Of a stretch of DNA of 64,000 nt, positions 1-64,000 are shown in pieces (position 1 is the first letter of the stretch; each line of letters starts with the position of its first letter). The notes below the pieces were generated by a model. It was not told the origin of the DNA. It did not search any database and was given only the letters and a program-made list of their open reading frames with translations. The DNA lies in assembly GCA_022820505.1 (NCBI GenBank), contig JAJEFK010000053.1, forward strand, positions 62,001 to 126,000. The letters are read 5' to 3'. The stretch is from Acidimicrobiia bacterium. Its GTDB lineage: Bacteria; Actinomycetota; Acidimicrobiia; Acidimicrobiales; Poriferisodalaceae. Position numbers and translations under genes: made by a program.

Positions 1-953
1 TTGTCGATCATGATCTTGTTCGAGTCCATCAGCAGGCCCGACGTCTGGAACGACAGCACGTCGCCGTTGGGAAGCCGCCGGTCGAACATGAGCGCCGTCA
101 GGCACAGCGTGCAATAGCCGAGCGCCACCGGCACATCGCCGACCACGTCGTTGGCCAGCTCGTGGCGGGCCAGGAACCGCACCGGGTACGCCCCGGCTTC
201 GCCGCCGATCACCACGCCCAGCACCAATTCCTCATCGGTCATGAAGTCGGCCTGGGCAGGGGTGAGCCGTTCGGGGTTGTTCAGCTCCGGAATGCCGCCC
301 CGGCGCACCCCGCCGAACTGGATCGCGCCCAGCGTGACCCGGTCGGTGACCTGGGCGAGCATGTCCCCGAACCGGAAGTCGAGGTAGGCGTACAGCTCGC
401 TCTTGAAGACCTCATAGCCCTCGCCGGGATCGACGCCGTTGGTGCGGTACCACGAGCCGTAGCGGACGTAGTCGCTGTTGAAGTCGCCAGAGCTCTCGAT
501 GCCCGTCAGCCGCTCCAGCGCTCCCATCGACGTATCGGACACGTTGCGCGAACCGGCGGTGCGCATGATGTCCATGACCCAGGGCACCCACCGCTGGTCG
601 CCGCTCAGGCCCATCTCGCCGGCGATGTTCGCGGCGAACGCAGTATTCGGCAGCTCCAGGAACTCGTGGATCTTCTCGGTCAGCGTCAGCTCCAGGAACG
701 GCCGACCGTCCTCGGTGCCCGGAAAGAACGGCTGGGTGGTCGGCGGCGGTGCCGTGTCGGAAGGCGTGGTGTCGGGCGGTCCCATGTCGTCGGCGGCCGG
801 CTCGTTGGCCGCTGTGCTATCTGCCGAATCGGCCGCCAAGGTCGACGACGTGGCCAGCGGCTCTGTCGCAGCGGAGCCCTCGTCCCCCGACGAGGTCGAG
901 CAGGCCGCGGCGAGCACGCTCACCGCCACGGCTGCGCAGATGAGCTTTCGCAT
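1..953 (-). CDS. DUF3179 domain lipoprotein, 3' end outside window
   Basis: The protein starts at an ATG at 953 with an N-terminal lipoprotein signal (MRKLICAAVAVSVLAAACS; lipid Cys at about residue 19). A Ser/Thr/Ala/Pro-rich linker follows, then a globular part. The stretch AYPVRFLARHELANDVV followed by the Cys-rich VALGYCTLCLTALMFDR is characteristic of the DUF3179 family, whose members are exported and of unknown function. The frame is open to base 1, so about 317 residues are visible and the C-terminus is missing. It is divergent from the polysaccharide deacetylase; the 109 bp between them should hold both promoters. The family call is confident; no biochemical role can be given. Confidence 0.85.
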   Translation of the reverse strand, partial: MRKLICAAVAVSVLAAACSTSSGDEGSAATEPLATSSTLAADSADSTAANEPAADDMGPPDTTPSDTAPPPTTQPFFPGTEDGRPFLELTLTEKIHEFLELPNTAFAANIAGEMGLSGDQRWVPWVMDIMRTAGSRNVSDTSMGALERLTGIESSGDFNSDYVRYGSWYRTNGVDPGEGYEVFKSELYAYLDFRFGDMLAQVTDRVTLGAIQFGGVRRGGIPELNNPERLTPAQADFMTDEELVLGVVIGGEAGAYPVRFLARHELANDVVGDVPVALGYCTLCLTALMFDRRLPNGDVLSFQTSGLLMDSNKIMID

Positions 954-1062
954 ACGGCGGCCGAGCCTATGGCAGCCCCCCGCTGCGCCATGGTCAGGCT
1001 CATTGGGCTAGAACGGCAAGCGTGAGCGGCCGCTGCGGCGGCATCACCAAGGGGGAATCACG

Positions 1063-1941
1063 ATGGACAACGGCGCCAGCAACGGGGCGATACCCGACAA
1101 TCCGGCGGGGTACGTCTGCCTGACATTCGACTTCGACGGGCCGTCGTTGTGGATAGCCCGCCGCCAGACCACCCCCACACCTATCTCACGCGGCGAATTC
1201 GGCGCCGTCGCAGTGCCGCGGATCCTCAAGCTGCTCGCCCGCCACGACATCCCGAGCACCTTCTTCATCCCGGGCCACTCCATCGACACCTACCCCGACG
1301 CGGCCCGCATGGTGGTCGACGCCGGCTGCGAGGTGGGCCTGCACGGCTACGCCCACGAGTACAACCCCCGGCTGAGCGAGGACGAGGAGCGAGCCATCCT
1401 CGAGCGCACCTTCGCGCAGATCGATTCGCTCACCGGCGCCCCGCCCAAGGGCTACCGGGCGCCGTCTGGCGACATCAACCCCTGGACGATCGACCTGCTG
1501 ATGGAATACGGCCTCAGCTACGACTCGTCGCTGATGGGACACGACTACGCGCCCTATTGGCTGCGCACCGGGGATCAGTTCCCGCTCGATGGACCCATGG
1601 AGTTCGGCGAACAGGTTGACCTGGTGGAGCTGCCGTTCAGCTGGCACCTCGACGACTACGTCCACCTCGAGTTCGTGACGTTCAAGAACACGATCCTGAC
1701 CGGGCTGGAGAACCCCGGCACGATGTTCGACACGTTCCTGTCGGATGTGAAGTGGATGACCAGCGAGGTGCAGCACGGCGTGTGCACGGTCACGTTCCAT
1801 CCGCAGGCGATCGGCCGCGGCGGGCGCCTGTACGAGATGGAGCGCTGGATCGACCAGATGACCGACCTGGGCGTGAGCTACACCCGCATGTGCGACGTGG
1901 CCGACGCCTGGCGGGCCGGTCGCCAGCTCGGCATCGAGTAG
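1063..1941 (+). CDS. Polysaccharide deacetylase (NodB-fold) family protein
   Basis: This 292-residue protein has the NodB-homology signatures. TFDFD at residues 21-25 supplies the catalytic base and metal Asp (D23/D25), and HGYAHE at 94-99 supplies the two metal His (H94, H98). GYRAPSGDINPW lies further on, as in the PuuE/allantoinase-like cytosolic branch of the family. No signal peptide is seen, so a cytoplasmic amide or N-acyl hydrolase is more likely than a cell-wall chitin or peptidoglycan deacetylase. The ATG at 1063 follows a GGGGGAA element (about 1051-1057). Substrate unknown. The gene converges on the acyl-CoA dehydrogenase with only 35 bp between stops. Confidence 0.88.
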   Translation: MDNGASNGAIPDNPAGYVCLTFDFDGPSLWIARRQTTPTPISRGEFGAVAVPRILKLLARHDIPSTFFIPGHSIDTYPDAARMVVDAGCEVGLHGYAHEYNPRLSEDEERAILERTFAQIDSLTGAPPKGYRAPSGDINPWTIDLLMEYGLSYDSSLMGHDYAPYWLRTGDQFPLDGPMEFGEQVDLVELPFSWHLDDYVHLEFVTFKNTILTGLENPGTMFDTFLSDVKWMTSEVQHGVCTVTFHPQAIGRGGRLYEMERWIDQMTDLGVSYTRMCDVADAWRAGRQLGIE

Positions 1942-1976
1942 CAGCGGCTCCGGCCGCCGCGCCCCCGGTCGGGTCG

Positions 1977-3143
1977 CTAGCCCTCGACGCCGTCGAGCAT
2001 GCGACTGATCAGCAGCTTCTGGACTTCTGAGGTGCCCTCGTAGATCTGGTACACCCGCACGTCGCGGTAGATCTTCTCCACCGGATAGTCGTTCAGGAAG
2101 CCGTAGCCGCCGTGGATCTGGATGGCCTTCGATGCCGCTCGCTCGGCCATCTCCGACGCGAACAGCTTGGCCATCGAGGCCTCACGAGCGCATTCGAGGC
2201 CCTGGTCGCGCATCTGCGCCGCGTGCAGATAGAGCTGGCGTGCCGCTTCGATCTGGGTGGCCATCTCGGCGAGCGTGAACGAGATCGCCTGGTGCTCCAC
2301 GATGGGGCGACCGAAGGTCTCGCGCTCCTGGGCATAGGCATGGGCGGCCTTCAGCGCGGCCCGTGCGCCGCCCGTTGCCTGGGCCGCCACGCCGATGCGG
2401 CCGAGCGACAGGTTGCCCAGCGCAATGCCGAGCCCCCGCCCGACCTCGCCGAGCACGTCGCTGGCGGGCACCCGCATGTCCTCGAAGACCACCTGGCAGG
2501 TGTCGTTGGTGCGGTGGCCGAGCTTGTCCTCCTTGGCGATCACGCGGTAGCCGGGGTTGTCGGTGGGCGTGATGAACGTGGTCATACCCCGCTTGCCGCC
2601 ATCCGGGTCGGTCACCGCCACGATCATCGCCACATCGGCGGTCGAGCCTGCGGTGATGAACGCCTTGTGGCCGTTCAGCACGTACTCGTCGCCGTCGCGG
2701 GCGGCCCGGGTGCGGATGGCCGCGGCGTCGGAGCCCGTGTGGGGCTCGGTGAGGTGGATGCAGCCCAGCCACTCGCCGTTGGTGAGCTTGGTGAGGTAGT
2801 CGCGCCGCTGCTGGTCGGTGCCCGACTGCTGGATCGCCACGGCCACCGGCGAGTTGTTGGCCGCCATCATGTTGCTGATGCCGCCGTCGGCTGCGGAGAT
2901 CTCCTCGATGGCCAGCGCGTACGACACGAAGTCGGCGCCTGCGCCGCCCCAGCAGGGGTCGACCATCATCCCCATGAGCCCGACGTCAGCCATCTTGCTG
3001 TAGAGCTCGCGGGGCGCCCCGCCGGCCCGGTCCCACTCCGCGGCGTGGGGCGCTATCTCGCGCTGCGCGAACGCCCTGGCCACGTCACGGATCTGCTGCT
3101 GCTCGTCGGTCAACTGCACTGCGCCCTCCTCGGGTTCGGCCAC
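1977..3143 (-). CDS. Acyl-CoA dehydrogenase
   Basis: A full-length flavin acyl-CoA dehydrogenase of 388 residues. The N-terminal helical domain, the middle beta domain (HLTEPHTGSDAAAIRT, the usual FAD/substrate region) and the C-terminal helical domain (QIHGGYGFLNDYPVEKIYRD) occur in the expected order. The YEGTSEVQ motif near the C-terminus carries the likely catalytic Glu. It would catalyse alpha,beta-dehydrogenation of an acyl-CoA with electrons passed to ETF. Chain-length specificity cannot be read from the sequence. It is divergent from the nitroreductase fusion gene, with about 50 bp between the starts. Confidence 0.92.
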   Translation of the reverse strand: MAEPEEGAVQLTDEQQQIRDVARAFAQREIAPHAAEWDRAGGAPRELYSKMADVGLMGMMVDPCWGGAGADFVSYALAIEEISAADGGISNMMAANNSPVAVAIQQSGTDQQRRDYLTKLTNGEWLGCIHLTEPHTGSDAAAIRTRAARDGDEYVLNGHKAFITAGSTADVAMIVAVTDPDGGKRGMTTFITPTDNPGYRVIAKEDKLGHRTNDTCQVVFEDMRVPASDVLGEVGRGLGIALGNLSLGRIGVAAQATGGARAALKAAHAYAQERETFGRPIVEHQAISFTLAEMATQIEAARQLYLHAAQMRDQGLECAREASMAKLFASEMAERAASKAIQIHGGYGFLNDYPVEKIYRDVRVYQIYEGTSEVQKLLISRMLDGVEG

Positions 3144-3193
3144 GGGATACGGGGGCTCGGCACCGCCGTGCAGCGGCGACTTAGGGTACCGAA

Positions 3194-4375
3194 ATGCAGA
3201 ATTCTGATTCCGGAGATCGCATCTCCGAGGCCGGTTTCGATCTCGATCACGTGGATCGCCTGCTGACCACCACCCGGGCCGTGCGCAAGCGGCTCGACTT
3301 CGACCGCTGGGTCAGCGACGAGCTCATCTTCGAGTGCATCGACCTCGCCGAGCAGGCCCCGACGGGCGGCAACGATGCTAGCCGCCGCTGGATCGTGATC
3401 CGTGACCAAGACCTCAAGGACCGGCTCGGCGAGCTCTACGCAGAGGTCGGCACCATCTTCATCAACGCCCGCGGGCGGCTCGACGGCACCGGCCACCCCA
3501 AAGAGCACATCGTCAGCTCCAGCGCCTACCTCGTGGAGAACTACGCGAAGGCCCCTGCTCTCGTCATGCTGGCGATCTGGGGCGTCCACGACGACAGCGG
3601 CCGGCCGGGGCTGTTCGACAGCGCCATCCCCTCCGCCTGGAGCTTCAACCTGGCGCTGCGCTCCCGGGGCCTCGGCACCGCCTACGCCACCATGCTCAAC
3701 AACAAGTCCGACGAGGTGGCCGAGCTGCTGGGCATGCCGCCGGGCCTTACCACGCTGGTGTGCTTCCCGGTGGCCTACACCAAGGGAACCGACTTCTTGC
3801 CTGCACCCCGACGGCCAGCGAGCGAGATCACCTACTTCGACCAGTGGGGATTCACCCGCCAGCGGCCCAGCGACGACGGCACCGCCCGGGTGACCGACGG
3901 GCAGGGCGTGGTGGCCGAGATCGACACCGACGCCCGACCGCGCGCCGTGTGGGAGGTCATCACCGACATCAACATGCCGGCGCAGTTCTCCGAGGAGTTC
4001 CAAGGCGCCGAATGGACCTCGGAGGAAGATCCGGGTGTGGGCTCGACGTTCCGCGGCCGCAACTCCATCCCCGATGTCTTCGACTGGGAAACCGACTGCA
4101 TCGTCACTGCGTGGGAGGAACGCACGGCGTTCGAGTGGCGCGTGACCGACACCGAGAACCCCGGTGCGGTGTGGCGCTTCGACCTCGCCGAGCAGGGCGG
4201 CGGCAGCCGGCTGCGCTTCTCGATGCTCATCGGCCAGGGGAACAACGGCACGGTGCCCATGGCCCTGCGTGACCCTGCCAAGGAGCAGCGGGTGCTGAAC
4301 CGGCGCCGGGCCGTGCTGCGGGCCAACATGCAGCGCGTTGTCGAGGGCGTCAAAGCCATCGTCGACGGCCACTGA
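3194..4375 (+). CDS. Nitroreductase-SRPBCC fusion protein
   Basis: This 393-residue protein has two domains. Residues about 8-215 look like a nitroreductase-family FMN oxidoreductase (TTRAVRKRLDF at the start, LAEQAPTGGNDASRRW, and AWSFNLALRSRGLGTAYAT for the dimer/flavin region). Residues about 235-390 look like a START/SRPBCC (polyketide cyclase/dehydrase-like) domain (RAVWEVITDINMPAQFSEEF, RLRFSMLIGQGNNG). The likely role is FMN-dependent reduction of a hydrophobic substrate held by the C-terminal domain. Substrate unknown. A degenerate partial copy of this gene lies 3.3 kb downstream at 6942-7391. The ATG at 3194 is the first good start. Confidence 0.85.
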   Translation: MQNSDSGDRISEAGFDLDHVDRLLTTTRAVRKRLDFDRWVSDELIFECIDLAEQAPTGGNDASRRWIVIRDQDLKDRLGELYAEVGTIFINARGRLDGTGHPKEHIVSSSAYLVENYAKAPALVMLAIWGVHDDSGRPGLFDSAIPSAWSFNLALRSRGLGTAYATMLNNKSDEVAELLGMPPGLTTLVCFPVAYTKGTDFLPAPRRPASEITYFDQWGFTRQRPSDDGTARVTDGQGVVAEIDTDARPRAVWEVITDINMPAQFSEEFQGAEWTSEEDPGVGSTFRGRNSIPDVFDWETDCIVTAWEERTAFEWRVTDTENPGAVWRFDLAEQGGGSRLRFSMLIGQGNNGTVPMALRDPAKEQRVLNRRRAVLRANMQRVVEGVKAIVDGH

Positions 4376-4464
4376 GTCGCTTCGTTCGGTTGAGTCACTC
4401 GCTGATGTTCGGCAATCAATTCGCATAGGAAAGAAAACTGCCAGCGCAGCGATATCATGGTTGT

Positions 4465-5454
4465 GTGGCATTCGCCGATCTGGATCAGTCTGAAGAACTG
4501 CTGGTCAAGGCGAGATGGCGGGACAGCCCGCTTTGCCCTCGATGCGACAGCGAGGGCGCAGAGATACGGGACAAGCCCGTCCGGATTGAGTGGACCACTT
4601 GGCGTTGCGGCAGCTGCCGAACACGGTTCAGGGTTACGACAGGCACCGCGCTGCACTCCACGAAGCTGACGCCGTCGGACTGGATTGCTGTGGCGAGCAT
4701 GGACGGGCTCTCGGCACCCCGCATCGCTGCGGCAATCGATGTCTCACTGGTCACCGCTCGCAAGATCGCTGCGGTGATGGCGCCGGTGCGCGACGGCTCG
4801 CGGTCGGAGCGGGTGCGGCACATGATGAGTCCACGCCATCGGCATCAGCCTGCGACCGACCCGTGGCAGATTGATCCCTTACCGGCCACGCTGCGTGCCG
4901 AAGCGAGCCCGCTCGGGTCGCTGAGCGACGGGGCCAAGGCTGTCCTGAACGCCTTGCGGGCCCGGCCGTTCGGAGCGACCGCAGCGAAACTCACGGAGCT
5001 TGCCGGCGTGTCCTATGCACAAACACTGCGGTGCCTCGCCCGCCTCGAGGAACGCGGCTGGGTCGAAGCCGCCAAGACCAGCATCCACCATGGATACGAA
5101 CTGCGCCGCGCAATCGTGTGGTCACTGTCGTGGTCAGACGGCTGCATGCATGCGCTGTCGTACCTTCGTGACCGGCCGACTCGCCCAGTCGAGGAGATCC
5201 CCGACCGCGTGCCTCGCCGCTTTTGGCGCAACTTCTGGTCGGGCGCATCGGCCGACACGCTCAGAATCTCCCAGCACGGCCTGCATATCGCCGAGACGCT
5301 GATCGGTGGGCACGACGCGTCCGCTAGAGCCTGGGCGCTCGCGAACCTGCCGACACCCGCGCTGCGCGAATGCCGCACACTGCGAGGATTTGAAACCGAC
5401 TGGCTGGCCGAACTGCTCGATCAAGAGATCACCCGCCGAGCGGTCGCAGCGTGA
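4465..5454 (+). CDS. AbiEi-like antitoxin/regulator with IS1595-transposase-like zinc-ribbon HTH N-terminus
   Basis: A 329-residue protein. Residues 20-110 resemble the DNA-binding half of IS1595/ISXO2-type transposases: a zinc ribbon (C24/C27 and C48/C51), then FRVTTGTALHSTKL, then an HTH with VSLVTARKIAAVMAPV. No DDE catalytic domain follows. Residues about 153-205 form a winged helix (ATAAKLTELAGVSYAQTLRC), and 248-329 is a helical tail of the kind seen in AbiEi-type antitoxins. The stop overlaps the start of the nucleotidyltransferase gene by GTGA, as in antitoxin-toxin pairs. The GTG start at 4465 has no clear Shine-Dalgarno site. What is seen: the domains and the coupling. What is inferred: antitoxin and operator-binding role. 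A plain transcriptional regulator remains possible. Confidence 0.7.
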   Translation: MAFADLDQSEELLVKARWRDSPLCPRCDSEGAEIRDKPVRIEWTTWRCGSCRTRFRVTTGTALHSTKLTPSDWIAVASMDGLSAPRIAAAIDVSLVTARKIAAVMAPVRDGSRSERVRHMMSPRHRHQPATDPWQIDPLPATLRAEASPLGSLSDGAKAVLNALRARPFGATAAKLTELAGVSYAQTLRCLARLEERGWVEAAKTSIHHGYELRRAIVWSLSWSDGCMHALSYLRDRPTRPVEEIPDRVPRRFWRNFWSGASADTLRISQHGLHIAETLIGGHDASARAWALANLPTPALRECRTLRGFETDWLAELLDQEITRRAVAA

Positions 5455-6143
5455 GCGAGATCGACGCATGGGCCGATGTCTTGCCGACACGCCTGCGGCA
5501 GGCATGGCCGTACGTCGCTGAGTGCGCCAACAGTGTCGGCGGCGTGCTGATGGGAGGCACCGCGGTGGCCATCCACCTGCGGCACCGGGTCTCCGAGGAT
5601 CTCGACGTAGTCACGCTGCGGAAGTTCTCCGGGCGGGCGATAGAGAAGCGACTCCAGCGGGCAGCCTCGCACGTGGAGACCGACGAAGTAGCCGACAACA
5701 TGTTCCACGGCTACGTCGACGGCGTGCGGGTCGACATCTTCCGGGCACTGCCGTCCGATGACGTGCAGCCATCCGATATGCGATGGGTCGCTCCTAGCAC
5801 CACTATCGGACACATGAAGATCGGCTCCATCGCAGATCTCATGGCCGCCAAGCTTGACGTGATCAGATTCCGCCCCAAGCTACGCGACTACCTGGACCTC
5901 GCGGCGATGGACCAGTCAGGAGTCTGCAGCCTCGAAGCCGGATTGGGCTACTACTGCCGACGGTTTGGGCACAGCTACCCGCCGCGGGCGCTCGAAGAGA
6001 TCACTCGCCTGCTCGACAGCCCCGGTACGCTGCCGAGCGACCCCGACTACGACGACCGCCGTGACGACGCGCTGCACCATCTGCGGATGCGGGTACCAGC
6101 ACTCCGCAACCGAATCGCCGAAATGCGCGACACCGCCCCGTAA
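5451..6143 (+). CDS. AbiEii-like nucleotidyltransferase, probable toxin
   Basis: A 230-residue protein of the AbiEii/AbiGii (COG2253-like) minimal nucleotidyltransferase type. The polymerase-beta-like motif is LMGGTAVAIHLRHRVSEDLD at residues 33-52, with the GG pair at 35-36 and acidic pair D50/D52. The C-terminal motif RPKLRDYLDLAAM is the usual helix in this family. Known AbiEii toxins transfer nucleotides to targets such as tRNA and cause reversible growth arrest or abortive infection. The GTG start overlaps the upstream gene's stop (GTGA), so translation is coupled. All visible catalytic residues are intact, so it is not an obvious pseudogene. Confidence 0.78.
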   Translation: MSEIDAWADVLPTRLRQAWPYVAECANSVGGVLMGGTAVAIHLRHRVSEDLDVVTLRKFSGRAIEKRLQRAASHVETDEVADNMFHGYVDGVRVDIFRALPSDDVQPSDMRWVAPSTTIGHMKIGSIADLMAAKLDVIRFRPKLRDYLDLAAMDQSGVCSLEAGLGYYCRRFGHSYPPRALEEITRLLDSPGTLPSDPDYDDRRDDALHHLRMRVPALRNRIAEMRDTAP

Positions 6144-6231
6144 CCGAGTGGAGACCAAACTTCAACTCATTTCGGATGGCGGCGGGAACACGTTCAGCTT
6201 CACCTACACCCCCGTCACCATCACGCCCGCC

Positions 6232-6530
6232 CGGAACGCCTTGATGGCGAGTGGTCCAATGCTGATAGGACTATGCATCGTTCACGAGGGATCAGGGCTG
6301 CCAAGGTAAGCACGTCGGTCATGTCAAGGGCGGAATCCGCCCTGTCCCCAAGCTTGGGTGATGGCTTTGGCGCCTTCGACGGCGGTGAGATGGACCAGAA
6401 TCTGCCCAGCGCTGCGTATCCATGCATCGTCGTCGAACTCCACGAACAAAGCCACTTTACTGTTGCCCTCGCCGATGATGACTTGGCCTGCGGTCTGGTT
6501 CTTAGCCCAGCCTCGCACCCAGTAATCGAT
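6232..6530. repeat. Direct repeat copy A (~300 bp, diverged)
   Basis: This segment aligns by eye over its whole length with 7748-8045 in the same orientation. Shared blocks include ggcgccttcgacggcgg and tatccatgcatcgtcgtcga. On the minus strand both encode the same protein tail (KVALFVEFDDDAWIRS followed by GQILV). The copies differ by many substitutions, so the duplication is not recent. Confidence 0.8.
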
Positions 6531-6941
6531 GCCGGGCAGCAGACCCCCGTCTCCCAACGACGAGACGCTCACGTCGACTGTCACGTCCTGCTGGGCTGTC
6601 TCGGACAAGCTGATCAGGAACTCCAAGGAGACGCCCGGCCCAACGCGTTCGACAGGTCCAGCGACCGACACCGTGACCGTGGCGCTGTTGCCCGATGGCA
6701 GATCGTTATCGGCGACGTCCACGGATGCCGACGACGGTGTCGCCACCGTGTAGCCGGCACCACTTTGCACGGTCGCGGTGATCGTGCCGTCCGTCTCGTC
6801 AGCAGAGTCGTCGTCGGTGGTCACCGAGATCGTCGCACTGCTGCCAGCATTCACCGTCACCGTACGCATCCCAGTCTGGCCCGAGTCGGCGAAGTCGCCG
6901 CTGTCGGTCACACGCACCTTCACTGATACCGAACTAGCGGT
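6324..6941 (-). pseudogene. Calx-beta repeat protein, 3' fragment
   Basis: A minus-strand frame encodes about 200 residues with Calx-beta-like beta-sandwich signatures (TDDDSADETDGTITATV, GYTVATPSSASVDVADND), like those in the large protein at 8269-11593. A tail domain ending GQGGFRP and a stop follow. There is no start or signal peptide: the frame runs 5' into the rearranged nitroreductase copy at about 6942, which has replaced the N-terminal part. It is best read as the severed end of an older paralogue of the large repeat protein. Confidence 0.65.
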
Positions 6942-7391
6942 GCCGGCCGGGGCTGTTCGACAGCGCCATCCCCTCCGCCTGGAGCTTCAACCTGGCGCTG
7001 CGCTCCCGGGGCCTCGGCACCGCGTACGCCACCATGCTCAACAACAAGTCCGACGAGGTGGCCGAGCTGCCTGGGCATGCCGCCGGGCCTCACCACGCTC
7101 GTGTGCTTCCCGATGGCCTACACCAAGGGAACCGACTTCTCGCCTGCCCCCGGCCGACCTGCGAGCGAGATCACCTACTTCGACCAGTGGGGATTCACCC
7201 GCCACCGCCCCAGCGACGAACTGGCCGAGCAGGGCAGTGGCAGCCGGCTGCGGTTCTCGATGCTCATCGGCCAGGAGAACAACGGCACCGTGCCCATGGC
7301 CCTGCGCGATCCCGCCAAGGAGCAGCGAGTGCTGAACCGGCGCCGCGACGTGCTGCGAGCCAACATGCAGCGAGTAGTCGAGGGCGACTGA
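6942..7391 (+). pseudogene. Rearranged partial copy of the nitroreductase-SRPBCC gene
   Basis: From base 6942 the sequence matches 3600 onward (gccggccggggctgttcgac and beyond) at very high identity. It lacks the first ~135 codons. An extra C near 7070 (gctgcctggg versus gctgctggg) shifts frame. About 310 bp corresponding to 3877-4187 are deleted in frame, removing the start of the SRPBCC domain. The C-terminus is shortened (VEGD then stop, against VEGVKAIVDGH). It cannot make a working enzyme. The match is closer than that of the flanking repeats, so this copy is younger than them. Confidence 0.85.
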
Positions 7392-7430
7392 ACCATCCCG
7401 TCGGCGCTGGGGTCACTCGGAACCAACCAC

Positions 7431-7739
7431 CTAGCCCGACGGAGCCGAAAAACTACCAGACGCGGCCGACGAGGGCTTGTGATGACTGCGGTTCCCCGCC
7501 ACATCGGCAGCACTTCGATACATCGACCGCCACTTCACAAATGCTCGACGCACCAAGTGTGACAAGTAACCGAGAATATAGAACGCTGAGGCGACGCCGA
7601 ATCCAACCCATCCCCCGACGGCTCGTGAGATCGAGATCGCCATCGTGGCAATCATCGCCTGAACCAGACTCGGCAAGCTCAGGAAGACATCCCAAAGCAG
7701 CGACCACGCTCGGAGCGGGAGAAGCAGCAACCTCACCAT
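7431..7739 (-). CDS. Possible small membrane protein
   Basis: A 102-codon minus-strand frame starts at the ATG where repeat B ends. It has a hydrophobic run at residues about 2-30 and a second at about 35-65 (VGGWVGFGVASAFYILGY), then a basic, Ser-rich tail. No family is recognised and no clear Shine-Dalgarno site is seen. The frame is continuous upstream with the Calx-beta tail of repeat B, so it may be only a read-through extension of a remnant rather than a gene. Its hydrophobicity is the only argument in its favour. Confidence 0.25.
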   Translation of the reverse strand: MVRLLLLPLRAWSLLWDVFLSLPSLVQAMIATMAISISRAVGGWVGFGVASAFYILGYLSHLVRRAFVKWRSMYRSAADVAGNRSHHKPSSAASGSFSAPSG

Positions 7740-7747
7740 CGCGCCAT

Positions 7748-8045
7748 CCCGGAATGCCTCGATGGCAAGTGATCCAATGCTCGCACGGCGATACGCTGTG
7801 CATGAGGGATCATGGCTGTCACGGTAGGCATGCCAATCATATCGAGGGCGGAGGCCGTCCTGTCCCCGAGTTCGGGTGATGACTTTGGCGCCTTCGACGG
7901 CGGCGAGATTGACCAAGATCTGCCCGGTGCTACGTATCCATGCATCGTCGTCGAACTCTACAAACAGAGCCACCTTGCTGTTGCCCTCGCCGACAGTGAC
8001 TTGGCCTGCGGCCCGGTTCTTGGCCCAGCCTCGCTCCCAATAATC
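7748..8045. repeat. Direct repeat copy B (~300 bp, diverged)
   Basis: Second copy of the repeat at 6232-6530, same orientation. On the minus strand it encodes YWERGWAKNRAAGQ and then KVALFVEFDDDAWIRS, matching copy A (YWVRGWAKNQTAGQ), but the stop codon used in copy A is not conserved here. Homology ends near gatggtga at its minus-strand 3' side and near the PDYW codons at its 5' side. Confidence 0.8.
7812..8045 (-). pseudogene. Calx-beta protein tail fragment (in repeat copy B)
   Basis: The minus strand encodes the same ~75-residue C-terminal tail as the fragment at 6324-6941 (RGWAKN, GEGNSKVALFVEFDDDAW). It has no upstream Calx-beta domains, no start and a different ending. Both tails are absent from the large protein at 8269-11593, which stops at ITDND. 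That protein may therefore have lost such a tail, or these fragments come from a different paralogue. Confidence 0.55.
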
Positions 8046-8097
8046 GGGCTCTTCGCGCTGGGCCTTTCAAATCCGACAGTCCCTGAATTAGGTCGGC

Positions 8098-8268
8098 TCA
8101 GTCAAGCGCTTCGATCACCTGCGCAAGGAAGTCGAGGCCGGTGTCGTGTTCTTGCTCAGTGACGGTGGGCATGGGTGTGATGCGGACGACGCTGCCGTAG
8201 AGGCCGTCGTTACCTACGGGCAGGCCCGCGCCGTTGGCCATGTCCGCTGTTGCCGGTTGTGTGAGGTG
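8098..8268 (-). pseudogene. Class-III aminotransferase C-terminal remnant
   Basis: This minus-strand frame lies immediately after, and in the same frame as, the TGA of the large repeat gene. It encodes about 56 residues. The core GLPVGNDGLYGSVVRITPMP followed by TVTEQEHDTGLDFL and a terminal helix matches the C-terminus of class-III (ornithine/AGXT2-like) aminotransferases, which typically read GLxVGxxGLYGNVLRIxPPLxxT. Nothing else of an aminotransferase is present. It could start at the ATG at 8241 but would be only 47 residues long. I read it as a gene end left by a deletion or insertion joining at about 8268. Confidence 0.6.
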
Positions 8269-11200
8269 TCAGTCATTGTCGGTGATAGTGGCTTCTGCGA
8301 TGCCGTCGCCCAAGGTGGCGTAGGTGGTGTCCACCAGCAGCAGCCGCAGCAAGAACGTCTCGGATCCCTCGCCGCCGACGTCGTCGTCGATCAGTGAGAT
8401 CCGCACCGTCTTGGAGGTGTCGCCCGACGCGAACGTGACTTGGCCCCACTCGGGCAGATAGTCGCCGTAGGCCGTCGCGGTGGCACCCGGCACGGAGTAG
8501 TACACCGTCACCGAACCAGCCGCTGCAGTGCTCATCTCCACCGTGAAACTGACCGAGCCGTCGCCCTCACCCGCAGACACGTCACCCACCGAAATCGACG
8601 GTTTCGACGTCGGCGGTGCCGGGTCGTCATCATCCGCAATTGCGACGGTGGCTGTGCCAGCGGTTGCGGACACCGTGTAACCGCTGCCGGCGCTGATCGT
8701 CGCAGTGGCCGACCCGTCGGCCTCATCGGTGCTGTCATTCGTCGTGGTCACCGTCAGCGTGACGCTGCCCGACATGGGGATAGTCACTTGTCGCGACCCG
8801 GTCGCGACACCGAAGTCGCCGGACTGGGTAACGGTCACATTCACTGTCAGCGGCGCAAACAGAGCCGGATCGGCAGCAAGCGTGAACACAGCATCGCCGC
8901 CCTCAGTCATCCCGCTGCCTGCCGTAATGCTCACCACAGGGTCAGCTGGCGGTGCATCGTCATCATCGGACACCGGCACCGACGCCGAGTTTGCGGACTG
9001 ACGCACTGTGTAACCTGTTCCGTCGCCCACCGTGGCTGTCACCGAGCCGTCGGCCTCGTTGGCGTCGTCATCGGATGTCGTGATCGTCAGCGATCCGGTG
9101 CCTTCGGTCGAAATGACCACCTGATGCGACACGGCAGCCACACCGAAATCGCCCGACGACGTCACCGACACGTCAACTGTCAGCGGTGCCGACGGCGCTG
9201 GCGACGCAGAGACGGTGAAGATTGCCTTGCCGCCTTCGGTCACGGCATCACCTCCACTGACGCTCACCTCTGGCACAGTGCTACCGTCAGCTGTTGACGT
9301 GCTCTCCTTGTCATCACTACAGTTAACTGACTTGGCGACTTCCGCCCCTCCACTTCCTGCCGAGGGACCGACCAATACAACGAACACTCCAACGTACGGA
9401 ACTCTCCCTAGCGTCTGTCTCACGACTCCTTGCGCAACGGTGAAGCCAGCATCCGTTAGCGCACCACAGATGATCTCTGCATGGGCACTGTCGTCAAACA
9501 GCGACGCTGTCTTGGGACTAAATTCTGACGTCGACACTAAAATCGGACCGCTTCGCGCGAAAACTTGTTCCAACCATCGCATATTGTCCTTGACGAGCGA
9601 AGGAAGGGCTCTTCCTTGTTCCTTCTCGTATTCCTGAATGGCAGCCTCTAGATCGTAGCCCGATGCATGCCCAATCGCCGCTAGCTCGTAGTGACGCATA
9701 CAGAAATCGAATGCTTCACCGATATCAGGGTTAGCTCCTAGGACGCCGCTGCGTGACTCGGGGCACAAGATCGGGCGTCCTTGAGCATCTACATCAAACG
9801 GACTCCATAGAGTGGTGTTGGGGTTGACGATGCCGGACTTCGTTGTCCTTCGCGTGCACTCAAGTTGAACGATGTCGTGGCCGCCACCGGGCGGAATCCA
9901 ACGCTCGGTGTGGCCCGTACAGGATTCTCGCGGATGCACGCCACAGTTCGCATGACCCTTCGTATCAGTGTGACGATGCATTTGACGGGCCAAGTACCCG
10001 CTACTCACTGGACAGTCAATATCGGTAGGGCATGGGACGTCCTGATGAGTGTTTGTCGCAGAGTGCTTCGTATAGGTCCCCGAGCAGCGGGTGGGAACCT
10101 CGTGATTGTCATGGCACGATGACACGGGCTCGCCATCGAAACGATGTTGACCGTCAGAACACTCCAGATAGGTACATTTCGGGGTTGAATCGGGAGAATC
10201 TAGCCTATAACCCTCAGAGCACTTGTACTGGAAGCACATCGCTGTCGGCGAAGTCGAGTCCAAGCTATAGCCGTCAGGGCACACATATCGGAAACATTCG
10301 GTAGGAGAAGCAGTCGAGTCGAGTTGATAGTCCGCTGGGCAAACGTAGGTACTACACGTCGGCGGAGTAGTTTCCGGCGTGATCTCCGTGTCTCCTTCGT
10401 CACATGTGTAACGCACAACTCCTGGAAGCACTCGGCTGCAGGTTCTATCTGTGCTGTCTAGCGTCCATGTACTGTCAGGGCAGACTGAGGAACCATTGCC
10501 CAAGTAGGTGCCTGCTGGCCGCTTGCAGTGATTGGTGTTCGTGTCCAACACGTAGGTAGTCGGACAGGTTCGCTTCATGCGCTTCGGATCGAGCTTCACA
10601 GTCCGATCTACCGTTACCGTCACCTCGCGAACCACTGACTTGCAGCACTCCCATCGGGTGCGGGTTTCGTAGTTGTACGCGTCGACCGTCTCGTAGTTGT
10701 AAACGTCGCGCGTCTCATAGTTGTAGGCGTCCACCGTCTCGTAGTTGTACACGTCACGTGTTTCATAGTTGTACGCATCAACGGTTTCTGTCACTGTCTC
10801 AGTGACATTCCTATATGCCCACCGAATACACCCGGTACCGAACTCGTGGTCGTATTGGGCGCAGTAGCGCTGTCGACGTGTGTAGGTCTGGGTTACCGTC
10901 TCAGTGAATGGAGCGACACGAACAGTCTCGGTGTAGGGCGCCTTGCGCACCTGCGCCGTGTAAGGAGCGACACGAACAGTCTCGGTATACGGCGCCTTGC
11001 GCACCTGCGCCGTGTAGGGAGCGACACGAACCGTGTACTCAACTTCATATTGCACTTCGTCAACGGTCGTTCTTACTTCGTCAACCTGAATCGTTTTCTG
11101 ACACTGGCCACCCGTCAACGTCCAGCCGCCACCCGTTGGACAGCTGACAGTTGGGTGAGTGGTGTGCTCAGCGTTCGTGACGCAACGTCGGCCGCTAGCA

Positions 11201-11593
11201 GACACCATGACTGACGTGCCGTAGGCCGAGCAATCGGTATCGGCATCTTTGACTTCGCGCTTCTCGCAGCGCACTGGCTGCGGAGCCGGATCGCTTACCT
11301 CGACGAGGTCAAACCCAGCGATACAGTATGGCTTCGCGACATATGTGGATGTGGTCGGAGTGACGGTGCTGCGAGTAGCGCTGACCGTTTCACGTGTAGC
11401 TTCGACCGTTTTGCCAGTCGCTGAATCGCTTTCTGGCGGAGACGCCGGCCTAGTCGTCGAAGTCCCGGTAATGGGGGCCGGGGTGGTGGGGCCGTCTACC
11501 CCCCCCCCCCTTCTGCATCGCAGCCGCAGGGGTAAGCGGCAGGAAGAACAGGCAGGACAGGGTCACGACAATGGCGACGAGTGCTTTGCGCAT
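8269..11593 (-). CDS. Large secreted Calx-beta/Tyr-repeat protein, interrupted by a poly-G tract
   Basis: The body is an open frame from about 11274 (and in fact from the poly-G tract at about 11499) to the stop at 8269. The signal peptide (MRKALVAIVVTLSCLFFLPL, then TPAAA) starts at 11593 in another frame. The frames join if the G run at 11499-11510 had 11 instead of 12 residues, giving about 1107 residues. Order: signal peptide; Thr/Ser-rich stretch; 18-residue VRVAPYTAQVRKAPYTET repeats; 8-residue DAYNYETR repeats; Cys-rich ~20-residue repeats (CPDGYSLDS type); a globular part I cannot place; three Calx-beta domains (DDDANEADGSVTATV type). It is probably surface-exposed or secreted. It is either phase-variable, broken, or carries a sequencing error at the homopolymer. 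Confidence 0.72.
10150..10350 (-). repeat. Cys-rich ~20-residue repeats
   Basis: About three to four copies of a C-x4-(Y/H)-x-LDS-x(5-7)-C unit lie here (CPADYQLDS, CPDGYSLDS, CSEGYRLDS). The spacing suggests small disulphide-bonded modules, in keeping with an extracellular protein. Confidence 0.7.
10668..10790 (-). repeat. YNYET tandem repeats (48-bp unit, 24-bp half-unit)
   Basis: The coding strand repeats an 8-residue unit (V/R)D(A/V)YNYET five times, alternating VDAYNYET and RDVYNYET, so the DNA period is 48 bp with a 24-bp half period. Copies differ at silent positions. The block is bracketed by TETVTETV and a Cys-containing segment (RWECCKSVV). Confidence 0.85.
10905..11035 (-). repeat. 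VAPYT tandem repeats (54-bp unit)
   Basis: Two full and one partial copy of a 54-bp unit encode VRVAPYTAQVRKAPYTET (18 residues). On the plus strand the unit begins ggagcgacacgaac. Copies are nearly identical at the DNA level, which implies recent expansion. Confidence 0.85.
11499..11510 (-). repeat. 12-nt homopolymer (poly-G on the coding strand)
   Basis: Twelve consecutive C on the plus strand (G on the coding strand) lie about 28 codons inside the signal-peptide ORF of the large repeat protein. With 12 G the frame ends in RDFDD and a stop about 20 codons later. With 11 (or 14) G it continues through VDGPTTPAPITGTSTT into the 1001-residue body. Such tracts are classical sites of slipped-strand mispairing. 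Confidence 0.85.
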
Positions 11594-11720
11594 TTGATTT
11601 CCCAAGCTTTGGTGACCAGAGATCGAACTCGGGCCAAAGATCGAACCCAAGCAAGCTATCAGGTCCCCATAGCCTGTCAAGCTCCCGTCAGTACCGACAG
11701 CGGCACCCTGATCGCCCAGA

Positions 11721-11754
11721 CGCGAAAAGGCCGACGGGCTTAAGCCCGTCGGCC
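11721..11754 (-). terminator. Intrinsic terminator of the liv operon
   Basis: A perfect 26-bp palindrome, ggccgacgggctt/aagcccgtcggcc (11729-11754), is followed on the minus strand by TTTT. It sits about 90 bp past the stop of the binding-protein gene, which ends the minus-strand transport operon, and upstream of the start of the large repeat gene. Confidence 0.85.
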
Positions 11755-11840
11755 CAATCGCGCTGACTCGGAGACCAGCTAGCTACTGCCGGACGCCGCA
11801 GCCGGTTTGAACCAGCTGTTGCGTCTGGCAGGAGGCTTGC

Positions 11841-13556
11841 CTAGCGGCAGCCTCCATTGTCCTTGTCCCAGGCGCAGTTCGTGGACTTCCCGTTAACGTC
11901 CACGACATCGCCGACCTGGTCCCAGGTTTGCCCGGCAGCGTCGAATTGGCTGAAGTCTGAACCCTCAACGAAGTATGCATCCGCATTGCCGTTGAGTTGA
12001 GTGATGATGCCGTCGAGCAGCATCGGATGGTAGATGTCGATCGACCGCACCGCCAGGATGAAGTTCGTTCGGTTCAGGCCGCCCGGCAGGTCTGCAGCAA
12101 TGCGCAGCGCCTCGCCATAGGGGTAGCCATACATGTAACCCACACCGTTCAGCGAGTTACCCGGGTCGAGATCACCGGCTGCAAGGTTGTCGTTCAACCA
12201 TGTGATAAATGGCTCGTCAGCAAACTTCGAATCCGTGGTGTCCTTGCCACCGCCGCCAACGATCCACCATCCATCGGATGCGTCACCGGCCGGTTCCATG
12301 TAGTTGGCGACGGCCTTGCACACCGACGGCGTAAACAGCACGCCGCCCTTGTCCCTGACGTTCTCAATGAGACCGCTTTGGCCTGCTTCCTGGATGGCCA
12401 GCAAGCACGGGTTGCCCGCTGTCATCGAGATGAACACATCGGGGTCGAACGCCAAGACCGTCGTCATCTCGTTGGTCAGCGTCGGCGCGGCGGGGTCGTG
12501 ACGCACCGGGAGGAACTCGCTCACCACGTCGGTGTTCTCGTGCGCCCACTCCTCAAAGCCCAGCTCGTACGCCAGACCGAAGTCGTTGTCCATCACTAGG
12601 CCGGCAACCTTCACCGGCAGCAGATCGGCGAGGTTCTCCTTGATCCAGGCACCCCACAGGATCGACTCGGTCGAGTACGACATCTGCATGATGGTGGTCC
12701 ACGGGTGGTTCACCGGGTCGCCCCAAGCGGGGTGGCCGGTCATCACGAACGGGTGCGGGATGCACTCCGCGTTGATCTTGTCGTACACCGCGAGTGTGTT
12801 CGGCGAGCCCAGCGTCAGGATCGAGAACACGTTCTCCGCCTCAATCAGCTCATCCACGAACTCGATCGTCTGAGCGGCGACGTAGGCGTCGTCTTTGATG
12901 ATCAGCGTCAGGTCACGCGGCGCGCCGCCAACCATGATCGGGTCGTTGTCGTTGAGCCAGTTGAAATAGTTCTCCCAGCCGTAAGCGATGTTGCCGTAGG
13001 CGGCAAGGTTGCCGGACTGAGCCGTGGTGTGGCCGATACGGATCTGCGAGTCGGTGATGCCCGTGGTGTTCGACCAGTCGCTCGGGCACGCACTGATGTC
13101 GATCTCGAAGCCCGCAGGACCGCGCAGAATGCCGTCGTCGCCGACGCCGTACTCGCCTGACTCGATCTTCTCGGTCAGTGAAGCAACAGCCTTGGCGCGA
13201 CGGGCAGCGGCCTCTTCGAAGATGCCTTCGATGGTGGAGCGATCGAACATCATCTCCTCCTCTTCCATCATCTCCTCGTCGGCCATCTCGTCATCGTCGT
13301 CTTCGCCGGCAACGGCAGCTTCGATGTCTTCCTCGGCAGCGGCACCTCCGAGAGCACCGGTGGCACCCTCGTCTTCTTCCTCTGCCATCTCCTCTTCCTC
13401 GGCCATGTCGTCGCCTTCGCTCGGCGCGGCCGTGGTTTCGGTTTCTGTCTCGCTGGCGTCAGCGTCTGTGTCGTCATCGCCGCCGCCGCACGCAGCGGCT
13501 ACGAGCGAGAACGCGAACAGCAGAGCCAGCAAGCGCCACATTCGACGCTTGGTCAT
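11841..13556 (-). CDS. livK: Branched-chain amino acid-type ABC substrate-binding lipoprotein
   Basis: A 571-residue protein from the ATG at 13556 (GGGGAG site 10 nt upstream); a longer frame upstream has no such site. The lipoprotein signal is LLALLFAFSLVAAACGGG. An unusual acidic, Met-rich linker of about 100 residues follows (EGDDMAEEEEMAEEEDEG, DEMADEEMMEEEEMM). Then comes a type-I periplasmic binding fold (ITDSQIRIGHTTAQSGNLAA, DDAYVAAQTIEFVDELI). It would deliver an amino acid or amide to the LivHM permeases encoded upstream. It is the last gene of the operon, before the terminator. The ligand cannot be deduced: liv-type systems also carry urea and other amides. Confidence 0.88.
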   Translation of the reverse strand: MTKRRMWRLLALLFAFSLVAAACGGGDDDTDADASETETETTAAPSEGDDMAEEEEMAEEEDEGATGALGGAAAEEDIEAAVAGEDDDDEMADEEMMEEEEMMFDRSTIEGIFEEAAARRAKAVASLTEKIESGEYGVGDDGILRGPAGFEIDISACPSDWSNTTGITDSQIRIGHTTAQSGNLAAYGNIAYGWENYFNWLNDNDPIMVGGAPRDLTLIIKDDAYVAAQTIEFVDELIEAENVFSILTLGSPNTLAVYDKINAECIPHPFVMTGHPAWGDPVNHPWTTIMQMSYSTESILWGAWIKENLADLLPVKVAGLVMDNDFGLAYELGFEEWAHENTDVVSEFLPVRHDPAAPTLTNEMTTVLAFDPDVFISMTAGNPCLLAIQEAGQSGLIENVRDKGGVLFTPSVCKAVANYMEPAGDASDGWWIVGGGGKDTTDSKFADEPFITWLNDNLAAGDLDPGNSLNGVGYMYGYPYGEALRIAADLPGGLNRTNFILAVRSIDIYHPMLLDGIITQLNGNADAYFVEGSDFSQFDAAGQTWDQVGDVVDVNGKSTNCAWDKDNGGCR

Positions 13557-13674
13557 GTTGTGTCTCCCCAATTGGTTGCAAAATGACGAGTCGGCAGCGG
13601 AATCGCACAGACGCCTCAACCGATCCATCAAGACGCTAGTTCGCGTCCGGGGGCCGGTCACCGGACGAGGTATG

Positions 13675-15054
13675 TCAATTCTGCAACGATTTCGATTCTG
13701 CGATCCGACTCCCGCCGTAGCGCAACCAGGGTTTGGACCGGTTGAACATGCCGATGAGACCGCGTGGGAAGACGAAGGTCAGTGCCACCAGCAGCACGCC
13801 GAACACGAACTGCTCCTCGTCGAGCAGGCGCAGGAACTCCCCGAGCGGGCCCAAGCCGCTCACGTCGCCGAGGAATCCGCCGATCGCGGAGAAGACCTCC
13901 CGGATAGCGACGCCCAGCACGGAGCCCCATATCGAGCCCAGCCCACCGAGCACCGCAGTCGCGTACAGCACCAGCGATTCTTGGAACGGGTACGACTCCT
14001 GCGAGGTGAACGGCACGAGGACGATGCCGAGCGCGCCTGCGAGCCCTGCCAGCGTCGCACTCGCCGCGAATGTACTGACTCTCGAGGCCACGAGATTGAC
14101 CCCGTACACGGCTGCAGCCGTGTCGTTGTCACGCACCGCTCGCATCGCACGGCCGGGCCGGCTCTTGATGATGTTGTGCGTCAACCACATCGCCAGCCCC
14201 ACCACCGCCAAGCAGATCACGTAGCGGTAGAGCCCCTCGGCCCAGCGGGTGGTGCCGAACCACGACGGCGGCACCAACTCGGCACCCACCGCCCTGCCGC
14301 TGACGCCGCCCGAGAACGCCGGCACTCGTTTGGCGAGCGGCTGGAACACGATCGCCAGCCCGAGCGTCACCAACGCGAGATGGATGCCCTTGATGCGAAG
14401 TGCGGGCAAGCCGACCAATGCGCCGATGGCGCCCGCGAACGCAGCCCCTGCAATGATCGAGACGACCCACGGCAGCGCCAAGTCGTCCACCGCGTAGGCG
14501 GCTCCGAACGCGCCGACAGCCACGAAGACTCCATGGCCGAGGCTGATCATGCCGCCGTAGCCGGTGGCGATGTTCACGCCCAGCACTGCGAGAACCATGA
14601 CGACGATCTGGGTGTTCTGCCGCAGCTCGGTCACCGAACTGGTCAGCGGCATCGCCACCAGCCACACAGCCAGCAGCACAGCGCCGATCCAGCTCAGCGG
14701 ACCGCTGCGTCGGCGCGGGCTGACAACACGATCAGCGCCGCCAGCGCTCGCAAGGCCGCGCACCCGATTGCCAACGCCGGATGCCGCCTGCGGGCCGCCC
14801 GCCGGCACTCCTTGCGGGGCGCTGCGCACGCTGAGAGCTGCCCCGGCCAGCTCGGGGCCGAAGTCGTCGTCTTCGGGCGGTGCCGTCGCGGTCGCTTCTT
14901 CGGGAGATTCCGCCGCAGTCGTGTCATCGGGAAGTGCTGCGATGGCAGCGTCATGGGGTGGCGCGAAGGCAGCGAACACGCTGGCATCGGCACCCGGAGT
15001 CTCGTCATCATCGCCTGGGCGCGGCATCGGCGAGGGCCAGTTGTCGTCGCTCAC
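13675..15054 (-). CDS. livM: LivM-type ABC permease (first pair)
   Basis: A 459-residue membrane protein. Residues 1-115 are a hydrophilic Asp/Glu/Ala/Pro-rich extension (PPEDDDFGPELAG) not found in typical LivM (~320-420 residues). The rest has the usual permease helices, with GMISLGHGVFVAVGAFGAAY and the coupling-loop region SRPGRAMRAVRDNDTAAAVY. The GTG start at 15054 overlaps the livH stop by GTGA, so translation is coupled. It forms the membrane channel with LivH and is powered by LivGF. The acidic N-terminus is presumably cytoplasmic and of unknown use. Confidence 0.88.
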   Translation of the reverse strand: MSDDNWPSPMPRPGDDDETPGADASVFAAFAPPHDAAIAALPDDTTAAESPEEATATAPPEDDDFGPELAGAALSVRSAPQGVPAGGPQAASGVGNRVRGLASAGGADRVVSPRRRSGPLSWIGAVLLAVWLVAMPLTSSVTELRQNTQIVVMVLAVLGVNIATGYGGMISLGHGVFVAVGAFGAAYAVDDLALPWVVSIIAGAAFAGAIGALVGLPALRIKGIHLALVTLGLAIVFQPLAKRVPAFSGGVSGRAVGAELVPPSWFGTTRWAEGLYRYVICLAVVGLAMWLTHNIIKSRPGRAMRAVRDNDTAAAVYGVNLVASRVSTFAASATLAGLAGALGIVLVPFTSQESYPFQESLVLYATAVLGGLGSIWGSVLGVAIREVFSAIGGFLGDVSGLGPLGEFLRLLDEEQFVFGVLLVALTFVFPRGLIGMFNRSKPWLRYGGSRIAESKSLQN

Positions 15055-15995
15055 ACCCGCTCGATCCGCTGGGTGCCGAACAAGCCGGCCGGGCGCACGA
15101 TCAGCACCACCACCATGGCGACCAGCGCGGGCAGCACACTGAGCTCGAAGCCGATGAACGGCACATACGCCGGGATGAGCGTCTGGCTCAGGCCGATGAC
15201 CACACCGCCGACCAGCGCTCCCTTAGGCGAGTCGAGCCCGCCGAGCGTCGCCGCGGCAAAGGCGTACACGAGTACCCGCACCATCATGGTGGGCTCGAGG
15301 AGCACCGAGTTCGCGCTCATGTTTGCCGCGATGGCACCGAGGCCCGCCGCCAGCGCCCAGCCGTACATCAGTGTCGGACCCACGCGAATGCCGTTCAACG
15401 CGGCCGATTCCGAATCGATCGACACCGCACGGAAGGCGAGACCGGCCCTCGTGTAACGCAACAACAGCGCCAGCACGGTCAGCAGCGCGAACAGCACCAG
15501 CCAGGCCCCGGCGGTGGAGAAGCGCAGGCGGGCACCTGCGATCGCGAAGTGATCACCGGGATCCGACGGGAAGAACGGCGGGAAGACACGCGGTCCGGTA
15601 CCCCACCATTGGCCCATCAACGAGTTCAGAGCCAGCAGGATGCCGATCGTCACGTTGACGAGCGCTAGCTCCGGCGCGTTTCGTAACGGCCGTATCAGCA
15701 CGCGTTCGGTCGCTGCGCCGGCCGCGATGCCGATGACGACCGCGCCGCCGATCGCCAGCGGCGTCACGAGCGGTGCTCCGATCCATGACGCCAGCCCGCC
15801 GCCGGTGACACCTGGTGCCGCGCCGGCGAGCAGAACGAAGGCGATGTAAGCCGAGAAGGTGGCCATCTCGCCCTGGGCAAAGTTCAGCAGCCCAGTGGAT
15901 CGAAAGATGATGACCAGCGCCAGCGCCAGCGAGGAGTAGATAGCGCTGTTGAACAGGGCATCGAAGATTCGCTGCAGCAGCAGTACTACATCCAT
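15051..15995 (-). CDS. livH: LivH-type ABC permease (first pair)
   Basis: A 314-residue integral membrane protein with the LivH signature NFAQGEMATFSAYIAFVLL near the N-terminus and the conserved AFAAATLGGLDSPKGALVGG in the second half. It pairs with the LivM at 13675-15054 (GTGA overlap). Compared with the second LivH in this operon (17931-18989) it lacks the ~40-residue periplasmic insertion after the fourth helix. The intergenic distance to the upstream livM is 79 bp, the longest inside the operon. Confidence 0.9.
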   Translation of the reverse strand: MDVVLLLQRIFDALFNSAIYSSLALALVIIFRSTGLLNFAQGEMATFSAYIAFVLLAGAAPGVTGGGLASWIGAPLVTPLAIGGAVVIGIAAGAATERVLIRPLRNAPELALVNVTIGILLALNSLMGQWWGTGPRVFPPFFPSDPGDHFAIAGARLRFSTAGAWLVLFALLTVLALLLRYTRAGLAFRAVSIDSESAALNGIRVGPTLMYGWALAAGLGAIAANMSANSVLLEPTMMVRVLVYAFAAATLGGLDSPKGALVGGVVIGLSQTLIPAYVPFIGFELSVLPALVAMVVVLIVRPAGLFGTQRIERV

Positions 15996-16074
15996 CGCTA
16001 CTGCTCAGCCTTCAGCAATGTCGGCCGAGCCCCAGCGCTCCAGTGGAGGCGGGAGACTCGGCGTCGCTCTACAT

Positions 16075-17901
16075 CTACGCAGAGGCGCCGACGTCTTCAG
16101 GCGCTGGCTCGGGAGCCGTCTCGGCCTTCTCATCGGCGAACACGAAGTAGCGCAGGCCGACAATGACCGTCGCCACGATGACGATGATGCTCAGCACCAG
16201 CGACAGCATGCTCTGCGTCGGCCAGCCGATGAGCCAGAAGCCCACCGGTGTCTCGGAGGCATCGATGGCATCGGATGCCACGTTGCACAGCTCGCTGACC
16301 GACATGTCGCTGATCTCGCCCGTGGGCGAGGTACCGCAGAATTCGCCCGACGTGCCGACAAAATCCTTCGCCTTCGCCGCCTCATTGACCAGCGGGATAG
16401 CCGGCACTGTCTTGCCGTCGGGATTCACCGCGACCGATTCGCGGGCGAGGTGTCCGACGTGGTGGGCTCGCAGCGCGATGTTCAGGGCGAACGCCTGGAT
16501 GTAGGCGAAGCTCAGCACACCGAGGACGCCCGCTGTCTTGGCCTGCGAACTCACTGCAGCGGCGTTCTCGCCGCGCCGGCCGGCTTTCGCGGCTCGGAGC
16601 TCGTTCATCGAGACAAAGATGATGACCGGCGCGAGCACCACGATGGCAAAGCGCAGAGCGAATGCCAGCGTGCCGACGATGAGGTTGTCGACGTTCATCA
16701 GCACCCAGCCGATCACCAGCAGCACCGGGCCGGCGATGGCGAATCTCAGCGCCCACGTAGCTCGGGTGGAGGATGGACCGGGGTCGAGATCCTCCAGCGG
16801 GGTGATGGGGTCGCCAGACGGCGTCAGCGGGACGACCTGGATAATCCTCTTCTGCATCGCCGTGACCATCGAGGCGATACCGCCCGGGGCGAAGAAAGTG
16901 AACAGGATGAGGATGAGGCCGAAGATGGCCGCGGAGAGCGGGCCATCGCCGTCGAGTGTGTAGAAGCCCAGCGGGATGGAGATTCTCTTGGTGAGGTCTC
17001 GCACCCATACGACGAACAAGCCGCCGAATATCGAGCCTTGCAGCGTGCCGACACCGCCGATCACCAAGCCGATGATGAGGTCGACTGCCAGCAGGAACGT
17101 GAAGTCCTGGCCGGCCACGAAGCCCTTGTCGAGGCACCACATGAGGCCCGCCAATGAACCCAGCGAGGCGCTCAGAGCGAAGTTCACCGTCTTGTACATC
17201 GGCAGGTTCACGCCGTACACCGCAGCGCCAGCCTCGCTGTCGCGAATCGCAAGCACCGCCCTGCCAGGCCGGCTGCGCATGATGTTGCGAACCAGCGCAA
17301 TGACGATCGCTGTCATGATCAGCAGGATCCAGTAGCGGTACGCATTCGCGCCACGCGCACCGTCGACACCGGGCAGCCACTCGAAGAAGCTGGAGAAGCC
17401 GCTCTCCTGCCGATCGACTTCCTCGATGACGTCTCGGCCATTCGGGCCGCCGGTACGGCGTGCAATGCCGAGTTCGTCGATGTTCACCAGCGTCGGGAAC
17501 ACCGCCGCCTGAGCGATGGTGACCAAGGCTAGGTAGAGACCTCGCACACGCAGCGCAGGCAGGCCAACGATGATGCCGATGGCGAACCCCACGATCACGA
17601 CGACCGGGATGATCATCCAGTAGTCCCAGAGCTCGTCCTGGACCATCGACGCGGCAACGAATGCACCGATGCCCATGAACGCCGAGTGCCCGAGCGCGAG
17701 CATGCCGTTGAAGCCAACGACCAGGTTGACCGCCAGCACGGCCACCATGAGGACCAGCGCGCGGTTCATCTTGCCGATCTCGAACGGCTGCAGGACCAGT
17801 GGCACCAGGACCGCCAGCGCCACGGCATAGCCCCAGCTCAGGAACCGCCACTGGCGGTGCTGTGTGCTGCCCCTGGAAACGATGAGCAGTGGTGAACTCA
17901 T
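16075..17901 (-). CDS. livM: LivM-type ABC permease with long membrane C-terminal extension (second pair)
   Basis: A 608-residue protein. Residues about 20-345 are an ordinary LivM permease (GFNGMLALGHSAFMGIGAFV, RSRPGRAVLAIRDSEAGAAV). Residues about 370-608 are extra: at least four more hydrophobic segments (GPVLLVIGWVLMNVDNL, FAIVVLAPVIIFVSMNEL, SLVLSIIVIVATVIVGLRYF), one soluble loop with three Cys and an acidic tail. LivM proteins usually end near residue 350-420, so this is a fusion or a lineage-specific domain. The stop codon lies 79 bp before the first-pair livH. Transport role confident; function of the extension unknown. Confidence 0.87.
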   Translation of the reverse strand: MSSPLLIVSRGSTQHRQWRFLSWGYAVALAVLVPLVLQPFEIGKMNRALVLMVAVLAVNLVVGFNGMLALGHSAFMGIGAFVAASMVQDELWDYWMIIPVVVIVGFAIGIIVGLPALRVRGLYLALVTIAQAAVFPTLVNIDELGIARRTGGPNGRDVIEEVDRQESGFSSFFEWLPGVDGARGANAYRYWILLIMTAIVIALVRNIMRSRPGRAVLAIRDSEAGAAVYGVNLPMYKTVNFALSASLGSLAGLMWCLDKGFVAGQDFTFLLAVDLIIGLVIGGVGTLQGSIFGGLFVVWVRDLTKRISIPLGFYTLDGDGPLSAAIFGLILILFTFFAPGGIASMVTAMQKRIIQVVPLTPSGDPITPLEDLDPGPSSTRATWALRFAIAGPVLLVIGWVLMNVDNLIVGTLAFALRFAIVVLAPVIIFVSMNELRAAKAGRRGENAAAVSSQAKTAGVLGVLSFAYIQAFALNIALRAHHVGHLARESVAVNPDGKTVPAIPLVNEAAKAKDFVGTSGEFCGTSPTGEISDMSVSELCNVASDAIDASETPVGFWLIGWPTQSMLSLVLSIIVIVATVIVGLRYFVFADEKAETAPEPAPEDVGASA

Positions 17902-17930
17902 ACCTCAGCAACTCCCCTTGGGTCGTTGAG

Positions 17931-18989
17931 CTAGACGCGCTCGATACGGCGGGTTCCGAAGAGACCCGCTGGACGGAACAACAGCACAATCAGGATCAGC
18001 AGGAACGCCATGGCCAGCTGCAAGATCGAGAAATAGGCCTGGCCGAGCACGACCACGCCGAACCATGAGACCAACACCGATTTGATGAGCCCCACGACCA
18101 AGCCGCCGATGACGGCGCCGCCGAGGCTGTCGAGGCCGCCGAGGGCGGCGCCGGCCAGGGCGTAGATCAGGATCGTCAGCATCATGTTGGGGTTGACGCC
18201 GCCCAGCGCCGGTGCCACGAGGGCGGCAGAGAGCGTGCCGAACACCGAGGCCAGCGCCCAGCCGAAACCCAGCGTGCGGCCGGTGTTGACGCCGACCAGC
18301 CGGGCCGACTCGGTGTTGGAGGACACCGCCCGGAAGGCCAAGCCCGCCTTCGTCTTGCCCAAGATGAGCGCCAGCGCGATCAGCGCGAGGGCCAGTGCGA
18401 TCCAGATGCCGATCGTGCGGTAGTGCAGGCGGGCCCCGATGACCTCGAAGAAGGTGCGGCCCACCATCTCGCACATCTCGGCACCGGCGGTGCCAGCCGC
18501 TACCTCGGCAAGATCGCCGTCGGCATTCTCGAGGCACGCGATGGTGCCCTCGCTGGAGGTCTTGAGCTCGCTGCCGTTGGGCACCCAGCTCGGAAAGTGC
18601 CCGAAGGGGTCGTTCACCCGCCGGACCTGGTAGTTCCAGACATCGCCAGCGACAGCATTGATGATCAGGAACAAACCTAGGGTGATGAGCACCACCGGCA
18701 GGTGATCGGCGGGGTCGAACGGCCTGACGAGTGTTCGTTCGACGGCCGCGCCGATCGCGGCGCTGATGAGCACCGCTATGGCGATCGAGAGCCAGAGCCA
18801 GAGGCCCTGCTCGACATTGAGCACATAGACGAAGAACGCACCGAGCATCGCCAACTCGCCAGTGGCGAAGTTGATCAGCGTGGTGGCCTTGAAGATCAGC
18901 ACCAGCGCCAGCGCGGCGGCGGCATAGACGGCGCCGTCGCGTAGCCCGTTGAAAATGAAGTCCGGGAGGATCTCCCAGTTCCAGTTCAT
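17931..18989 (-). CDS. livH: LivH-type ABC permease (second pair)
   Basis: A 352-residue membrane permease with INFATGELAMLGAFFVYVLN near the N-terminus and YALAGAALGGLDSLGGAVIGG in the second half, both LivH hallmarks. A loop at about residues 125-180 with two Cys (one as GTIACLEN) is longer than in the other LivH. It is 24 bp downstream of livF and 29 bp upstream of the extended livM. Two permease pairs sharing one ATPase pair suggest either two substrate ranges or a heteromeric arrangement. Confidence 0.9.
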   Translation of the reverse strand: MNWNWEILPDFIFNGLRDGAVYAAAALALVLIFKATTLINFATGELAMLGAFFVYVLNVEQGLWLWLSIAIAVLISAAIGAAVERTLVRPFDPADHLPVVLITLGLFLIINAVAGDVWNYQVRRVNDPFGHFPSWVPNGSELKTSSEGTIACLENADGDLAEVAAGTAGAEMCEMVGRTFFEVIGARLHYRTIGIWIALALALIALALILGKTKAGLAFRAVSSNTESARLVGVNTGRTLGFGWALASVFGTLSAALVAPALGGVNPNMMLTILIYALAGAALGGLDSLGGAVIGGLVVGLIKSVLVSWFGVVVLGQAYFSILQLAMAFLLILIVLLFRPAGLFGTRRIERV

Positions 18990-19013
18990 GGTTTCTGCCC
19001 CCGTAACTGCGAA

Positions 19014-19727
19014 TCAGGCGCCCAAGTACGCTTCCTGCACTGCAGGATCGTTCTTGAGCTGATCGGCTGGTCCATGCAGAGCGATCTCGCCGCTCTCGAT
19101 CACGTAGCCGTAGTCGGCCATGTCCAGTGCCAGGTTGGCGTTCTGCTCGACGAGCAGCATCGTCAGCCCGGTCTCTTTGTTGAGCTGGGCGAAGCGCTCG
19201 AAGAGGTCTTCGATGATGAGCGGCGCCAAGCCCAGCGACGGCTCGTCGAGCAGCAGCAGCCTCGGCCGGCACATCAGCGCCCGGGCGACGGCGAGCATCT
19301 GCTGCTCGCCACCCGAGAGCGAGCCGGCGAGCTGATCGCGGCGCTCCTCGAGCCGGGGAAAGATCTCGAACCAGCGGTCGACATCGGCGCCGACCTCGTT
19401 GTCCTTGCGGGTGTAGGCACCGATCTTGAGGTTGTCCATCACCGAGAGCTCGGGGAACGTCCCCCGGCCCTGTGGCACGTGAGCGACACCGCGCCGCACG
19501 ATGTCGGCGGTTTTGGCACGGGAGATGTCGTCGCCTTCCATCGTGACCGTGCCGGTGGTGGTGCACATGTTGCACAGCGCCCGCAGTGTCGTGGTCTTGC
19601 CGGCGCCGTTGGCGCCGAGAATCACCACGACGTTCCCATCGGGCACTTCGAAATCGAGGCCGCGGAGCACCTCGACGGCGCCGTAGCGCGCGTGGAGGTC
19701 CTCGGCCTTCAGCATCATGTCTGTCAT
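19014..19727 (-). CDS. livF: LivF-type ABC transporter ATPase
   Basis: A 237-residue ATPase. Walker A is GANGAGKTT, the signature is LSGGEQQMLA, Walker B is RLLLLDEPSLGLAP, and the length is typical of LivF. The ATG at 19727 overlaps the livG stop (ATGA). It energises uptake together with LivG. No accessory domain is present. Confidence 0.95.
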   Translation of the reverse strand: MTDMMLKAEDLHARYGAVEVLRGLDFEVPDGNVVVILGANGAGKTTTLRALCNMCTTTGTVTMEGDDISRAKTADIVRRGVAHVPQGRGTFPELSVMDNLKIGAYTRKDNEVGADVDRWFEIFPRLEERRDQLAGSLSGGEQQMLAVARALMCRPRLLLLDEPSLGLAPLIIEDLFERFAQLNKETGLTMLLVEQNANLALDMADYGYVIESGEIALHGPADQLKNDPAVQEAYLGA

Positions 19728-20485
19728 GAAGAACTCCCCAGGTACGCCTCGATGACCTCCGGGTCGTTGCGAACGACATCGGGGTGACCGTCGGCGATCT
19801 TGCGGCCGAAATTGAGCACGACCAAGTGCTCGCTGATGTTGAGCACCATGCGCATGTGGTGCTCGACCAGCAGAACCGACAGGTTGTGCCGGTCGCGGAT
19901 GTCCTTGACATCTTGCGCGAGCGAGTCGACCTCTTGGTGTGTCAGGCCTGAAGCCGGCTCATCCAGCATGATGAGACGCGGGTTGGAGATCAGCGCCCGG
20001 GCCAGCTCGATGCGCTTCAGCGTGCCGAATGGCAGACCGGCGGCCGGATGGTAGGCGTACTCCTCGAGGCCGAGCTCCTCGAGCGCTTCCCAGGCCCTCC
20101 GCCTCAGATCCTTCTCTTCGCTGCGGGTGCCGATGCGGAACGCAGCGGTGAAGAAGTTGGCCTTCGTGTTGGTGTGGTCGCCCACCATCACGTTCTCGAT
20201 CACGGTCATGCCGCGCCACAGGGCCAGGTTCTGGAACGTGCGATAGACGCCGACGCGGCTGATCTGGTGAGCAGGCATGGCCAGCAGATCGTGCCCGTCG
20301 AATGTCACCGAGCCGGTCGTCGGGTCGTAGATCCGGCTGACCACGTTGAACAGCGTGGTCTTGCCCGCACCGTTCGGGCCGATCAGACCGAGGATCTGTC
20401 CCTCGTCCAGAGTGAACGACAAATCGTCGAGCGCACGGATACCGCCGAACTGCACGGAGATGTCTTGGACTTCGAGCAACGCCAC
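19724..20485 (-). CDS. livG: LivG-type ABC transporter ATPase
   Basis: A 253-residue ATPase. Walker A is GPNGAGKTT, the characteristic LivG insert [20 protein letters not shown] is present, and Walker B is [12 protein letters not shown]. The usual LSGG signature is not obvious: the stretch before Walker B reads [18 protein letters not shown], with FGTLKR where most members have LSYGxQR; a shorter version of this motif is common in LivG. The GTG start at 20485 is preceded by GGAGGGGG. It is the first gene of the liv operon, so the promoter should lie in 20486-20700. Confidence 0.93.
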
Positions 20486-20717
20486 GCGCTGAACCCCCTC
20501 CGGTCCTCGCCGATCAGGTGACCGGCCGCAGGCAAGTTATCAGGTCGGCCCAGCAGCGTGAGTTTCCGCGTGGAGCCTCAAGCGGGCCGGGCCAGCGGGT
20601 GATGCTAGGACACAAATCGACGGATGGTGCAAATCGTGGCGGCGATGCCGAGGACGTGGATGTTTGCCGACCGCGACAACCGCCTGATGCGTGGGGACAT
20701 GCCGGCGGCGGCCTGGG

Positions 20718-20789
20718 TTCGGGGAGGAGGACTCGAACCCCCAATGACTGGACCAGAACCAGTTGTGTTGCCAATTACACCATCCCCGA
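20718..20789 (-). tRNA. tRNA-Gln (CUG anticodon)
   Basis: The 72-nt minus-strand sequence folds as a cloverleaf. The acceptor stem is TCGGGGA/TCCCCGA (7 bp, perfect), the anticodon stem ACTGG/CCAGT encloses loop TTCTGGT (anticodon CTG), and the T-loop is GGTTCGAGTCC. The discriminator is A and CCA is not encoded. It lies just downstream of gltX. With the gatCAB genes in this window it would be charged indirectly through Glu-tRNA-Gln. Confidence 0.95.
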
Positions 20790-20832
20790 GGGCGGGAACA
20801 GGCTAGCGCTGCGGCCCTTTCGGTGACCCTGA

Positions 20833-22149
20833 TTATTCCCCGGAGTCTGCTGCGCTCGTGAGCTTCGCCAGCGCGGTGTCGAGGCGCGCGAGCGCGGCAT
20901 CGCGGCCGAGCAGCACGAGCGATTCGAACAGCGGGGGGCCGACGGCGCGGCCCGTGGTGGCGACGCGAACCGGGGCTTGCGCCTTGCCCAGCTTCAAGCC
21001 GAAACTCTCGCCGATCGCGCGCAGCTCGGCGTGCAGCGTCGCGGCGCTCCACTCGGCCTCGGAGAACGCGGTGCGCGCGCGCTCGAGGATGTCGCTTGCC
21101 GGCGCCGCCATAGCTGCGGCCCAGTCATCGGGGTCGATCTGGGGTTCAGCGAAGAGGAAGGCGATGCGATCGGGAGCGTCGCCGAGCAGGCGGGTGCGCT
21201 CGCGGATGAGCGGTGCGACCGTGCTCAGCGTCGCTGCATCAAGATCGGCACCCCACGGTTCCGCGCGCACCCACGGCTCGACTGCGGCGGCGAAGCCGGC
21301 ATCGTCGAGCGCCCGCAGGTACTCGCCGTTGATCGCGGTGAGCTTGTCCATGTCGAACATGGCGGGCGCAGCATTGACGTCGGCAAGATCGAACAATTCA
21401 ATGATCTCGCTGAGCGGCCGCACCTCGATGTCGTCGGGAGGTCCCCATCCCAGCAGTGCCAGGTAGTTGACCATGGCCGCCGGCAGCACGCCCTGGTCGC
21501 GGTAGCTGATGAGCGACACGTCGTCGCGCCGCTTGGAGAGCTTCTTTCGCTGCTTGTTGACGATGAGCGGCAGGTGGGCGAACGTCGGCATATCGGTCGC
21601 GTCGAGCGCAGCCCGCAGCAGCACCACCTTCGGCGTCGTATTCAGCAGATCTTCGCCTCGCACCACGTGCGTGATGCCCAGATCGAGATCGTCGACGGCG
21701 TTCGCGACGAAGAAGGTCGCGCTGCCGTCGCTGCGGCGGACAACGAAGTCGTCGATCGACGCGTTCGGGAACTCGACGCGGCCGCGCACGATGTCGTCGA
21801 ATGCCGTCACGCCGTCGCCGGGTACAGCGAACCGCACCGCCCCGTCGTCGAGGTAGGCACGTCCCTCGTCGAGCCAGCGGTCGACGGCGGCGTCGTAGAG
21901 GGCGGCGCGCTGGCTCTGGAAGACGGGGTCGCCGTCGAAGTCCAGCCCGAGCCATTCGAGCGTCTCCAGGATCTGTTCGATGTGTGCCGTGGTGGCGAGT
22001 TCCGCGTTCGTGTCCTCGATGCGCAGCACCATCTCCCCGCCGCAGTGGCGGGCATACAGCCAGTTGAACAGGGCCGTGCGCGCCGTGCCGAGATGCGGCA
22101 GCCCGGTCGGGGCAGGAGCGAAACGCAGCCGAGGTGCGCCGCTCAGCAC
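20833..22149 (-). CDS. gltX: Glutamyl-tRNA synthetase
   Basis: A 438-residue class-I synthetase. The HIGH-box region reads RFAPAPTGLPHLGTARTALF and the KMSKS box reads KLSKR, both near expected positions. Start chosen at the GTG at 22149, giving MLSGAPRLRFAPAPTG. It overlaps the stop of the upstream DinB-like gene by a few bases, and the longer upstream frame is only the out-of-frame reading of that gene. It is somewhat short for GltX (usually 460-490). It is presumably non-discriminating, because no glnS is seen and a full GatCAB is present in the window. The gene order gltX then tRNA-Gln is notable. Confidence 0.93.
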   Translation of the reverse strand: MLSGAPRLRFAPAPTGLPHLGTARTALFNWLYARHCGGEMVLRIEDTNAELATTAHIEQILETLEWLGLDFDGDPVFQSQRAALYDAAVDRWLDEGRAYLDDGAVRFAVPGDGVTAFDDIVRGRVEFPNASIDDFVVRRSDGSATFFVANAVDDLDLGITHVVRGEDLLNTTPKVVLLRAALDATDMPTFAHLPLIVNKQRKKLSKRRDDVSLISYRDQGVLPAAMVNYLALLGWGPPDDIEVRPLSEIIELFDLADVNAAPAMFDMDKLTAINGEYLRALDDAGFAAAVEPWVRAEPWGADLDAATLSTVAPLIRERTRLLGDAPDRIAFLFAEPQIDPDDWAAAMAAPASDILERARTAFSEAEWSAATLHAELRAIGESFGLKLGKAQAPVRVATTGRAVGPPLFESLVLLGRDAALARLDTALAKLTSAADSGE

Positions 22150-22829
22150 TGACCGGTGCTGCAGTTCGGGTCGCTCGAGTCGACCCAGCGGCCCACCGGT
22201 CTGCCTGCCATCGCCAGCAGCCGTTGCAGCGGCGGGGTGGACAGGTCGACCGGGAGCGCCTCGAGTCCTGGCCAGACCGTCACAGCCGGGGCTGCAGCGA
22301 GTACGCGATCCACGAGGAGCTCGTCGAGGCCCGCGCCCGCACTGATGGCCTGCTGCAGGTCGTATCCCAGCACTGTCAGCTCGGTGACGCGCGTCCACAA
22401 GAGGCCACGCAGCCTGGGGCTGAACCCGGCGCCTGCATCCAGGCTGGCTGCCATCGACAGCACCGTGCGGACGCTCTCCACGACGGGCTGTGTGGGATCG
22501 GGGCGATCCTGAGCGCCGTTGCCGAAGCCCAGGCCGATGCCAGCTGCGGGCGTCGGGATCCGGACCGGTGGCGGTGCTGGCTGCCCGCCCATCTCGGCCG
22601 CGGCCGCGAGATTGCCGTTGATTGCCCGCTCCAGCAGGTCGGCGACGGTGTAGTCGCCCAGCGGCGGGGCCAAACCCATGCCCATGTGCTCCCAGGCGGG
22701 CAACCGCATCCTGGCGGCGAAGTCGGTGCACGCCCTGCGGTGCAGCCGCAACAGCTCGCGGTCGGACTGCATGGTGCCGGTCGGGCCGGGAGGCTGCTCG
22801 GCGGTCTGGGTGTTCGTCATCTGGGCCAT
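22143..22829 (-). CDS. DinB/MDMPI-like (TIGR03086-type) protein
   Basis: A 228-residue protein resembling the mycothiol-dependent maleylpyruvate isomerase/DinB four-helix family of Actinobacteria, mainly by GDYTVADLLERAINGN and by RVTELTVLGYDLQQA in the helix that usually carries metal His residues. The expected His triad is not clear here (no His in TELTVLGYDL), so it may be a non-metal member. It overlaps gltX by 7 bp, suggesting co-translation. Function unknown. Confidence 0.6.
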   Translation of the reverse strand: MAQMTNTQTAEQPPGPTGTMQSDRELLRLHRRACTDFAARMRLPAWEHMGMGLAPPLGDYTVADLLERAINGNLAAAAEMGGQPAPPPVRIPTPAAGIGLGFGNGAQDRPDPTQPVVESVRTVLSMAASLDAGAGFSPRLRGLLWTRVTELTVLGYDLQQAISAGAGLDELLVDRVLAAAPAVTVWPGLEALPVDLSTPPLQRLLAMAGRPVGRWVDSSDPNCSTGQC

Positions 22830-22836
22830 GGGTTTC

Positions 22837-23358
22837 TCAATCTCGCGTCAGTGACAGGGGATCTGTTTCATACCGACGCCTGATCGCCGACGGCGCAAGG
22901 GAGAGCACTTCGGTCGGGACGCGGGCGACCAACTCGCGAACATGCTTGTAATGGTGCGCCTCCGCGGCGCCCTCGAACAGCGGCGCGCGACGCGCGACCA
23001 ACTCCGCAGGCGGGTGCTGGTCGAGGAAGCCGTACGCCAGGTACCCCGCTTCGAGGTCCCACACCACCGGCGCACGTCCGAAGATCGACGCACGCTTCAG
23101 CGCTACGGCCACGCAGCCGGCGTCGACGTCGTGACGATCCTCGTGCTCGGTGAGGTACACCCGATCGTCGAAGAGATGGACCAGCCCGTAGGCGTAGCCC
23201 TGGTCGGGCCCTTGATGTCCACGCAGCGCACCCGTGGGCTGACCGCCGGCCAGGTCGCCGGGACGGGCGGCCTCCCAGCGCCGCGGCGTGACTTCGGGCG
23301 AGGAGTATGAACGCACTACCGAGAGCGGTTCGACCCGGACGTGTCGCGGCGCAGCCAT
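22837..23358 (-). CDS. Conserved hypothetical protein
   Basis: A 173-residue soluble protein starting at the ATG at 23358 (MAAPRHVRVEPLSVV). The frame extends upstream but that part is antisense-like reading through the cimA end. No signal peptide or membrane segment is seen. Recurrent features are a Pro/Gly-rich opening (GQPTGALRGHQGPDQGYAYG), a His-rich stretch (LTEHEDRHDVDAGC) and a helical C-terminus (HHYKHVRELVARVPTEVL). It sits 7 bp upstream of the DinB-like gene, in the same operon. No known family is recognised. Confidence 0.65.
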   Translation of the reverse strand: MAAPRHVRVEPLSVVRSYSSPEVTPRRWEAARPGDLAGGQPTGALRGHQGPDQGYAYGLVHLFDDRVYLTEHEDRHDVDAGCVAVALKRASIFGRAPVVWDLEAGYLAYGFLDQHPPAELVARRAPLFEGAAEAHHYKHVRELVARVPTEVLSLAPSAIRRRYETDPLSLTRD

Positions 23359-23420
23359 TGCCGCGCAGTCTATGAAGCGGCGGCCGTTCCGGCCGAGACC
23401 GGTGCCGCCGTCGCGGGCTG

Positions 23421-25121
23421 CTACTGGCTCGGGCTGTCGCCCAGGCGATGACGCATGAGCGCGTAGATGACCGAATCGCGCAGCGCGAGCCAGGACGACT
23501 CGATGATGTTCTCCGAGACGCCGATGGTGGTCCAGGTGGTCTCGCCGTCGGTGGAGTCGATGAGCACCCTCGTGACCGCCTCGGTGCCCCGGTCGGCATC
23601 CAGCACCCGGACCTTGTAGTCGGTCAGGCGAACTGCATCGAGCTCCGGATAATCGTCTCGCACGGCCTGCCGGAACGCGTTGTCGAGCGCGTTCACCGGG
23701 CCGTCGCCTTCGCCGACCGTCACCCGCCGGTCGCCGCCGACGACGATGCGCAGCGTCGCCTCCGTGTCGAACTCGGCCTCCCGGCCGCGCTCCACCAGCA
23801 CCTTGAACGACTCGACGTTGAAGAAGTCGAAGGTCTGGCCGGCGGCCCGACGCAGCAGCATCTCCAGTGAGGCGTCCGCCACCTCGAAGTGGTAGCCGGC
23901 GTGCTCGAGCCGCTTCAGCTCGTCGACCACGCCGGACATGGCGGCCTTGTCGATCTCGATGCCGAGCTCGGCCGCCTTCAGCTCCACCGACGCCCGTCCC
24001 GACAAGTCGCCGAGCAGGAAGCGTGTGCTGTTGCCGACTGCCGCCGGGTCGACATGCTCGTAGCTGTCGGGGCGGCGGGCGATGGCGCTGGTGTGCAGGC
24101 CCGCCTTGTGGGCGAACGCCGAGGCGCCCACGTACGGCTGCTGGTTCTGTGGCGGCATGTTCACCAATTCGGCCACATGATGCGCCACCGAGGTGAAGCG
24201 TGACAGGCACTCGCGCGGCACCGTCTCGATGCCCATTTTGAGCGTCAGGTTCGGAACCAGCACAGTGTTGTCGCAGTTGCCCGTGCGCTCGCCGTAGCCG
24301 TTGACGGTTCCCTGCACATGCGTGGCGCCGGCGACCACGCCAGCCACGGCGTTGGCGACGGCGCAGCCGGTGTCGTTCTGTGTGTGCATGCCGATCTGGA
24401 CGCCGTCAAAGTGAGCGACCACGTCGCGCACGATCGCCTCCACCTCATGGGGCAGCGAGCCGCCATTGGTGTCGCACAGCACCAGGCAGTCGGCGCCGTT
24501 GACCGCCGCTGCTTCGAGCACCGACAGCGCAAACTCCGGATTGCGCTTGTAGCCGTCGAAGAAATGCTCCGCGTCGAAGAAGACGCGCAAGCCCTCCCCC
24601 TTGAGGAACTCGACGGAGTCGCCGACCATGGCGACCCCTTCGCTGAGCGGCTGCCGGAGGGCTTCGGTGACGTGGTAATCCCACGACTTGCCCACGATGC
24701 ACACCGTGGAGGTGCCGGCGGCAACGAGTGCGGCCAGGGTCTGGTCGTCGTCGACGCGGCCGCGGGGCCGGCGCGTGGAACCGAAGGCCACCAGCGTGGC
24801 GTGCCGGAGCTGCAGCTCGGTGGCGGCCCGGGCGAAGAACTCTTCGTCCTTGGGGTTCGAACCGGGCCAGCCGCCTTCGATCCAGTGGATGCCGAGCGCG
24901 TCGAGCTGGCGGGCCACCTTGAGCTTGTCGTCGGGCGACACCGAGATGCCCTCGAACTGGACGCCGTCGCGCAGCGTTGTGTCGAAGATCTCGACTCGCT
25001 CGGGCCATGCAGGGTCGCGCACGCCCTCGCGGACGAGCGGCGCTGATGATCCGGGTTCGGCGGCTGTGTCGCCGGCGTTGGGGTCGTCAGCGCCTGCTGT
25101 GTTCGCAGGTTGCGTGCTCAT
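23421..25121 (-). CDS. cimA: (R)-citramalate synthase
   Basis: A 566-residue enzyme starting at the ATG at 25121 (GGGGTGAGG site upstream). The N-terminal DRE-TIM barrel has FDTTLRDGVQFEGISV and the CimA-type IEGGWPGSNPKDEEF. The metal-ligand region is VQGTVNGYGERTGNCDN and the C-terminus is a LeuA-like allosteric dimer domain. It condenses pyruvate and acetyl-CoA to citramalate, the first step of threonine-independent 2-ketobutyrate (isoleucine) synthesis. The SNPKD signature separates it from LeuA. It follows leuB by 7 bp, so one operon supplies two steps of this route. Confidence 0.93.
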   Translation of the reverse strand: MSTQPANTAGADDPNAGDTAAEPGSSAPLVREGVRDPAWPERVEIFDTTLRDGVQFEGISVSPDDKLKVARQLDALGIHWIEGGWPGSNPKDEEFFARAATELQLRHATLVAFGSTRRPRGRVDDDQTLAALVAAGTSTVCIVGKSWDYHVTEALRQPLSEGVAMVGDSVEFLKGEGLRVFFDAEHFFDGYKRNPEFALSVLEAAAVNGADCLVLCDTNGGSLPHEVEAIVRDVVAHFDGVQIGMHTQNDTGCAVANAVAGVVAGATHVQGTVNGYGERTGNCDNTVLVPNLTLKMGIETVPRECLSRFTSVAHHVAELVNMPPQNQQPYVGASAFAHKAGLHTSAIARRPDSYEHVDPAAVGNSTRFLLGDLSGRASVELKAAELGIEIDKAAMSGVVDELKRLEHAGYHFEVADASLEMLLRRAAGQTFDFFNVESFKVLVERGREAEFDTEATLRIVVGGDRRVTVGEGDGPVNALDNAFRQAVRDDYPELDAVRLTDYKVRVLDADRGTEAVTRVLIDSTDGETTWTTIGVSENIIESSWLALRDSVIYALMRHRLGDSPSQ

Positions 25122-25128
25122 GCCGACC

Positions 25129-26127
25129 TCACCCCTGCTCGACGCCGGACAGGATCGCCTTGGCGATCTCGTCGGTGCCCACGTCGGGCACAGCGTCATC
25201 GGCAATCACGGCTTCGCACGCCGCTCGCACACGCTCAGCGCACTCGGCTTCCCCCAGGAACTCCAGCATGAGCACTGCCGACAGCACCGCAGCCGTGGGG
25301 TTGGCGAGGCCCTTGCCGGCAATGTCGGGTGCCGAGCCGTGCACCGGCTCGAACAGCGACGGCCCTGTTCGGTCGGGGTTGAGGTTGGCTGACGCGGCGA
25401 GCCCGATGCCGCCTGCCACGGCGCCGCCCAGGTCGGTGAGGATGTCGCCGAAGAGGTTGTCGGTGACGATCACCTCGTAGCGGTGCGGATCCTCGACGAA
25501 GTGGATGCAGGCCGCGTCGACGTGGTTGTAGGCAGTCTCGACGTCGGGGTACTCCGCAGCCACCTCGTTGAACGTGCGCTCCCACAGGTCGCCCGCGAAC
25601 GTCAGCACGTTGGTCTTGTGCACCAGCGTCAGGTGGCGGCGCTCCCGTTCACGGGCCAGCTCGAAGCCGTACCGGATGGCGCGCTCAGCCCCCATGCGGG
25701 TATTGACCGAGCCTTGGGTGGCGATCTCGTGCGGTGTGCCCTTGCGCAGGAACCCGCCCTCGCCCGCATAGGTGCCCTCAGTGTTCTCGCGGATCACCGT
25801 GAAGCTGTGGCCGTCGGGCAGGGTGAAGGGGCGCAGGTTCACGTACAGATCCAGCTCGAAGCGAGCCTTCAGCAGCAGGCCGCGCTCGATGACGCCCGGG
25901 GGCACCTCGGGCGTGCCCACCGCGCCGAGCAGGATGGCGTCGAACGTGCGCAGCTCTTCGAGCGTCTCGTCATCGAGCACTGTGCCATCGCGCAGGTAGC
26001 GATGCCCGCCCAGCTCGAACTCGGTGGTCGAGATGCCGGCTCCGGCGGCAGCAATCACATCGAGCGCAACCGAGATCACCTCGGGTCCGATTCCGTCTCC
26101 GCCGACGACTGCGATGCGATGCGTCAC
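25129..26127 (-). CDS. leuB: 3-isopropylmalate dehydrogenase
   Basis: A 332-residue enzyme from the GTG at 26127 (GGGGG seven to eight bases upstream); the longer frame has an unconvincing N-terminus. Signatures are [11 protein letters not shown] at the start, the [13 protein letters not shown] loop, and [19 protein letters not shown] for metal and NAD binding. It oxidises 3-isopropylmalate, and 3-methylmalate in the citramalate route. It is divergent from greA, with about 65 bp between the starts. Confidence 0.93.
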
Positions 26128-26193
26128 TGTGATGCCCCCTCGCTCCAAAAGCACAGAGAGTGTGCCAACAGAAGCCCTCGGTAACCTCGCGGG

Positions 26194-26673
26194 GTGCCCG
26201 AGATCCATCACATCTCAGCGGAGACCCGCGATCGACTCCAGGCCGAGCTCATCGACCTGACCGGGCGAGGCCGCATCGATATCGCAGCCCAGATCGAGGC
26301 AGCCCGGCTGCTGGGAGACCTCTCGGAGAACGGCGACTACCACGCCGCCAAGGAAGAGCAGGGAAAGATGGAAGGCCGCATCATGCGGCTGAAGGCGATC
26401 CTGGAGAACTGCGAGATCGTCGCCGATTCGGAGGACAGGTCGGGCGACAGCGTCGTGGCACCGGGCTTGGTGGTGTCCATCCGCTTCCAGGGCGACGACG
26501 AAGTCGAGCAGTACCTGTTCGGCTCGATCGAGGAGCGCCGCACGGGCATCGAGGTGGTGTCGCCCGGCTCGCCCATGGGCCAGGCGCTCGAGGGCGCACG
26601 GGCCGGCCAGACGGTCACCTACGAGGCAAACGGCAACCAGCTCAGCATCGAAGTCGTCGCGGTCGAAGCCTGA
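26194..26673 (+). CDS. greA: Transcription elongation factor GreA
   Basis: A 159-residue protein with the N-terminal coiled coil whose tip holds the conserved acidic [15 protein letters not shown] (residues about 49-63). The C-terminal FKBP-like domain contains [17 protein letters not shown]. It rescues backtracked RNA polymerase by stimulating transcript cleavage. The start is a GTG (read MPEIHH). The length fits the family. Confidence 0.95.
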
Positions 26674-26730
26674 CCGCAGAGCACAGCGACACCCGTTCAG
26701 CGGCTGCTGCGGCAAGCGAGGCGCACCCGC

Positions 26731-27915
26731 TCACAGCAGCGCGAGCAGTCCGAACACAACGTCGATGAGCAGCACCACCAGGTTCACTGCGGCGTGGAGC
26801 ATCACCGCGGACCACCATCCGAAGCGGATGCGCACGATGCTCGCCAGCGCGCCGAACCACAGCCATGGCAGCACCACGACAGGAGTCACCAGTACCGCCG
26901 TCACGGACCAATCGATCTCGTAGCGCGCGAGATGCGCCAGGGCGAAACAGGAGATCATGAGCCAGATCGGCACGGCCGGCCATCGCAGCAGCCACCGGTC
27001 GACGCGCTGATCGACGGCCGCCAGCACGCGCACGCGCCCGCTCAGCAGGTGCAGCCCGAGGCCCACGGCAATCGCGACGGCGTCCAGCAGGATCCCGACA
27101 CCGAGATACTGAGCGGCATCGGGAAAGCGCGTGATTCCCGCGACAGCGATGTAGATGCCGGGAAGCAAGAGGAATGCCCGCGGCCGTTGTGCAATCGGCC
27201 ATCTGCACATCGCCTCCTCGCCGAGCGGCGCGTACACCAGCAGCAGCAACGTCCAGACCAGCCACGACGGGTCGATCGTGACCACGGCGAAGCGGCTCCC
27301 CACATCTCCGATGGCCAGCACCACATCAGCGAAGATCCCCAGGGCCACGACGCCGCCGAAGTCGAGGGCAGCGAAGATCAGCAGGCACTGCGCTATGTGT
27401 CGCCGCGAATAACAGCGCTCCCAGTCGGGCCGCACCAGCACCACGGGATTCAGATGGCGCCAGGCAGAGCTGTCGCACCTGCGAGGGGCCGTGGCGGGTG
27501 TCACTTCCCACACGCGTGGCTGCCCGTCGGGAGCCGGCGCGGGGACCGGTCGCGGCCGTGGCGGGCGTTTCGGACGAGCACGTTCCGGCACCGGTTGGGT
27601 CGGCGGCGGCGCGAGCGGCCGTGGCCTTCCACGCCCTCGCCGAACGGGCGGGCCCACGCCGCCTTCGTTGAAGAAGATCCCGGCCATGCCTCGCAACCGT
27701 CGACGTCTGGGCGGGCGGGTATCGACCGGGCGCACCGGCGGCGGCGGCACAGGTCGCGGCCCCGAATGAGGGGAACCCCCGGGCGGCGGCGAGGCAGGCC
27801 GCGGCTCTGACTGCGGGGGGCTCCCGGGCGGGGGCGGGGCAGGCCGCGGCTCTGGTCGCGGGGTGCTCCCGGGCGGCGACGAGGCAGGCCGCGGCGGCGG
27901 AGGATCGTTGGTCAC
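26731..27915 (-). CDS. CPBP-family membrane protease with Pro-rich N-terminus
   Basis: A 394-residue protein. Residues 1-160 are low-complexity, Pro/Arg-rich, with three 15-residue repeats (PPPGSPPQSEPRPAS type). The rest has about seven membrane helices carrying the three CPBP/CAAX-protease motifs: GEEAMCR (EExxxR), FALAH (FxxxH) and HAAVN near the C-terminus. Intramembrane glutamic protease activity is therefore plausible. The substrate is unknown, and the cationic Pro-rich tail could bind envelope components or partners. It is convergent with greA and divergent from leuC. Confidence 0.8.
   Translation of the reverse strand: MTNDPPPPRPASSPPGSTPRPEPRPAPPPPGSPPQSEPRPASPPPGGSPHSGPRPVPPPPVRPVDTRPPRRRRLRGMAGIFFNEGGVGPPVRRGRGRPRPLAPPPTQPVPERARPKRPPRPRPVPAPAPDGQPRVWEVTPATAPRRCDSSAWRHLNPVVLVRPDWERCYSRRHIAQCLLIFAALDFGGVVALGIFADVVLAIGDVGSRFAVVTIDPSWLVWTLLLLVYAPLGEEAMCRWPIAQRPRAFLLLPGIYIAVAGITRFPDAAQYLGVGILLDAVAIAVGLGLHLLSGRVRVLAAVDQRVDRWLLRWPAVPIWLMISCFALAHLARYEIDWSVTAVLVTPVVVLPWLWFGALASIVRIRFGWWSAVMLHAAVNLVVLLIDVVFGLLALL
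27770..27900 (-). repeat. 45-bp tandem repeats encoding Pro-rich 15-mers
   Basis: Three imperfect 45-bp units (plus strand ctcccgggcgg ... gcaggccgcgg) encode PPPGSxPxxEPRPAx in the N-terminus of the CPBP protease. Copies differ by a few substitutions. Confidence 0.8.
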
Positions 27916-28040
27916 AGGTGCGGCTCTTCAACCGACGGTAGGTCGGCACCACGACTCTGACACAGCGAATCGCGCCGGCGGCTGCCAGCCAGGCGCGCAG
28001 CAGGTTGGAACCCGCGGCGCCGACGGCGCAGACTGACATC

Positions 28041-29462
28041 GTGACAAACGCCGCTGCGACGGGTGCGCGCGCCCTCAGCGAGAAGGTCTGGGACCGCCAC
28101 GTCGTTCGCACCGGCGGCGGGCAGCCCGATCTCCTCTATATCGACCTGCACCTCATCCATGAGGTCACCTCTCCGCAGGCCTTCGATGGCCTGCGCATGT
28201 CGGGGCGCACCGTACGCCGCCCAGACCTGACCGTGGCGACCGAGGACCACAACGTCCCCACCGCCGATCTGCACCTGCCCATCGCCGACCCGATCTCGGC
28301 CAAGCAGGTGGAGGTGCTGCGGGCGAACTGCGACGAGTTCGACATCACGCTGTACCCGATGGGCGATCCGGGCCAGGGCATCGTGCACGTCATCGGCCCC
28401 GAGCAGGGCCTCACGCTGCCCGGCATGACCGTGGTCTGCGGCGACAGCCACACCTCGACGCACGGTGCCTTCGGCGCGCTGGCCTTCGGCATCGGCACCT
28501 CCGAGGTGGAGCACGTGCTGGCGAGCCAGACGCTGCCGCAGGCACGGCCGTCCACCATGGAAGTCCGCGTCGACGGCGATGCGCCTGCGGGCGTGACCGC
28601 CAAAGACATCGTGCTGGCCATCATCGGACGCATCGGCACCGGTGGCGGCATCGGCCACATCATCGAGTACCGCGGTTCGGCTATCGAGGCGCTGTCGATG
28701 GAAGGACGGATGACCGTCTGCAACATGTCCATCGAGGCGGGCGCCAAGGCAGGCATGGTGGCGCCCGACGAGACCACCTTCGAGTACTTGGCAGGTCGCC
28801 CGCACGCCCCGACCGGGGCCGATTGGGAGGCCGCGGTGGCCGACTGGAGCTCGCTCGTCACCGACGAGGGCGCGGCCTTCGACCGCTCCGTGACCATCGA
28901 CGGCACCTCGCTGCGCCCGCACGTCACGTGGGGCACCAACCCCGCGCACGTCATTCCCATCGATGGCGCCGTGCCCGGCCCGGGTGACTTCAACGACCCG
29001 GTCGAGGCGACGACCGCCCAGCGGGCGCTGGACTACATGGGCCTCACCGCGGGCACCCGGTTGTCTGACGTGCAGGTCGACACGGTGTTCATCGGCAGCT
29101 GCACGAACTCGCGCATCGAGGATCTGCGGGCTGCCGCGGCGGTGGCCCGCGGCCGCACGGTGGCAGACGGCGTCCGCACCCTGGTGGTGCCCGGCTCGTT
29201 CGCCGTCAAGGCACAGGCCGAAGCGGAGGGGCTGGATGCGATCTTCGTCGAGGCGGGGTTCGATTGGCGCGAGCCCGGTTGCTCGATGTGCCTGGCGATG
29301 AACCCCGACAAGCTCTCGCCCGGCGAGCGCTCGGCGTCGACATCGAATCGCAACTTCGAGGGTCGGCAAGGCCGCGGCGGCCGCACGCACCTGTGCTCGC
29401 CGGAGGTGGCCGCAGCGACTGCCATCGCAGGTCGCTTTGTCACACCCGACGATCTCGGCTGA
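28041..29462 (+). CDS. leuC: 3-isopropylmalate dehydratase large subunit
   Basis: A 473-residue aconitase-family subunit from a GTG at 28041 (a TTG at 28005 in the same frame is possible; neither has a strong Shine-Dalgarno). The [4Fe-4S] cluster Cys lie in [14 protein letters not shown] and in [31 protein letters not shown] is also conserved. With LeuD it isomerises 2- to 3-isopropylmalate, and likewise citramalate to 3-methylmalate. LeuD follows 19 bp downstream. Confidence 0.94.
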
Positions 29463-29481
29463 TCCAGGGAGGAGCAAGCTG

Positions 29482-30072
29482 ATGGAGCCAGTACGCGTTC
29501 ATGAGGGGCGGGCGGTGCCCCTCGATCGCTCCGATGTGGATACCGACCAGATCATCCCCAGCGACTGGCTGAAGCGCGTCGAGCGCACCGGCTTCGGCAA
29601 GGGGCTGTTCAGCGAGTGGCGCGACGAGCGCGATTTTGTGCTGAATGACGAACGCTTCGCAGGCGCCACGGTGCTCGTAGCAGGGTCGAACTTCGGCACG
29701 GGATCGTCCCGCGAGCACGCCGTGTGGGCACTGATGGACTACGGCTTCGTGGCGGTGGTTTCGCCCCGCTTCGGGGACATCTTCCGCAACAACTCCACCA
29801 AGAACGGGCTGGTGCCGGTGCAGGTGTCCGAGGAGGCTGCCGCCCGCCTGCGGGCCGCCGTGGCTGCCGACCCCGACCTGACGGTGACGGTCGACGTGGA
29901 GCGGCGCCTGCTCAGCGCGCCCGCTGCGGGCATCGAGGAACCGTTTCCCATGGACGACGCAACACAGGAGCGCTTCCTCGAGGGTCTCGACGACATCGGC
30001 ATCACGCTGCGCAGCGCATCGGAGATCGACAGCTACGAGACAGAGCGTCCCGCCTGGCTGCCCACCACGTAG
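29482..30072 (+). CDS. leuD: 3-isopropylmalate dehydratase small subunit
   Basis: A 196-residue swivel-domain subunit. SDVDTDQIIPSDWLKRV and SNFGTGSSREHAVWAL (substrate loop) are diagnostic. The ATG at 29482 is preceded by a strong GGGAGGAG. It converges on the amidotransferase-P450 gene, with only 18 bp between stops. Confidence 0.95.
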   Translation: MEPVRVHEGRAVPLDRSDVDTDQIIPSDWLKRVERTGFGKGLFSEWRDERDFVLNDERFAGATVLVAGSNFGTGSSREHAVWALMDYGFVAVVSPRFGDIFRNNSTKNGLVPVQVSEEAAARLRAAVAADPDLTVTVDVERRLLSAPAAGIEEPFPMDDATQERFLEGLDDIGITLRSASEIDSYETERPAWLPTT

Positions 30073-30090
30073 TTCCGATTGCCGGGTGGC

Positions 30091-32136
30091 CTAGGCAGGT
30101 TCTGGCTGGATATCGAGCCGCTTGAGGCCTCTCAGCAAGAAGCTGGGGTGATACTCGAAGTCGTTCGAGGCGGAGAGCGTGACGGAGCGCAGCCGCTGCG
30201 ACAGCTCTTCGGCCGCGACACGCCCTTCCAGCCGTGCCAGCGCCGCTCCCAAGCAGAAATGGATGCCCCGGCCGAATGCGACATGGTTGGACACGCCGTC
30301 GCGCATCGGGCAGAACGAGTCTGCGTCCTCGAAGACCGACCGGTCCCGGTTGGCCGAGCTGAACATCACCACCACGTGGGCACCGGCGGGGAGGTCGACG
30401 CCGGCGAGCCGCGCGTCTTTCTTCACCACGCGGAACATCCCCTGCGTCGGCGTCGACAGGCGAAGGGTTTCCTCCACAAATGCCGAGGCTCGCGACGGAT
30501 CCGATCTCAGCGCCTCCCACTCGGCGGGGTGCTCGGCCAGCAGCCGCAGCATCTCGGTGAGCATCTTGGTTGTGGTCTCGTTGCCGGCCACCAGCAGCTG
30601 CTGGATGATGCTGAGCATCTCCGCAATCGTGAGCGGCGCGGTCGACACCGCTTCACCGACGTCATCGCCCTCGCGGTCGATGCGGGCGTTCAGCAGGTTC
30701 GTCAGCAGATCGTCCTGCGGTTCGGTACGCCGACGCTCGAGCTGTTCGGCGAAGTACTTCTGGAATTCGATTACCTCGCGCTCGGCTTCAAGACGCTCCT
30801 CGACGGAGATATTGGTGCCGATGCCGGCAATGGAGGCGTCGCTCCAGCGCTTGAAGTCGGCAAGCCGATCCTCGGGGACGTTGAGCGCCCGGGCGATGAC
30901 CGCCACCGGGAGCGGCACCGCGAACGCCTCGACGAAATCCACCGAATCGCCGGCAGCGGCAGCGGCAGCGAGCATCTCGTCGATCAGGGCGGCGGCAATC
31001 TCGCGCACGGCGGGTTCGAGGTCGTTGACGACCTTGGGAGTGAACGCCTTGCTGACGAGACGGCGGAATCGGGTGTGCTCAGGAGGATCCGCCGTGAGCA
31101 TCGTGCCTACGCGGTCGTAACCGCCCTCGGCCTCATAGAGCTCCTTGGTGCGCCGAGCCAGCTCAGCGTTGCCGCGGCCGCCGACATCAAAACGAGAGGA
31201 GAACGTCCCAGGATCCCGCACTACCTCCAGCACGTCGTCGTACCTGGTGACCAGATGCAGCGCGGCACCGCCAGCCGCCGCCTCGAACACCGGTGCCGAT
31301 TCGCGCATCTTGGCGTAGTAGGCGTGCGGGCACTGCTGAACCGCCGGGTCGAACAGTCCGAAGTCGCTCAGGTCGACCTCGTGCGAGCCGGCGAAGAAGC
31401 GCAGCATCCAGCCGGCGACGAGTTCCTGGTTGCACGGCGCTGCCAGGCTGGCTTTGGCTTCGGCAACGGCATCGGCGCCCAGCAGCTCTGTGCGGCTCTC
31501 GTACAGCGGGCCGACAAACTCGGGCTGGAACTCTGGGTGGCCCTGCAGCCCGACGAGGTGCTCCCCCACCGCCAGCATTGCGATCGGGCACCGATCGGCG
31601 CCCGCCAGCGCCACGCCGCCCGGGGGCAGCGCCAGCACTTGGTCCTGATGGCTGTGGATGAGGCGGATCTCATCGGTGGGTGGGTCCATCCACGGGCGAC
31701 GCTCGTGGATCTTCCAGGCGTTCGCGCCCACGGTCCAGCCGTGCGAGGCCCGCTGCACCGTGCCGCCCAGCGCATGGGCGATCATCTGGTGCCCGAAGCA
31801 GACGCCGAACATCTTGCGGCCCTCAGCGTGCAGCTGCCGCACAAAATCGGCGAACCGGCTGATCCACGGCACATCGTCGTAGACCGAAGCGCGCGTTCCC
31901 GTGGTCATCCAGCCGTCATAGGCATCGAGGTCGTCAGGCCATTCGTCATCGGGGAGGCTGAACGTGTCCATCTGCACGCTGGGATCGACCCGGGCGATCA
32001 CGTCGGCGAACATGTCCGAATAGGTGCCGCAGATCGATCTCAGCTCGGGGATCGGATCGTCGCAGCGCAGCAGGCCCAGGCGCAGCGGACGGTGCTCGCC
32101 GGACGCGCCGGTCTCTCCTCGCTGGTTCTCTGGCAT
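30091..32136 (-). CDS. Glutamine amidotransferase-cytochrome P450 fusion
   Basis: One uninterrupted 681-codon frame from the ATG at 32136. Residues 17-250 are a class-I (GMP-synthase-like) glutamine amidotransferase with the full triad: C113 in GVCFGHQ, H200 and E202 in LQGHPEFQ. Residues 255-681 are a complete bacterial P450: I-helix VAGNETTTKM (517-525), ExxR at E556/R559, and haem ligand C628 in FGRGIHFCLG. There is no linker gap or second start: P450 sequence (FDPAVQQCPHAYYAKMRE) begins about ten residues after the amidotransferase ends. It is co-transcribed with the LLM monooxygenase (7 bp apart). The activity would need external ferredoxin; the substrate is unknown. A sequencing-made fusion is unlikely because the junction keeps both domains complete. 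Confidence 0.88.
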   Translation of the reverse strand: MPENQRGETGASGEHRPLRLGLLRCDDPIPELRSICGTYSDMFADVIARVDPSVQMDTFSLPDDEWPDDLDAYDGWMTTGTRASVYDDVPWISRFADFVRQLHAEGRKMFGVCFGHQMIAHALGGTVQRASHGWTVGANAWKIHERRPWMDPPTDEIRLIHSHQDQVLALPPGGVALAGADRCPIAMLAVGEHLVGLQGHPEFQPEFVGPLYESRTELLGADAVAEAKASLAAPCNQELVAGWMLRFFAGSHEVDLSDFGLFDPAVQQCPHAYYAKMRESAPVFEAAAGGAALHLVTRYDDVLEVVRDPGTFSSRFDVGGRGNAELARRTKELYEAEGGYDRVGTMLTADPPEHTRFRRLVSKAFTPKVVNDLEPAVREIAAALIDEMLAAAAAAGDSVDFVEAFAVPLPVAVIARALNVPEDRLADFKRWSDASIAGIGTNISVEERLEAEREVIEFQKYFAEQLERRRTEPQDDLLTNLLNARIDREGDDVGEAVSTAPLTIAEMLSIIQQLLVAGNETTTKMLTEMLRLLAEHPAEWEALRSDPSRASAFVEETLRLSTPTQGMFRVVKKDARLAGVDLPAGAHVVVMFSSANRDRSVFEDADSFCPMRDGVSNHVAFGRGIHFCLGAALARLEGRVAAEELSQRLRSVTLSASNDFEYHPSFLLRGLKRLDIQPEPA

Positions 32137-32143
32137 CTGCAGC

Positions 32144-33256
32144 TCAGCGGAACGACGAGACCAGGGCGCTGTCGGAGCCCTCTGCGAGCGGTTCGAGCAG
32201 CCCCCGGTCACGCAGCATCGGCATGACGCCTTCGCCGAACCAGTACGCCTCTTCGAGGTGCGGGTAGCCCGACAGGATGAACTCGTCGAAGCCCAGCGCG
32301 TGGTATTCGGCAATGCGGTCCGCCACCTCGCTGTAGCTGCCGACCAGCGCCGTTCCGGCGCCGCCGCGGACAAGACCGATGCCCGACCACACATTGGGGT
32401 GGATCTCCAGCCGCCCGGTGCCCTCTGCGTGCAGCTGGGCCATGCGGCGCTGACCCTCCGACATCGTCGTGGCGAAGTCGGCCTGCGCGGCAGCGATGGC
32501 CTCGGGGCTCATGTGGGCCAGCATGTCGTCGGCCACGGCCCAGGCGTCGGCCGCGTCGGGCCGGGTGATGACATGGAAACGGATGCCGTAACGCAGCGTG
32601 CGGTCGTGCTCGGCGGCACGCGCACGCATCCGGTCCAGCCGCTCGGTCACCATGTCGGGCGGCTCGCCCCACGCCAGGTAGACGTCGACGTGCTGGGCCG
32701 CGATCTGCTCCGCAGCAGGCGACGCCCCGCCGAAGTAGATCGCCGGGAGCGGATCGGGCGCCTCGCGGGTGGTGGCGGCGGCGACCTTGTAGAAGTCGCC
32801 TTCGAAATCGAACGGCTCGCCCGACCACGCCTCCCGCACGATGCGCAGGAACTCGCCGGTCCGCGCATAGCGGGTGTCTTTGTCGAGCCAGTCGCCGAAG
32901 CGGTTCAGCTCACGCGGCTCCGCACCGGTGACGATGTTGATGAGCAGCCGCCCGCCCGACAGCCGCTGGTAGGTCGAGGCCATCTGTGCCGCCAGCGTGG
33001 GCGACAGGAAGCCTGGCCGGAAGGCCACGAGGAACTTGACGCGCTTGGTCAGCGGGGCCAGCGCAATGGTGGAGAGCCAGGCGTCCTCGCACATCGTGCC
33101 GCACGGCGTGAGCATCCCCTCATAGCCGAGTTGATCGCAGGCGGTCGCGATCTGGGCGAGATAATCCATCGACGGCGCCCGCCAGTGCGCTCCCGGCTCG
33201 TCGGGCAGCACATCACGGGAGTCGCCGCCCGTTGGCAAGAACCAATGGACCTTCAT
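32144..33256 (-). CDS. SsuD-like LLM-class flavin monooxygenase
   Basis: A 370-residue bacterial luciferase-like enzyme most like alkanesulfonate monooxygenase (LISPTL-type signature reads PGFLSPTLAAQMASTYQRLS; also GGRLLINIVTGAEPRELNRFGD and YFGGASPAAEQIAA). It would use FMNH2 and O2 to oxidise a substrate, classically cleaving C-S or C-N bonds. No flavin reductase is adjacent. It is the first gene of the operon with the P450 fusion and is divergent from the peptide-transporter operon; the 170 bp between them should hold both promoters. Confidence 0.9.
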   Translation of the reverse strand: MKVHWFLPTGGDSRDVLPDEPGAHWRAPSMDYLAQIATACDQLGYEGMLTPCGTMCEDAWLSTIALAPLTKRVKFLVAFRPGFLSPTLAAQMASTYQRLSGGRLLINIVTGAEPRELNRFGDWLDKDTRYARTGEFLRIVREAWSGEPFDFEGDFYKVAAATTREAPDPLPAIYFGGASPAAEQIAAQHVDVYLAWGEPPDMVTERLDRMRARAAEHDRTLRYGIRFHVITRPDAADAWAVADDMLAHMSPEAIAAAQADFATTMSEGQRRMAQLHAEGTGRLEIHPNVWSGIGLVRGGAGTALVGSYSEVADRIAEYHALGFDEFILSGYPHLEEAYWFGEGVMPMLRDRGLLEPLAEGSDSALVSSFR

Positions 33257-33426
33257 TGGCCGACCACCTTGCTGAGTGCGCAGTGCCGCACGCCGAGCGT
33301 CGCGCGTGCCGCTGTCGATGGCAACGACATCGTCGGTTACGGTAGCGCAGGCTCTGGCAGGGCCTAGCCAAGAATTGCACCCGTTGTCGTGTGACCGTGG
33401 GTGCCTCCAGGGAGGGAGACAGCCTC

Positions 33427-35217
33427 ATGAGGACCACGACAACGCGTGGCAGGCAGCGGAGCTTCGGCCGGCTGCTGATCGCGCTGCTTGCGGTATTCGC
33501 ACTGATCGCTGCGGCGTGCAGCAGTGACGACGACGGCGATGACGCCGCGCCGGCGACCACCGCCGCGGCGGACTCGGGCGGCGATGCCGGCGATGACATG
33601 GCCGATGACGGCGACATGGCTGACGACGACATGGCCGACGGCGACATGGCTGACGACGACATGTCCGACGACAGCGGCGACATGGATGACGACATGGCCG
33701 ATGACATGGCCGCTGCTGCGTGCAACCACGGGCAGAACGTGGGCGGGACGCTCATCATCGGCAGCACGCAGGTGCCGCGGCACCTGAACGGCACCGTGCA
33801 GTCGGGCTACGCCACCGCCGTGCCCGGCACGCAGCTCAACGCCAGCCCACTGCTGTACGACGCCGAGTACAACCCCATGCCGTACCTGGCCGAGAGCTGG
33901 GAAGTGGCCGACGATGGCCTCGCGGTGACGCTGCATCTGGTCGAAGACGCGGTGTTCCACGACGGCATGCCCATTACATCCGCCGACGTGGCGTTCTCAA
34001 TCCAGACCGTGCAGGCACATCACCCGTTCAAGACGATGTACGCACCGGTGACCACCGTGGACACGCCCGACGAGCACACCGCGGTGATCAACCTGAGCCA
34101 GCCGCACCCTGCGATTCTGCTGGCGATGTCGCCCGGTCTGCTGCCGATCATCCCCAAGCACGTCTTCGATGACGGCCAGGAGATGCCGACCCACCCGCGC
34201 AACAGCGAGGACTTCGTGGGCTCGGGCCCGTTCCGGCTGACCGAGTACGAGCCGGGCACGATCATCCGGATGGAGCGCTTCGACGACTTCTTCATCGAGG
34301 GCACGCCATGCCTGGACGAGATCGTGATGGAGATCACACCTGAGAGCACAGCCATCGTGCTCGGGCTCGAGAACGGCACGACCCACCTGTCGTCGACGCT
34401 GGGCCCGTCAGCGAACGTGCTGCGCCTGATGGACAACCCCGACGTCGAAGTGAGTGCCAAGGGCCACGAAGCCATCGGCCAGATCAACTGGCTGGAGATG
34501 AACGTGAACGACCCGGCGCTCTCGGACAAGCGGGTGCGGCAGGCGATCGCCTACGCGATCGATCGCGACTTCCTCTCCGAGGTCATCGACCAGGGGATCA
34601 CATTCCCCGTGCCGACCGGCATTGCGGCCGCCAGCCCGTTCCACAACCCGAACGTGAACCACTACGACAAGGACATCGATCGAGCGAAGGCGTTGTTGGC
34701 TGAGGCTGGCTACGGCCCGGGAGAGCTGCAGCTCTCCATCGACTACATCCCGCCGGCATTCGTGGTGCAAGCCGAGTATGTGCAGCAGCAACTGGAGGAA
34801 GCCGGCATCGAGGTTGAACTGAGCGTGTCACCCGACTTCCCGACCTGGGCGCAACGAGTCGCCGCCGGGGAGTACCAGATGACGATCAACCAGGTCTGGA
34901 ACTGGGGCGATCCGGTCATCGGCGTGCACCGCACCTACCTGTGCGACAACCGGGTGGGCGTGATCTGGACGAACAACACGGGCTACTGCAACCCCGATGT
35001 CGACGCGCTGCTCAACGCGGCCGGCCAGGAGTTCGACATTGACAAGCGTGCCGAGTTGTATGCCGAGTTCCAGGAGATCGTGGCCGAAGACATGCCGATC
35101 TTCTTCCTGAACACGCCCTCGTTCTGGCAGGCCTACAACCCGGCGGTCATGAACCCGCCGACCAACAACATCTGGGGGCAGATGTCGCCCATGCACGAGG
35201 TCTGGCTGGACGAGTAG
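33427..35217 (+). CDS. Peptide/opine/nickel ABC substrate-binding lipoprotein (family 5)
   Basis: A 596-residue protein from the ATG at 33427 (GGAGGGAG site). The lipobox is LIAAACSS. Residues about 35-100 are a striking Asp/Met/Ala repeat (GDMADDDMADGDMADDDM). The SBP_bac_5 fold follows, with YNPMPYLAESWEVADDGLAV, VGSGPFRLTEYEPG and VRQAIAYAIDRDFL. It delivers a ligand to the permeases encoded next. The ligand class (oligopeptide, opine, glycoside or metal chelate) cannot be decided. Confidence 0.9.
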   Translation: MRTTTTRGRQRSFGRLLIALLAVFALIAAACSSDDDGDDAAPATTAAADSGGDAGDDMADDGDMADDDMADGDMADDDMSDDSGDMDDDMADDMAAAACNHGQNVGGTLIIGSTQVPRHLNGTVQSGYATAVPGTQLNASPLLYDAEYNPMPYLAESWEVADDGLAVTLHLVEDAVFHDGMPITSADVAFSIQTVQAHHPFKTMYAPVTTVDTPDEHTAVINLSQPHPAILLAMSPGLLPIIPKHVFDDGQEMPTHPRNSEDFVGSGPFRLTEYEPGTIIRMERFDDFFIEGTPCLDEIVMEITPESTAIVLGLENGTTHLSSTLGPSANVLRLMDNPDVEVSAKGHEAIGQINWLEMNVNDPALSDKRVRQAIAYAIDRDFLSEVIDQGITFPVPTGIAAASPFHNPNVNHYDKDIDRAKALLAEAGYGPGELQLSIDYIPPAFVVQAEYVQQQLEEAGIEVELSVSPDFPTWAQRVAAGEYQMTINQVWNWGDPVIGVHRTYLCDNRVGVIWTNNTGYCNPDVDALLNAAGQEFDIDKRAELYAEFQEIVAEDMPIFFLNTPSFWQAYNPAVMNPPTNNIWGQMSPMHEVWLDE

Positions 35218-35284
35218 CGGCAATTGAGCACCATTCCGGCAACACCGAAGTGACCGCCGGGATCTCGCTCAACAAGGACGGAGC

Positions 35285-36268
35285 ATGCTGAGGTCCATCG
35301 CTGCCAGGATCGCCCAAGCACTCGGGCTGATCCTGGCAGTGATGTGCCTCAACTTCTTGCTGATCCACATCACGCCGGGCGATCCCGCCACGGTGATCGT
35401 GGGCGAGAGCGGCGCCGGCGATCCTGAGCTGCTGGAGGAGATCCGCGCGCAATACGGCCTCGACCGCCCGGTCATCGTGCAGCTCGCGTCGTATGTGGGC
35501 CGGGTCGCCACCGGTGACCTGGGCGATTCGTACTTCTTCAACCAGTCGGTGACGTCGCTGATCCTCCAACGCCTGTGGCCCACCGTGCTGCTGGTGGGAA
35601 CCGCGCTGGCGTTTGCCGTGGCGGCTGGGACGATGGTCGGCGTCGCCACCGCGCGCCGTCCCGAGAGCCCGCTCAGCCATGGAGCGACCGTGCTGGCGCT
35701 GGTGGGCTTCTCGATGCCGGTCTTCTGGACCGGGATCATGCTGGTGATCCTGTTCGCCTCTGCCTGGAAGCTGCTGCCCGTGCAGGGGTGGCACGACGTG
35801 AACTACGGCGAGGGCCTGCTCGCGAATGTGCTCGACGTGGGCGAGCACCTGGTGCTGCCCGCGCTCACGCTCGGCCTCATCTACCTGGCGCAGTACAGCC
35901 GGCTGTCTCGGGCGTCGATGCTGGAAGTGCTCGAGTCGGACTATGTGCGCACAGCGCGGGCCAAGGGCCTGAACGAGCGCCGAGTCGTATACAAGCACGC
36001 GCTGCGCAACGCCGTCATCCCCGTGGTGACCGTGGTGGGTCTGCAGTTCGGCGCGCTGCTGTCTGGGGCGCTGCTCGTCGAGACCGTATTCAACTGGCCC
36101 GGGCTCGGCCGATTGGCGTTCGACTCGATTCTCCGCCGGGACACCTCGGTGCTGCTCGGCGTGCTGATGGTGTCGTCGGTGATGGTGATCGTGGCCAATC
36201 TGCTCACCGATCTGCTGTACACGATTATCGACCCGCGCATCCGGCTGCGGGAGCGTTCCAATGTCTGA
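35285..36268 (+). CDS. DppB-type ABC permease
   Basis: A 327-residue membrane permease with the DppB/OppB pattern. An N-terminal helix is followed by the periplasmic segment (DPELLEEIRAQYGLDRPV), and the EAA loop is YVRTARAKGLNERRVVYKHALRNA. The C-terminal signature is ETVFNWPGLGRLA. It overlaps the dppC-type gene by 8 bp. The ATG at 35285 follows AAGGACGGAGC. Confidence 0.93.
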   Translation: MLRSIAARIAQALGLILAVMCLNFLLIHITPGDPATVIVGESGAGDPELLEEIRAQYGLDRPVIVQLASYVGRVATGDLGDSYFFNQSVTSLILQRLWPTVLLVGTALAFAVAAGTMVGVATARRPESPLSHGATVLALVGFSMPVFWTGIMLVILFASAWKLLPVQGWHDVNYGEGLLANVLDVGEHLVLPALTLGLIYLAQYSRLSRASMLEVLESDYVRTARAKGLNERRVVYKHALRNAVIPVVTVVGLQFGALLSGALLVETVFNWPGLGRLAFDSILRRDTSVLLGVLMVSSVMVIVANLLTDLLYTIIDPRIRLRERSNV

Positions 36269-37190
36269 CGCGATGGGACGTGGCGAGGTGGCCGCCGCCG
36301 ATCTGCCCGTCGCACCCGGCCTGGGCGCCGGCGGCGAAGGCGGATCGGGTCGCCCAGGTCGCGAAACGCTGCGGTTGTTCGTGCGCAACAAGGCGGCAGT
36401 GGCCGGTGTGGTGATGCTCATCGGGATCGTCTTCATGACGGTCGCCGGGCCGCGGATCTACGACAACGATCCCAAGGACATCGTGGCCATCCCGCTCACT
36501 GGTCCCGGAGAGCTGGCCGAGGCCCGCTTGGGCACCGACTATTTGGGACGCGATGTGCTGGCCGGGGTGATCGGGGGCGGCACGACCAGCATGACGGTGG
36601 CTGCCATGGCGGCTGCGATGGTGCTGGTGATCGGCATCAGCATCGGCGCGCTCGCCGGCTATTACGGCGGCTGGCTCGACAGCGCCCTCATGCGCTTCAC
36701 CGAGTTCTTCCAGGTGCTGCCTGCGCTGCTGTTCGCGATGGTGCTCGTGGCGCTGTTCGAGCCGTCGATGTGGACGATCTCGTTCGCCATCGGCGTAGTG
36801 GCGTGGCCGGGGATCGCTCGCATCACCCGTGCGGAGTTCCTGAGACTGAAGAACCTGGAGTTCGTGCGGGCAGCCCGAGCGGTGGGAGCGACGGACTGGC
36901 GCATCATTCGCAAGGTGGTGTTCCCCAATGCGCTGCCGCCGCTCATCGTGTCGGCCACGCTCATCATGGGCACGGCAATCCTGTTCGAGGCGGGGCTGGC
37001 GTTCCTGGGACTCGGTGATCCCAACACCACGAGCTGGGGCTTGATGATCGGGCTGAACCGGGGGAACTTCCTGACGGCGTGGTGGTCGGTGACCTTCCCT
37101 GGACTGGCGATCTTCTTCACCGTGCTGAGCTTCAGCCTCATCGGCGACGGGCTGCAGGATGCCTACAACCCCAAGCTGCGGGGACGCTGA
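36261..37190 (+). CDS. DppC-type ABC permease
   Basis: A 309-residue permease with an extra hydrophilic N-terminus (~35 residues), a first helix, then the DppC segment RLGTDYLGRDVLAGVIGGG. The EAA loop is FVRAARAVGATDWRIIRKVVFPN. It forms the channel with the DppB-type protein. The 3-bp gap to the next ATPase gene indicates tight coupling. Confidence 0.93.
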   Translation: MSDAMGRGEVAAADLPVAPGLGAGGEGGSGRPGRETLRLFVRNKAAVAGVVMLIGIVFMTVAGPRIYDNDPKDIVAIPLTGPGELAEARLGTDYLGRDVLAGVIGGGTTSMTVAAMAAAMVLVIGISIGALAGYYGGWLDSALMRFTEFFQVLPALLFAMVLVALFEPSMWTISFAIGVVAWPGIARITRAEFLRLKNLEFVRAARAVGATDWRIIRKVVFPNALPPLIVSATLIMGTAILFEAGLAFLGLGDPNTTSWGLMIGLNRGNFLTAWWSVTFPGLAIFFTVLSFSLIGDGLQDAYNPKLRGR

Positions 37191-37193
37191 GCG

Positions 37194-38129
37194 ATGAGCG
37201 CTCTGGCGAATGGCGACGGCGCCCCGGGCGATTCGCCACGGCTGCGGGTTCGGGGCCTGACCGTCGGCTTCGACGAGTTCATCGCCGTGAACGACGTGTC
37301 GTTCGACCTGCACGACGGCGGGACGCTGGCGGTGGTCGGCGAGTCGGGCTCGGGCAAGTCGGTGACTGCGCTGTCGATCATGCGGCTCATCGAGATCGGC
37401 ACCCGGGCGGAGATTCACAGCGGCGAGGTGCTGTTCCGCCACGACGACGGCAGCGTCGACGACTTGCTGCAGCTGCCCGAACCGCAGATGCGATCGATCC
37501 GGGGCGATCGCATCTCGATGATCTTCCAGGAACCGCTGACCAGCCTCAACCCCGTCTATACCGTCGGCAGCCAGATCGGCGAGGCGCTGCGGCTCCACCG
37601 TGGGATGAACCGCAGCGAGGCGCGCGAGCGCACGTTGGAGATGCTCAACCGGGTGCGCATTCCCGACGCTGCGCGCCGGATCGACCAGTACCCCCACGAG
37701 ATGTCGGGCGGGATGCGCCAGCGGGTCATGATCGCCATGGCGCTTGCCTGCGACCCGGCGATCCTGATCGCGGACGAGCCGACGACCGCGCTCGACGTGA
37801 CGATCCAGGCGCAGATTCTCGCCCTCATCGCCGAGATGCAGCGCGAGACCGGCGCAGCCGTGCTGATCATCACCCATGACATGGGCGTCGTGGCGGAAAT
37901 CGCCGACGAGGTGGTGGTGATGCAACAGTCGCGACTGGTGGAGCGCGGCCATGTCTCGGACATCTTCGATCGGCCCAGCGAGCCCTACACGCAGTCGTTG
38001 CTGGCTGCGGTGCCACGGCTCGGATCGATGGCGGGCGTCGAGGCCCCGCAGCGCTTCGAGCTGATCGATCCCGATGCGCTGGCGGCTGCGGGCTCCGGGG
38101 CGGACAGCGAGGGGGGCTCGGACTCGTGA
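37194..38129 (+). CDS. DppD-type ABC transporter ATPase
   Basis: A 311-residue ATPase. Walker A is GESGSGKS, the oligopeptide-type RGDRISMIFQEPLTSLNPVY is present, the signature is MSGGMRQR and Walker B is AILIADEPTTALD. The C-terminal extension typical of Dpp/Opp ATPases lacks the usual Cys-rich iron-sulphur motif. It overlaps the dppF-type gene by 4 bp. Confidence 0.93.
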   Translation: MSALANGDGAPGDSPRLRVRGLTVGFDEFIAVNDVSFDLHDGGTLAVVGESGSGKSVTALSIMRLIEIGTRAEIHSGEVLFRHDDGSVDDLLQLPEPQMRSIRGDRISMIFQEPLTSLNPVYTVGSQIGEALRLHRGMNRSEARERTLEMLNRVRIPDAARRIDQYPHEMSGGMRQRVMIAMALACDPAILIADEPTTALDVTIQAQILALIAEMQRETGAAVLIITHDMGVVAEIADEVVVMQQSRLVERGHVSDIFDRPSEPYTQSLLAAVPRLGSMAGVEAPQRFELIDPDALAAAGSGADSEGGSDS

Positions 38130-39052
38130 CGCAGCACGATGCCCCGGCGCCGATCGTCGAGGTCGAAGCGCTCACCAAGCATTTCCCGGCCAGTCATGGT
38201 GCCCGCGTGCACGCCGTGGAGCAGGTCAGCCTGCACATCGATCGCGGCGAGACGCTGGCGGTGGTCGGCGAGAGCGGTTGCGGCAAATCGACGCTGGCCT
38301 ACCTGATCATCCGCCTGCTGAATCCGACCAGCGGCACCATCCGGCTCGACGGCACCGACATCACGAGTCTCGGTCCCCGGGCGCTGCGGCCTCACCGGCG
38401 CAAGGCGCAGATCGTCTTCCAGGACCCGTTCGCCAGCCTGGATCCCCGGCGCACCGTGGGCAAAGCGATTGCCGAGCCGCTCGAGATCCATCGTGCCGTG
38501 CCCAAGCGCGAGATCAATGACGTGGTCGCCGACCTGCTGCGACGGGTCGGCATGTCGCCCGACGACATGCGGCAGTACCCGCACCAATTCTCCGGGGGTC
38601 AGCGCCAGCGCATCTGCATCGCCCGGGCCTTGGCGCTGCGGCCCGAGCTGGTGATCGCCGACGAGGCGGTGTCCGCGCTGGATGTCTCGATCCAGGCACA
38701 GGTCATCAACCTGATGATGGATCTGCAGGAAGAGATGGGCCTGTCGTACCTGTTCATCAGCCATGACCTCGCCGTCGTGGAGCGGATCGCTCACCGGGTG
38801 GGGGTGATGTATCTCGGCCAGATCGTGGAGCTGGGTCCGCGCCGGGCCATCTTCGAAAATCCCATGCACGACTACACCAAGCGGTTGCTCGACGCGGTGC
38901 CGATCGCCGATCCGGCACGCCGCCGGACTGACCGCTCGGTGCAGACCGATGAGGTGCCCAGCCCAGTCTTCGAAGCCGGCACCGCCCCCGACCCCGTGAC
39001 CCTGGTGGAAGTGGAACCGGGACACCTCGTGGCACAGGAGGCAAACGACTGA
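38126..39052 (+). CDS. DppF-type ABC transporter ATPase
   Basis: A 308-residue ATPase. Walker A is GESGCGKS, IVFQDPFASLDPRRTV is the DppF-type Q-loop region, the signature is FSGGQRQR and Walker B is ELVIADEAVSALD. The Glu in DEA is where most members have DEP, a mild variant. The stop shares one base with the ATG of the amidohydrolase, so transport and hydrolysis are co-expressed. Confidence 0.93.
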   Translation: MTQHDAPAPIVEVEALTKHFPASHGARVHAVEQVSLHIDRGETLAVVGESGCGKSTLAYLIIRLLNPTSGTIRLDGTDITSLGPRALRPHRRKAQIVFQDPFASLDPRRTVGKAIAEPLEIHRAVPKREINDVVADLLRRVGMSPDDMRQYPHQFSGGQRQRICIARALALRPELVIADEAVSALDVSIQAQVINLMMDLQEEMGLSYLFISHDLAVVERIAHRVGVMYLGQIVELGPRRAIFENPMHDYTKRLLDAVPIADPARRRTDRSVQTDEVPSPVFEAGTAPDPVTLVEVEPGHLVAQEAND

Positions 39053-40755
39053 TGACGACAGCCCACACCGGCCGCAGCGACGAGAACGAACCATTCGTGA
39101 TCTACCCGGCGCGCCGGGTCATCACCATCAACCCCGCGTTCCCCTTCGGAGAGGCAGTGGCGGTGTCGGGCGATCGCATCCTGGGCGTCGGCAGCGCCGA
39201 CGAGCTGGCCTCATGGGGTGGCCATCGAGTCGATGATCGCTTCGCCGAACACGTGCTCATGCCCGGGTTCATCGAGGCGCACTGCCACGTCATGTCGGGC
39301 GGGCTGTGGAACTCCACCTACGTCGGCTACTTCGACCGGCGCGACCCCCAGGGGCTGCTGTGGCCGGGCTGCACCTCGATCGACGATGTGCTCGAACGGC
39401 TGGGCAAGGCCGCCGCCGACATGACCGACGATTCTCAGACGCTGCTGGCATGGGGCCTCGACCCCATCTACTTCCCGGGCGAGCGGCTCGTGGCGCGCCA
39501 CCTCGACACCGTGACCGGCGACCGGCCGACGCTGATACTGCATGCCAGCGGGCACCTCGCCACGATCAACTCGGCGCTCATGGACCGATGCGGGATCGAC
39601 GAGACGGCGACCAGCCCCGGCGTGGCCCGCGGCGGCGACGGACTGCCCAACGGCGAGCTGCATGAGCCCGCCGGGATGATGCTGGCCGGCGAAGCGTTCG
39701 CCGACATGATGCAGGCCAACCGCAGCGAGCAGGCCCGCTGGCGCTATGCGAACGAAGCTCGCAACGCCGGTCACACCCTGCTGACCGACCTGGGCACCAC
39801 ACAGCTCTGGGACCCTGAGCAGCTCGGCAACTGGAAGAAGGTGACCAGCGATGCCGCCTATCCGGCGCGGGTGATGGTGGCGATGTCGAACCTGTTCGGG
39901 GCCACGGCCGACCCGGCGGAATTGGCCGAGCTGTGCGTGAAGCTGAAGAGCGAGCAGACCGACAAGCTGCGCTTCGGCATCGTCAAGCTGATCCTGGACG
40001 GCTCGATCCAGGGGTTCACGGCCCGTATCAGCTGGCCGCACTACTACAAGCCGCCGCCGGGTCACATCGGCAACGGCATGTGGCTGACGGCGCCCGACCA
40101 GATGGCCGACCTGATGGAGCCATACCACCGAGCCGGCTTGACCGTGCACTGTCACTGCAACGGGGATGAGGCCACCGAGGCGTTCGTCCAAGCCGTCGAG
40201 CAGGTGCTGGAGCGCTACCCCCGCTGGGACCACCGCCACACGGTGCAGCACTGCCAGCTCACCACACCCGACCAGTACCGCCGCATGGCAGCCCTGGGCA
40301 TGTGCGCCAACATCTTCTCGAACCACATCTACTACTGGGGCGACCAGCACCGGGACGTGACCGTGGGACCCGAGCGTGCGGCGCGGATGGATGCCTGCGC
40401 GACCGCCTTGGCCAGCGGGGTCAGCTTCTCGATCCACTCGGATTCGCCGATCACGCCGCTGGGGCACCTGCACACCGCGTGGTGCGCGGTGAATCGGGTG
40501 ACGGCGTCGGGCGAGGTGCTTGGGCCGGATGAGCGCATCGGCGTGCCGGACGCGCTGCGGGCCATCACGATCGAGGCGGCCCGCCAGATCAAGATGGACG
40601 GCGAGATCGGCAGCATCGAAGCCGGCAAGCTGGCCGACTTTGCCGTGCTGGAGGACGACCCGCTGAGCGTCGACCCGATGGCGCTGCGTGACATCGGGGT
40701 GTGGGGCACCGTGCTGGGAGGCGTGCTGCAGCCCGCCCAGATCAGCGACGTGTAA
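39052..40755 (+). CDS. YtcJ-like amidohydrolase
   Basis: A 567-residue metal-dependent amidohydrolase of the YtcJ/amidohydrolase-3 branch. The first metal motif is FIEAHCHVMSGG, the later conserved parts are TVHCHCNGDEATEAF and HRHTVQHCQLT, the last metal Asp region is SIHSDSPITPLG, and the tail GEIGSIEAGKLADFAVLEDD is typical. It is cytoplasmic (no signal). It ends the transporter operon and probably hydrolyses an amide, ester or lactam of the imported compound. Substrate unknown. Confidence 0.9.
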   Translation: MTTAHTGRSDENEPFVIYPARRVITINPAFPFGEAVAVSGDRILGVGSADELASWGGHRVDDRFAEHVLMPGFIEAHCHVMSGGLWNSTYVGYFDRRDPQGLLWPGCTSIDDVLERLGKAAADMTDDSQTLLAWGLDPIYFPGERLVARHLDTVTGDRPTLILHASGHLATINSALMDRCGIDETATSPGVARGGDGLPNGELHEPAGMMLAGEAFADMMQANRSEQARWRYANEARNAGHTLLTDLGTTQLWDPEQLGNWKKVTSDAAYPARVMVAMSNLFGATADPAELAELCVKLKSEQTDKLRFGIVKLILDGSIQGFTARISWPHYYKPPPGHIGNGMWLTAPDQMADLMEPYHRAGLTVHCHCNGDEATEAFVQAVEQVLERYPRWDHRHTVQHCQLTTPDQYRRMAALGMCANIFSNHIYYWGDQHRDVTVGPERAARMDACATALASGVSFSIHSDSPITPLGHLHTAWCAVNRVTASGEVLGPDERIGVPDALRAITIEAARQIKMDGEIGSIEAGKLADFAVLEDDPLSVDPMALRDIGVWGTVLGGVLQPAQISDV

Positions 40756-40814
40756 GCGCCGCTGCGGCGGCGGGCGCGCGGCGATGCCGCAGGCACGGGC
40801 AAGATGAGCGGCAC

Positions 40815-41810
40815 ATGAGCACGCAGCGCCTTCCCATGACCGTCGTCGGCGGTTATCTCGGCGCCGGCAAGACCACGCTGGTGAACCATGTGCTGCGCTC
40901 GACCGACGAGCGCATCGCGGTGATCGTCAACGACTTCGGCGAGATCTCCATCGACGAAGACCTGATCGTGGCCGCCGACAGCGACAAGCTGACGTTGGCC
41001 AACGGCTGCATCTGTTGCACGCTCGCCGACGGATTCGCTGCCGCACTTATGCAGATCCGCTCAGCGGGCACGCTCCCACAACGCCTGCTCATCGAGGCCA
41101 GCGGTGTCGCGGACCCCAACCAGATCGCGGCCTATGGCCACACGCCCGGGCTGCGACTGGACGCCGTGGTGGTGATGGCAGATGCCGAGCAGGTGCGACG
41201 CCAAGCCAACGACCGCTGGGTGGCCGACACCGTGCGGATGCAGCTCGCCGCGGCAGACCTGCTGGTGGTCAACAAGATCGACTTGCTCGACGATTCCAAA
41301 GAGGCCGATGACCTGTGCGACTGGCTGGCGGGGCTCTCACCCGGCGCCGCCGTTGTCCGCGCGAGCCGTGCTGCCGTGCCCATCGATGTGCTGCTCGGCC
41401 CCGGATCGGCCAGTGACGCCGCCGACGGCCGCGAAAGACCGGCGCCCGATGCGGCCGCTGCGCCCGGATGGCACACCGTGGAGGACCTCTTCGAATCGCA
41501 GACCGTCGTCCTCGACGTACCGGTGCCCATGCTCGTCATCGAGGCGCTGCTCGCCGATCTGCCCGACGGCGTCGCCCGCCTCAAGGGCCTGATACAAGCA
41601 GCGCCACCCACCAGCGCAGACGACACGAACGCCGCAGATGCCGCCAACGCCGCTGCCTACCTGATCGAAGCAGTAGGAAAGCGCACCTCAATGACCCCCC
41701 ACGCCACCGACCCCACCCAGCCACCTCCCCGCTGGGCCATCAGCCTCATATCCAACAAAGACTCCCTCCCCCCCACTTGGCTCGCCGAGCGACTGGTGAG
41801 GCGTGGCTGA
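40815..41810 (+). CDS. CobW/COG0523 G3E-family GTPase
   Basis: A 331-residue P-loop GTPase. Walker A is GGYLGAGKTTLVNH (residues 12-25), the metal-binding CxCC motif is NGCICCTL (C65, C67, C68), and NKIDLLDD is the base-recognition motif. This family inserts or traffics metals (Zn, Co, Fe) into enzymes. Its position between two metal-dependent amidohydrolases suggests it serves one of them. The C-terminal domain is short and ends in a Pro-rich tail. The ATG at 40815 is chosen because a nearer upstream ATG stops after three codons. Confidence 0.88.
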   Translation: MSTQRLPMTVVGGYLGAGKTTLVNHVLRSTDERIAVIVNDFGEISIDEDLIVAADSDKLTLANGCICCTLADGFAAALMQIRSAGTLPQRLLIEASGVADPNQIAAYGHTPGLRLDAVVVMADAEQVRRQANDRWVADTVRMQLAAADLLVVNKIDLLDDSKEADDLCDWLAGLSPGAAVVRASRAAVPIDVLLGPGSASDAADGRERPAPDAAAAPGWHTVEDLFESQTVVLDVPVPMLVIEALLADLPDGVARLKGLIQAAPPTSADDTNAADAANAAAYLIEAVGKRTSMTPHATDPTQPPPRWAISLISNKDSLPPTWLAERLVRRG

Positions 41811-41916
41811 AGTCGTTGCCGACGGGTGAGCGGGGGCGGTTGCGTGCCAGACTCATCGGGCGGGCTGCCGACTGCACCGAGACCCTGATCCTGAGTTCTG
41901 AGCCTGGAGTGCCGAC

Positions 41917-43254
41917 ATGGCGATCACGATCCCTGAACCTGATGTCAACAACGTGTGGCGACTGGAGACGCCGGGCAACGAGGGGTGGGTGCGCTCTGCA
42001 CGGCCGGATGCCGACGACAAGTTCTTCATGTGCTCGGCGGACGGGCATGTGCAGGAGCCGAACACGTTTCTGTACGACCGCATCGACCCGGCGTACCACC
42101 ACCGGCTGCCGACCATCGCCGTCACCAAGGCGATGGACGTTCATGGCAAGGGCGCCAAGGGCGACGACGGCAAGGGCGAGGACGCCAAGGGTGAGGGCGC
42201 CAAGAATGAGGGCGGTGGCGCGACCGAGGAGCAGTTCTTCCAGAAGGCCGAAGGCTTCCGCCCGGCCAAGCTCAACTGGACCAAGCCCTTCGAAGGCCAC
42301 GAGAAGCTGCGCAACCAATCCGGGCGCAGCCCCGAGGCCCGGCTGGCCGATCTGGCGCTGGACGGCTGCGACGCCGAGATCCTGTTTCCGAACAAGGGGC
42401 TGAGCATCTGGGCCACGCCCGATGCCGACTTCAGCCACGCCATGTGCCGGGCCTACAACGAGTGGGCCTGGGAGGAGTTCGCCGACTACAACGACCGGCT
42501 GGCCCCGATGGCCTGCATCGCTCCCGCCGCGCTCGACAAGGCCATCGCGGAGATCCAGCGCTGCGCGGCGCTCGGGTTCAAAGGGCTGAGCCTGCCCGCC
42601 AAGCCTGTGTTCGGGCCGCCAGACGTGGACGACCTCAACTACAACCTGCGCGAGATGGAGCCGCTGTGGGACTGCATCGACGAGGTCGAGCTGCCGGTCA
42701 CGTTCCACGTCTCGACCGGGCGTGACCCACGCACCTCACGCAGCCAGGGCGGTGCGGTCATCAACTACGCCGTGCACTCGCTGGCGCCCACGATGGAACC
42801 GCTGGTCAACATCTGCGCCTCGGGCGTTGCAGAGCGGCACCCGAAGCTGCAGTTCGGATCGATCGAGGCCGGTATCGGCTGGGTGCCATGGATGCTGACC
42901 GCCATGGACGAGGCCTACCTCAAGCACCACATGTGGGTGCGGCCCAAGCTCGAGATGCTGCCCAGCGAGTACTTCAAGCGGCAGGGCTTCGCGAGCTTCC
43001 AGGAAGATCCCGCGGGGCTGGATCTCGCGCGCGAGCACGGCCTGGTCGACAACTTCCTGTGGGCGAACGACTTCCCGCACCACGAGGGCTCATGGCCCTA
43101 TTCGGCCCAGGCCATCGAGCGCACGATGAGCCACCTCGACGACGGCGAGCGAGCCAAGATCCTCGGCCTCAACGCCGCCCGCATCTTCCGGTTCGACATC
43201 CCCGAACGCTACCTGCACCATCCCGACGCCGCCGCCGTTGCCGCCCAAACCTGA
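41917..43254 (+). CDS. Amidohydrolase-2 family metal hydrolase/decarboxylase
   Basis: A 445-residue TIM-barrel hydrolase of the PF04909 type: CSADGHVQEPNTFLYDRI opens the barrel, LDGCDAEILFPNKG and LPVTFHVS follow, and WANDFPHHEGSWP near the C-terminus carries the conserved Asp. Residues about 73-100 are an inserted Gly/Lys/Glu low-complexity stretch (GAKGDDGKGEDAKGEGAKNE). Members act as hydrolases or as ACMSD-like decarboxylases; which applies here is not clear. A GGAG site lies about 8 nt before the ATG. Confidence 0.88.
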   Translation: MAITIPEPDVNNVWRLETPGNEGWVRSARPDADDKFFMCSADGHVQEPNTFLYDRIDPAYHHRLPTIAVTKAMDVHGKGAKGDDGKGEDAKGEGAKNEGGGATEEQFFQKAEGFRPAKLNWTKPFEGHEKLRNQSGRSPEARLADLALDGCDAEILFPNKGLSIWATPDADFSHAMCRAYNEWAWEEFADYNDRLAPMACIAPAALDKAIAEIQRCAALGFKGLSLPAKPVFGPPDVDDLNYNLREMEPLWDCIDEVELPVTFHVSTGRDPRTSRSQGGAVINYAVHSLAPTMEPLVNICASGVAERHPKLQFGSIEAGIGWVPWMLTAMDEAYLKHHMWVRPKLEMLPSEYFKRQGFASFQEDPAGLDLAREHGLVDNFLWANDFPHHEGSWPYSAQAIERTMSHLDDGERAKILGLNAARIFRFDIPERYLHHPDAAAVAAQT

Positions 43255-43315
43255 GGCTCAGCAGTCCGCTGTGGTCGGGGCCGTGTGCATCACGGCTGCG
43301 CAGCGAGCAACGGCG

Positions 43316-44257
43316 CTAGGCGTTGACGGCGTAGGGCACGGGGTCGCCTGCTAAGGCCAGGTTGACCTGTTCGGCGATCTGGGCGCCGGCGCGGTCTTGC
43401 GCCTCTGAGGTGCTGGCGCCGAGGTGCGGGGTGGCCACCACATCGGGTCGGCCGAACAGCGGCGACTCGGTCGCCGGCTCGGCTGCGTAGACGTCCACTG
43501 CTATGCCGCCGAGCCGGCCGTCGTCCAATGCAGCGGCTGCCGCCGCCTCGTCGAGAATGCCGCCACGCGCGGTGTTGACGATCAGCGCATGCGGGCGGCA
43601 CCTGGCCAGATTCTCGGCTCCGAGCAGCCCTGCGGTCTCCGGCGTGCGGGGCATGTGCAGTGTGATGATGTCCGATCGTTCCAGCAATTCGGGGAACTCC
43701 ACCATCTCGACGTCGGCGGCTCGGCCCGATTCTGCGCTCACATAGGGGTCATAGGAGATGAGCTCTACGTCGAACGGGGCGATCCGCTGCGCTACTAAGC
43801 GGCCGACTCGCCCGAGGCCCACGATGCCGATCGTCTTGCGGTAGATCTCCATGCCGCCCCAGCGACTGCGCTCCCAGCGGCCGTCGGCGAGCGCCTGGTG
43901 TGCTTGAGGCACATGGCGCGCCAGCGCCAGCATGAGCGCCACGGTCATCTCGGCTGCCGACACGACGTTGCTGTACGGCGCATTGCAGACGATCACGCCG
44001 CGCTCGGTCGCCGCGGCCACATCGACGTTGTCGAGCCCTACGCCGGCACGCCCGACGACCACCAGCGAATCGCCCGCTGCGAGGACATCGGCGTCGACCT
44101 GGGTGGCCGAGCGGATGACCAGCGCCTGCGCCCCGGCGACGGCGTCGCGCAGCTCGTCGGGGCTGAGCCCCGTACGGACATCGACGTCGTGGCCGGCCGC
44201 GCGCAGCAGCTCGAGGCCGGCATCGGCCAACGTCTCGGCAACCAAGACCCGTGCCAC
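43316..44257 (-). CDS. serA: D-3-phosphoglycerate dehydrogenase, short form
   Basis: A 313-residue D-isomer 2-hydroxyacid dehydrogenase from the GTG at 44257. NAD-binding GIVGLGRVGRLVAQRI and the catalytic Arg/Glu/His in NTARGGILDE, DVYAAEP and TPHLGAST are present. It ends at DPVPYAVNA, exactly where actinobacterial SerA (~530 residues) continues into its ASB and ACT regulatory domains. It therefore lacks serine feedback control. Neighbouring aminotransferase genes and serC support serine synthesis. Another 2-hydroxyacid substrate is possible. It begins 1 bp after the aminotransferase stop. Confidence 0.82.
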   Translation of the reverse strand: MARVLVAETLADAGLELLRAAGHDVDVRTGLSPDELRDAVAGAQALVIRSATQVDADVLAAGDSLVVVGRAGVGLDNVDVAAATERGVIVCNAPYSNVVSAAEMTVALMLALARHVPQAHQALADGRWERSRWGGMEIYRKTIGIVGLGRVGRLVAQRIAPFDVELISYDPYVSAESGRAADVEMVEFPELLERSDIITLHMPRTPETAGLLGAENLARCRPHALIVNTARGGILDEAAAAAALDDGRLGGIAVDVYAAEPATESPLFGRPDVVATPHLGASTSEAQDRAGAQIAEQVNLALAGDPVPYAVNA

Positions 44258-44258
44258 G

Positions 44259-45452
44259 TCACCCGACCAGGTCTGCGATGCGACTGATGCCTTCGCCAAG
44301 GTCGTCGAGCCCGAGAGCGAACGAGAAGCGCGCGTAGCCGGGGGCGCCGAAGGCCTCGCCGGGCACGAAGGCCACCTTCGCGTGCTCGAGCACGGCCGCG
44401 GCCAACTCGAGCGTGGTCGTGGCTTCCGTGCCGCCGTAGCTGCGCCCCAGCAGCCCTTCCATGTTCGGGAATGCGTAGAACGCGCCCTCGGGCTCGGGGC
44501 AGTCCACGCCGTCAATCGAGTTGAGCATCTCGGTGATGCGCTGGCGCCGCGTATCGAACGCCGAGCGCATCATCGCGACCGCCTCGAGATCTCCCGAGAC
44601 CGCAGCAAGGGCAGCGGCTTGAGCCACGTTGCAGACGTTGGATGTGGCGTGGCTCTGCAGGTTGGTGGCCGCAGCGATCACGTCTGCCGGCCCAGCCATC
44701 CACCCGACCCGCCAGCCCGTCATGGCGTAGGTCTTGGCCACGCCGTTCAGCACGACACAGCGGTCGGCGATCTCGGGCACCAGCACGGGAAGCGAGTAGT
44801 GCTCGGCATCGCCGTAGGTCAGGTGCTCGTAGATCTCGTCGGTGATCACCCACAATCCGTTCTCGACGGCCCACTGGCCGATCGCCACGATCTCGTCGTG
44901 CGGGTAGACGGCACCGGTCGGGTTCGACGGCGACACGAACAGCACAGCCTTGGTGCGCTCGGTGCGCGCCGCTTCGAGCTGTTCGACGCTGACCCGGAAG
45001 CCCGACTCAATGCCGGCGAACACGTCCACCGGGACGCCTCCGAACACACGGATCGCCTCGGGATACGTCGTCCAGTAGGGCGCAGGCAGCAGCACCTCGT
45101 CGCCGGGGTCCACCAGCGCAGCCATGGTGTTGTAGACGGCCTGCTTGCCGCCGTTGGTGACCAGGAACTGGCTGGCATCCCAGTCGAGACCGCTGTCCCG
45201 CTTGGTCTTGGCTGCCAGGGCGGCTTTCAGCGCGGGCTGCCCCCCGGCGGGCGAATAGCGGTGATTGGCAGCGTCGCGACACGCAGCTATTGCTGCGTCC
45301 ACGATGTGCTCGGGGGTCGGGAAGTCGGGCTCGCCGGCGCCGAAGCCGATCACGTTCTCCCCCGCCGCCCGCAGCGCCTTGGCCTTGGCATCCACCGCCA
45401 GGGTTGCCGACGGCGCGATGCCCGCCAGCGCTCTCGAAACTCGATTGCTCAT
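44259..45452 (-). CDS. Aspartate-type PLP aminotransferase
   Basis: A 397-residue fold-type-I aminotransferase from the ATG at 45452 (GGGAGA site). Signatures are [24 protein letters not shown], the PLP Lys in [17 protein letters not shown], and ARFSFAL with the substrate Arg near the C-terminus. It is most like the AspC/class-Ib group that transfers between aspartate or glutamate and keto acids. It is co-transcribed with serA, so it may also use a serine-pathway keto acid. Confidence 0.9.
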
Positions 45453-45589
45453 TGGGCGTCTCCCGTCTGCTCGACGCGCTGCCGCGAACGCCCGACAGTC
45501 TCGCCGCCAAGTCACGTTGCGCCACCATGGGCAACTTGTTGCGAAAATGTGGTTGTCGGCAGCACGGCCGGGCGCAATAGTGGCAGCCA

Positions 45590-46738
45590 ATGGCTGGCAC
45601 TCCCCCATCGATTTCGATTCCCGCAGAACTGCGGCCTGCCGACGGGCGTTTCGGCTCCGGCCCGTCCAAGGTTCGGCCCGAGGCCGTCAAGGCGCTCGAA
45701 GCCCGTGCGCTCGACTACTTGGGCACGTCGCACCGTCGCACCGGCGTGCGCTCAGTGGTCGGCCGACTGCGGACAGCGATGACCGAACTGTTCGGGCTCG
45801 GCGACGGCTGGGAGGTGGTGCTGGGCAACGGCGGCAGCACCGGCTTCTGGGACGCGGCGGCCTTCTCGCTGATCGAGCGACGGGCACAGCACCTGACCTT
45901 CGGCGAGTTCTCCGAGAAGTTCTCGGCCGTCACGGCTGCTGCCCCGCACCTGGAGGATCCGGTGGTCATCACAGCGCCGTACGGCAGCCACCCCGTGCCC
46001 GAGGCGGCAGACGCCGCCGAGGTCGACGTGTACGCGCTGACGCACAACGAGACGTCGACCGGCGTGGCGATGCCGCTGACGCAGCCGCAACTGGGCCCTT
46101 GCCGGCAAGGCGTGCCGCCAGCGCTCATCATGGTCGACGCCACCTCGGCGGCCGGAGCGATGACGTGGGATCCCCGCGATGTCGACTGCTACTACTTCGC
46201 CCCGCAGAAGGCGTTTGCGGCAGATGGCGGGCTGTTCATCGCGCTGTGCTCGCCGGCAGCCATTGAGCGGATCGAGCGGATCGATACTTCGGGTCGCTAC
46301 AAGCCCGCCACGCTCGATTTGGCAATCGCCGTCCGCAATTCTCGCCAGGATCAGACCTACAACACCCCGGCGCTTGCCACGATCCTGCTGACGCTCGAGA
46401 CGGCAGAATGGATGCTCGACGGCGGCGGACTCGGCTGGGCTGCGTCCCGTTCGGCAGCATCCAGCGGTGCCGTGTACGGCTGGGCGGCGCAACGCGACTT
46501 CGCCTCGCCGTTCGTTGGAGATGAGGCCATGCGCTCCCCCGTCGTTTGCACTATCGACTTCGAGGGCGTCAGCGCAGACGACATCGCGGCGGCACTGCGC
46601 GCCAACGACATCGTCGATACCGAGGGCTACCGCAAGCTGGGCCGAAACCAGCTGCGCATCGCGGCATTCCCTGCAATCGATCCGGCCGATGCCGAAGCGC
46701 TCACTGCATGCATCGACTACATCGTCGAGCAGCTCTAG
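45590..46738 (+). CDS. serC: Phosphoserine aminotransferase
   Basis: A 382-residue enzyme of the actinobacterial SerC type. It opens with [16 protein letters not shown], has [14 protein letters not shown], and the PLP Lys is in [14 protein letters not shown]. It converts 3-phosphohydroxypyruvate to phosphoserine. It is divergent from the aminotransferase-serA pair; the 137 bp between the starts should contain both promoters. Confidence 0.94.
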
Positions 46739-46766
46739 CGCCGCATCGACCGACGGCCGGCGCGCC

Positions 46767-47312
46767 TCACGTCTTGATCACCAGCGTGCCCGCCGCCTTG
46801 TCATGCCAGCCCCGGTAGAACGGTTCATGACCGATGGTCAGCACGCACAGCAGGAAGAAGAGAGCGCCTGGGATCTGGACATAGGGCACGGCGAGGGGCA
46901 GTATCAGCACAGCCCAGCGGCCAAGCGACTTGCGCCAGCCAGGTACTCCGCCTGAAGCGACATCCACGACCCTGATCCTGAGAATTCGCTTGCCGAGCGT
47001 TTGGCCCCAAACGGCCGTAGGCACGACCTCGTAGACGACGTCCACCAGCGCCGTCAGCAGAAACGCTCCGAACGCAGCCAGTACCAGCGCTCCGAGCGTC
47101 GTGATGTTCGTGCCCTCATCGACGACAAGGGCGTCCCGACCTCGGATGAATGCCCAGATGCCCGCCGGAGCCGTGACAATCACCGCGTCGAGAGTGCGGG
47201 CGCCGAGGCGCTCGACTGGCCGGGCCAACTGAACGGTCTGGCCCGATGCGAGCCGAGCCCAGCCGGACTGCCACTCGTCGCCTGAAACACGCAGCCGGTC
47301 GGAGTCGGTCAT
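46767..47312 (-). CDS. RDD-family membrane protein
   Basis: A 181-residue protein with the RDD fold: an Arg-Asp start (RLGARTLDAVI), about three helices, GQTLGKRILRIRVVD between helices, and the ending HDKAAGTLVIKT. A soluble N-terminus has GWARLASGQTVQLARP. It is a paralogue of the next gene upstream, sharing W(H/G)DK(A/S)AGTLV. RDD proteins are membrane proteins of mostly unknown, possibly ion-transport, role. Confidence 0.85.
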   Translation of the reverse strand: MTDSDRLRVSGDEWQSGWARLASGQTVQLARPVERLGARTLDAVIVTAPAGIWAFIRGRDALVVDEGTNITTLGALVLAAFGAFLLTALVDVVYEVVPTAVWGQTLGKRILRIRVVDVASGGVPGWRKSLGRWAVLILPLAVPYVQIPGALFFLLCVLTIGHEPFYRGWHDKAAGTLVIKT

Positions 47313-47356
47313 TCAGCGTTCTCGTCCTCGTCGACCCGGCCGGACGGGCGGCTTGC

Positions 47357-47875
47357 TCAGGTGCGTACGACGAGGGTGCCGGCCGACTTGTCGTGCCATC
47401 CCTGGTAGACGCGGTCCCACGTGAGGCTGAGATAGCACAGCATGGAAACCAGCCCACCGATGAACGGGATCAGAAAGACCAGACCCGGTATCGCCCACCT
47501 GCCGAGTGCCTTGCCCCAGCCGGGCACGCCGCCGTGCGTGGCGTGAATCACCTTGATGCCGGTCATCCGCTTGCCGAGCGTCTGACCCCAGATGGCGACC
47601 TGCACGACCTCGTACACGAGCCAGATGGCCAAGAAGATCAGCATCGTGCCGAAAAACCCGCCCGTCGACAGATCCGTGTCATCAGAGTCAACCGACCCGG
47701 CCACAATGACCAGCACGATCACGAAGTTGATGATGGAGGCGATGATGATGTCGAGGATCCGACCTCCGAAGCGTGCTCCCGGCCGGGCCAACTCGACGGT
47801 CTCTCCGGATCCGAGTTCGGCCCAGCCTGTGCGTTGACCTCCGTCTGACATGGGTGGTTCGCTGAAATCGCTCAA
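47357..47875 (-). CDS. RDD-family membrane protein (paralogue)
   Basis: A 172-residue paralogue of 46767-47312 in the same order: GWAELGSGETVELARP, RFGGRILDIIIAS, GQTLGKRMTGIKVI, then WHDKSAGTLVVRT. The two are 44 bp apart in tandem, a local gene duplication. The middle loop differs. Confidence 0.85.
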   Translation of the reverse strand: MSDFSEPPMSDGGQRTGWAELGSGETVELARPGARFGGRILDIIIASIINFVIVLVIVAGSVDSDDTDLSTGGFFGTMLIFLAIWLVYEVVQVAIWGQTLGKRMTGIKVIHATHGGVPGWGKALGRWAIPGLVFLIPFIGGLVSMLCYLSLTWDRVYQGWHDKSAGTLVVRT

Positions 47876-47917
47876 GGGTCGCCTCCGCAGTAATCGTGGC
47901 CGGCCGGTCCGCGCATG

Positions 47918-48541
47918 CTAATTCTGCGCGGGGTCGTCGGGATAGTGGGCTAGCAGCCGAGCGGGCGGTGACTGGCGCGCCAGCACGTCGTACCAGAGCG
48001 TGGTGGCATCGGCAGTCAGGTCGCCGGGCATCGAGTCGAACACCCACCAGCAGCCCGACTGCAGTTCGCCTCGCAACTGGCCGGGCCCCCACCCCGCGTG
48101 CCCGCCATAGATGCGCACGGCGACGACTGCAGCATCCAGTTCGGCTGGATCGGCGGTGAGGTCGACCAGCCCGACGACCCCATTGACGGTGCGCCACACG
48201 CCGCCGGCCTCGGACGACTCGGCGCCCGAGCCTTCGGGCGCCAGTGCTTCGCCGGCCGCGGGATCCATCGTTGCACCGAGCGCCAGCAGACCCTGCGGCT
48301 CCACCGGCCCGCCGAGCCCGACGGCCGCCTCCTCGGCGAAACGTGATGCCCAGCGCGGAACCGCGGCGACGCACGAGATATCCGACACCCGGTTGATGAC
48401 CACGCCCAGCGTGCCCGCCTCCTGATGTTCGATCACGAACACCACCGTGCGATCGAAGTTGGGATCCACCAAGCGTGGCGTCGCCACGAGCAGGTCACCC
48501 GCAGCGGGCACCCGCACCGGCGTCACGACAACCTCGACCAC
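47918..48541 (-). CDS. YqgE/AlgH (UPF0301) family protein
   Basis: A 207-residue protein with the UPF0301 landmarks: GDLLVATPRLVDPNFDRTVV at the start, GTLGVVINRVSD, then YGGHAGWGPGQLRGELQSGCW and the C-terminal LWYDVLAR. An acidic insertion (about residues 80-105) is longer than usual. It starts at the GTG at 48541. The family's function is unresolved. Confidence 0.92.
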   Translation of the reverse strand: MVEVVVTPVRVPAAGDLLVATPRLVDPNFDRTVVFVIEHQEAGTLGVVINRVSDISCVAAVPRWASRFAEEAAVGLGGPVEPQGLLALGATMDPAAGEALAPEGSGAESSEAGGVWRTVNGVVGLVDLTADPAELDAAVVAVRIYGGHAGWGPGQLRGELQSGCWWVFDSMPGDLTADATTLWYDVLARQSPPARLLAHYPDDPAQN

Positions 48542-48620
48542 GCCCCGATTCTGCCACCGCGCTGCAACGTCTCAGGCGCCCCGAACTAGGCGCGCCGCCT
48601 CGCGCGAAATGCTCAGAGGC

Positions 48621-49658
48621 TCAGGAGACAGCGCCGCCCGAGGCCGCGGTGACATCCTGGCGGCCCGCGGTGATCCACGGCATCATCGCCCGCAGCTCCG
48701 CACCGACCTGCTCGATGGGGTGCTGCTTGCCTTCCTCGACCATCCGGCGGTAGTTGGGCAGCCCGTTGCGGTTCTCGTCGATCCACTCCCGGGCGAAGCT
48801 GCCGTCCTGGATCTCCGCCAAGATGCGCTTCATCTCTGCCCGGGTCTCGTCGGTGATGATGCGTGCGCCACGAGTCATGTCGCCGTACTCGGCCGTGGTC
48901 GAGATGGAGTAGCGCATGCCCGAGATGCCCGCCTCGTAGATGAAGTCGACGATCAGCTTCACCTCGTGCAGCGTCTCGAAGTAGGCCGACTCGGGCTGGT
49001 AGCCGGCCTCCACCAGCGTCTCGTAACCGGCCCGGATCAGCTCGGTGAGGCCGCCGCAGAGCACCACCTGCTCGCCGAACAGGTCGGTCTCGGTCTCCTC
49101 GGCGAACGTGGTGGTCAGCACGCCGCCCCGTGTGCCGCCGATGCCCTTGGCATAGGCCAGCGCGTCGGCCAGCGCACGCCCGCTGGCGTCCTGGTGAATC
49201 GCCACGAGCGCCGGAACGCCGCCGCCCTCCACGTAGGTGCGCCGGACGTTGTGGCCCGGCCCCTTGGGGGCGATCATCCACACATCGACCTCGTCGGGCG
49301 GGCTGATCTGGCCGAAGTGAATGTTGAAGCCGTGCGAGAAGGCGATCGCGTTGCCCGGCTGCAGGTTCGGCGCGATCGACTCGTCGTAGATGGCGGCCTG
49401 ATCGGTGTCGGGCAGCGCCATCATGATGATGTCGGCCTCGGCGGCAGCGCCTGCGACGTCGGCCACGCGCAGGCCCTCGGCCTCGGCCTTGGCACGGGAA
49501 GACGAGCCTTCCCGCAGCCCCACGACGACGTCCACGCCGCTGTCGCGCAAGTTCAGGGCGTGAGCGTGGCCCTGGGAGCCATAGCCCATGACCGCCACCG
49601 TGCGGCCAGCGAGCTGGCTGAGGTCTGCGTCTTCTTCGTAATAGATGGTCGCGGGCAT
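48621..49658 (-). CDS. ilvC: Ketol-acid reductoisomerase
   Basis: A 345-residue class-I enzyme. NADPH-binding is [19 protein letters not shown] followed by the Ser-rich loop [10 protein letters not shown], and the Mg site includes [17 protein letters not shown] and the Glu-rich [19 protein letters not shown]. It is the second common step of valine/isoleucine synthesis. It follows ilvN by 46 bp in the ilvBNC order. Confidence 0.96.
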
Positions 49659-49704
49659 TCGCGTCGTTCCTCTCCGGGTCAGCGTTGGCGGCAGTCTGCC
49701 AGTC

Positions 49705-50274
49705 TCAGGCGGTCATGCCGACGGCGGGCTCATCGGCGTCGAGCGCCCGCAGTGCGATGCGGCCCGTGCGCTGCAGCACGTGCAGGCCGAACGGGCGCAG
49801 TTGGCGCTCGCACCGGTCGAGCCGGTCCGGATGGGCGCTCACGCTCACAATCGCCTCGCCGTCGGCGTGATCGAGCACTTCCCCGCCGTACTCCGAGATC
49901 ACATCGGTGACGGCTTCGAGGTCGGCGGCGCCGACGCGGGCCAGCATCAGCTCCCGTTCGAGCGAATCGGACGGGTGCAGCTCGCTGATGTTGATCACGT
50001 TGACGAGCTTGTCGAGCTGCTTCGCGATCTGGTTGACGTCGGTGTTGTGGACATCCACGACGATCGTGATGCGGCTGTAGGAGGGATCGGCCGTCGGGGC
50101 CACTGCCAGCGAGAAGATGTTGAAGCCGCGCCGGCTGAACAGCCCGGCGATCCTCGCGAGAACGCCGAACTTGTTCTCCACGATGGCCGCGAAGATGTGC
50201 AGGTCGGGTTCCTGCGGCAGGCTCACCACCGCGGATTCCTCAGGGGACAGGTTCGTGCCCGGCGCGCCGCTCAC
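49705..50274 (-). CDS. ilvN: Acetolactate synthase small (regulatory) subunit
   Basis: A 189-residue ACT-domain protein ([20 protein letters not shown] at the front, [14 protein letters not shown] between ACT domain and C-terminal domain). It gives valine feedback to IlvB. The GTG at 50274 is chosen because it lies in the GTGA of tandem copy 1 and gives [14 protein letters not shown] nearby ATG at 50289 in the same frame adds five residues. An intervening 20-codon ORF links it to ilvB. Confidence 0.93.
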
Positions 50275-50339
50275 GACGGCCTGCCGCATTGCGCGCCGCT
50301 CATGACGGCACTACTGCATTGCGCGCCGCTCACGACGGC
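50262..50339. repeat. Three tandem copies of a ~29-bp unit at the ilvB-ilvN junction
   Basis: The 19-bp core gcgcgccgctcacgacggc occurs at 50262-50280, 50291-50309 (one mismatch, cat for cac) and 50321-50339, with spacings of 29 and 30 bp. Each copy carries GTGA or ATGA on the coding strand. Copy 3 holds the ilvB stop and copy 1 holds the ilvN start. Confidence 0.92.
50271..50333 (-). CDS. Possible 20-codon bridging ORF between ilvB and ilvN
   Basis: A GTG at 50333 overlaps the ilvB stop (GTGA). The frame reads [20 protein letters not shown] and stops at 50271-50273, where the TGA overlaps the ilvN GTG (GTGA). It exists only because the 29-bp unit was triplicated. It may keep translational coupling between the two subunits. 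No evidence for a functional peptide. Confidence 0.3.
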
Positions 50340-52084
50340 GCGCTGCCCTTCAAGGCCGCGTCGGCGTCGCCCTCGGGACCGAGGATGATGTCGTCGTTGG
50401 ACCCTCCGGCCGGCACCATCGGGTACACCTTCTCCTCGGTGTCGACGCGGAAGTCGATCACCACCGGACGGTCGTTGACAGCGTTCGCCTTGGTGATGGC
50501 AGGAACGACTTCCTCCGCTGATTCAACCCGGATGCCGACGCAGCCCATCGCCTCGGCCCAACCGACGTAATCAGGGTGGTCGGCGCTGAGATACACCTCG
50601 CTGTAGCGCTCGGCGTAGAAGAGCTCCTGCCACTGGCGCACCATGCCCAAGTAGGCGTTGTTGAGGATGCCCACCTTCACGGGGATGTTCTCGGCACTGG
50701 CGGAGATCAGCTCCTGCGCAGTCATCTGGAAACAGCCGTCGCCGTCGATGGCCCACACCGTTCGGTCCGGCCGGCCCACCTTGGCCCCGATCGCCGCAGG
50801 CACGGCGAATCCCATGGTCCCCAGACCGCCTGAGTTCACCCAGGTGTAGGGGTGGTCGAACTGCCAGAACTGGCTGGCCCACATCTGGTGCTGGCCCACG
50901 CCCGCCACGACGATCGTGTCGTCAGGAGTGTGATCACGCAGCTGCTCCACTACGTACTGCGGCTTGAGCGGGTGGCCGCTCGACGGCTGGTCATAGCTCA
51001 GGGGGTACTGCTCCTGCCAGCCGGAGACGGTCGACTTCCACACAGATCGATCCGCCATCGCATCGGTGACGGAGCTGCCGTCGCCGGGGCGCAGCGCTTC
51101 GATCAGCGCTTCGATCGCCACCTTGGCATCTCCGGCGACCGGCACATCGGGCACCCGCACCTTGCCGTGCTCGGCCGGGTCGATATCGACGTGAATGACC
51201 TTGGCAGCGGGGGCGAAGTGCGCGGGGTTGCCCGTGACCCGGTCATCGAAGCGCGCTCCGAGGTTGATCAGCAGATCGGCCTGCTGCATCGCTGTCACCG
51301 CGGTGTAGTTGCCGTGCATACCCGGCATGCCGAGGCACAGCCGGTGACGGTCGGGGAACACGCCACGGGCCATCAACGTCGTGACCACGTGGATGTCGCA
51401 CATCTCGGCGAGCTCTCGCAGCGCTTCCGCCGCTCGGGCCTTCAGCAGCCCGCCGCCGGCGTAGATGACCGGACGCTCCGCCGTGCGGATGAGCCGGGCA
51501 GCTTCGGCAATGGCGGCCGGGTCGATCTCATGGCGGGGCCGGTAGCCGGGCAGGTCGACGCCGTCGGGCCAGTACCAGTCCATCGTGGCGTTGCTGACGT
51601 CCTTGGGCAGGTCGATCAGCACCGGGCCCGGACGCCCCGTCGTGGCGATGTGAAACGCCTCGGCCACGATGCGCGGGATGTCGGCCGGGTCGGTCACGAG
51701 GTAGTTGTGCTTGGTGACCGCCATGGTGATGCCGGTGGTGTCGCACTCCTGGAAGGCGTCGGAGCCGATGGCCGACATGGCAACCTGGCCGGTCACGACG
51801 ACCATCGGGATCGAGTCCATGAAGGCGTCGCACAGCGGTGTCACGATGTTCGTGGCTGCAGGCCCGCTCGTGACCATCGCCACGCCCGGCTTGCCCGTGA
51901 CGTGCGCGTAGCCCTGCGCCATGTGGCCGGCGCCTTGTTCATGGCGCACGAGGACGTGGCGGATCGGCGAGTCGAGCACGGGGTCGTAGACCGGGAGGAT
52001 TGCCCCGCCGGGCAGGCCGAACATGACTTCGACGCCGCTCATCTCCAGGCTTCGCATCAGTGCCTGAGCGCCGGTGAGCTCCAT
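50330..52084 (-). CDS. ilvB: Acetolactate synthase large subunit
   Basis: A 584-residue TPP enzyme from the ATG at 52084 (AGGAGA site nine bases upstream). [16 protein letters not shown] has the catalytic Glu, the FAD region follows (FDDRVTGN), and the TPP motif is [15 protein letters not shown]. It makes acetolactate or acetohydroxybutyrate with IlvN. It follows a leader with a terminator-like hairpin, so attenuation is likely. The longer frame upstream is leader, not protein. Confidence 0.96.
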
Positions 52085-52101
52085 GAAGATTCTCCTGAAA
52101 C

Positions 52102-52125
52102 AAAAAAGCCCCCCGAGCGGGAGGC
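52102..52125 (-). terminator. Leader terminator (attenuator) before ilvB
   Basis: On the minus strand GCCTCCC-GCTC-GGGGGGC forms a GC-rich 7-8-bp stem followed by TTTTTT, placed 18 bp before the ilvB start. A terminator inside a 5' leader is the hallmark of attenuation in biosynthetic operons. Confidence 0.85.
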
Positions 52126-52230
52126 AGGGCGAGCGCGGACGAAGCGGCTCGCCTAGATGAGTACCCCTCCTGTCGCGCCGCGCCTCGCAGGCTCGGCCGG
52201 GCAGCCGGTTCGGCGTGCTGACGCGCTCAC
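52126..52230 (-). promoter_or_regulatory. ilvB leader with alternative hairpin and possible leader peptide
   Basis: Upstream of the terminator, GGCGAGC (52147-52153) can pair with GCTCGCC (52128-52134). The first arm abuts a TAG stop (52153-52155) preceded by GTA CTC ATC, i.e. Val-Leu-Ile codons. A 25-codon frame from a GTG at 52230 ends in these codons. Ribosome stalling on Val-Leu-Ile would mask the first arm. The GTG has no good Shine-Dalgarno site, so the peptide is unproven; the arrangement is typical of ilv attenuators. Confidence 0.5.
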
Positions 52231-52337
52231 CGGCACATTCTGTCGGGCCGTTGCGGCGTCCACAACCTGCGGGGTGCCTGCGCCGCGGCCGAGCCTGCGC
52301 CCGCTGTGGAGGCGGCGGCTGGGCGTACATTGGCCGG

Positions 52338-53690
52338 GTGCGGGGCGGACGGCTGTTCAGCATCGCCGCCTGCGCTGCGGCCATCACTGCCGGGGCGCTG
52401 GCAGCGGGGTGTTCTGACATCGGCATCGACGAGGGCGCCGGCCCCGTCGTCGGCAGTCGAGACGGCGCGGGCAACGCCGCGACAAGCGAGCCTGCGACCA
52501 CGCTGCCGCTGACCCAGACACCCGAGTACATCGCATCAAACACACCCTGTCCGCAGGGGTTGACCGAGTTGGGCGCGGTACCGCTGGGCGAGGCCGCGCC
52601 CGGGCGCTCAGCGACGCTGATGCCGTTCATCGACCTGGCCGAGGCGACGGTGATGGTCTTCGACAGCGCGGGCGCAGCAGGCGGCGGGTTCGTGGGCGAT
52701 CGCCGGGGACGCATCTGGCGATTTGCACCCAACTTCGCAGCGCAGGCCGGCCGCGACTTCGGCGCGGTCATCAGCGCGGAGCCCGTCGCCGATTTCTCCT
52801 CGAACACTGCGGCCGAGCACGACCAAGGCCTGGTGGGCATGACGCTGGGACCCGACGGGCGGCTGTGGATCAACCGAACCGACCGCCACGGGTCCAGCGT
52901 GCTCACGGTGCTCATGCCGAGCGCGGACAGAACGACGCTGGAGGGTCGCTATGCCGATGTGCTGGAGGTGAAGCAGACCAATGCACAGCACAACGGCGGC
53001 GACCTGCTGTTCGACCCGGATGGGCTGCTCTACGTGTCATTCGGCGACGGCGGCGGACTCGGCGATCCACGCCATCACGGTCAGAACCTCACCACCCCGC
53101 TGGGGGCTGTGCTGCGATTCGCAGTCGAAGGCGGCAGCAGCACCGATCCCGGCGACTGGCGCTTGACACCAGCGCCCGGCAATCCCGATCTCGGACCCGG
53201 CAGCGACCCGCACATCTGGGCCTACGGGGCGCGCAACCCGTTCCGCATCTCGCTCGATGAGCCGACCGGCACGTTGTGGATCTCCGACGTCGGCCAACAG
53301 TGCATGGAAGAAGTCACGGTGCTTGGCCTCGACGAGGGCGGCGCCAACTTGGGCTGGAATGCCTACGAAGGCAGCCGGCGCTTCGTAGGCGACGAGCTTG
53401 CCAACCACCGGCCGCCCGATCTGGAATACCGGCATGGGCGGGGCCTGTGCGCCGTCATCGGGGGCCACGTCTACCGGGGCAGCCAGCTCGAATGGCTGGC
53501 CGGCCGCTATGTCTTCGCCGACCTCTGCGGGGGTGACATCTACGCGGCGGCGGTGGCGCCCGGCACGCAGCCTGACGAGGTCTGGCACTTGGGCGTGAGC
53601 ACGCCGCGACCGGTCGGGTTCGCGGTCGACGCAGCGGGCGAGCTCTACGTGATCGACATGGAAATCGGCGTGTGGCGCCTCACCGGATGA
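52338..53690 (+). CDS. PQQ-dependent sugar dehydrogenase-like lipoprotein
   Basis: A 450-residue protein from the GTG at 52338. The lipoprotein signal ends [12 protein letters not shown]. The mature part is a six-bladed glucose/sorbosone dehydrogenase propeller: [58 protein letters not shown] and WNAYEG. Family members oxidise aldoses with PQQ; some (HHIP-like) are non-catalytic. The conserved His in EHDQG and Arg/Asn in GARNPFR are present. No PQQ biosynthesis genes are in the window. Confidence 0.85.
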
Positions 53691-53724
53691 CGCACGCAGC
53701 ACCTACTGGGTCCGGGAAGTAGCC

Positions 53725-55035
53725 GTGTTTCGACGCACGGTCTATGACCGTGAGATCCTGCTGCTCGCAGTGCCGGCGTTCGGGGCGCTGATCGCCGAGC
53801 CGCTGTATGTGCTCACCGACAGGGCAATCGTCGGGAGACTCGGCACGCCCGAGCTGGCGGGGCTCGCCATCGCCTCGGCCATCCTGCTCAGTGCTCACGC
53901 AATTCTGATCTTCCTCGCCTACGGCACGACCGGCCTCGTCGGCCGGCTCGTGGGGGCCGGATCGCTGCGGCGAGCGGCCGAACAGGGCATCGCCGGCATG
54001 TGGCTGTCGATCGGGCTGGGCGTGGTCTTCAGCCTGGGCATGTGGGCCGGCTCGGGCTATCTCGTCGATGTGTTCGACCCGACCCCGGAAGTCGCTGATC
54101 ACGCGCTCACGTACCTGAGGATCAGCCTCATCGGCTTTACCGCGTTGCTGGCGGGCATGGCGGCCACGGGCTACCTGCGAGGCACCCAGGACACGGTCAC
54201 CCCCCTCGTGATCGCCGTGGCTTCAGCCGCAGGGAACCTGCTGATCGAACTCGTGCTGGTGTTCGAGCTCGACATGGGCATCGCCGGCGCGGCCTGGTCA
54301 ACGGTCATCGCCCAGTGGGGTGCCGCCCTGGCCTTCGCCGTCGCCGTCCATCGCCACGTTCGGGCGGTTGGCGCGCGGCTGCGGCTCGTTGCTTCTGCGG
54401 CGTGGCGTTACGCCCGTGTCGGCGCCCAGATGTTCGTGCGCACGGCATCGTTGCGGGGCGCGTTCGTGCTGGCTGCGGTATTCGCGGCCCGTATCGGCAC
54501 CACTGAGGTGGCATCGCACGAGATCGGCGTGCAGATCTGGTCGTTCTTCTCGCTCGCCCTCGACGCAGTGGCGATTGCTGGTCAGGCCATGGTGGCCAAG
54601 GAACTCGGCGCCAGCCGACCCGAGGTGGCTCGCGCAGCCAGCGTCCGCATGATCGGCATGAGCATCCAGCTCAGCGCAGTGTTCGGGCTGTTTCTCGTAC
54701 TGCTGCGCGGACCGCTGGCATCGATCTTCAGCAACGACCCCGCTGTTGTCGCGCTCAGCGGCTTCATCCTGCTGTTCGTCGCCGTCGCGCAGCCTGTCAA
54801 TGCCGCCGCCTTCGCCTTCGACGGCATCTTCATCGGCGCCGGCGACTTGGGCTTCCTGGCACGGGCGATGGCCGGTGCCGCGGCGGGTTTCGCGATCGTC
54901 GGCGGTGCGGTGCGCATCCTGGATCTGGGCATCGGCTGGCTGTGGGTGGCGCTCACCCTGTTCATGTTCTTCCGAGCTGCGCCGCAGTGGGTCCGCTTCA
55001 GAGGCGACGCTTGGCTTCGCACCGGCGAGGACTGA
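53725..55035 (+). CDS. MATE-family (DinF-like) efflux transporter
   Basis: A 436-residue protein with about 12 hydrophobic helices in two halves. Start region ILLLAVPAFGALIAEPLYVL, then DRAIVGRLGTPELAGLAIA, and GYLRGTQDTVTPLVIAV, all DinF-type MATE features. It probably exports cationic or organic compounds using H+ or Na+. It starts at a GTG 35 bp after the sugar-dehydrogenase gene, possibly co-transcribed. Confidence 0.92.
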   Translation: MFRRTVYDREILLLAVPAFGALIAEPLYVLTDRAIVGRLGTPELAGLAIASAILLSAHAILIFLAYGTTGLVGRLVGAGSLRRAAEQGIAGMWLSIGLGVVFSLGMWAGSGYLVDVFDPTPEVADHALTYLRISLIGFTALLAGMAATGYLRGTQDTVTPLVIAVASAAGNLLIELVLVFELDMGIAGAAWSTVIAQWGAALAFAVAVHRHVRAVGARLRLVASAAWRYARVGAQMFVRTASLRGAFVLAAVFAARIGTTEVASHEIGVQIWSFFSLALDAVAIAGQAMVAKELGASRPEVARAASVRMIGMSIQLSAVFGLFLVLLRGPLASIFSNDPAVVALSGFILLFVAVAQPVNAAAFAFDGIFIGAGDLGFLARAMAGAAAGFAIVGGAVRILDLGIGWLWVALTLFMFFRAAPQWVRFRGDAWLRTGED

Positions 55036-55059
55036 GCGCCCCGGCGACGATCCGGCCGA

Positions 55060-56481
55060 TCAAGCGTCGCGTCGAAGCGCGAGATACTGGTTGACGGCCT
55101 TGCCGTCGGCCTGGCCGCGGGTGGCTTTCATCACCGCTCCCACGAACACGCCGGCCACCTTGGCCTCACCGGCGCAGAACTTCTCCCACGCTTCGGGGTT
55201 GTCCGCGATGGCCTGATCGACCAGCGATTCGAGCTCGTCGGCGGCCATGGCTTCGAAGCCCAGCTCGGCGGCGATCGCCGCCGGATCGGCGGTGCCGGCG
55301 GCGGCTCGCTCGCACATGATCCCCAGCACCGTCTTGGCCTGCGTCGCAGTGAGCTGTCCTGACGTCTCCATCTGGACCAGCGACGACAGATGGTCGGAGC
55401 CAAGCAGTTCGGCTCCGTCGAGCGCCAGATTCTGCACGGCATGAGTCACGGTGCGCTTGGCATCAGCTCCCGCCTCGATGGCCCCCAGTACCACCGGTGC
55501 CAGGCCGCGGCCCACGATGACCTGGGCATCGTCGGGCTCGGCGCCGCATTCGTGCAGGCGTGCCCGCTGGGATGCTGGCAGTTCGGGCATGGCAGCGCGG
55601 ACCTCGGCGATCCACTCGTCGTCGGGCACCAGCGGCACGAGGTCGGGCTCGGGGAAGTACCTGTAGTCGTCGGCCTCTTCCTTGGAGCGCAGCGAATGCG
55701 TGCGCCCGTCTTCGGACCAGTGGCGGGTTTCCTGGACGGGGGCGTCACCAGCGGCGTACAGCTCGATGTGGCGCTGAGCCTCGTAGTCGATGGCGTTGCG
55801 CAGCGAGCGCAGCGAATTGAGGTTCTTGACCTCGCAGCGGGTGCGCAGGTCGGTCGAGCCGGCCGGCCGCACGCTGATGTTGGCGTCGACGCGCATCGAG
55901 CCCTCCTCCAGCCGGGCATCGGATGCGCCGAGCGCCAGCAGAATCGCCCGCAGCTCCTCGACGTAGGCGCTGGCCTCGGCTGCCGAGCCGATGTCGGGCC
56001 GCGAGACGATCTCCAGCAGCGGTGTGCCTGCCCGGTTGTAGTCGACGAGCGCGCCGACGGCCCCATGGATGCGACCGTCCGCGCCTCCCAGGTGCGTCGT
56101 CTTGCCGGCGTCCTCTTCGAGGTGGGCCCGCTCGATCCCGACACGGCCGCCGCCGGGGACGTCGAGCCAGCCGTCGGAACAGATCGGCTGGTCGTACTGG
56201 CTGACTTGGTAGTCCTTCGGCATGTCGGGGTAGAAGTAGTTCTTCCGGTGAAACACCGACGGCCGGATCTCGCAGTTGAGCGCGAGACCCACCGCCATGG
56301 CCAGTTCGACGGCGCGGCGATTCAGCACGGGCAGCGAGCCGGGCAGGCCCAGGCAGACCGGTGTGACGTTGGTGTTCGGCTCGTCGCCGAAGCGGCTGGG
56401 CGCAGCCGAGAACAGCTTCGTGTCGGTCGCCAGCTCGACGTGGACTTCGAGCCCGACCACGGTCTCCCAGCCCGCCGTCAT
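55060..56481 (-). CDS. gatB: Asp/Glu-tRNA amidotransferase subunit B
   Basis: A 473-residue kinase-type subunit. Landmarks are GLEVHVELATDTKLFSAAPS, the invariant HRKNYFYPDMPKDYQVSQYD and the C-terminal tRNA-binding YqeY-like tail. It phosphorylates Glu-tRNA-Gln and accepts ammonia from GatA. Its ATG shares one base with the gatA stop (TGATG), so subunits are co-translated. Confidence 0.96.
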   Translation of the reverse strand: MTAGWETVVGLEVHVELATDTKLFSAAPSRFGDEPNTNVTPVCLGLPGSLPVLNRRAVELAMAVGLALNCEIRPSVFHRKNYFYPDMPKDYQVSQYDQPICSDGWLDVPGGGRVGIERAHLEEDAGKTTHLGGADGRIHGAVGALVDYNRAGTPLLEIVSRPDIGSAAEASAYVEELRAILLALGASDARLEEGSMRVDANISVRPAGSTDLRTRCEVKNLNSLRSLRNAIDYEAQRHIELYAAGDAPVQETRHWSEDGRTHSLRSKEEADDYRYFPEPDLVPLVPDDEWIAEVRAAMPELPASQRARLHECGAEPDDAQVIVGRGLAPVVLGAIEAGADAKRTVTHAVQNLALDGAELLGSDHLSSLVQMETSGQLTATQAKTVLGIMCERAAAGTADPAAIAAELGFEAMAADELESLVDQAIADNPEAWEKFCAGEAKVAGVFVGAVMKATRGQADGKAVNQYLALRRDA

Positions 56482-58016
56482 CAGCTACCTGCCCCGGTCG
56501 TGCTGGCCGCGGCGGCCAGCGGCGGCTTCGGCAGCGGCGGTGCTGCGCGCTCCAGCGCGGCGGCCACCGTCAGCATCGCCTCCTCGCCCAGTGCGGGAGC
56601 CATGACCTGCACGCCCACCGGCAGATCCTCAGCGCCGGTTCCGAACGGCACCGACATGGCCGGGTCGCCCGAGAGATTCGACGGGATGGTGCAGGTGTCG
56701 CAGCGGTACATGGTCATCGGGTCAGCGCGCTCGCCGAAACGGAACGCCACGCACGGCGAGGTCGGCGACAGCAGCACGTCAAAGTCGGCGTAGGCGGCGT
56801 CGAAGTCTCGCCGGGTCAGCATGCGCACCCGCTGGGCCTTGCCGTAGTAGGCGTCGTAGTAGCCGGCGCTGAGAGCGAACGTGCCCAGCATGATGCGTGC
56901 CTTGACCTCGTCGCCGAAGCCGGCCCGGCGGGTCAGGCGGTTCATCTCCTCGACATCTGCGCCCTCCACCCGCAGGCCGTAACGGGTGCCGTCGTAACGC
57001 GCCAGGTTGCTCGAGGCCTCGGCCGGTGCGATGAGGTAGTACGCAGTGAGGCCGTAGGTGACCGCAGGCACCGAGACCCTGCCGACGGTCGCCCCGGCAT
57101 CGGCCAGCGCGTCAGCAGCCTCGAGCACCCGCTCAGTCACGTCGGCGTCGATCCCGCCCAGCACCTCGCCTGCAGCATCTCCCAGCATTGGGCTACCGGT
57201 CGCAGCGCCGTTGCGGCCGCTCCCGGTCAGCTCGCTGACGACACCGACGCGCAAGCCCTCAACGCCCCGCGCCAGCGCGGCCTCAAAGTCGGGCACGGCT
57301 GCGGGGATTGACGTGCTGTCGAACGGATCGTGGCCGCTGATCACACCGAGTGCCAGCGCAGCATCGGCGACATCGGTTGCGAACGGGCCGATCTGGTCGA
57401 ATGAGCTGGCGAACGCCACGAGCCCGTAGCGACTGACGCGGCCGTAGGTGGGCTTGATGCCCACGATGCCGCAGAGCGATGCAGGCTGGCGGATCGAGCC
57501 GCCGGTATCGGAGCCCAGCGCCAGGGGCGCAAAGCCAGCGGCCACCGCTGCAGCCGAGCCACCGCTGGAGCCGCCCGGCACCCGCGCAAGGTCGTAGGGG
57601 TTGCGTGTGGGGCCGAAGGCCGAGTGCTCGGTGGAGCTGCCCATCGCGAACTCGTCGAGGTTGGTTTTGCCGATCATCACGGCACCGGCGGCCGTCATGG
57701 CCTGCACGACCGTGGCGTCGTAGGGAGGCCGCCAGCCTTCGAGCATCCGCGATGAGCAGGTGGTGGCGACGCCGCGCGTGCACAGGTTGTCTTTGAAGGC
57801 AACCGGAACGCCCGCCAGCGGTCCGGGGTCGCGGCCCTCGTCGACTGCTGCATCAATGGCCGCAGCAGCAGCGCGAGCCTGCTCGGCCGTCACGGTATTG
57901 AAGGCGTGGACATCGCCGTCGTGGGCTTCGATGCGACCGAGATATTCCTCGAGCACATCGGCAGCCCGCTGGGCGCCAGAGCGGATGTCGCCGGCGATGG
58001 CACGTGCAGTGCTCAT
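56481..58016 (-). CDS. gatA: Asp/Glu-tRNA amidotransferase subunit A
   Basis: A 511-residue amidase-signature enzyme with the Ser-cisSer-Lys triad: K75 in VAFKDN, the cis-Ser about S150 in [11 protein letters not shown], and the nucleophile about S174 in GSDTGGSIR. It releases ammonia from glutamine for transfer to Glu-tRNA-Gln (or Asp-tRNA-Asn). An insertion around residues 250-290 ([20 protein letters not shown]) is longer than usual. It lies between gatC (30 bp upstream) and gatB. Confidence 0.96.
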
Positions 58017-58046
58017 CGGACGCCTGCAGCGGGAAACATGGCCGTT

Positions 58047-58355
58047 TCAGGCTTCCTCGCCGAGCACCGGCGGCACTTCGAACTGGCCGCCGGACGCAGC
58101 GGGCGCCTGCTCGAGCACCTCGTCCCGGTCCACCGGCGAGCTCGCAACATCGTCACGGAACACGTTGCGGAGCGGATAGGGGTGCGCCAGCGGCGGCACA
58201 TCGGCGAGATCCAGATCTGCCAGTTCGCTGGCATGCTCGAGCACTCGTCCCAGGTGGCCCGTGTAGTGCTCGATCTCGTCGAGAGTGAGCTCGATCCGGG
58301 CAAGCCGCGCCACATGCGCCACCTGATCCGTGCTGATCGCCGCCGCTTCTCCCAT
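58047..58355 (-). CDS. gatC: Asp/Glu-tRNA amidotransferase subunit C
   Basis: A 102-residue small subunit with the typical pattern VAHVARLARIELTLDEIEHY and the downstream ADVPPLAHPYPLRNVFRDD. GatC wraps around GatA and stabilises the complex. It is the first gene of gatCAB and lies 27 bp downstream of the membrane-protein gene at 58383, so they may be co-transcribed. Confidence 0.94.
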   Translation of the reverse strand: MGEAAAISTDQVAHVARLARIELTLDEIEHYTGHLGRVLEHASELADLDLADVPPLAHPYPLRNVFRDDVASSPVDRDEVLEQAPAASGGQFEVPPVLGEEA

Positions 58356-58382
58356 AGAGGCCGCGAGGGTACTGGCGCTGCC

Positions 58383-62122
<3,740 letters not shown>

Positions 62123-62126
<4 letters not shown>

Positions 62127-63253
62127 GTGAGATGTCCGGCGGCGGTCGCGCCGCCGAGCACCTCGTCGCCCGTGTAGAACACGACCGCCTGGCCGGCCGC
62201 GACGCGGCGCTGGGGCTCCACCCACCGCAACTGGCCCTCGGCATCGAGGTGTGCAGGCATTGCCGGACCGTGCGCGCTCGTCTGAGCCAGCACGTCTCCC
62301 TCGACAGGTTCGCCGGCCCAGCGATGATCGACCAGCCGGACGCCTGGTGCCGCCAGCTCGGAGGCGCCGCCCACCGTGACACGGCGAGCGGCGATGTCGA
62401 CGTCGACCGCGTAGCGCCGCTGCGGTGCGCCGCCAAGGTCAAGACCCTTGCGCTGGCCGACAGTCACGAGCTCCACCGCAGGGGCGGTGCCAACGCGCTG
62501 ACCCGCCGCATCGACCAGCTCCGCCGGATGCAGGCCGATGCGCTCGGCCAAGAAGCGCTCCCTGCCGGCGGCCTCGGTGATGAAGCAGACATCCTGGCTC
62601 TCGGGCTTGTGAGCAGTTCGCAGCCCGAGCTCCGCTGCGAGCATTCGCAACTCATCCTTGCGGTAGTCGCCGACCGGAAACCACAGGTCCGCCAGGTCGG
62701 CCTCAGAGAGCATGTACAGCACGTACGACTGGTCCTTCGCGCTGTCGGCGCCGCGCTGCAGCCGCCGCCCGCCGCCCTGAGTGCTGATGCGAACGTGATG
62801 ACCCGTGACCAGGCGATCGAAGCCCAGGCGGCGTGCACGGTCCAGCAGCATGTCGAACTTGACGTGCCGGTTGCAGGCAATGCACGGGTTGGGTGTGAGA
62901 CCGTGCCGGTGTGCATCCACGTACGGCTCGACCACATCGCGCTCGAATTCGGCTGCATAGTTGAAGACGAAGTGGTCGATGCCGAGCTGCTGGCACACCC
63001 GGCGGGCATCGTCCACGTCTGAGACCGCGCAGCAGCCCTGATCCTGCGGGCCGCCCCACAGTTTCAGAGTGACACCGACGACGTCGTGCCCCTCGCGCAA
63101 GCACAGGGCCGCGGCGACCGAGCTGTCGACGCCGCCCGACATGGCAACGAGCACTCTGCTCCTTGCACCGGCACCGTATCGCTTGGGGCTGGCTGCAGCG
63201 GCACTGTGCCACGCGGCGCCCCTCGCAGCGGCGCCGTGCCGGTCGGGAGTCAT
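62123..63253 (-). CDS. mnmA: tRNA-specific 2-thiouridylase
   Basis: A 376-residue ATP-pyrophosphatase-type enzyme. The PP-loop is VLVAMSGGVDSSVAA, the catalytic Cys pair is in NPCIACN and SQDVCFI, and GHHVRIS follows. It makes s2U34 in tRNA for Lys/Glu/Gln using sulphur from a cysteine desulfurase, which is encoded immediately upstream with an ATGA overlap. The N-terminal ~30 residues (Ala/Arg-rich) are unusual. A GTG at 63154 with an AAGGAG site four bases away would give a normal 343-residue MnmA and may be the true start. Confidence 0.92.
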
Positions 63254-64000
63254 CGCAGCTGCTCCACGCACTGGGGGATGGCGTCGACGGCTCGCTCGAT
63301 CTCCCACGGCTCGGTGCACCAGCCCAGCGACAGGCGGAGCGAACCGGCTGCGGCCTGCCGCTCAACCCCCATCGCTGCGAGCACATGGCTCGGCTCCATG
63401 GCACCCGACGCGCACGAGGCCGCCGCCGAGGCCATGACATCGAAGCGGTCGAGCAACACCAGCAGCGCTTCGGTCTCGATGCCGTCGATGAGCAGCTGGC
63501 AGATGCCTGCCGCTCGCCGAGACCGCTCCACCGTCTCGGTGCATCCGTCAATCGCCGCCAGCAGGCCATCGGTCAGCCGATCCGCCAGTTCCCTGATCCG
63601 GCAGATGTCCTCGTCGCGCGTCTCATTCAGCTCGCCGAGCGCGGAGCCGAGCGCAGCAATGCCCGCAGTGTTGTGCGTGCCGCTGCGGCGATCGGCCTCC
63701 TGGCCGCCGCCGAGCTGCTGCGCTGACAGCGTCACGCCGGGCCGGATGGCGAGCACCCCCACGCCCTTGGGCCCGCCGAACTTGTGGCCGCTCAACGACA
63801 GCAGATCTGCTGGTTGCGCCGCTGCAGCGATGTCGACCCAGTTGACCCCTTGTACCGCGTCGGTGTGCAGCAGCGCCTCGGGGGCATGGCGCCCGATCAC
63901 GTCTGCCACGGCCTCAAGATCGGCGATGACGCCCGACTCGTTGTTGACCAGCATCACCGACACCAACCCCACCGGTGGACCCGCGTCGGGCGCCAACTGT
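63250..64000 (-). CDS. Cysteine desulfurase (NifS/IscS-like), 5' end outside window
   Basis: About 250 C-terminal residues of a class-V aminotransferase-fold desulfurase. Visible are VNNESGVI, HTDAVQGV, the PLP Lys in SLSGHKFGGPKGVG, the SGTHNTAGI loop, and the catalytic Cys in AAASCASGAMEPSHVL. The frame is open to the window end. The stop overlaps the mnmA ATG, so it likely supplies sulphur for tRNA thiolation and perhaps Fe-S assembly. Confidence 0.93.
   Translation of the reverse strand, partial: QLAPDAGPPVGLVSVMLVNNESGVIADLEAVADVIGRHAPEALLHTDAVQGVNWVDIAAAAQPADLLSLSGHKFGGPKGVGVLAIRPGVTLSAQQLGGGQEADRRSGTHNTAGIAALGSALGELNETRDEDICRIRELADRLTDGLLAAIDGCTETVERSRRAAGICQLLIDGIETEALLVLLDRFDVMASAAASCASGAMEPSHVLAAMGVERQAAAGSLRLSLGWCTEPWEIERAVDAIPQCVEQLR

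Follow-up and report, generated by a model that had tools for sequence, protein, structure and literature searches.

The best-known examples of phase variation are found in small-genome bacteria that live with animals and people. Among actinobacteria, Bifidobacterium breve UCC2003 carries two sortase-dependent pilus clusters with intragenic G11 and G10 tracts, in which the loss of one G fuses the frames, and slippage in these tracts was measured by deep sequencing and found to be shifted in the host (PMC9187656). For Streptomyces coelicolor, a G8/G7 tract in pglX, a phage-defence methyltransferase gene, is described with switching frequencies of 10^-2 to 10^-4 (PMC4365076). In Gardnerella, the median genome has 20 G/C tracts at least 8 bases long, which lie mostly near 5' ends, in surface-protein and methyltransferase genes, and are variable between colonies (PMC11287997), and related work exists for M. 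tuberculosis (PMC11898584, PMC8339072). A sequence-only reading of the locus presented here had called such switches rarely described in high-GC actinomycetes; as far as the cited excerpts go, S. coelicolor pglX, the B. breve pilus genes and Gardnerella are precedents that make them less rare than stated. Literature searches for phase variation turned up no case from Acidimicrobiia or from sponge symbionts, aside from co-mentions that include Pseudomonas-in-sponge work. Our analyses suggest that the G12 tract studied here is probably a contingency locus, predicted to vary by slipped-strand phase variation and to belong to a phasome that spans a genus lacking MutS.

The tract lies on the minus (coding) strand of the window, i.e. 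the whole 64,000-nucleotide stretch of DNA that was analysed, and consists of exactly 12 G at positions 11499-11510 (12 C on the plus strand). In the direction of transcription, the ATG at 11593 opens a signal peptide (MRKALVAIVVTLSCLFFLPLTPAAAMQ; start codon and signal peptide at 11511-11593, minus strand), recognised through visual inspection and a hydropathy rule and ending in ...PLTPAAAMQ, which is followed by AA, the 12 G, and TAGACGG.... As deposited, the frame from this ATG yields a 47-residue truncated peptide that begins MRKALVAIVVTLSCLFFLPLTPAAAMQKGGGG... and then stops (11450-11593, minus strand, stop codon included). At 12 G, the body of the gene is in a different frame from the signal peptide; it runs from the tract over 1076 residues without a lesion to its stop codon at 8269-8271 (8269-11499, minus strand). 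With 11 G both frames join, and the resulting (3325-1)/3 = 1108 codons encode 1107 residues. Translation and arithmetic therefore agree with what the sequence-only reading had proposed, namely that the tract parts the signal peptide from the body, that the loss of a single G restores a protein of 1107 residues, and that the body frame is open over 3 kb with no other lesion. Between the last upstream stop and position 11274, the body frame contains no ATG, GTG, or TTG, so that without slippage only a 1001-residue product lacking the signal peptide could start. The GTG at 11274 was considered as the true start and is disfavoured because it would make no use of the signal peptide, which is conserved, or of 75 body codons that are under selection. 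The length of the tract is far beyond chance: G/C runs of lengths 1-7 number 22770, 6905, 1526, 327, 58, 9, and 1 in the window, dropping three- to ninefold per added base, and are followed by the lone run of 12; 0.02 tracts of this length are expected in the window, and one was present in 2 of 100 dinucleotide-preserving shuffles.

The product of the joined frames is safely described as a large secreted protein, and it may well be displayed at the cell surface. Its body comprises, in order, a Thr/Pro-rich stretch, repeats of types VRVAPYTAQVRKAPYTET and VDAYNYETRDVYNYE (read from the sequence at approximately 10660-11030, minus strand), a Cys-rich region, and a C-terminal Calx-beta domain (8272-8583, minus strand; profile match to PF03160 at 49.3 bits, cut-off 27). 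Inspection of the focal protein by eye for a sortase signal, i.e. a C-terminal LPXTG-like motif and membrane anchor, found none, the Calx-beta end reading ...GIAEATITDND. Structure prediction for the first 743 body residues from a 5-row alignment gave a mean pLDDT of 39.6 and a pTM of 0.22, with long strands suggested in the repeat region only. The N-terminal part is common to proteins of genomes G002, G004, and G008 and to a second gene of the sister-species genome G009, at about 30% identity; in the homologous family of G004, no tract of 8 or more was found nearby. The strand of the focal gene also carries, upstream of it, a periplasmic binding-protein gene (PF13458), after which come apparent branched-chain amino-acid transporter genes, identified by eye. 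On the other side, some 2 kb past the focal gene's 3' end, an overlapping pair at window positions 4465-6143 encodes a winged-helix/zinc-ribbon protein and an AbiEii nucleotidyltransferase (PF08843), resembling a type IV toxin-antitoxin system.

An ortholog of the focal gene is present in G009 (JAJECP010000035.1, MAG jk18xAbins.26), which appears to be an Ircinia-sponge MAG, judging by a name form shared with a survey of Ircinia sponges (jk18x7bins.61). That Caribbean survey, with its jk18x names, reports Calx-beta motif proteins among the enriched eukaryotic-like proteins of the symbionts in the part cited here (PMC9531527). From upstream of the start through about 1.3 kb, the focal and G009 DNA are 94-99% identical and differ by only two indels, one in the tract itself (C+9 G at L052:6724-6732 in G009 versus 12 G, net -2) and the other an extra G009 base at window position 10894. 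Inspection of the homologous locus in relatives, which had been proposed as a check, found the tract in place but at another length in the sister species. Translation of the G009 copy would end immediately after its tract, which is out of frame, and the extra base at window position 10894 breaks the frame a second time; among the two species carrying the focal gene, both out of frame at the tract, no intact copy was found. Such length differences are common: when tracts of 9 or more in the loci of the genus with both 60-nt flanks at least 78% identical were paired (22 pairs), length differed in 20 of 22 and was equal in 2, and it differed in all 6 pairs with clean edges, the lengths being taken from draft assemblies, one per species, and uncertain by a base or two. 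Of 26 intragenic tracts, hand-picked because the peptides on both sides were clear, 6 keep the reading frame and 20 break it, somewhat under one third yet compatible with it.

These comparisons bear on the possibility of an assembly or consensus error, in which the true tract would be 11 G, the gene intact, and switching absent. Homopolymers are error-prone and the genomes are drafts (61 contigs here), but a one-G error would still leave an 11-G tract in place, the independently assembled sister is likewise out of frame at the same site with its C+9 G, and nearly all homologous pairs differ in length. Error could therefore alter the state assigned to the gene, not the existence of a slippage-prone tract, and we regard it as a very unlikely explanation. 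Long homopolymers can also cause RNA polymerase slippage and ribosomal frameshifting, and the G12 tract might act in expression, giving a steady mix of products from one DNA sequence, which would explain the conservation of both halves of the gene as well. A fixed frameshift signal should, however, hold its phase, whereas homologous tracts vary in length and phase, as in a helicase-like family where the G12 of G002 is in frame whereas the G13 of G008 and the G11 of G001, which share identical 60-nt flanks, are both out of frame. Some tracts, moreover, precede the start codon and so lie outside any translated frame (that of C7, described below), and a tract that works during expression is accordingly very improbable.

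The substitution pattern between the two species is in agreement with the phase-variation reading. Over the first 27 codons, which encode the signal peptide, the focal gene and G009 show zero differences. Selection on both frames was judged from this one species pair only, with a dN/dS of 0.20 for body codons 1-340 (23 synonymous and 15 non-synonymous differences) and of 0.34 for the C-terminal part, versus 1.88 and 0.86 in the two other frames of the same N-terminal DNA; third positions hold 53 of the 93 substitutions (p = 2.4e-6). The dN/dS values and the third-position bias suggest that the body has been translated and selected since the two species parted, and the low dN/dS indicates that the out-of-frame body is under purifying selection and therefore not, as far as codon comparison can tell, a decaying pseudogene. 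A permanent frame break in a decaying gene would account for both assembled copies being out of frame and for the second break in G009, but it is hard to reconcile with 1076 open residues without a stop, with constraint on both parts of the body and its third positions, and with an identical signal peptide, which makes it highly improbable. The alignment also delimits a central module of about 1 kb (roughly 9300-10330, minus strand) that is unrelated between the species, with flanking DNA 91-99% identical on both sides, as if the module had been exchanged.

In the mechanism that we favour as the simplest, replication slippage (slipped-strand mispairing) would add or remove G's in the G12 tract, and the loss of one G or the gain of two would join the signal peptide to the body frame and turn the protein on. 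Cells would in this way switch a large secreted Calx-beta protein on and off, the deposited sequence representing the OFF state, and the benefit might lie in a mixed population facing host cells, phages, or competitors. The G12 locus would then belong to a collection of switches shared across the genus, which are placed at the 5' ends of genes for large secreted proteins, in restriction and defence genes, and in double-glycine leader peptides. This account fits the repair background of the genus: MutS was found in 0 of 11 genus genomes (11 of 14 control genomes were positive) and NucS in all 11, and NucS is described in the cited excerpt as a mismatch enzyme that leaves indels uncorrected (PMC8228993). 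Features by which phase-variable genes are recognised occur together here, namely a long pure tract, frames that are joined or split by a change of one or two bases, selection on both frames, and a tract that is placed alike but variable in length. The phase-variation interpretation put forward at the outset is thereby strengthened, as a prediction from genomes, by the position of the tract between conserved frames, its other length in the sister species, purifying selection, and equivalent tracts across the genome and the genus. Switching in living populations is strongly suggested by these data, from which we also infer slippage within the population, its reversibility, and its effect on expression.

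The genome that contains the window (G000; 3.29 Mb, 61 contigs) holds 9 G/C tracts of 10 or more at 7 loci, of which 8 are of 11 or more and 6 of 12 or more, versus 61 runs of at least 7. For the whole genome, Markov models based on the window predict 94-526 runs of at least 7 and 0.01-0.65 of at least 12, depending on model order, so that runs of middle length are depleted and long runs are in excess. Five of the 7 loci are at the 5' ends of giant secreted-protein genes, including the focal gene (C43), and the other two lie within a leader peptide and a type IIG gene. On C12 (L032 3-4847), 11 C directly behind a signal peptide put out of frame a 1615-residue frame with a PPDK_N (ATP-binding) domain, an odd pairing with a signal peptide. 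On C16, 12 G just 5' of a signal peptide precede a frame of 1301 residues that contains Calx-beta and fn3 domains. C7 and C40 carry tracts of 10 and 11, respectively, some 40 nt ahead of open frames that span at least 2117 and at least 2669 residues, both of which start with a signal peptide and hold Calx-beta. The C7 tract is upstream of a GTG start with an in-frame stop directly before it; since this tract is outside the coding frame, a length change there would be expected to act on transcription or initiation.

The two remaining loci of this genome belong to other gene classes. On C21 (L034 7392-11280), 13 G lie inside a type IIG restriction-methylase gene, which is out of frame and whose relatives in G003 and G004 are likewise split. 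PglX was weighed for this gene because of the S. coelicolor precedent and was rejected, with E values of 1.6e-191 for type IIG restriction-methylase versus 4.1e-6 for PglX. Behind the G13 tract, a low-complexity stretch contains two more tracts, of 15 and 18 bases, and clusters of G- and C-runs such as G000:C21:61664-61742 and that on G004:C22 may be partly artefact. On C51 (L036), 13 C in the leader of a small peptide (MSDAKVEKAS..VEADVDERELTSEELQDVSGGG..) put it out of frame. Two double-glycine leader peptides are encoded there (7711-7857 and 7411-7614), one with the 13-C tract and the other having lost it, with the GG leader ELTSEELQDVSGGG and a neighbouring peptidase-C39 ABC exporter (PF03412 at 4.8e-31). 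Matches to family models were all below cut-off, and we consider the peptide a candidate phase-variable bacteriocin-like precursor; in G003 (L158), the two copies have a tract of 10 in frame and a tract of 12 out of frame.

Tracts of 11 or more are present in all 11 genomes of the genus (154 in total, 4 to 23 each), whereas the 28 other genomes of the family hold 3, in 2 of the 28. The genus site set, made up of 107 regions and further loci, comprises the tracts listed for the genus, with a few of the 154 outside it, and holds 159 tracts of 10 or more; leaving out tracts less than 600 bases from a locus end and keeping only the first of each cluster gave 104 sites. A site was counted as signal-peptide-adjacent when a segment with the hydropathy of a signal peptide lay no more than 70 residues downstream or immediately upstream and the best-coding frame held a body of at least 120 residues. 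This was so for 46 of the 104 tract sites, versus 43 of 416 random sites and 12 of 83 G6-7 runs in the same loci, i.e. odds ratios of 6.9 (random sites) and 4.7 (G6-7 runs) with p = 6e-14 and 1e-5, p-values that are generous because a hydropathy rule was used and homologous genes were counted repeatedly. Other tracts of the genus lie in restriction-methylase and helicase genes and in leader peptides, and some in plain low-complexity stretches or at contig ends; an even spread over housekeeping genes was not seen in the loci examined. Mutation bias alone, by which functionless long G-runs would accumulate without indel repair in a genus that lacks MutS, is extremely improbable given that runs of 7 or more fall below the models and those of 12 or more exceed them, that tracts cluster at gene starts and signal peptides, and that the other genomes of the family are nearly without them.

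Several further observations were made on these loci. In four species, the gene for a large helicase akin to HmaA/DrmD/BrxH models (L187, L202, L214, and L223) contains a tract of 11, 12, or 13, which is in frame in one of them. In L137 (G010:C31), two C13 tracts at 8744-8882 flank one signal peptide, the first in frame and the second out. L128 (G004:C43) starts with a 53-C run at a contig end (1-53), and long G- and C-runs alternate in L124, L125, L195, and L216; contigs often break at tracts, and such runs may be partly assembly artefact. Within the order, one or more tracts of 11 or more occur in 129 of 298 genomes, mostly one to three each, with dozens in some lineages. Other families of the order include tract-rich genomes (G308, G183, G254, and others; 20 regions, L225-L244), with tracts before signal-peptide-like segments in L229, L232, L234, L237, and L243 and many elsewhere; by eye, the L234 protein resembles the C16 protein of G000. 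These tract-rich genomes in other families suggest that the tract habit may have arisen several times in Acidimicrobiales.

Together, these data make a phasome likely for this uncultured Acidimicrobiia genus, of which at least one species is probably an inhabitant of Ircinia sponges. Its 4 to 23 tracts per genome would switch giant secreted Calx-beta/fibronectin-type proteins (by frame or through the 5' leader), defence genes of the type IIG and helicase classes, and peptides with a double-glycine leader encoded next to a C39 exporter. If so, environmental symbionts would practise bet-hedging as bacteria of animals and people do, and the genus-wide set would suggest how symbionts face phages and a filter-feeding host by means of a mixed population. 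Annotation would otherwise record many tract genes as broken or as started at the wrong codon. Calx-beta genes, a class described as enriched in Ircinia symbionts in the cited part of that survey (PMC9531527), are here predicted to carry switches. The finding reaches beyond what the window alone could show, the focal tract being part of a set that spans the genus.

Compared with the described systems, as far as the cited excerpts portray them, the mechanism is known, and the lineage, the scale, and the gene set appear to be new. As in the B. breve pili, a G-tract in an actinobacterium splits a secreted-protein gene into two frames that the loss of one G fuses; unlike B. breve, where pilus operons with a sortase are affected at one or two loci per genome, the gene here encodes a Calx-beta protein in which no sortase signal was seen, and there are 4-23 tracts of 11 or more per genome. 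S. coelicolor pglX is similar in being a defence gene with a G-tract in a high-GC actinomycete, where tract length switches the gene, but it is a single known locus, whereas the defence gene with a tract in the present genome is a type IIG restriction-methylase and not PglX. Gardnerella shares the presence of many G/C tracts in an actinobacterium but is a human vaginal organism with tracts counted from 8 bases, as opposed to 11 or more in an uncultured environmental lineage. The phasomes of Neisseria, Campylobacter, and Helicobacter, on the other hand, resemble the present set in the genus-wide repeat control of surface and restriction-modification genes, and differ from it in belonging to other phyla, the set described here being found in an Acidimicrobiia lineage without MutS and having its tracts concentrated at signal peptides.

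Follow-up and report, generated by a model that had tools for sequence, protein, structure and literature searches.

The window analyzed here, a 64,000-nucleotide stretch of DNA from an Acidimicrobiia bacterium, contains a gene that joins a class-I glutamine amidotransferase (GATase) to a cytochrome P450. A single uninterrupted frame on the minus strand, from an ATG at position 32136 to a TAG at 30091, translates into 681 residues. An earlier reading, made from the sequence only, had described a single-polypeptide GATase–P450 fusion at 30091-32136; its coordinates are right, and the minus strand, which it left unstated, can be added. The gene lies between a convergent leuD-like gene and a set of monooxygenase, transporter, and hydrolase genes, with no redox partner seen beside it:

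29437..30072, plus strand: leuD-like gene (Aconitase_C), convergent, bounding the insertion site; start codon uncertain
30091..32136, minus strand: GATase–P450 fusion gene, 681 aa, ATG at 32136 and TAG at 30091-30093; from translation, domain search, and orthologous fusions in three other species
30094..31377, minus strand: P450 domain, residues 254-681, with AGNET, ExxR (556-559), and heme Cys 628; from domain search, residue check, a confident model, and the folds of CYP109Q5 and CYP125MRCA
31369..31389, minus strand: junction, residues 250-256 (GSHEVDL), where the GATase end (FFAGSD-stop in an unfused outgroup) passes straight into the P450 N terminus
31390..32085, minus strand: GATase domain, residues 18-249, catalytic C113/H200/E202; from domain search, a model with pLDDT 93.6, and a fold match to gamma-glutamyl peptidase 1
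32144..33256, minus strand: SsuD-like FMNH2-type (LLM) monooxygenase, 370 aa (Bac_luciferase), 7 bases upstream of the fusion
33391..35217, plus strand: SBP_bac_5 peptide-type ABC substrate-binding protein, from domain search; syntenic in 11 of 11 congeners
35285-36268 and 36261-37190, plus strand: Opp-type ABC permeases, within the transporter at 35285..39052
37194-38129 and 38126-39052, plus strand: Opp-type ABC ATPases, within the same transporter
39052..40755, plus strand: Amidohydro_3 family hydrolase, from domain search

Elsewhere in the window, positions 8269-11274 encode a predicted protein of 1001 aa whose C terminus has a Calx-beta domain, and they overlap the window's lowest-GC stretch (~0.58 at 10-12 kb).

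Domain structure of the fusion protein

Pfam places GATase (PF00117) at residues 93-206, with 45.6 bits against a cut-off of 22.8 and a family E of 8.6e-12; it places p450 (PF00067) at residues 269-648, with 102.7 bits against a gathering score of 22.8 (E 2.8e-29). Together with these scores, a Cys-His-Glu triad marks the first half as having a class-I glutamine amidotransferase fold, and an ExxR motif and FxxGxxxCxG heme loop mark the second as a cytochrome P450. The catalytic residues named in the sequence-only reading (C113/H200/E202, E556/R559, and the heme ligand C628) were all located at those positions in a residue check, along with AGNET at 517-521 and FGRGIHFCLG at 621-630. In an alignment of 26 GATases C113, H200, and E202 are invariant, and across the aligned P450s E556, R559, and C628 are nearly so.

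The two domains are joined directly. The fusion reads FFAGS-HEVDLSDFGLFDP where the unfused outgroup GATase ends in FFAGSD and a stop, and a standalone relative of the P450 (L008) begins with MTDTADLSEFGLFDP, near the point of the junction. Comparison of these ends with the fusion indicates that few residues were lost from each. The P450 had been placed within about ten residues of the GATase end; the linker is even shorter than that. An in-frame ATG is found at residue 244 (WMLRFF) with no ribosome-binding site before it by eye, so internal initiation is not suggested. In an AlphaFold model of the whole fusion the P450 is good and the GATase poor, because the alignment was thin; a separate model of the GATase domain has a mean pLDDT of 93.6. 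The P450 is modeled confidently, with CYP109 (CYP109Q5) and CYP125-type (CYP125MRCA) proteins as its nearest solved structures, which are too distant to give the P450 a substrate name.

The fusion is conserved in four species of one genus

The fusion could in principle be an artifact, due to chimeric assembly, an error in sequencing, or a recent mutation that allows read-through, and every genome involved is a draft assembly. However, a GTDB genome scan with short peptide patterns, which detects close relatives only, found three further full-length fusions in separately deposited genomes, 92-94% identical (92-93% over the best segment in the scan), with the identical junction and no frameshift or stop. 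The fusion, with the same junction, is therefore present in 4 of the 11 species of the genus (G000, G001, G002, and G004), and all four loci are syntenic, with leuC (named from its position next to leuD) and leuD on one side and the SsuD-like monooxygenase and Opp transporter on the other. Among the fusion orthologues, which differ pairwise by dS 0.23-0.50, the GATase half has a pairwise dN/dS of 0.07-0.11 and the P450 half one of 0.11-0.15; both halves are under purifying selection. The common junction in four species and the low dN/dS argue against both an assembly error and a recent mutation. We therefore rejected an artifact, to which the three other species and the strong codon constraint leave next to no probability. 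Junction conservation in relatives, a check named beforehand, thus held in three other species, and the outcome that had been singled out as adverse, with close relatives always having two separate genes, is not what the genus displays.

Searches beyond the genus returned only separate proteins. No match covering both halves was found outside the genus in 296 genomes of the class (E 1e-60), and the 7 long P450 frames from that search have no GATase partner. The 15 other GATase relatives from Actinomycetota (396 phylum genomes) are all unfused; two long frames among the Actinomycetota relatives (L225, L226) are spurious extensions rather than fusions. In total, no fusion was found outside the genus in ~700 Actinomycetota genomes. 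No GATase–P450 fusion turned up in the 72,556 plasmid records searched; the only annotated pair there is adjacent but unfused, as are two others that were inspected. A PHROGs search gave nothing useful, and no GATase–P450 fusion was found in the open-access literature. The earlier statement that no standard family has this architecture agrees with its absence from the other lineages searched. The fusion is genuine and kept by selection, and of the lineages searched only one has it; as far as we have seen, its parts are known and their combination is new and limited to one small group.

Origin of the fusion

In three congeners (G006, G008, and G010) the syntenic locus has the GATase alone, with its stop just before the convergent leuD and no P450; in the remaining four (G003, G005, G007, and G009) the monooxygenase and GATase are absent from the locus and leuD adjoins the transporter. 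Neither the limitation of the fusion to 4 of 11 congeners nor the lack of a P450 at the locus in the other three GATase-bearing congeners had been foreseen from the window. The bases after the P450 stop resemble the intergenic DNA of the unfused locus, which is what an inserted P450 gene would leave behind it. The fused P450s form one clade (support 100/98), and in a tree of syntenic genes G010 falls outside and the four fusion species group with G006 and G008, the branching among these not being settled. A single origin of the fusion is well supported, the probable event being one in-frame addition of a P450 downstream of the GATase.

A P450 of the same family stands alone at another, home, locus in G003, G006, G009, and G010, and this site lacks a P450 in all four fusion genomes. 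The difference, 0 of 4 fusion versus 4 of 7 other congeners, is only suggestive of mutual exclusion (Fisher p about 0.11). The home-site P450s, including that of outgroup G010, form their own clade (100/99) and are 71-74% identical to the fused P450s, whereas most neighboring genes are ~85-97% identical. We therefore do not favor a simple late move of the standalone P450 within the genus, but an AU test (p 0.42) does not reject the fused and home clades as sisters. By these comparisons, the fused P450 has probably not moved recently; it is more likely to be an older paralogue, or to have been transferred from a different Acidimicrobiia lineage. Near the home site, a Rieske/ring-hydroxylating oxygenase alpha-subunit homologue (L177/L198, G008:C81) is broken in G008 by a missing segment and a stop, and is intact in most of its congeners.

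Standalone P450s of other Acidimicrobiia (e.g., L004-L012) belong to the same subfamily, with full-length matches at 63-73% identity, but are unfused in the loci examined. Their neighbors (LPG-synthase-like, F420-dependent oxidoreductase, SDR, and PEP-utiliser proteins) differ from those of the fusion locus, and elsewhere the family is found beside F420-dependent oxidoreductases and lipid-type enzymes, not GATases. An F420-dependent LLM oxidoreductase and a PEP-utiliser-domain protein often adjoin the standalone P450s (L006, L011, L025, L050, and similar; ~31 of 61 loci), the oxidoreductase beside the L006 P450 being of the TIGR03621 type. One contig labeled as a Bifidobacterium breve MAG (L024) carries P450s typical of Acidimicrobiia loci and is probably mislabeled or contaminated.

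The GATase half is related to gamma-glutamyl peptidase 1

The solved protein nearest to the GATase is plant gamma-glutamyl peptidase 1 (GGP1; Arabidopsis, PDB 9k7i), which is nearest by sequence (phmmer 93.8 bits) and is ahead of all other solved GATases both by profile (E 2e-39) and by fold match to the model (E 2e-23, TM 0.87, with the next solved protein at E 4e-17); the GATases of GMP synthase and anthranilate synthase are well behind by either measure. GGP1 is a GATase-fold cysteine hydrolase with the same catalytic motifs, but is only ~27% identical to the fusion GATase, has 260 residues and no P450, and acts on glutathione, which it degrades in plants (PMC10243980). Against the NCBIfam amidotransferase model PRK05665, the whole protein scores 186.7 bits and the GATase alone 188.1, below the cut-off of 309. 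In L214, L215, L216, and L231, a GS-like gene lies ~0.8-2.3 kb from a GATase that is 41-43% identical to the fused one. Judged by sequence and model, the GATase half is probably a gamma-glutamyl hydrolase.

Two roles had been suggested for the amidotransferase, hydrolysis of gamma-glutamyl-protected substrates and supply of ammonia to a P450 product. We prefer the first, because GGP1 is nearest by sequence and fold and some relatives are near GS-like ligases. In the second, glutamine hydrolysis would feed ammonia to a P450-made intermediate; some GATase fusions channel ammonia, and the class-I triad is intact here. However, the closest kin is a peptidase with the GMP-synthase GATases clearly behind it, no synthetase or amination partner was found at the fusion locus, and relatives of the GATase are free-standing, many of them beside a monooxygenase. 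To our knowledge P450 chemistry does not use ammonia, and we consider ammonia channeling highly improbable.

The GATase belongs to an older monooxygenase–GATase pair

The monooxygenase encoded upstream of the fusion scores 438 and 429 bits against alkanesulfonate monooxygenase models with curated cut-offs of 510 and 518, the second being the SsuD equivalog TIGR03565, and its sequence is thus SsuD-like rather than that of a certified SsuD. Adjacent SsuD-like monooxygenase and GATase genes occur in at least 10 genomes outside the genus, both in the same family (L220, L221, L222, and L224) and in other families of Acidimicrobiales (L230, L235, L237, L241, L242, and L243). In L230, L241, L242, and L243 the GATase is a few to ~70 bases downstream of the monooxygenase on the same strand. 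The pair predates the fusion and is conserved across several Acidimicrobiales families, so that the flavin monooxygenase, noted earlier as a neighbor suggesting a two-oxygenase pathway, is a true partner of the GATase. The pair has TetR regulators nearby in L224, L230, and L244, and a branched-chain amino-acid-type ABC transporter directly adjoins it in L221 and L222, the transporter in the fusion genus being Opp-type.

These neighbors could point to sulfur scavenging, in which the monooxygenase, a GGP1-like peptidase, and the Opp importer would import and break down glutathione-type or other gamma-glutamyl organosulfur compounds and the P450 would add an S- or C-oxidation. The monooxygenase is nearest to alkanesulfonate monooxygenase, glutathione is what GGP1 breaks down (PMC10243980), and a transporter adjoins the module both here and in L221/L222. 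Nevertheless, the monooxygenase falls below the SsuD cut-offs, Opp specificity is not readable from sequence, and the Opp genes adjoin leuD in congeners without the module, so the link may be only positional. We think this variant of the hydrolase–P450 reading set out below rather unlikely.

GATases and P450s occur as separate genes in gamma-glutamylation pathways

In the published isopropylamine (Ipu) pathway, a ligase (IpuC), a P450, and then a GATase-type hydrolase (IpuF) act in turn, the last two on one gamma-glutamyl amide (PMC6776027). Compared with the fusion by that description, the Ipu enzymes are not joined to one another, and their cluster includes a GS-like ligase. AtdA2 and NpaA2, of aniline and naphthylamine degradation, are GATase-like proteins described as hydrolyzing gamma-glutamylated aniline or naphthylamine, and they are accompanied by an oxygenase and by a gamma-glutamyl ligase of the GS-like kind (PMC11335346); by description they differ from the fusion in being encoded by separate genes and in having a Rieske dioxygenase, not a P450, as partner.

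Plasmids of Sagittula stellata and Novosphingobium (L210, L211, and L212) carry GS-like, GATase, and P450 genes in that order, adjacent or overlapping. These operons hold the same two enzyme types, GATase then P450, and are a candidate unfused counterpart of the fusion; unlike it, they include a ligase, and their proteins, at ~30% identity in each half (30-32% for Sagittula), are not close homologues of it by sequence. Since GATase, P450, and ligase work together in gamma-glutamylation pathways, the fusion would join two functions that already cooperate. The host genome has its own cluster elsewhere (L146, G000:C41:24000-43000), where positions 4324-11867 encode a periplasmic binding protein and a class-I GATase along with two P450s and two GS-like ligases. 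Its P450-P450-GATase part recurs in 10 of 11 congeners, and the cluster looks like a gamma-glutamylation pathway for amine degradation. These GS-like genes are away from the fusion, and no GS-like gamma-glutamyl ligase was found among the genes annotated around the fusion.

A putative bifunctional gamma-glutamyl hydrolase/P450

Our best explanation, with a roughly even chance of being right, is that the protein is a lineage-specific bifunctional gamma-glutamyl hydrolase/P450 in a catabolic module, extending an older monooxygenase/gamma-glutamyl-hydrolase module. A P450 gene would have been acquired immediately behind an ancestral SsuD-like monooxygenase–GATase pair, continuing the frame of the GATase with no stop between them, and a single chain would thereby combine two enzymes for one compound class. 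The N-terminal half, like GGP1 or IpuF, would remove a gamma-glutamyl group through its Cys-His-Glu triad, and the C-terminal half would be a soluble P450 of the bacterial type, dependent on separate redox partners. Most likely, the compound oxidized by the P450 would be an amine, a peptide, or an organosulfur compound that carries a gamma-glutamyl group or has just lost it, and the GATase would release glutamate, beside a peptide-type importer and a flavin monooxygenase. Hydrolase activity is inferred here from kinship in sequence and model, and a common substrate and any channeling from gene association; P450 activity and the order of steps are likewise conditional.

Several observations weigh against this reading. 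With no ligase at the locus and ~30% identity to the GS-operon counterparts, identity with an Ipu-type pathway is by analogy, and the substrate of GGP1 is glutathione, not an Ipu-type compound. Seven of the 11 congeners are without the fusion, and the three that retain the GATase alone indicate that the P450 is not needed for its older role. Elsewhere, the neighbors of the P450 family are not GATases, and the fusion gene itself has no redox partner in view beside it.

The main rival is a bystander fusion, in which a P450 gene came to lie behind the GATase and is simply expressed from the same promoter as part of the same chain, the substrates of the two halves being unrelated and selection keeping each half rather than their coupling. 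The fusion is kept in only four species of one genus, the older pair works without the P450, and the P450 family occupies other gene contexts; both halves are intact, yet dN/dS does not test coupling, and in the four genomes that lack the standalone home-site P450 the fusion could merely replace it. Against this, GS operons that include both a GATase and a P450 are found repeatedly, in unrelated bacteria as well as the fusion genus itself, and no stop separates the halves in four of four species. We find this rival somewhat doubtful, but serious.

The known natural P450 fusions mostly supply electrons. In its fullest form, which we put forward tentatively and with the chances somewhat against it, the bifunctional hydrolase/P450 reading describes a covalently coupled deglutamylase-monooxygenase that would pass gamma-glutamyl-protected intermediates between hydrolase and P450, its partner domain being a substrate-processing hydrolase and not a redox module, and that would give one more processing step to an old Acidimicrobiales pathway of flavin monooxygenase and gamma-glutamyl hydrolase. 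The fusion flags that conserved monooxygenase–GATase pair, for which we found no described function, and, in the manner of a Rosetta stone, it hints that the GATases and P450s encoded separately in amine-degradation operons share intermediates. If the reading is true, a P450–gamma-glutamyl hydrolase fusion would physically couple the removal of a protecting group to oxidation.
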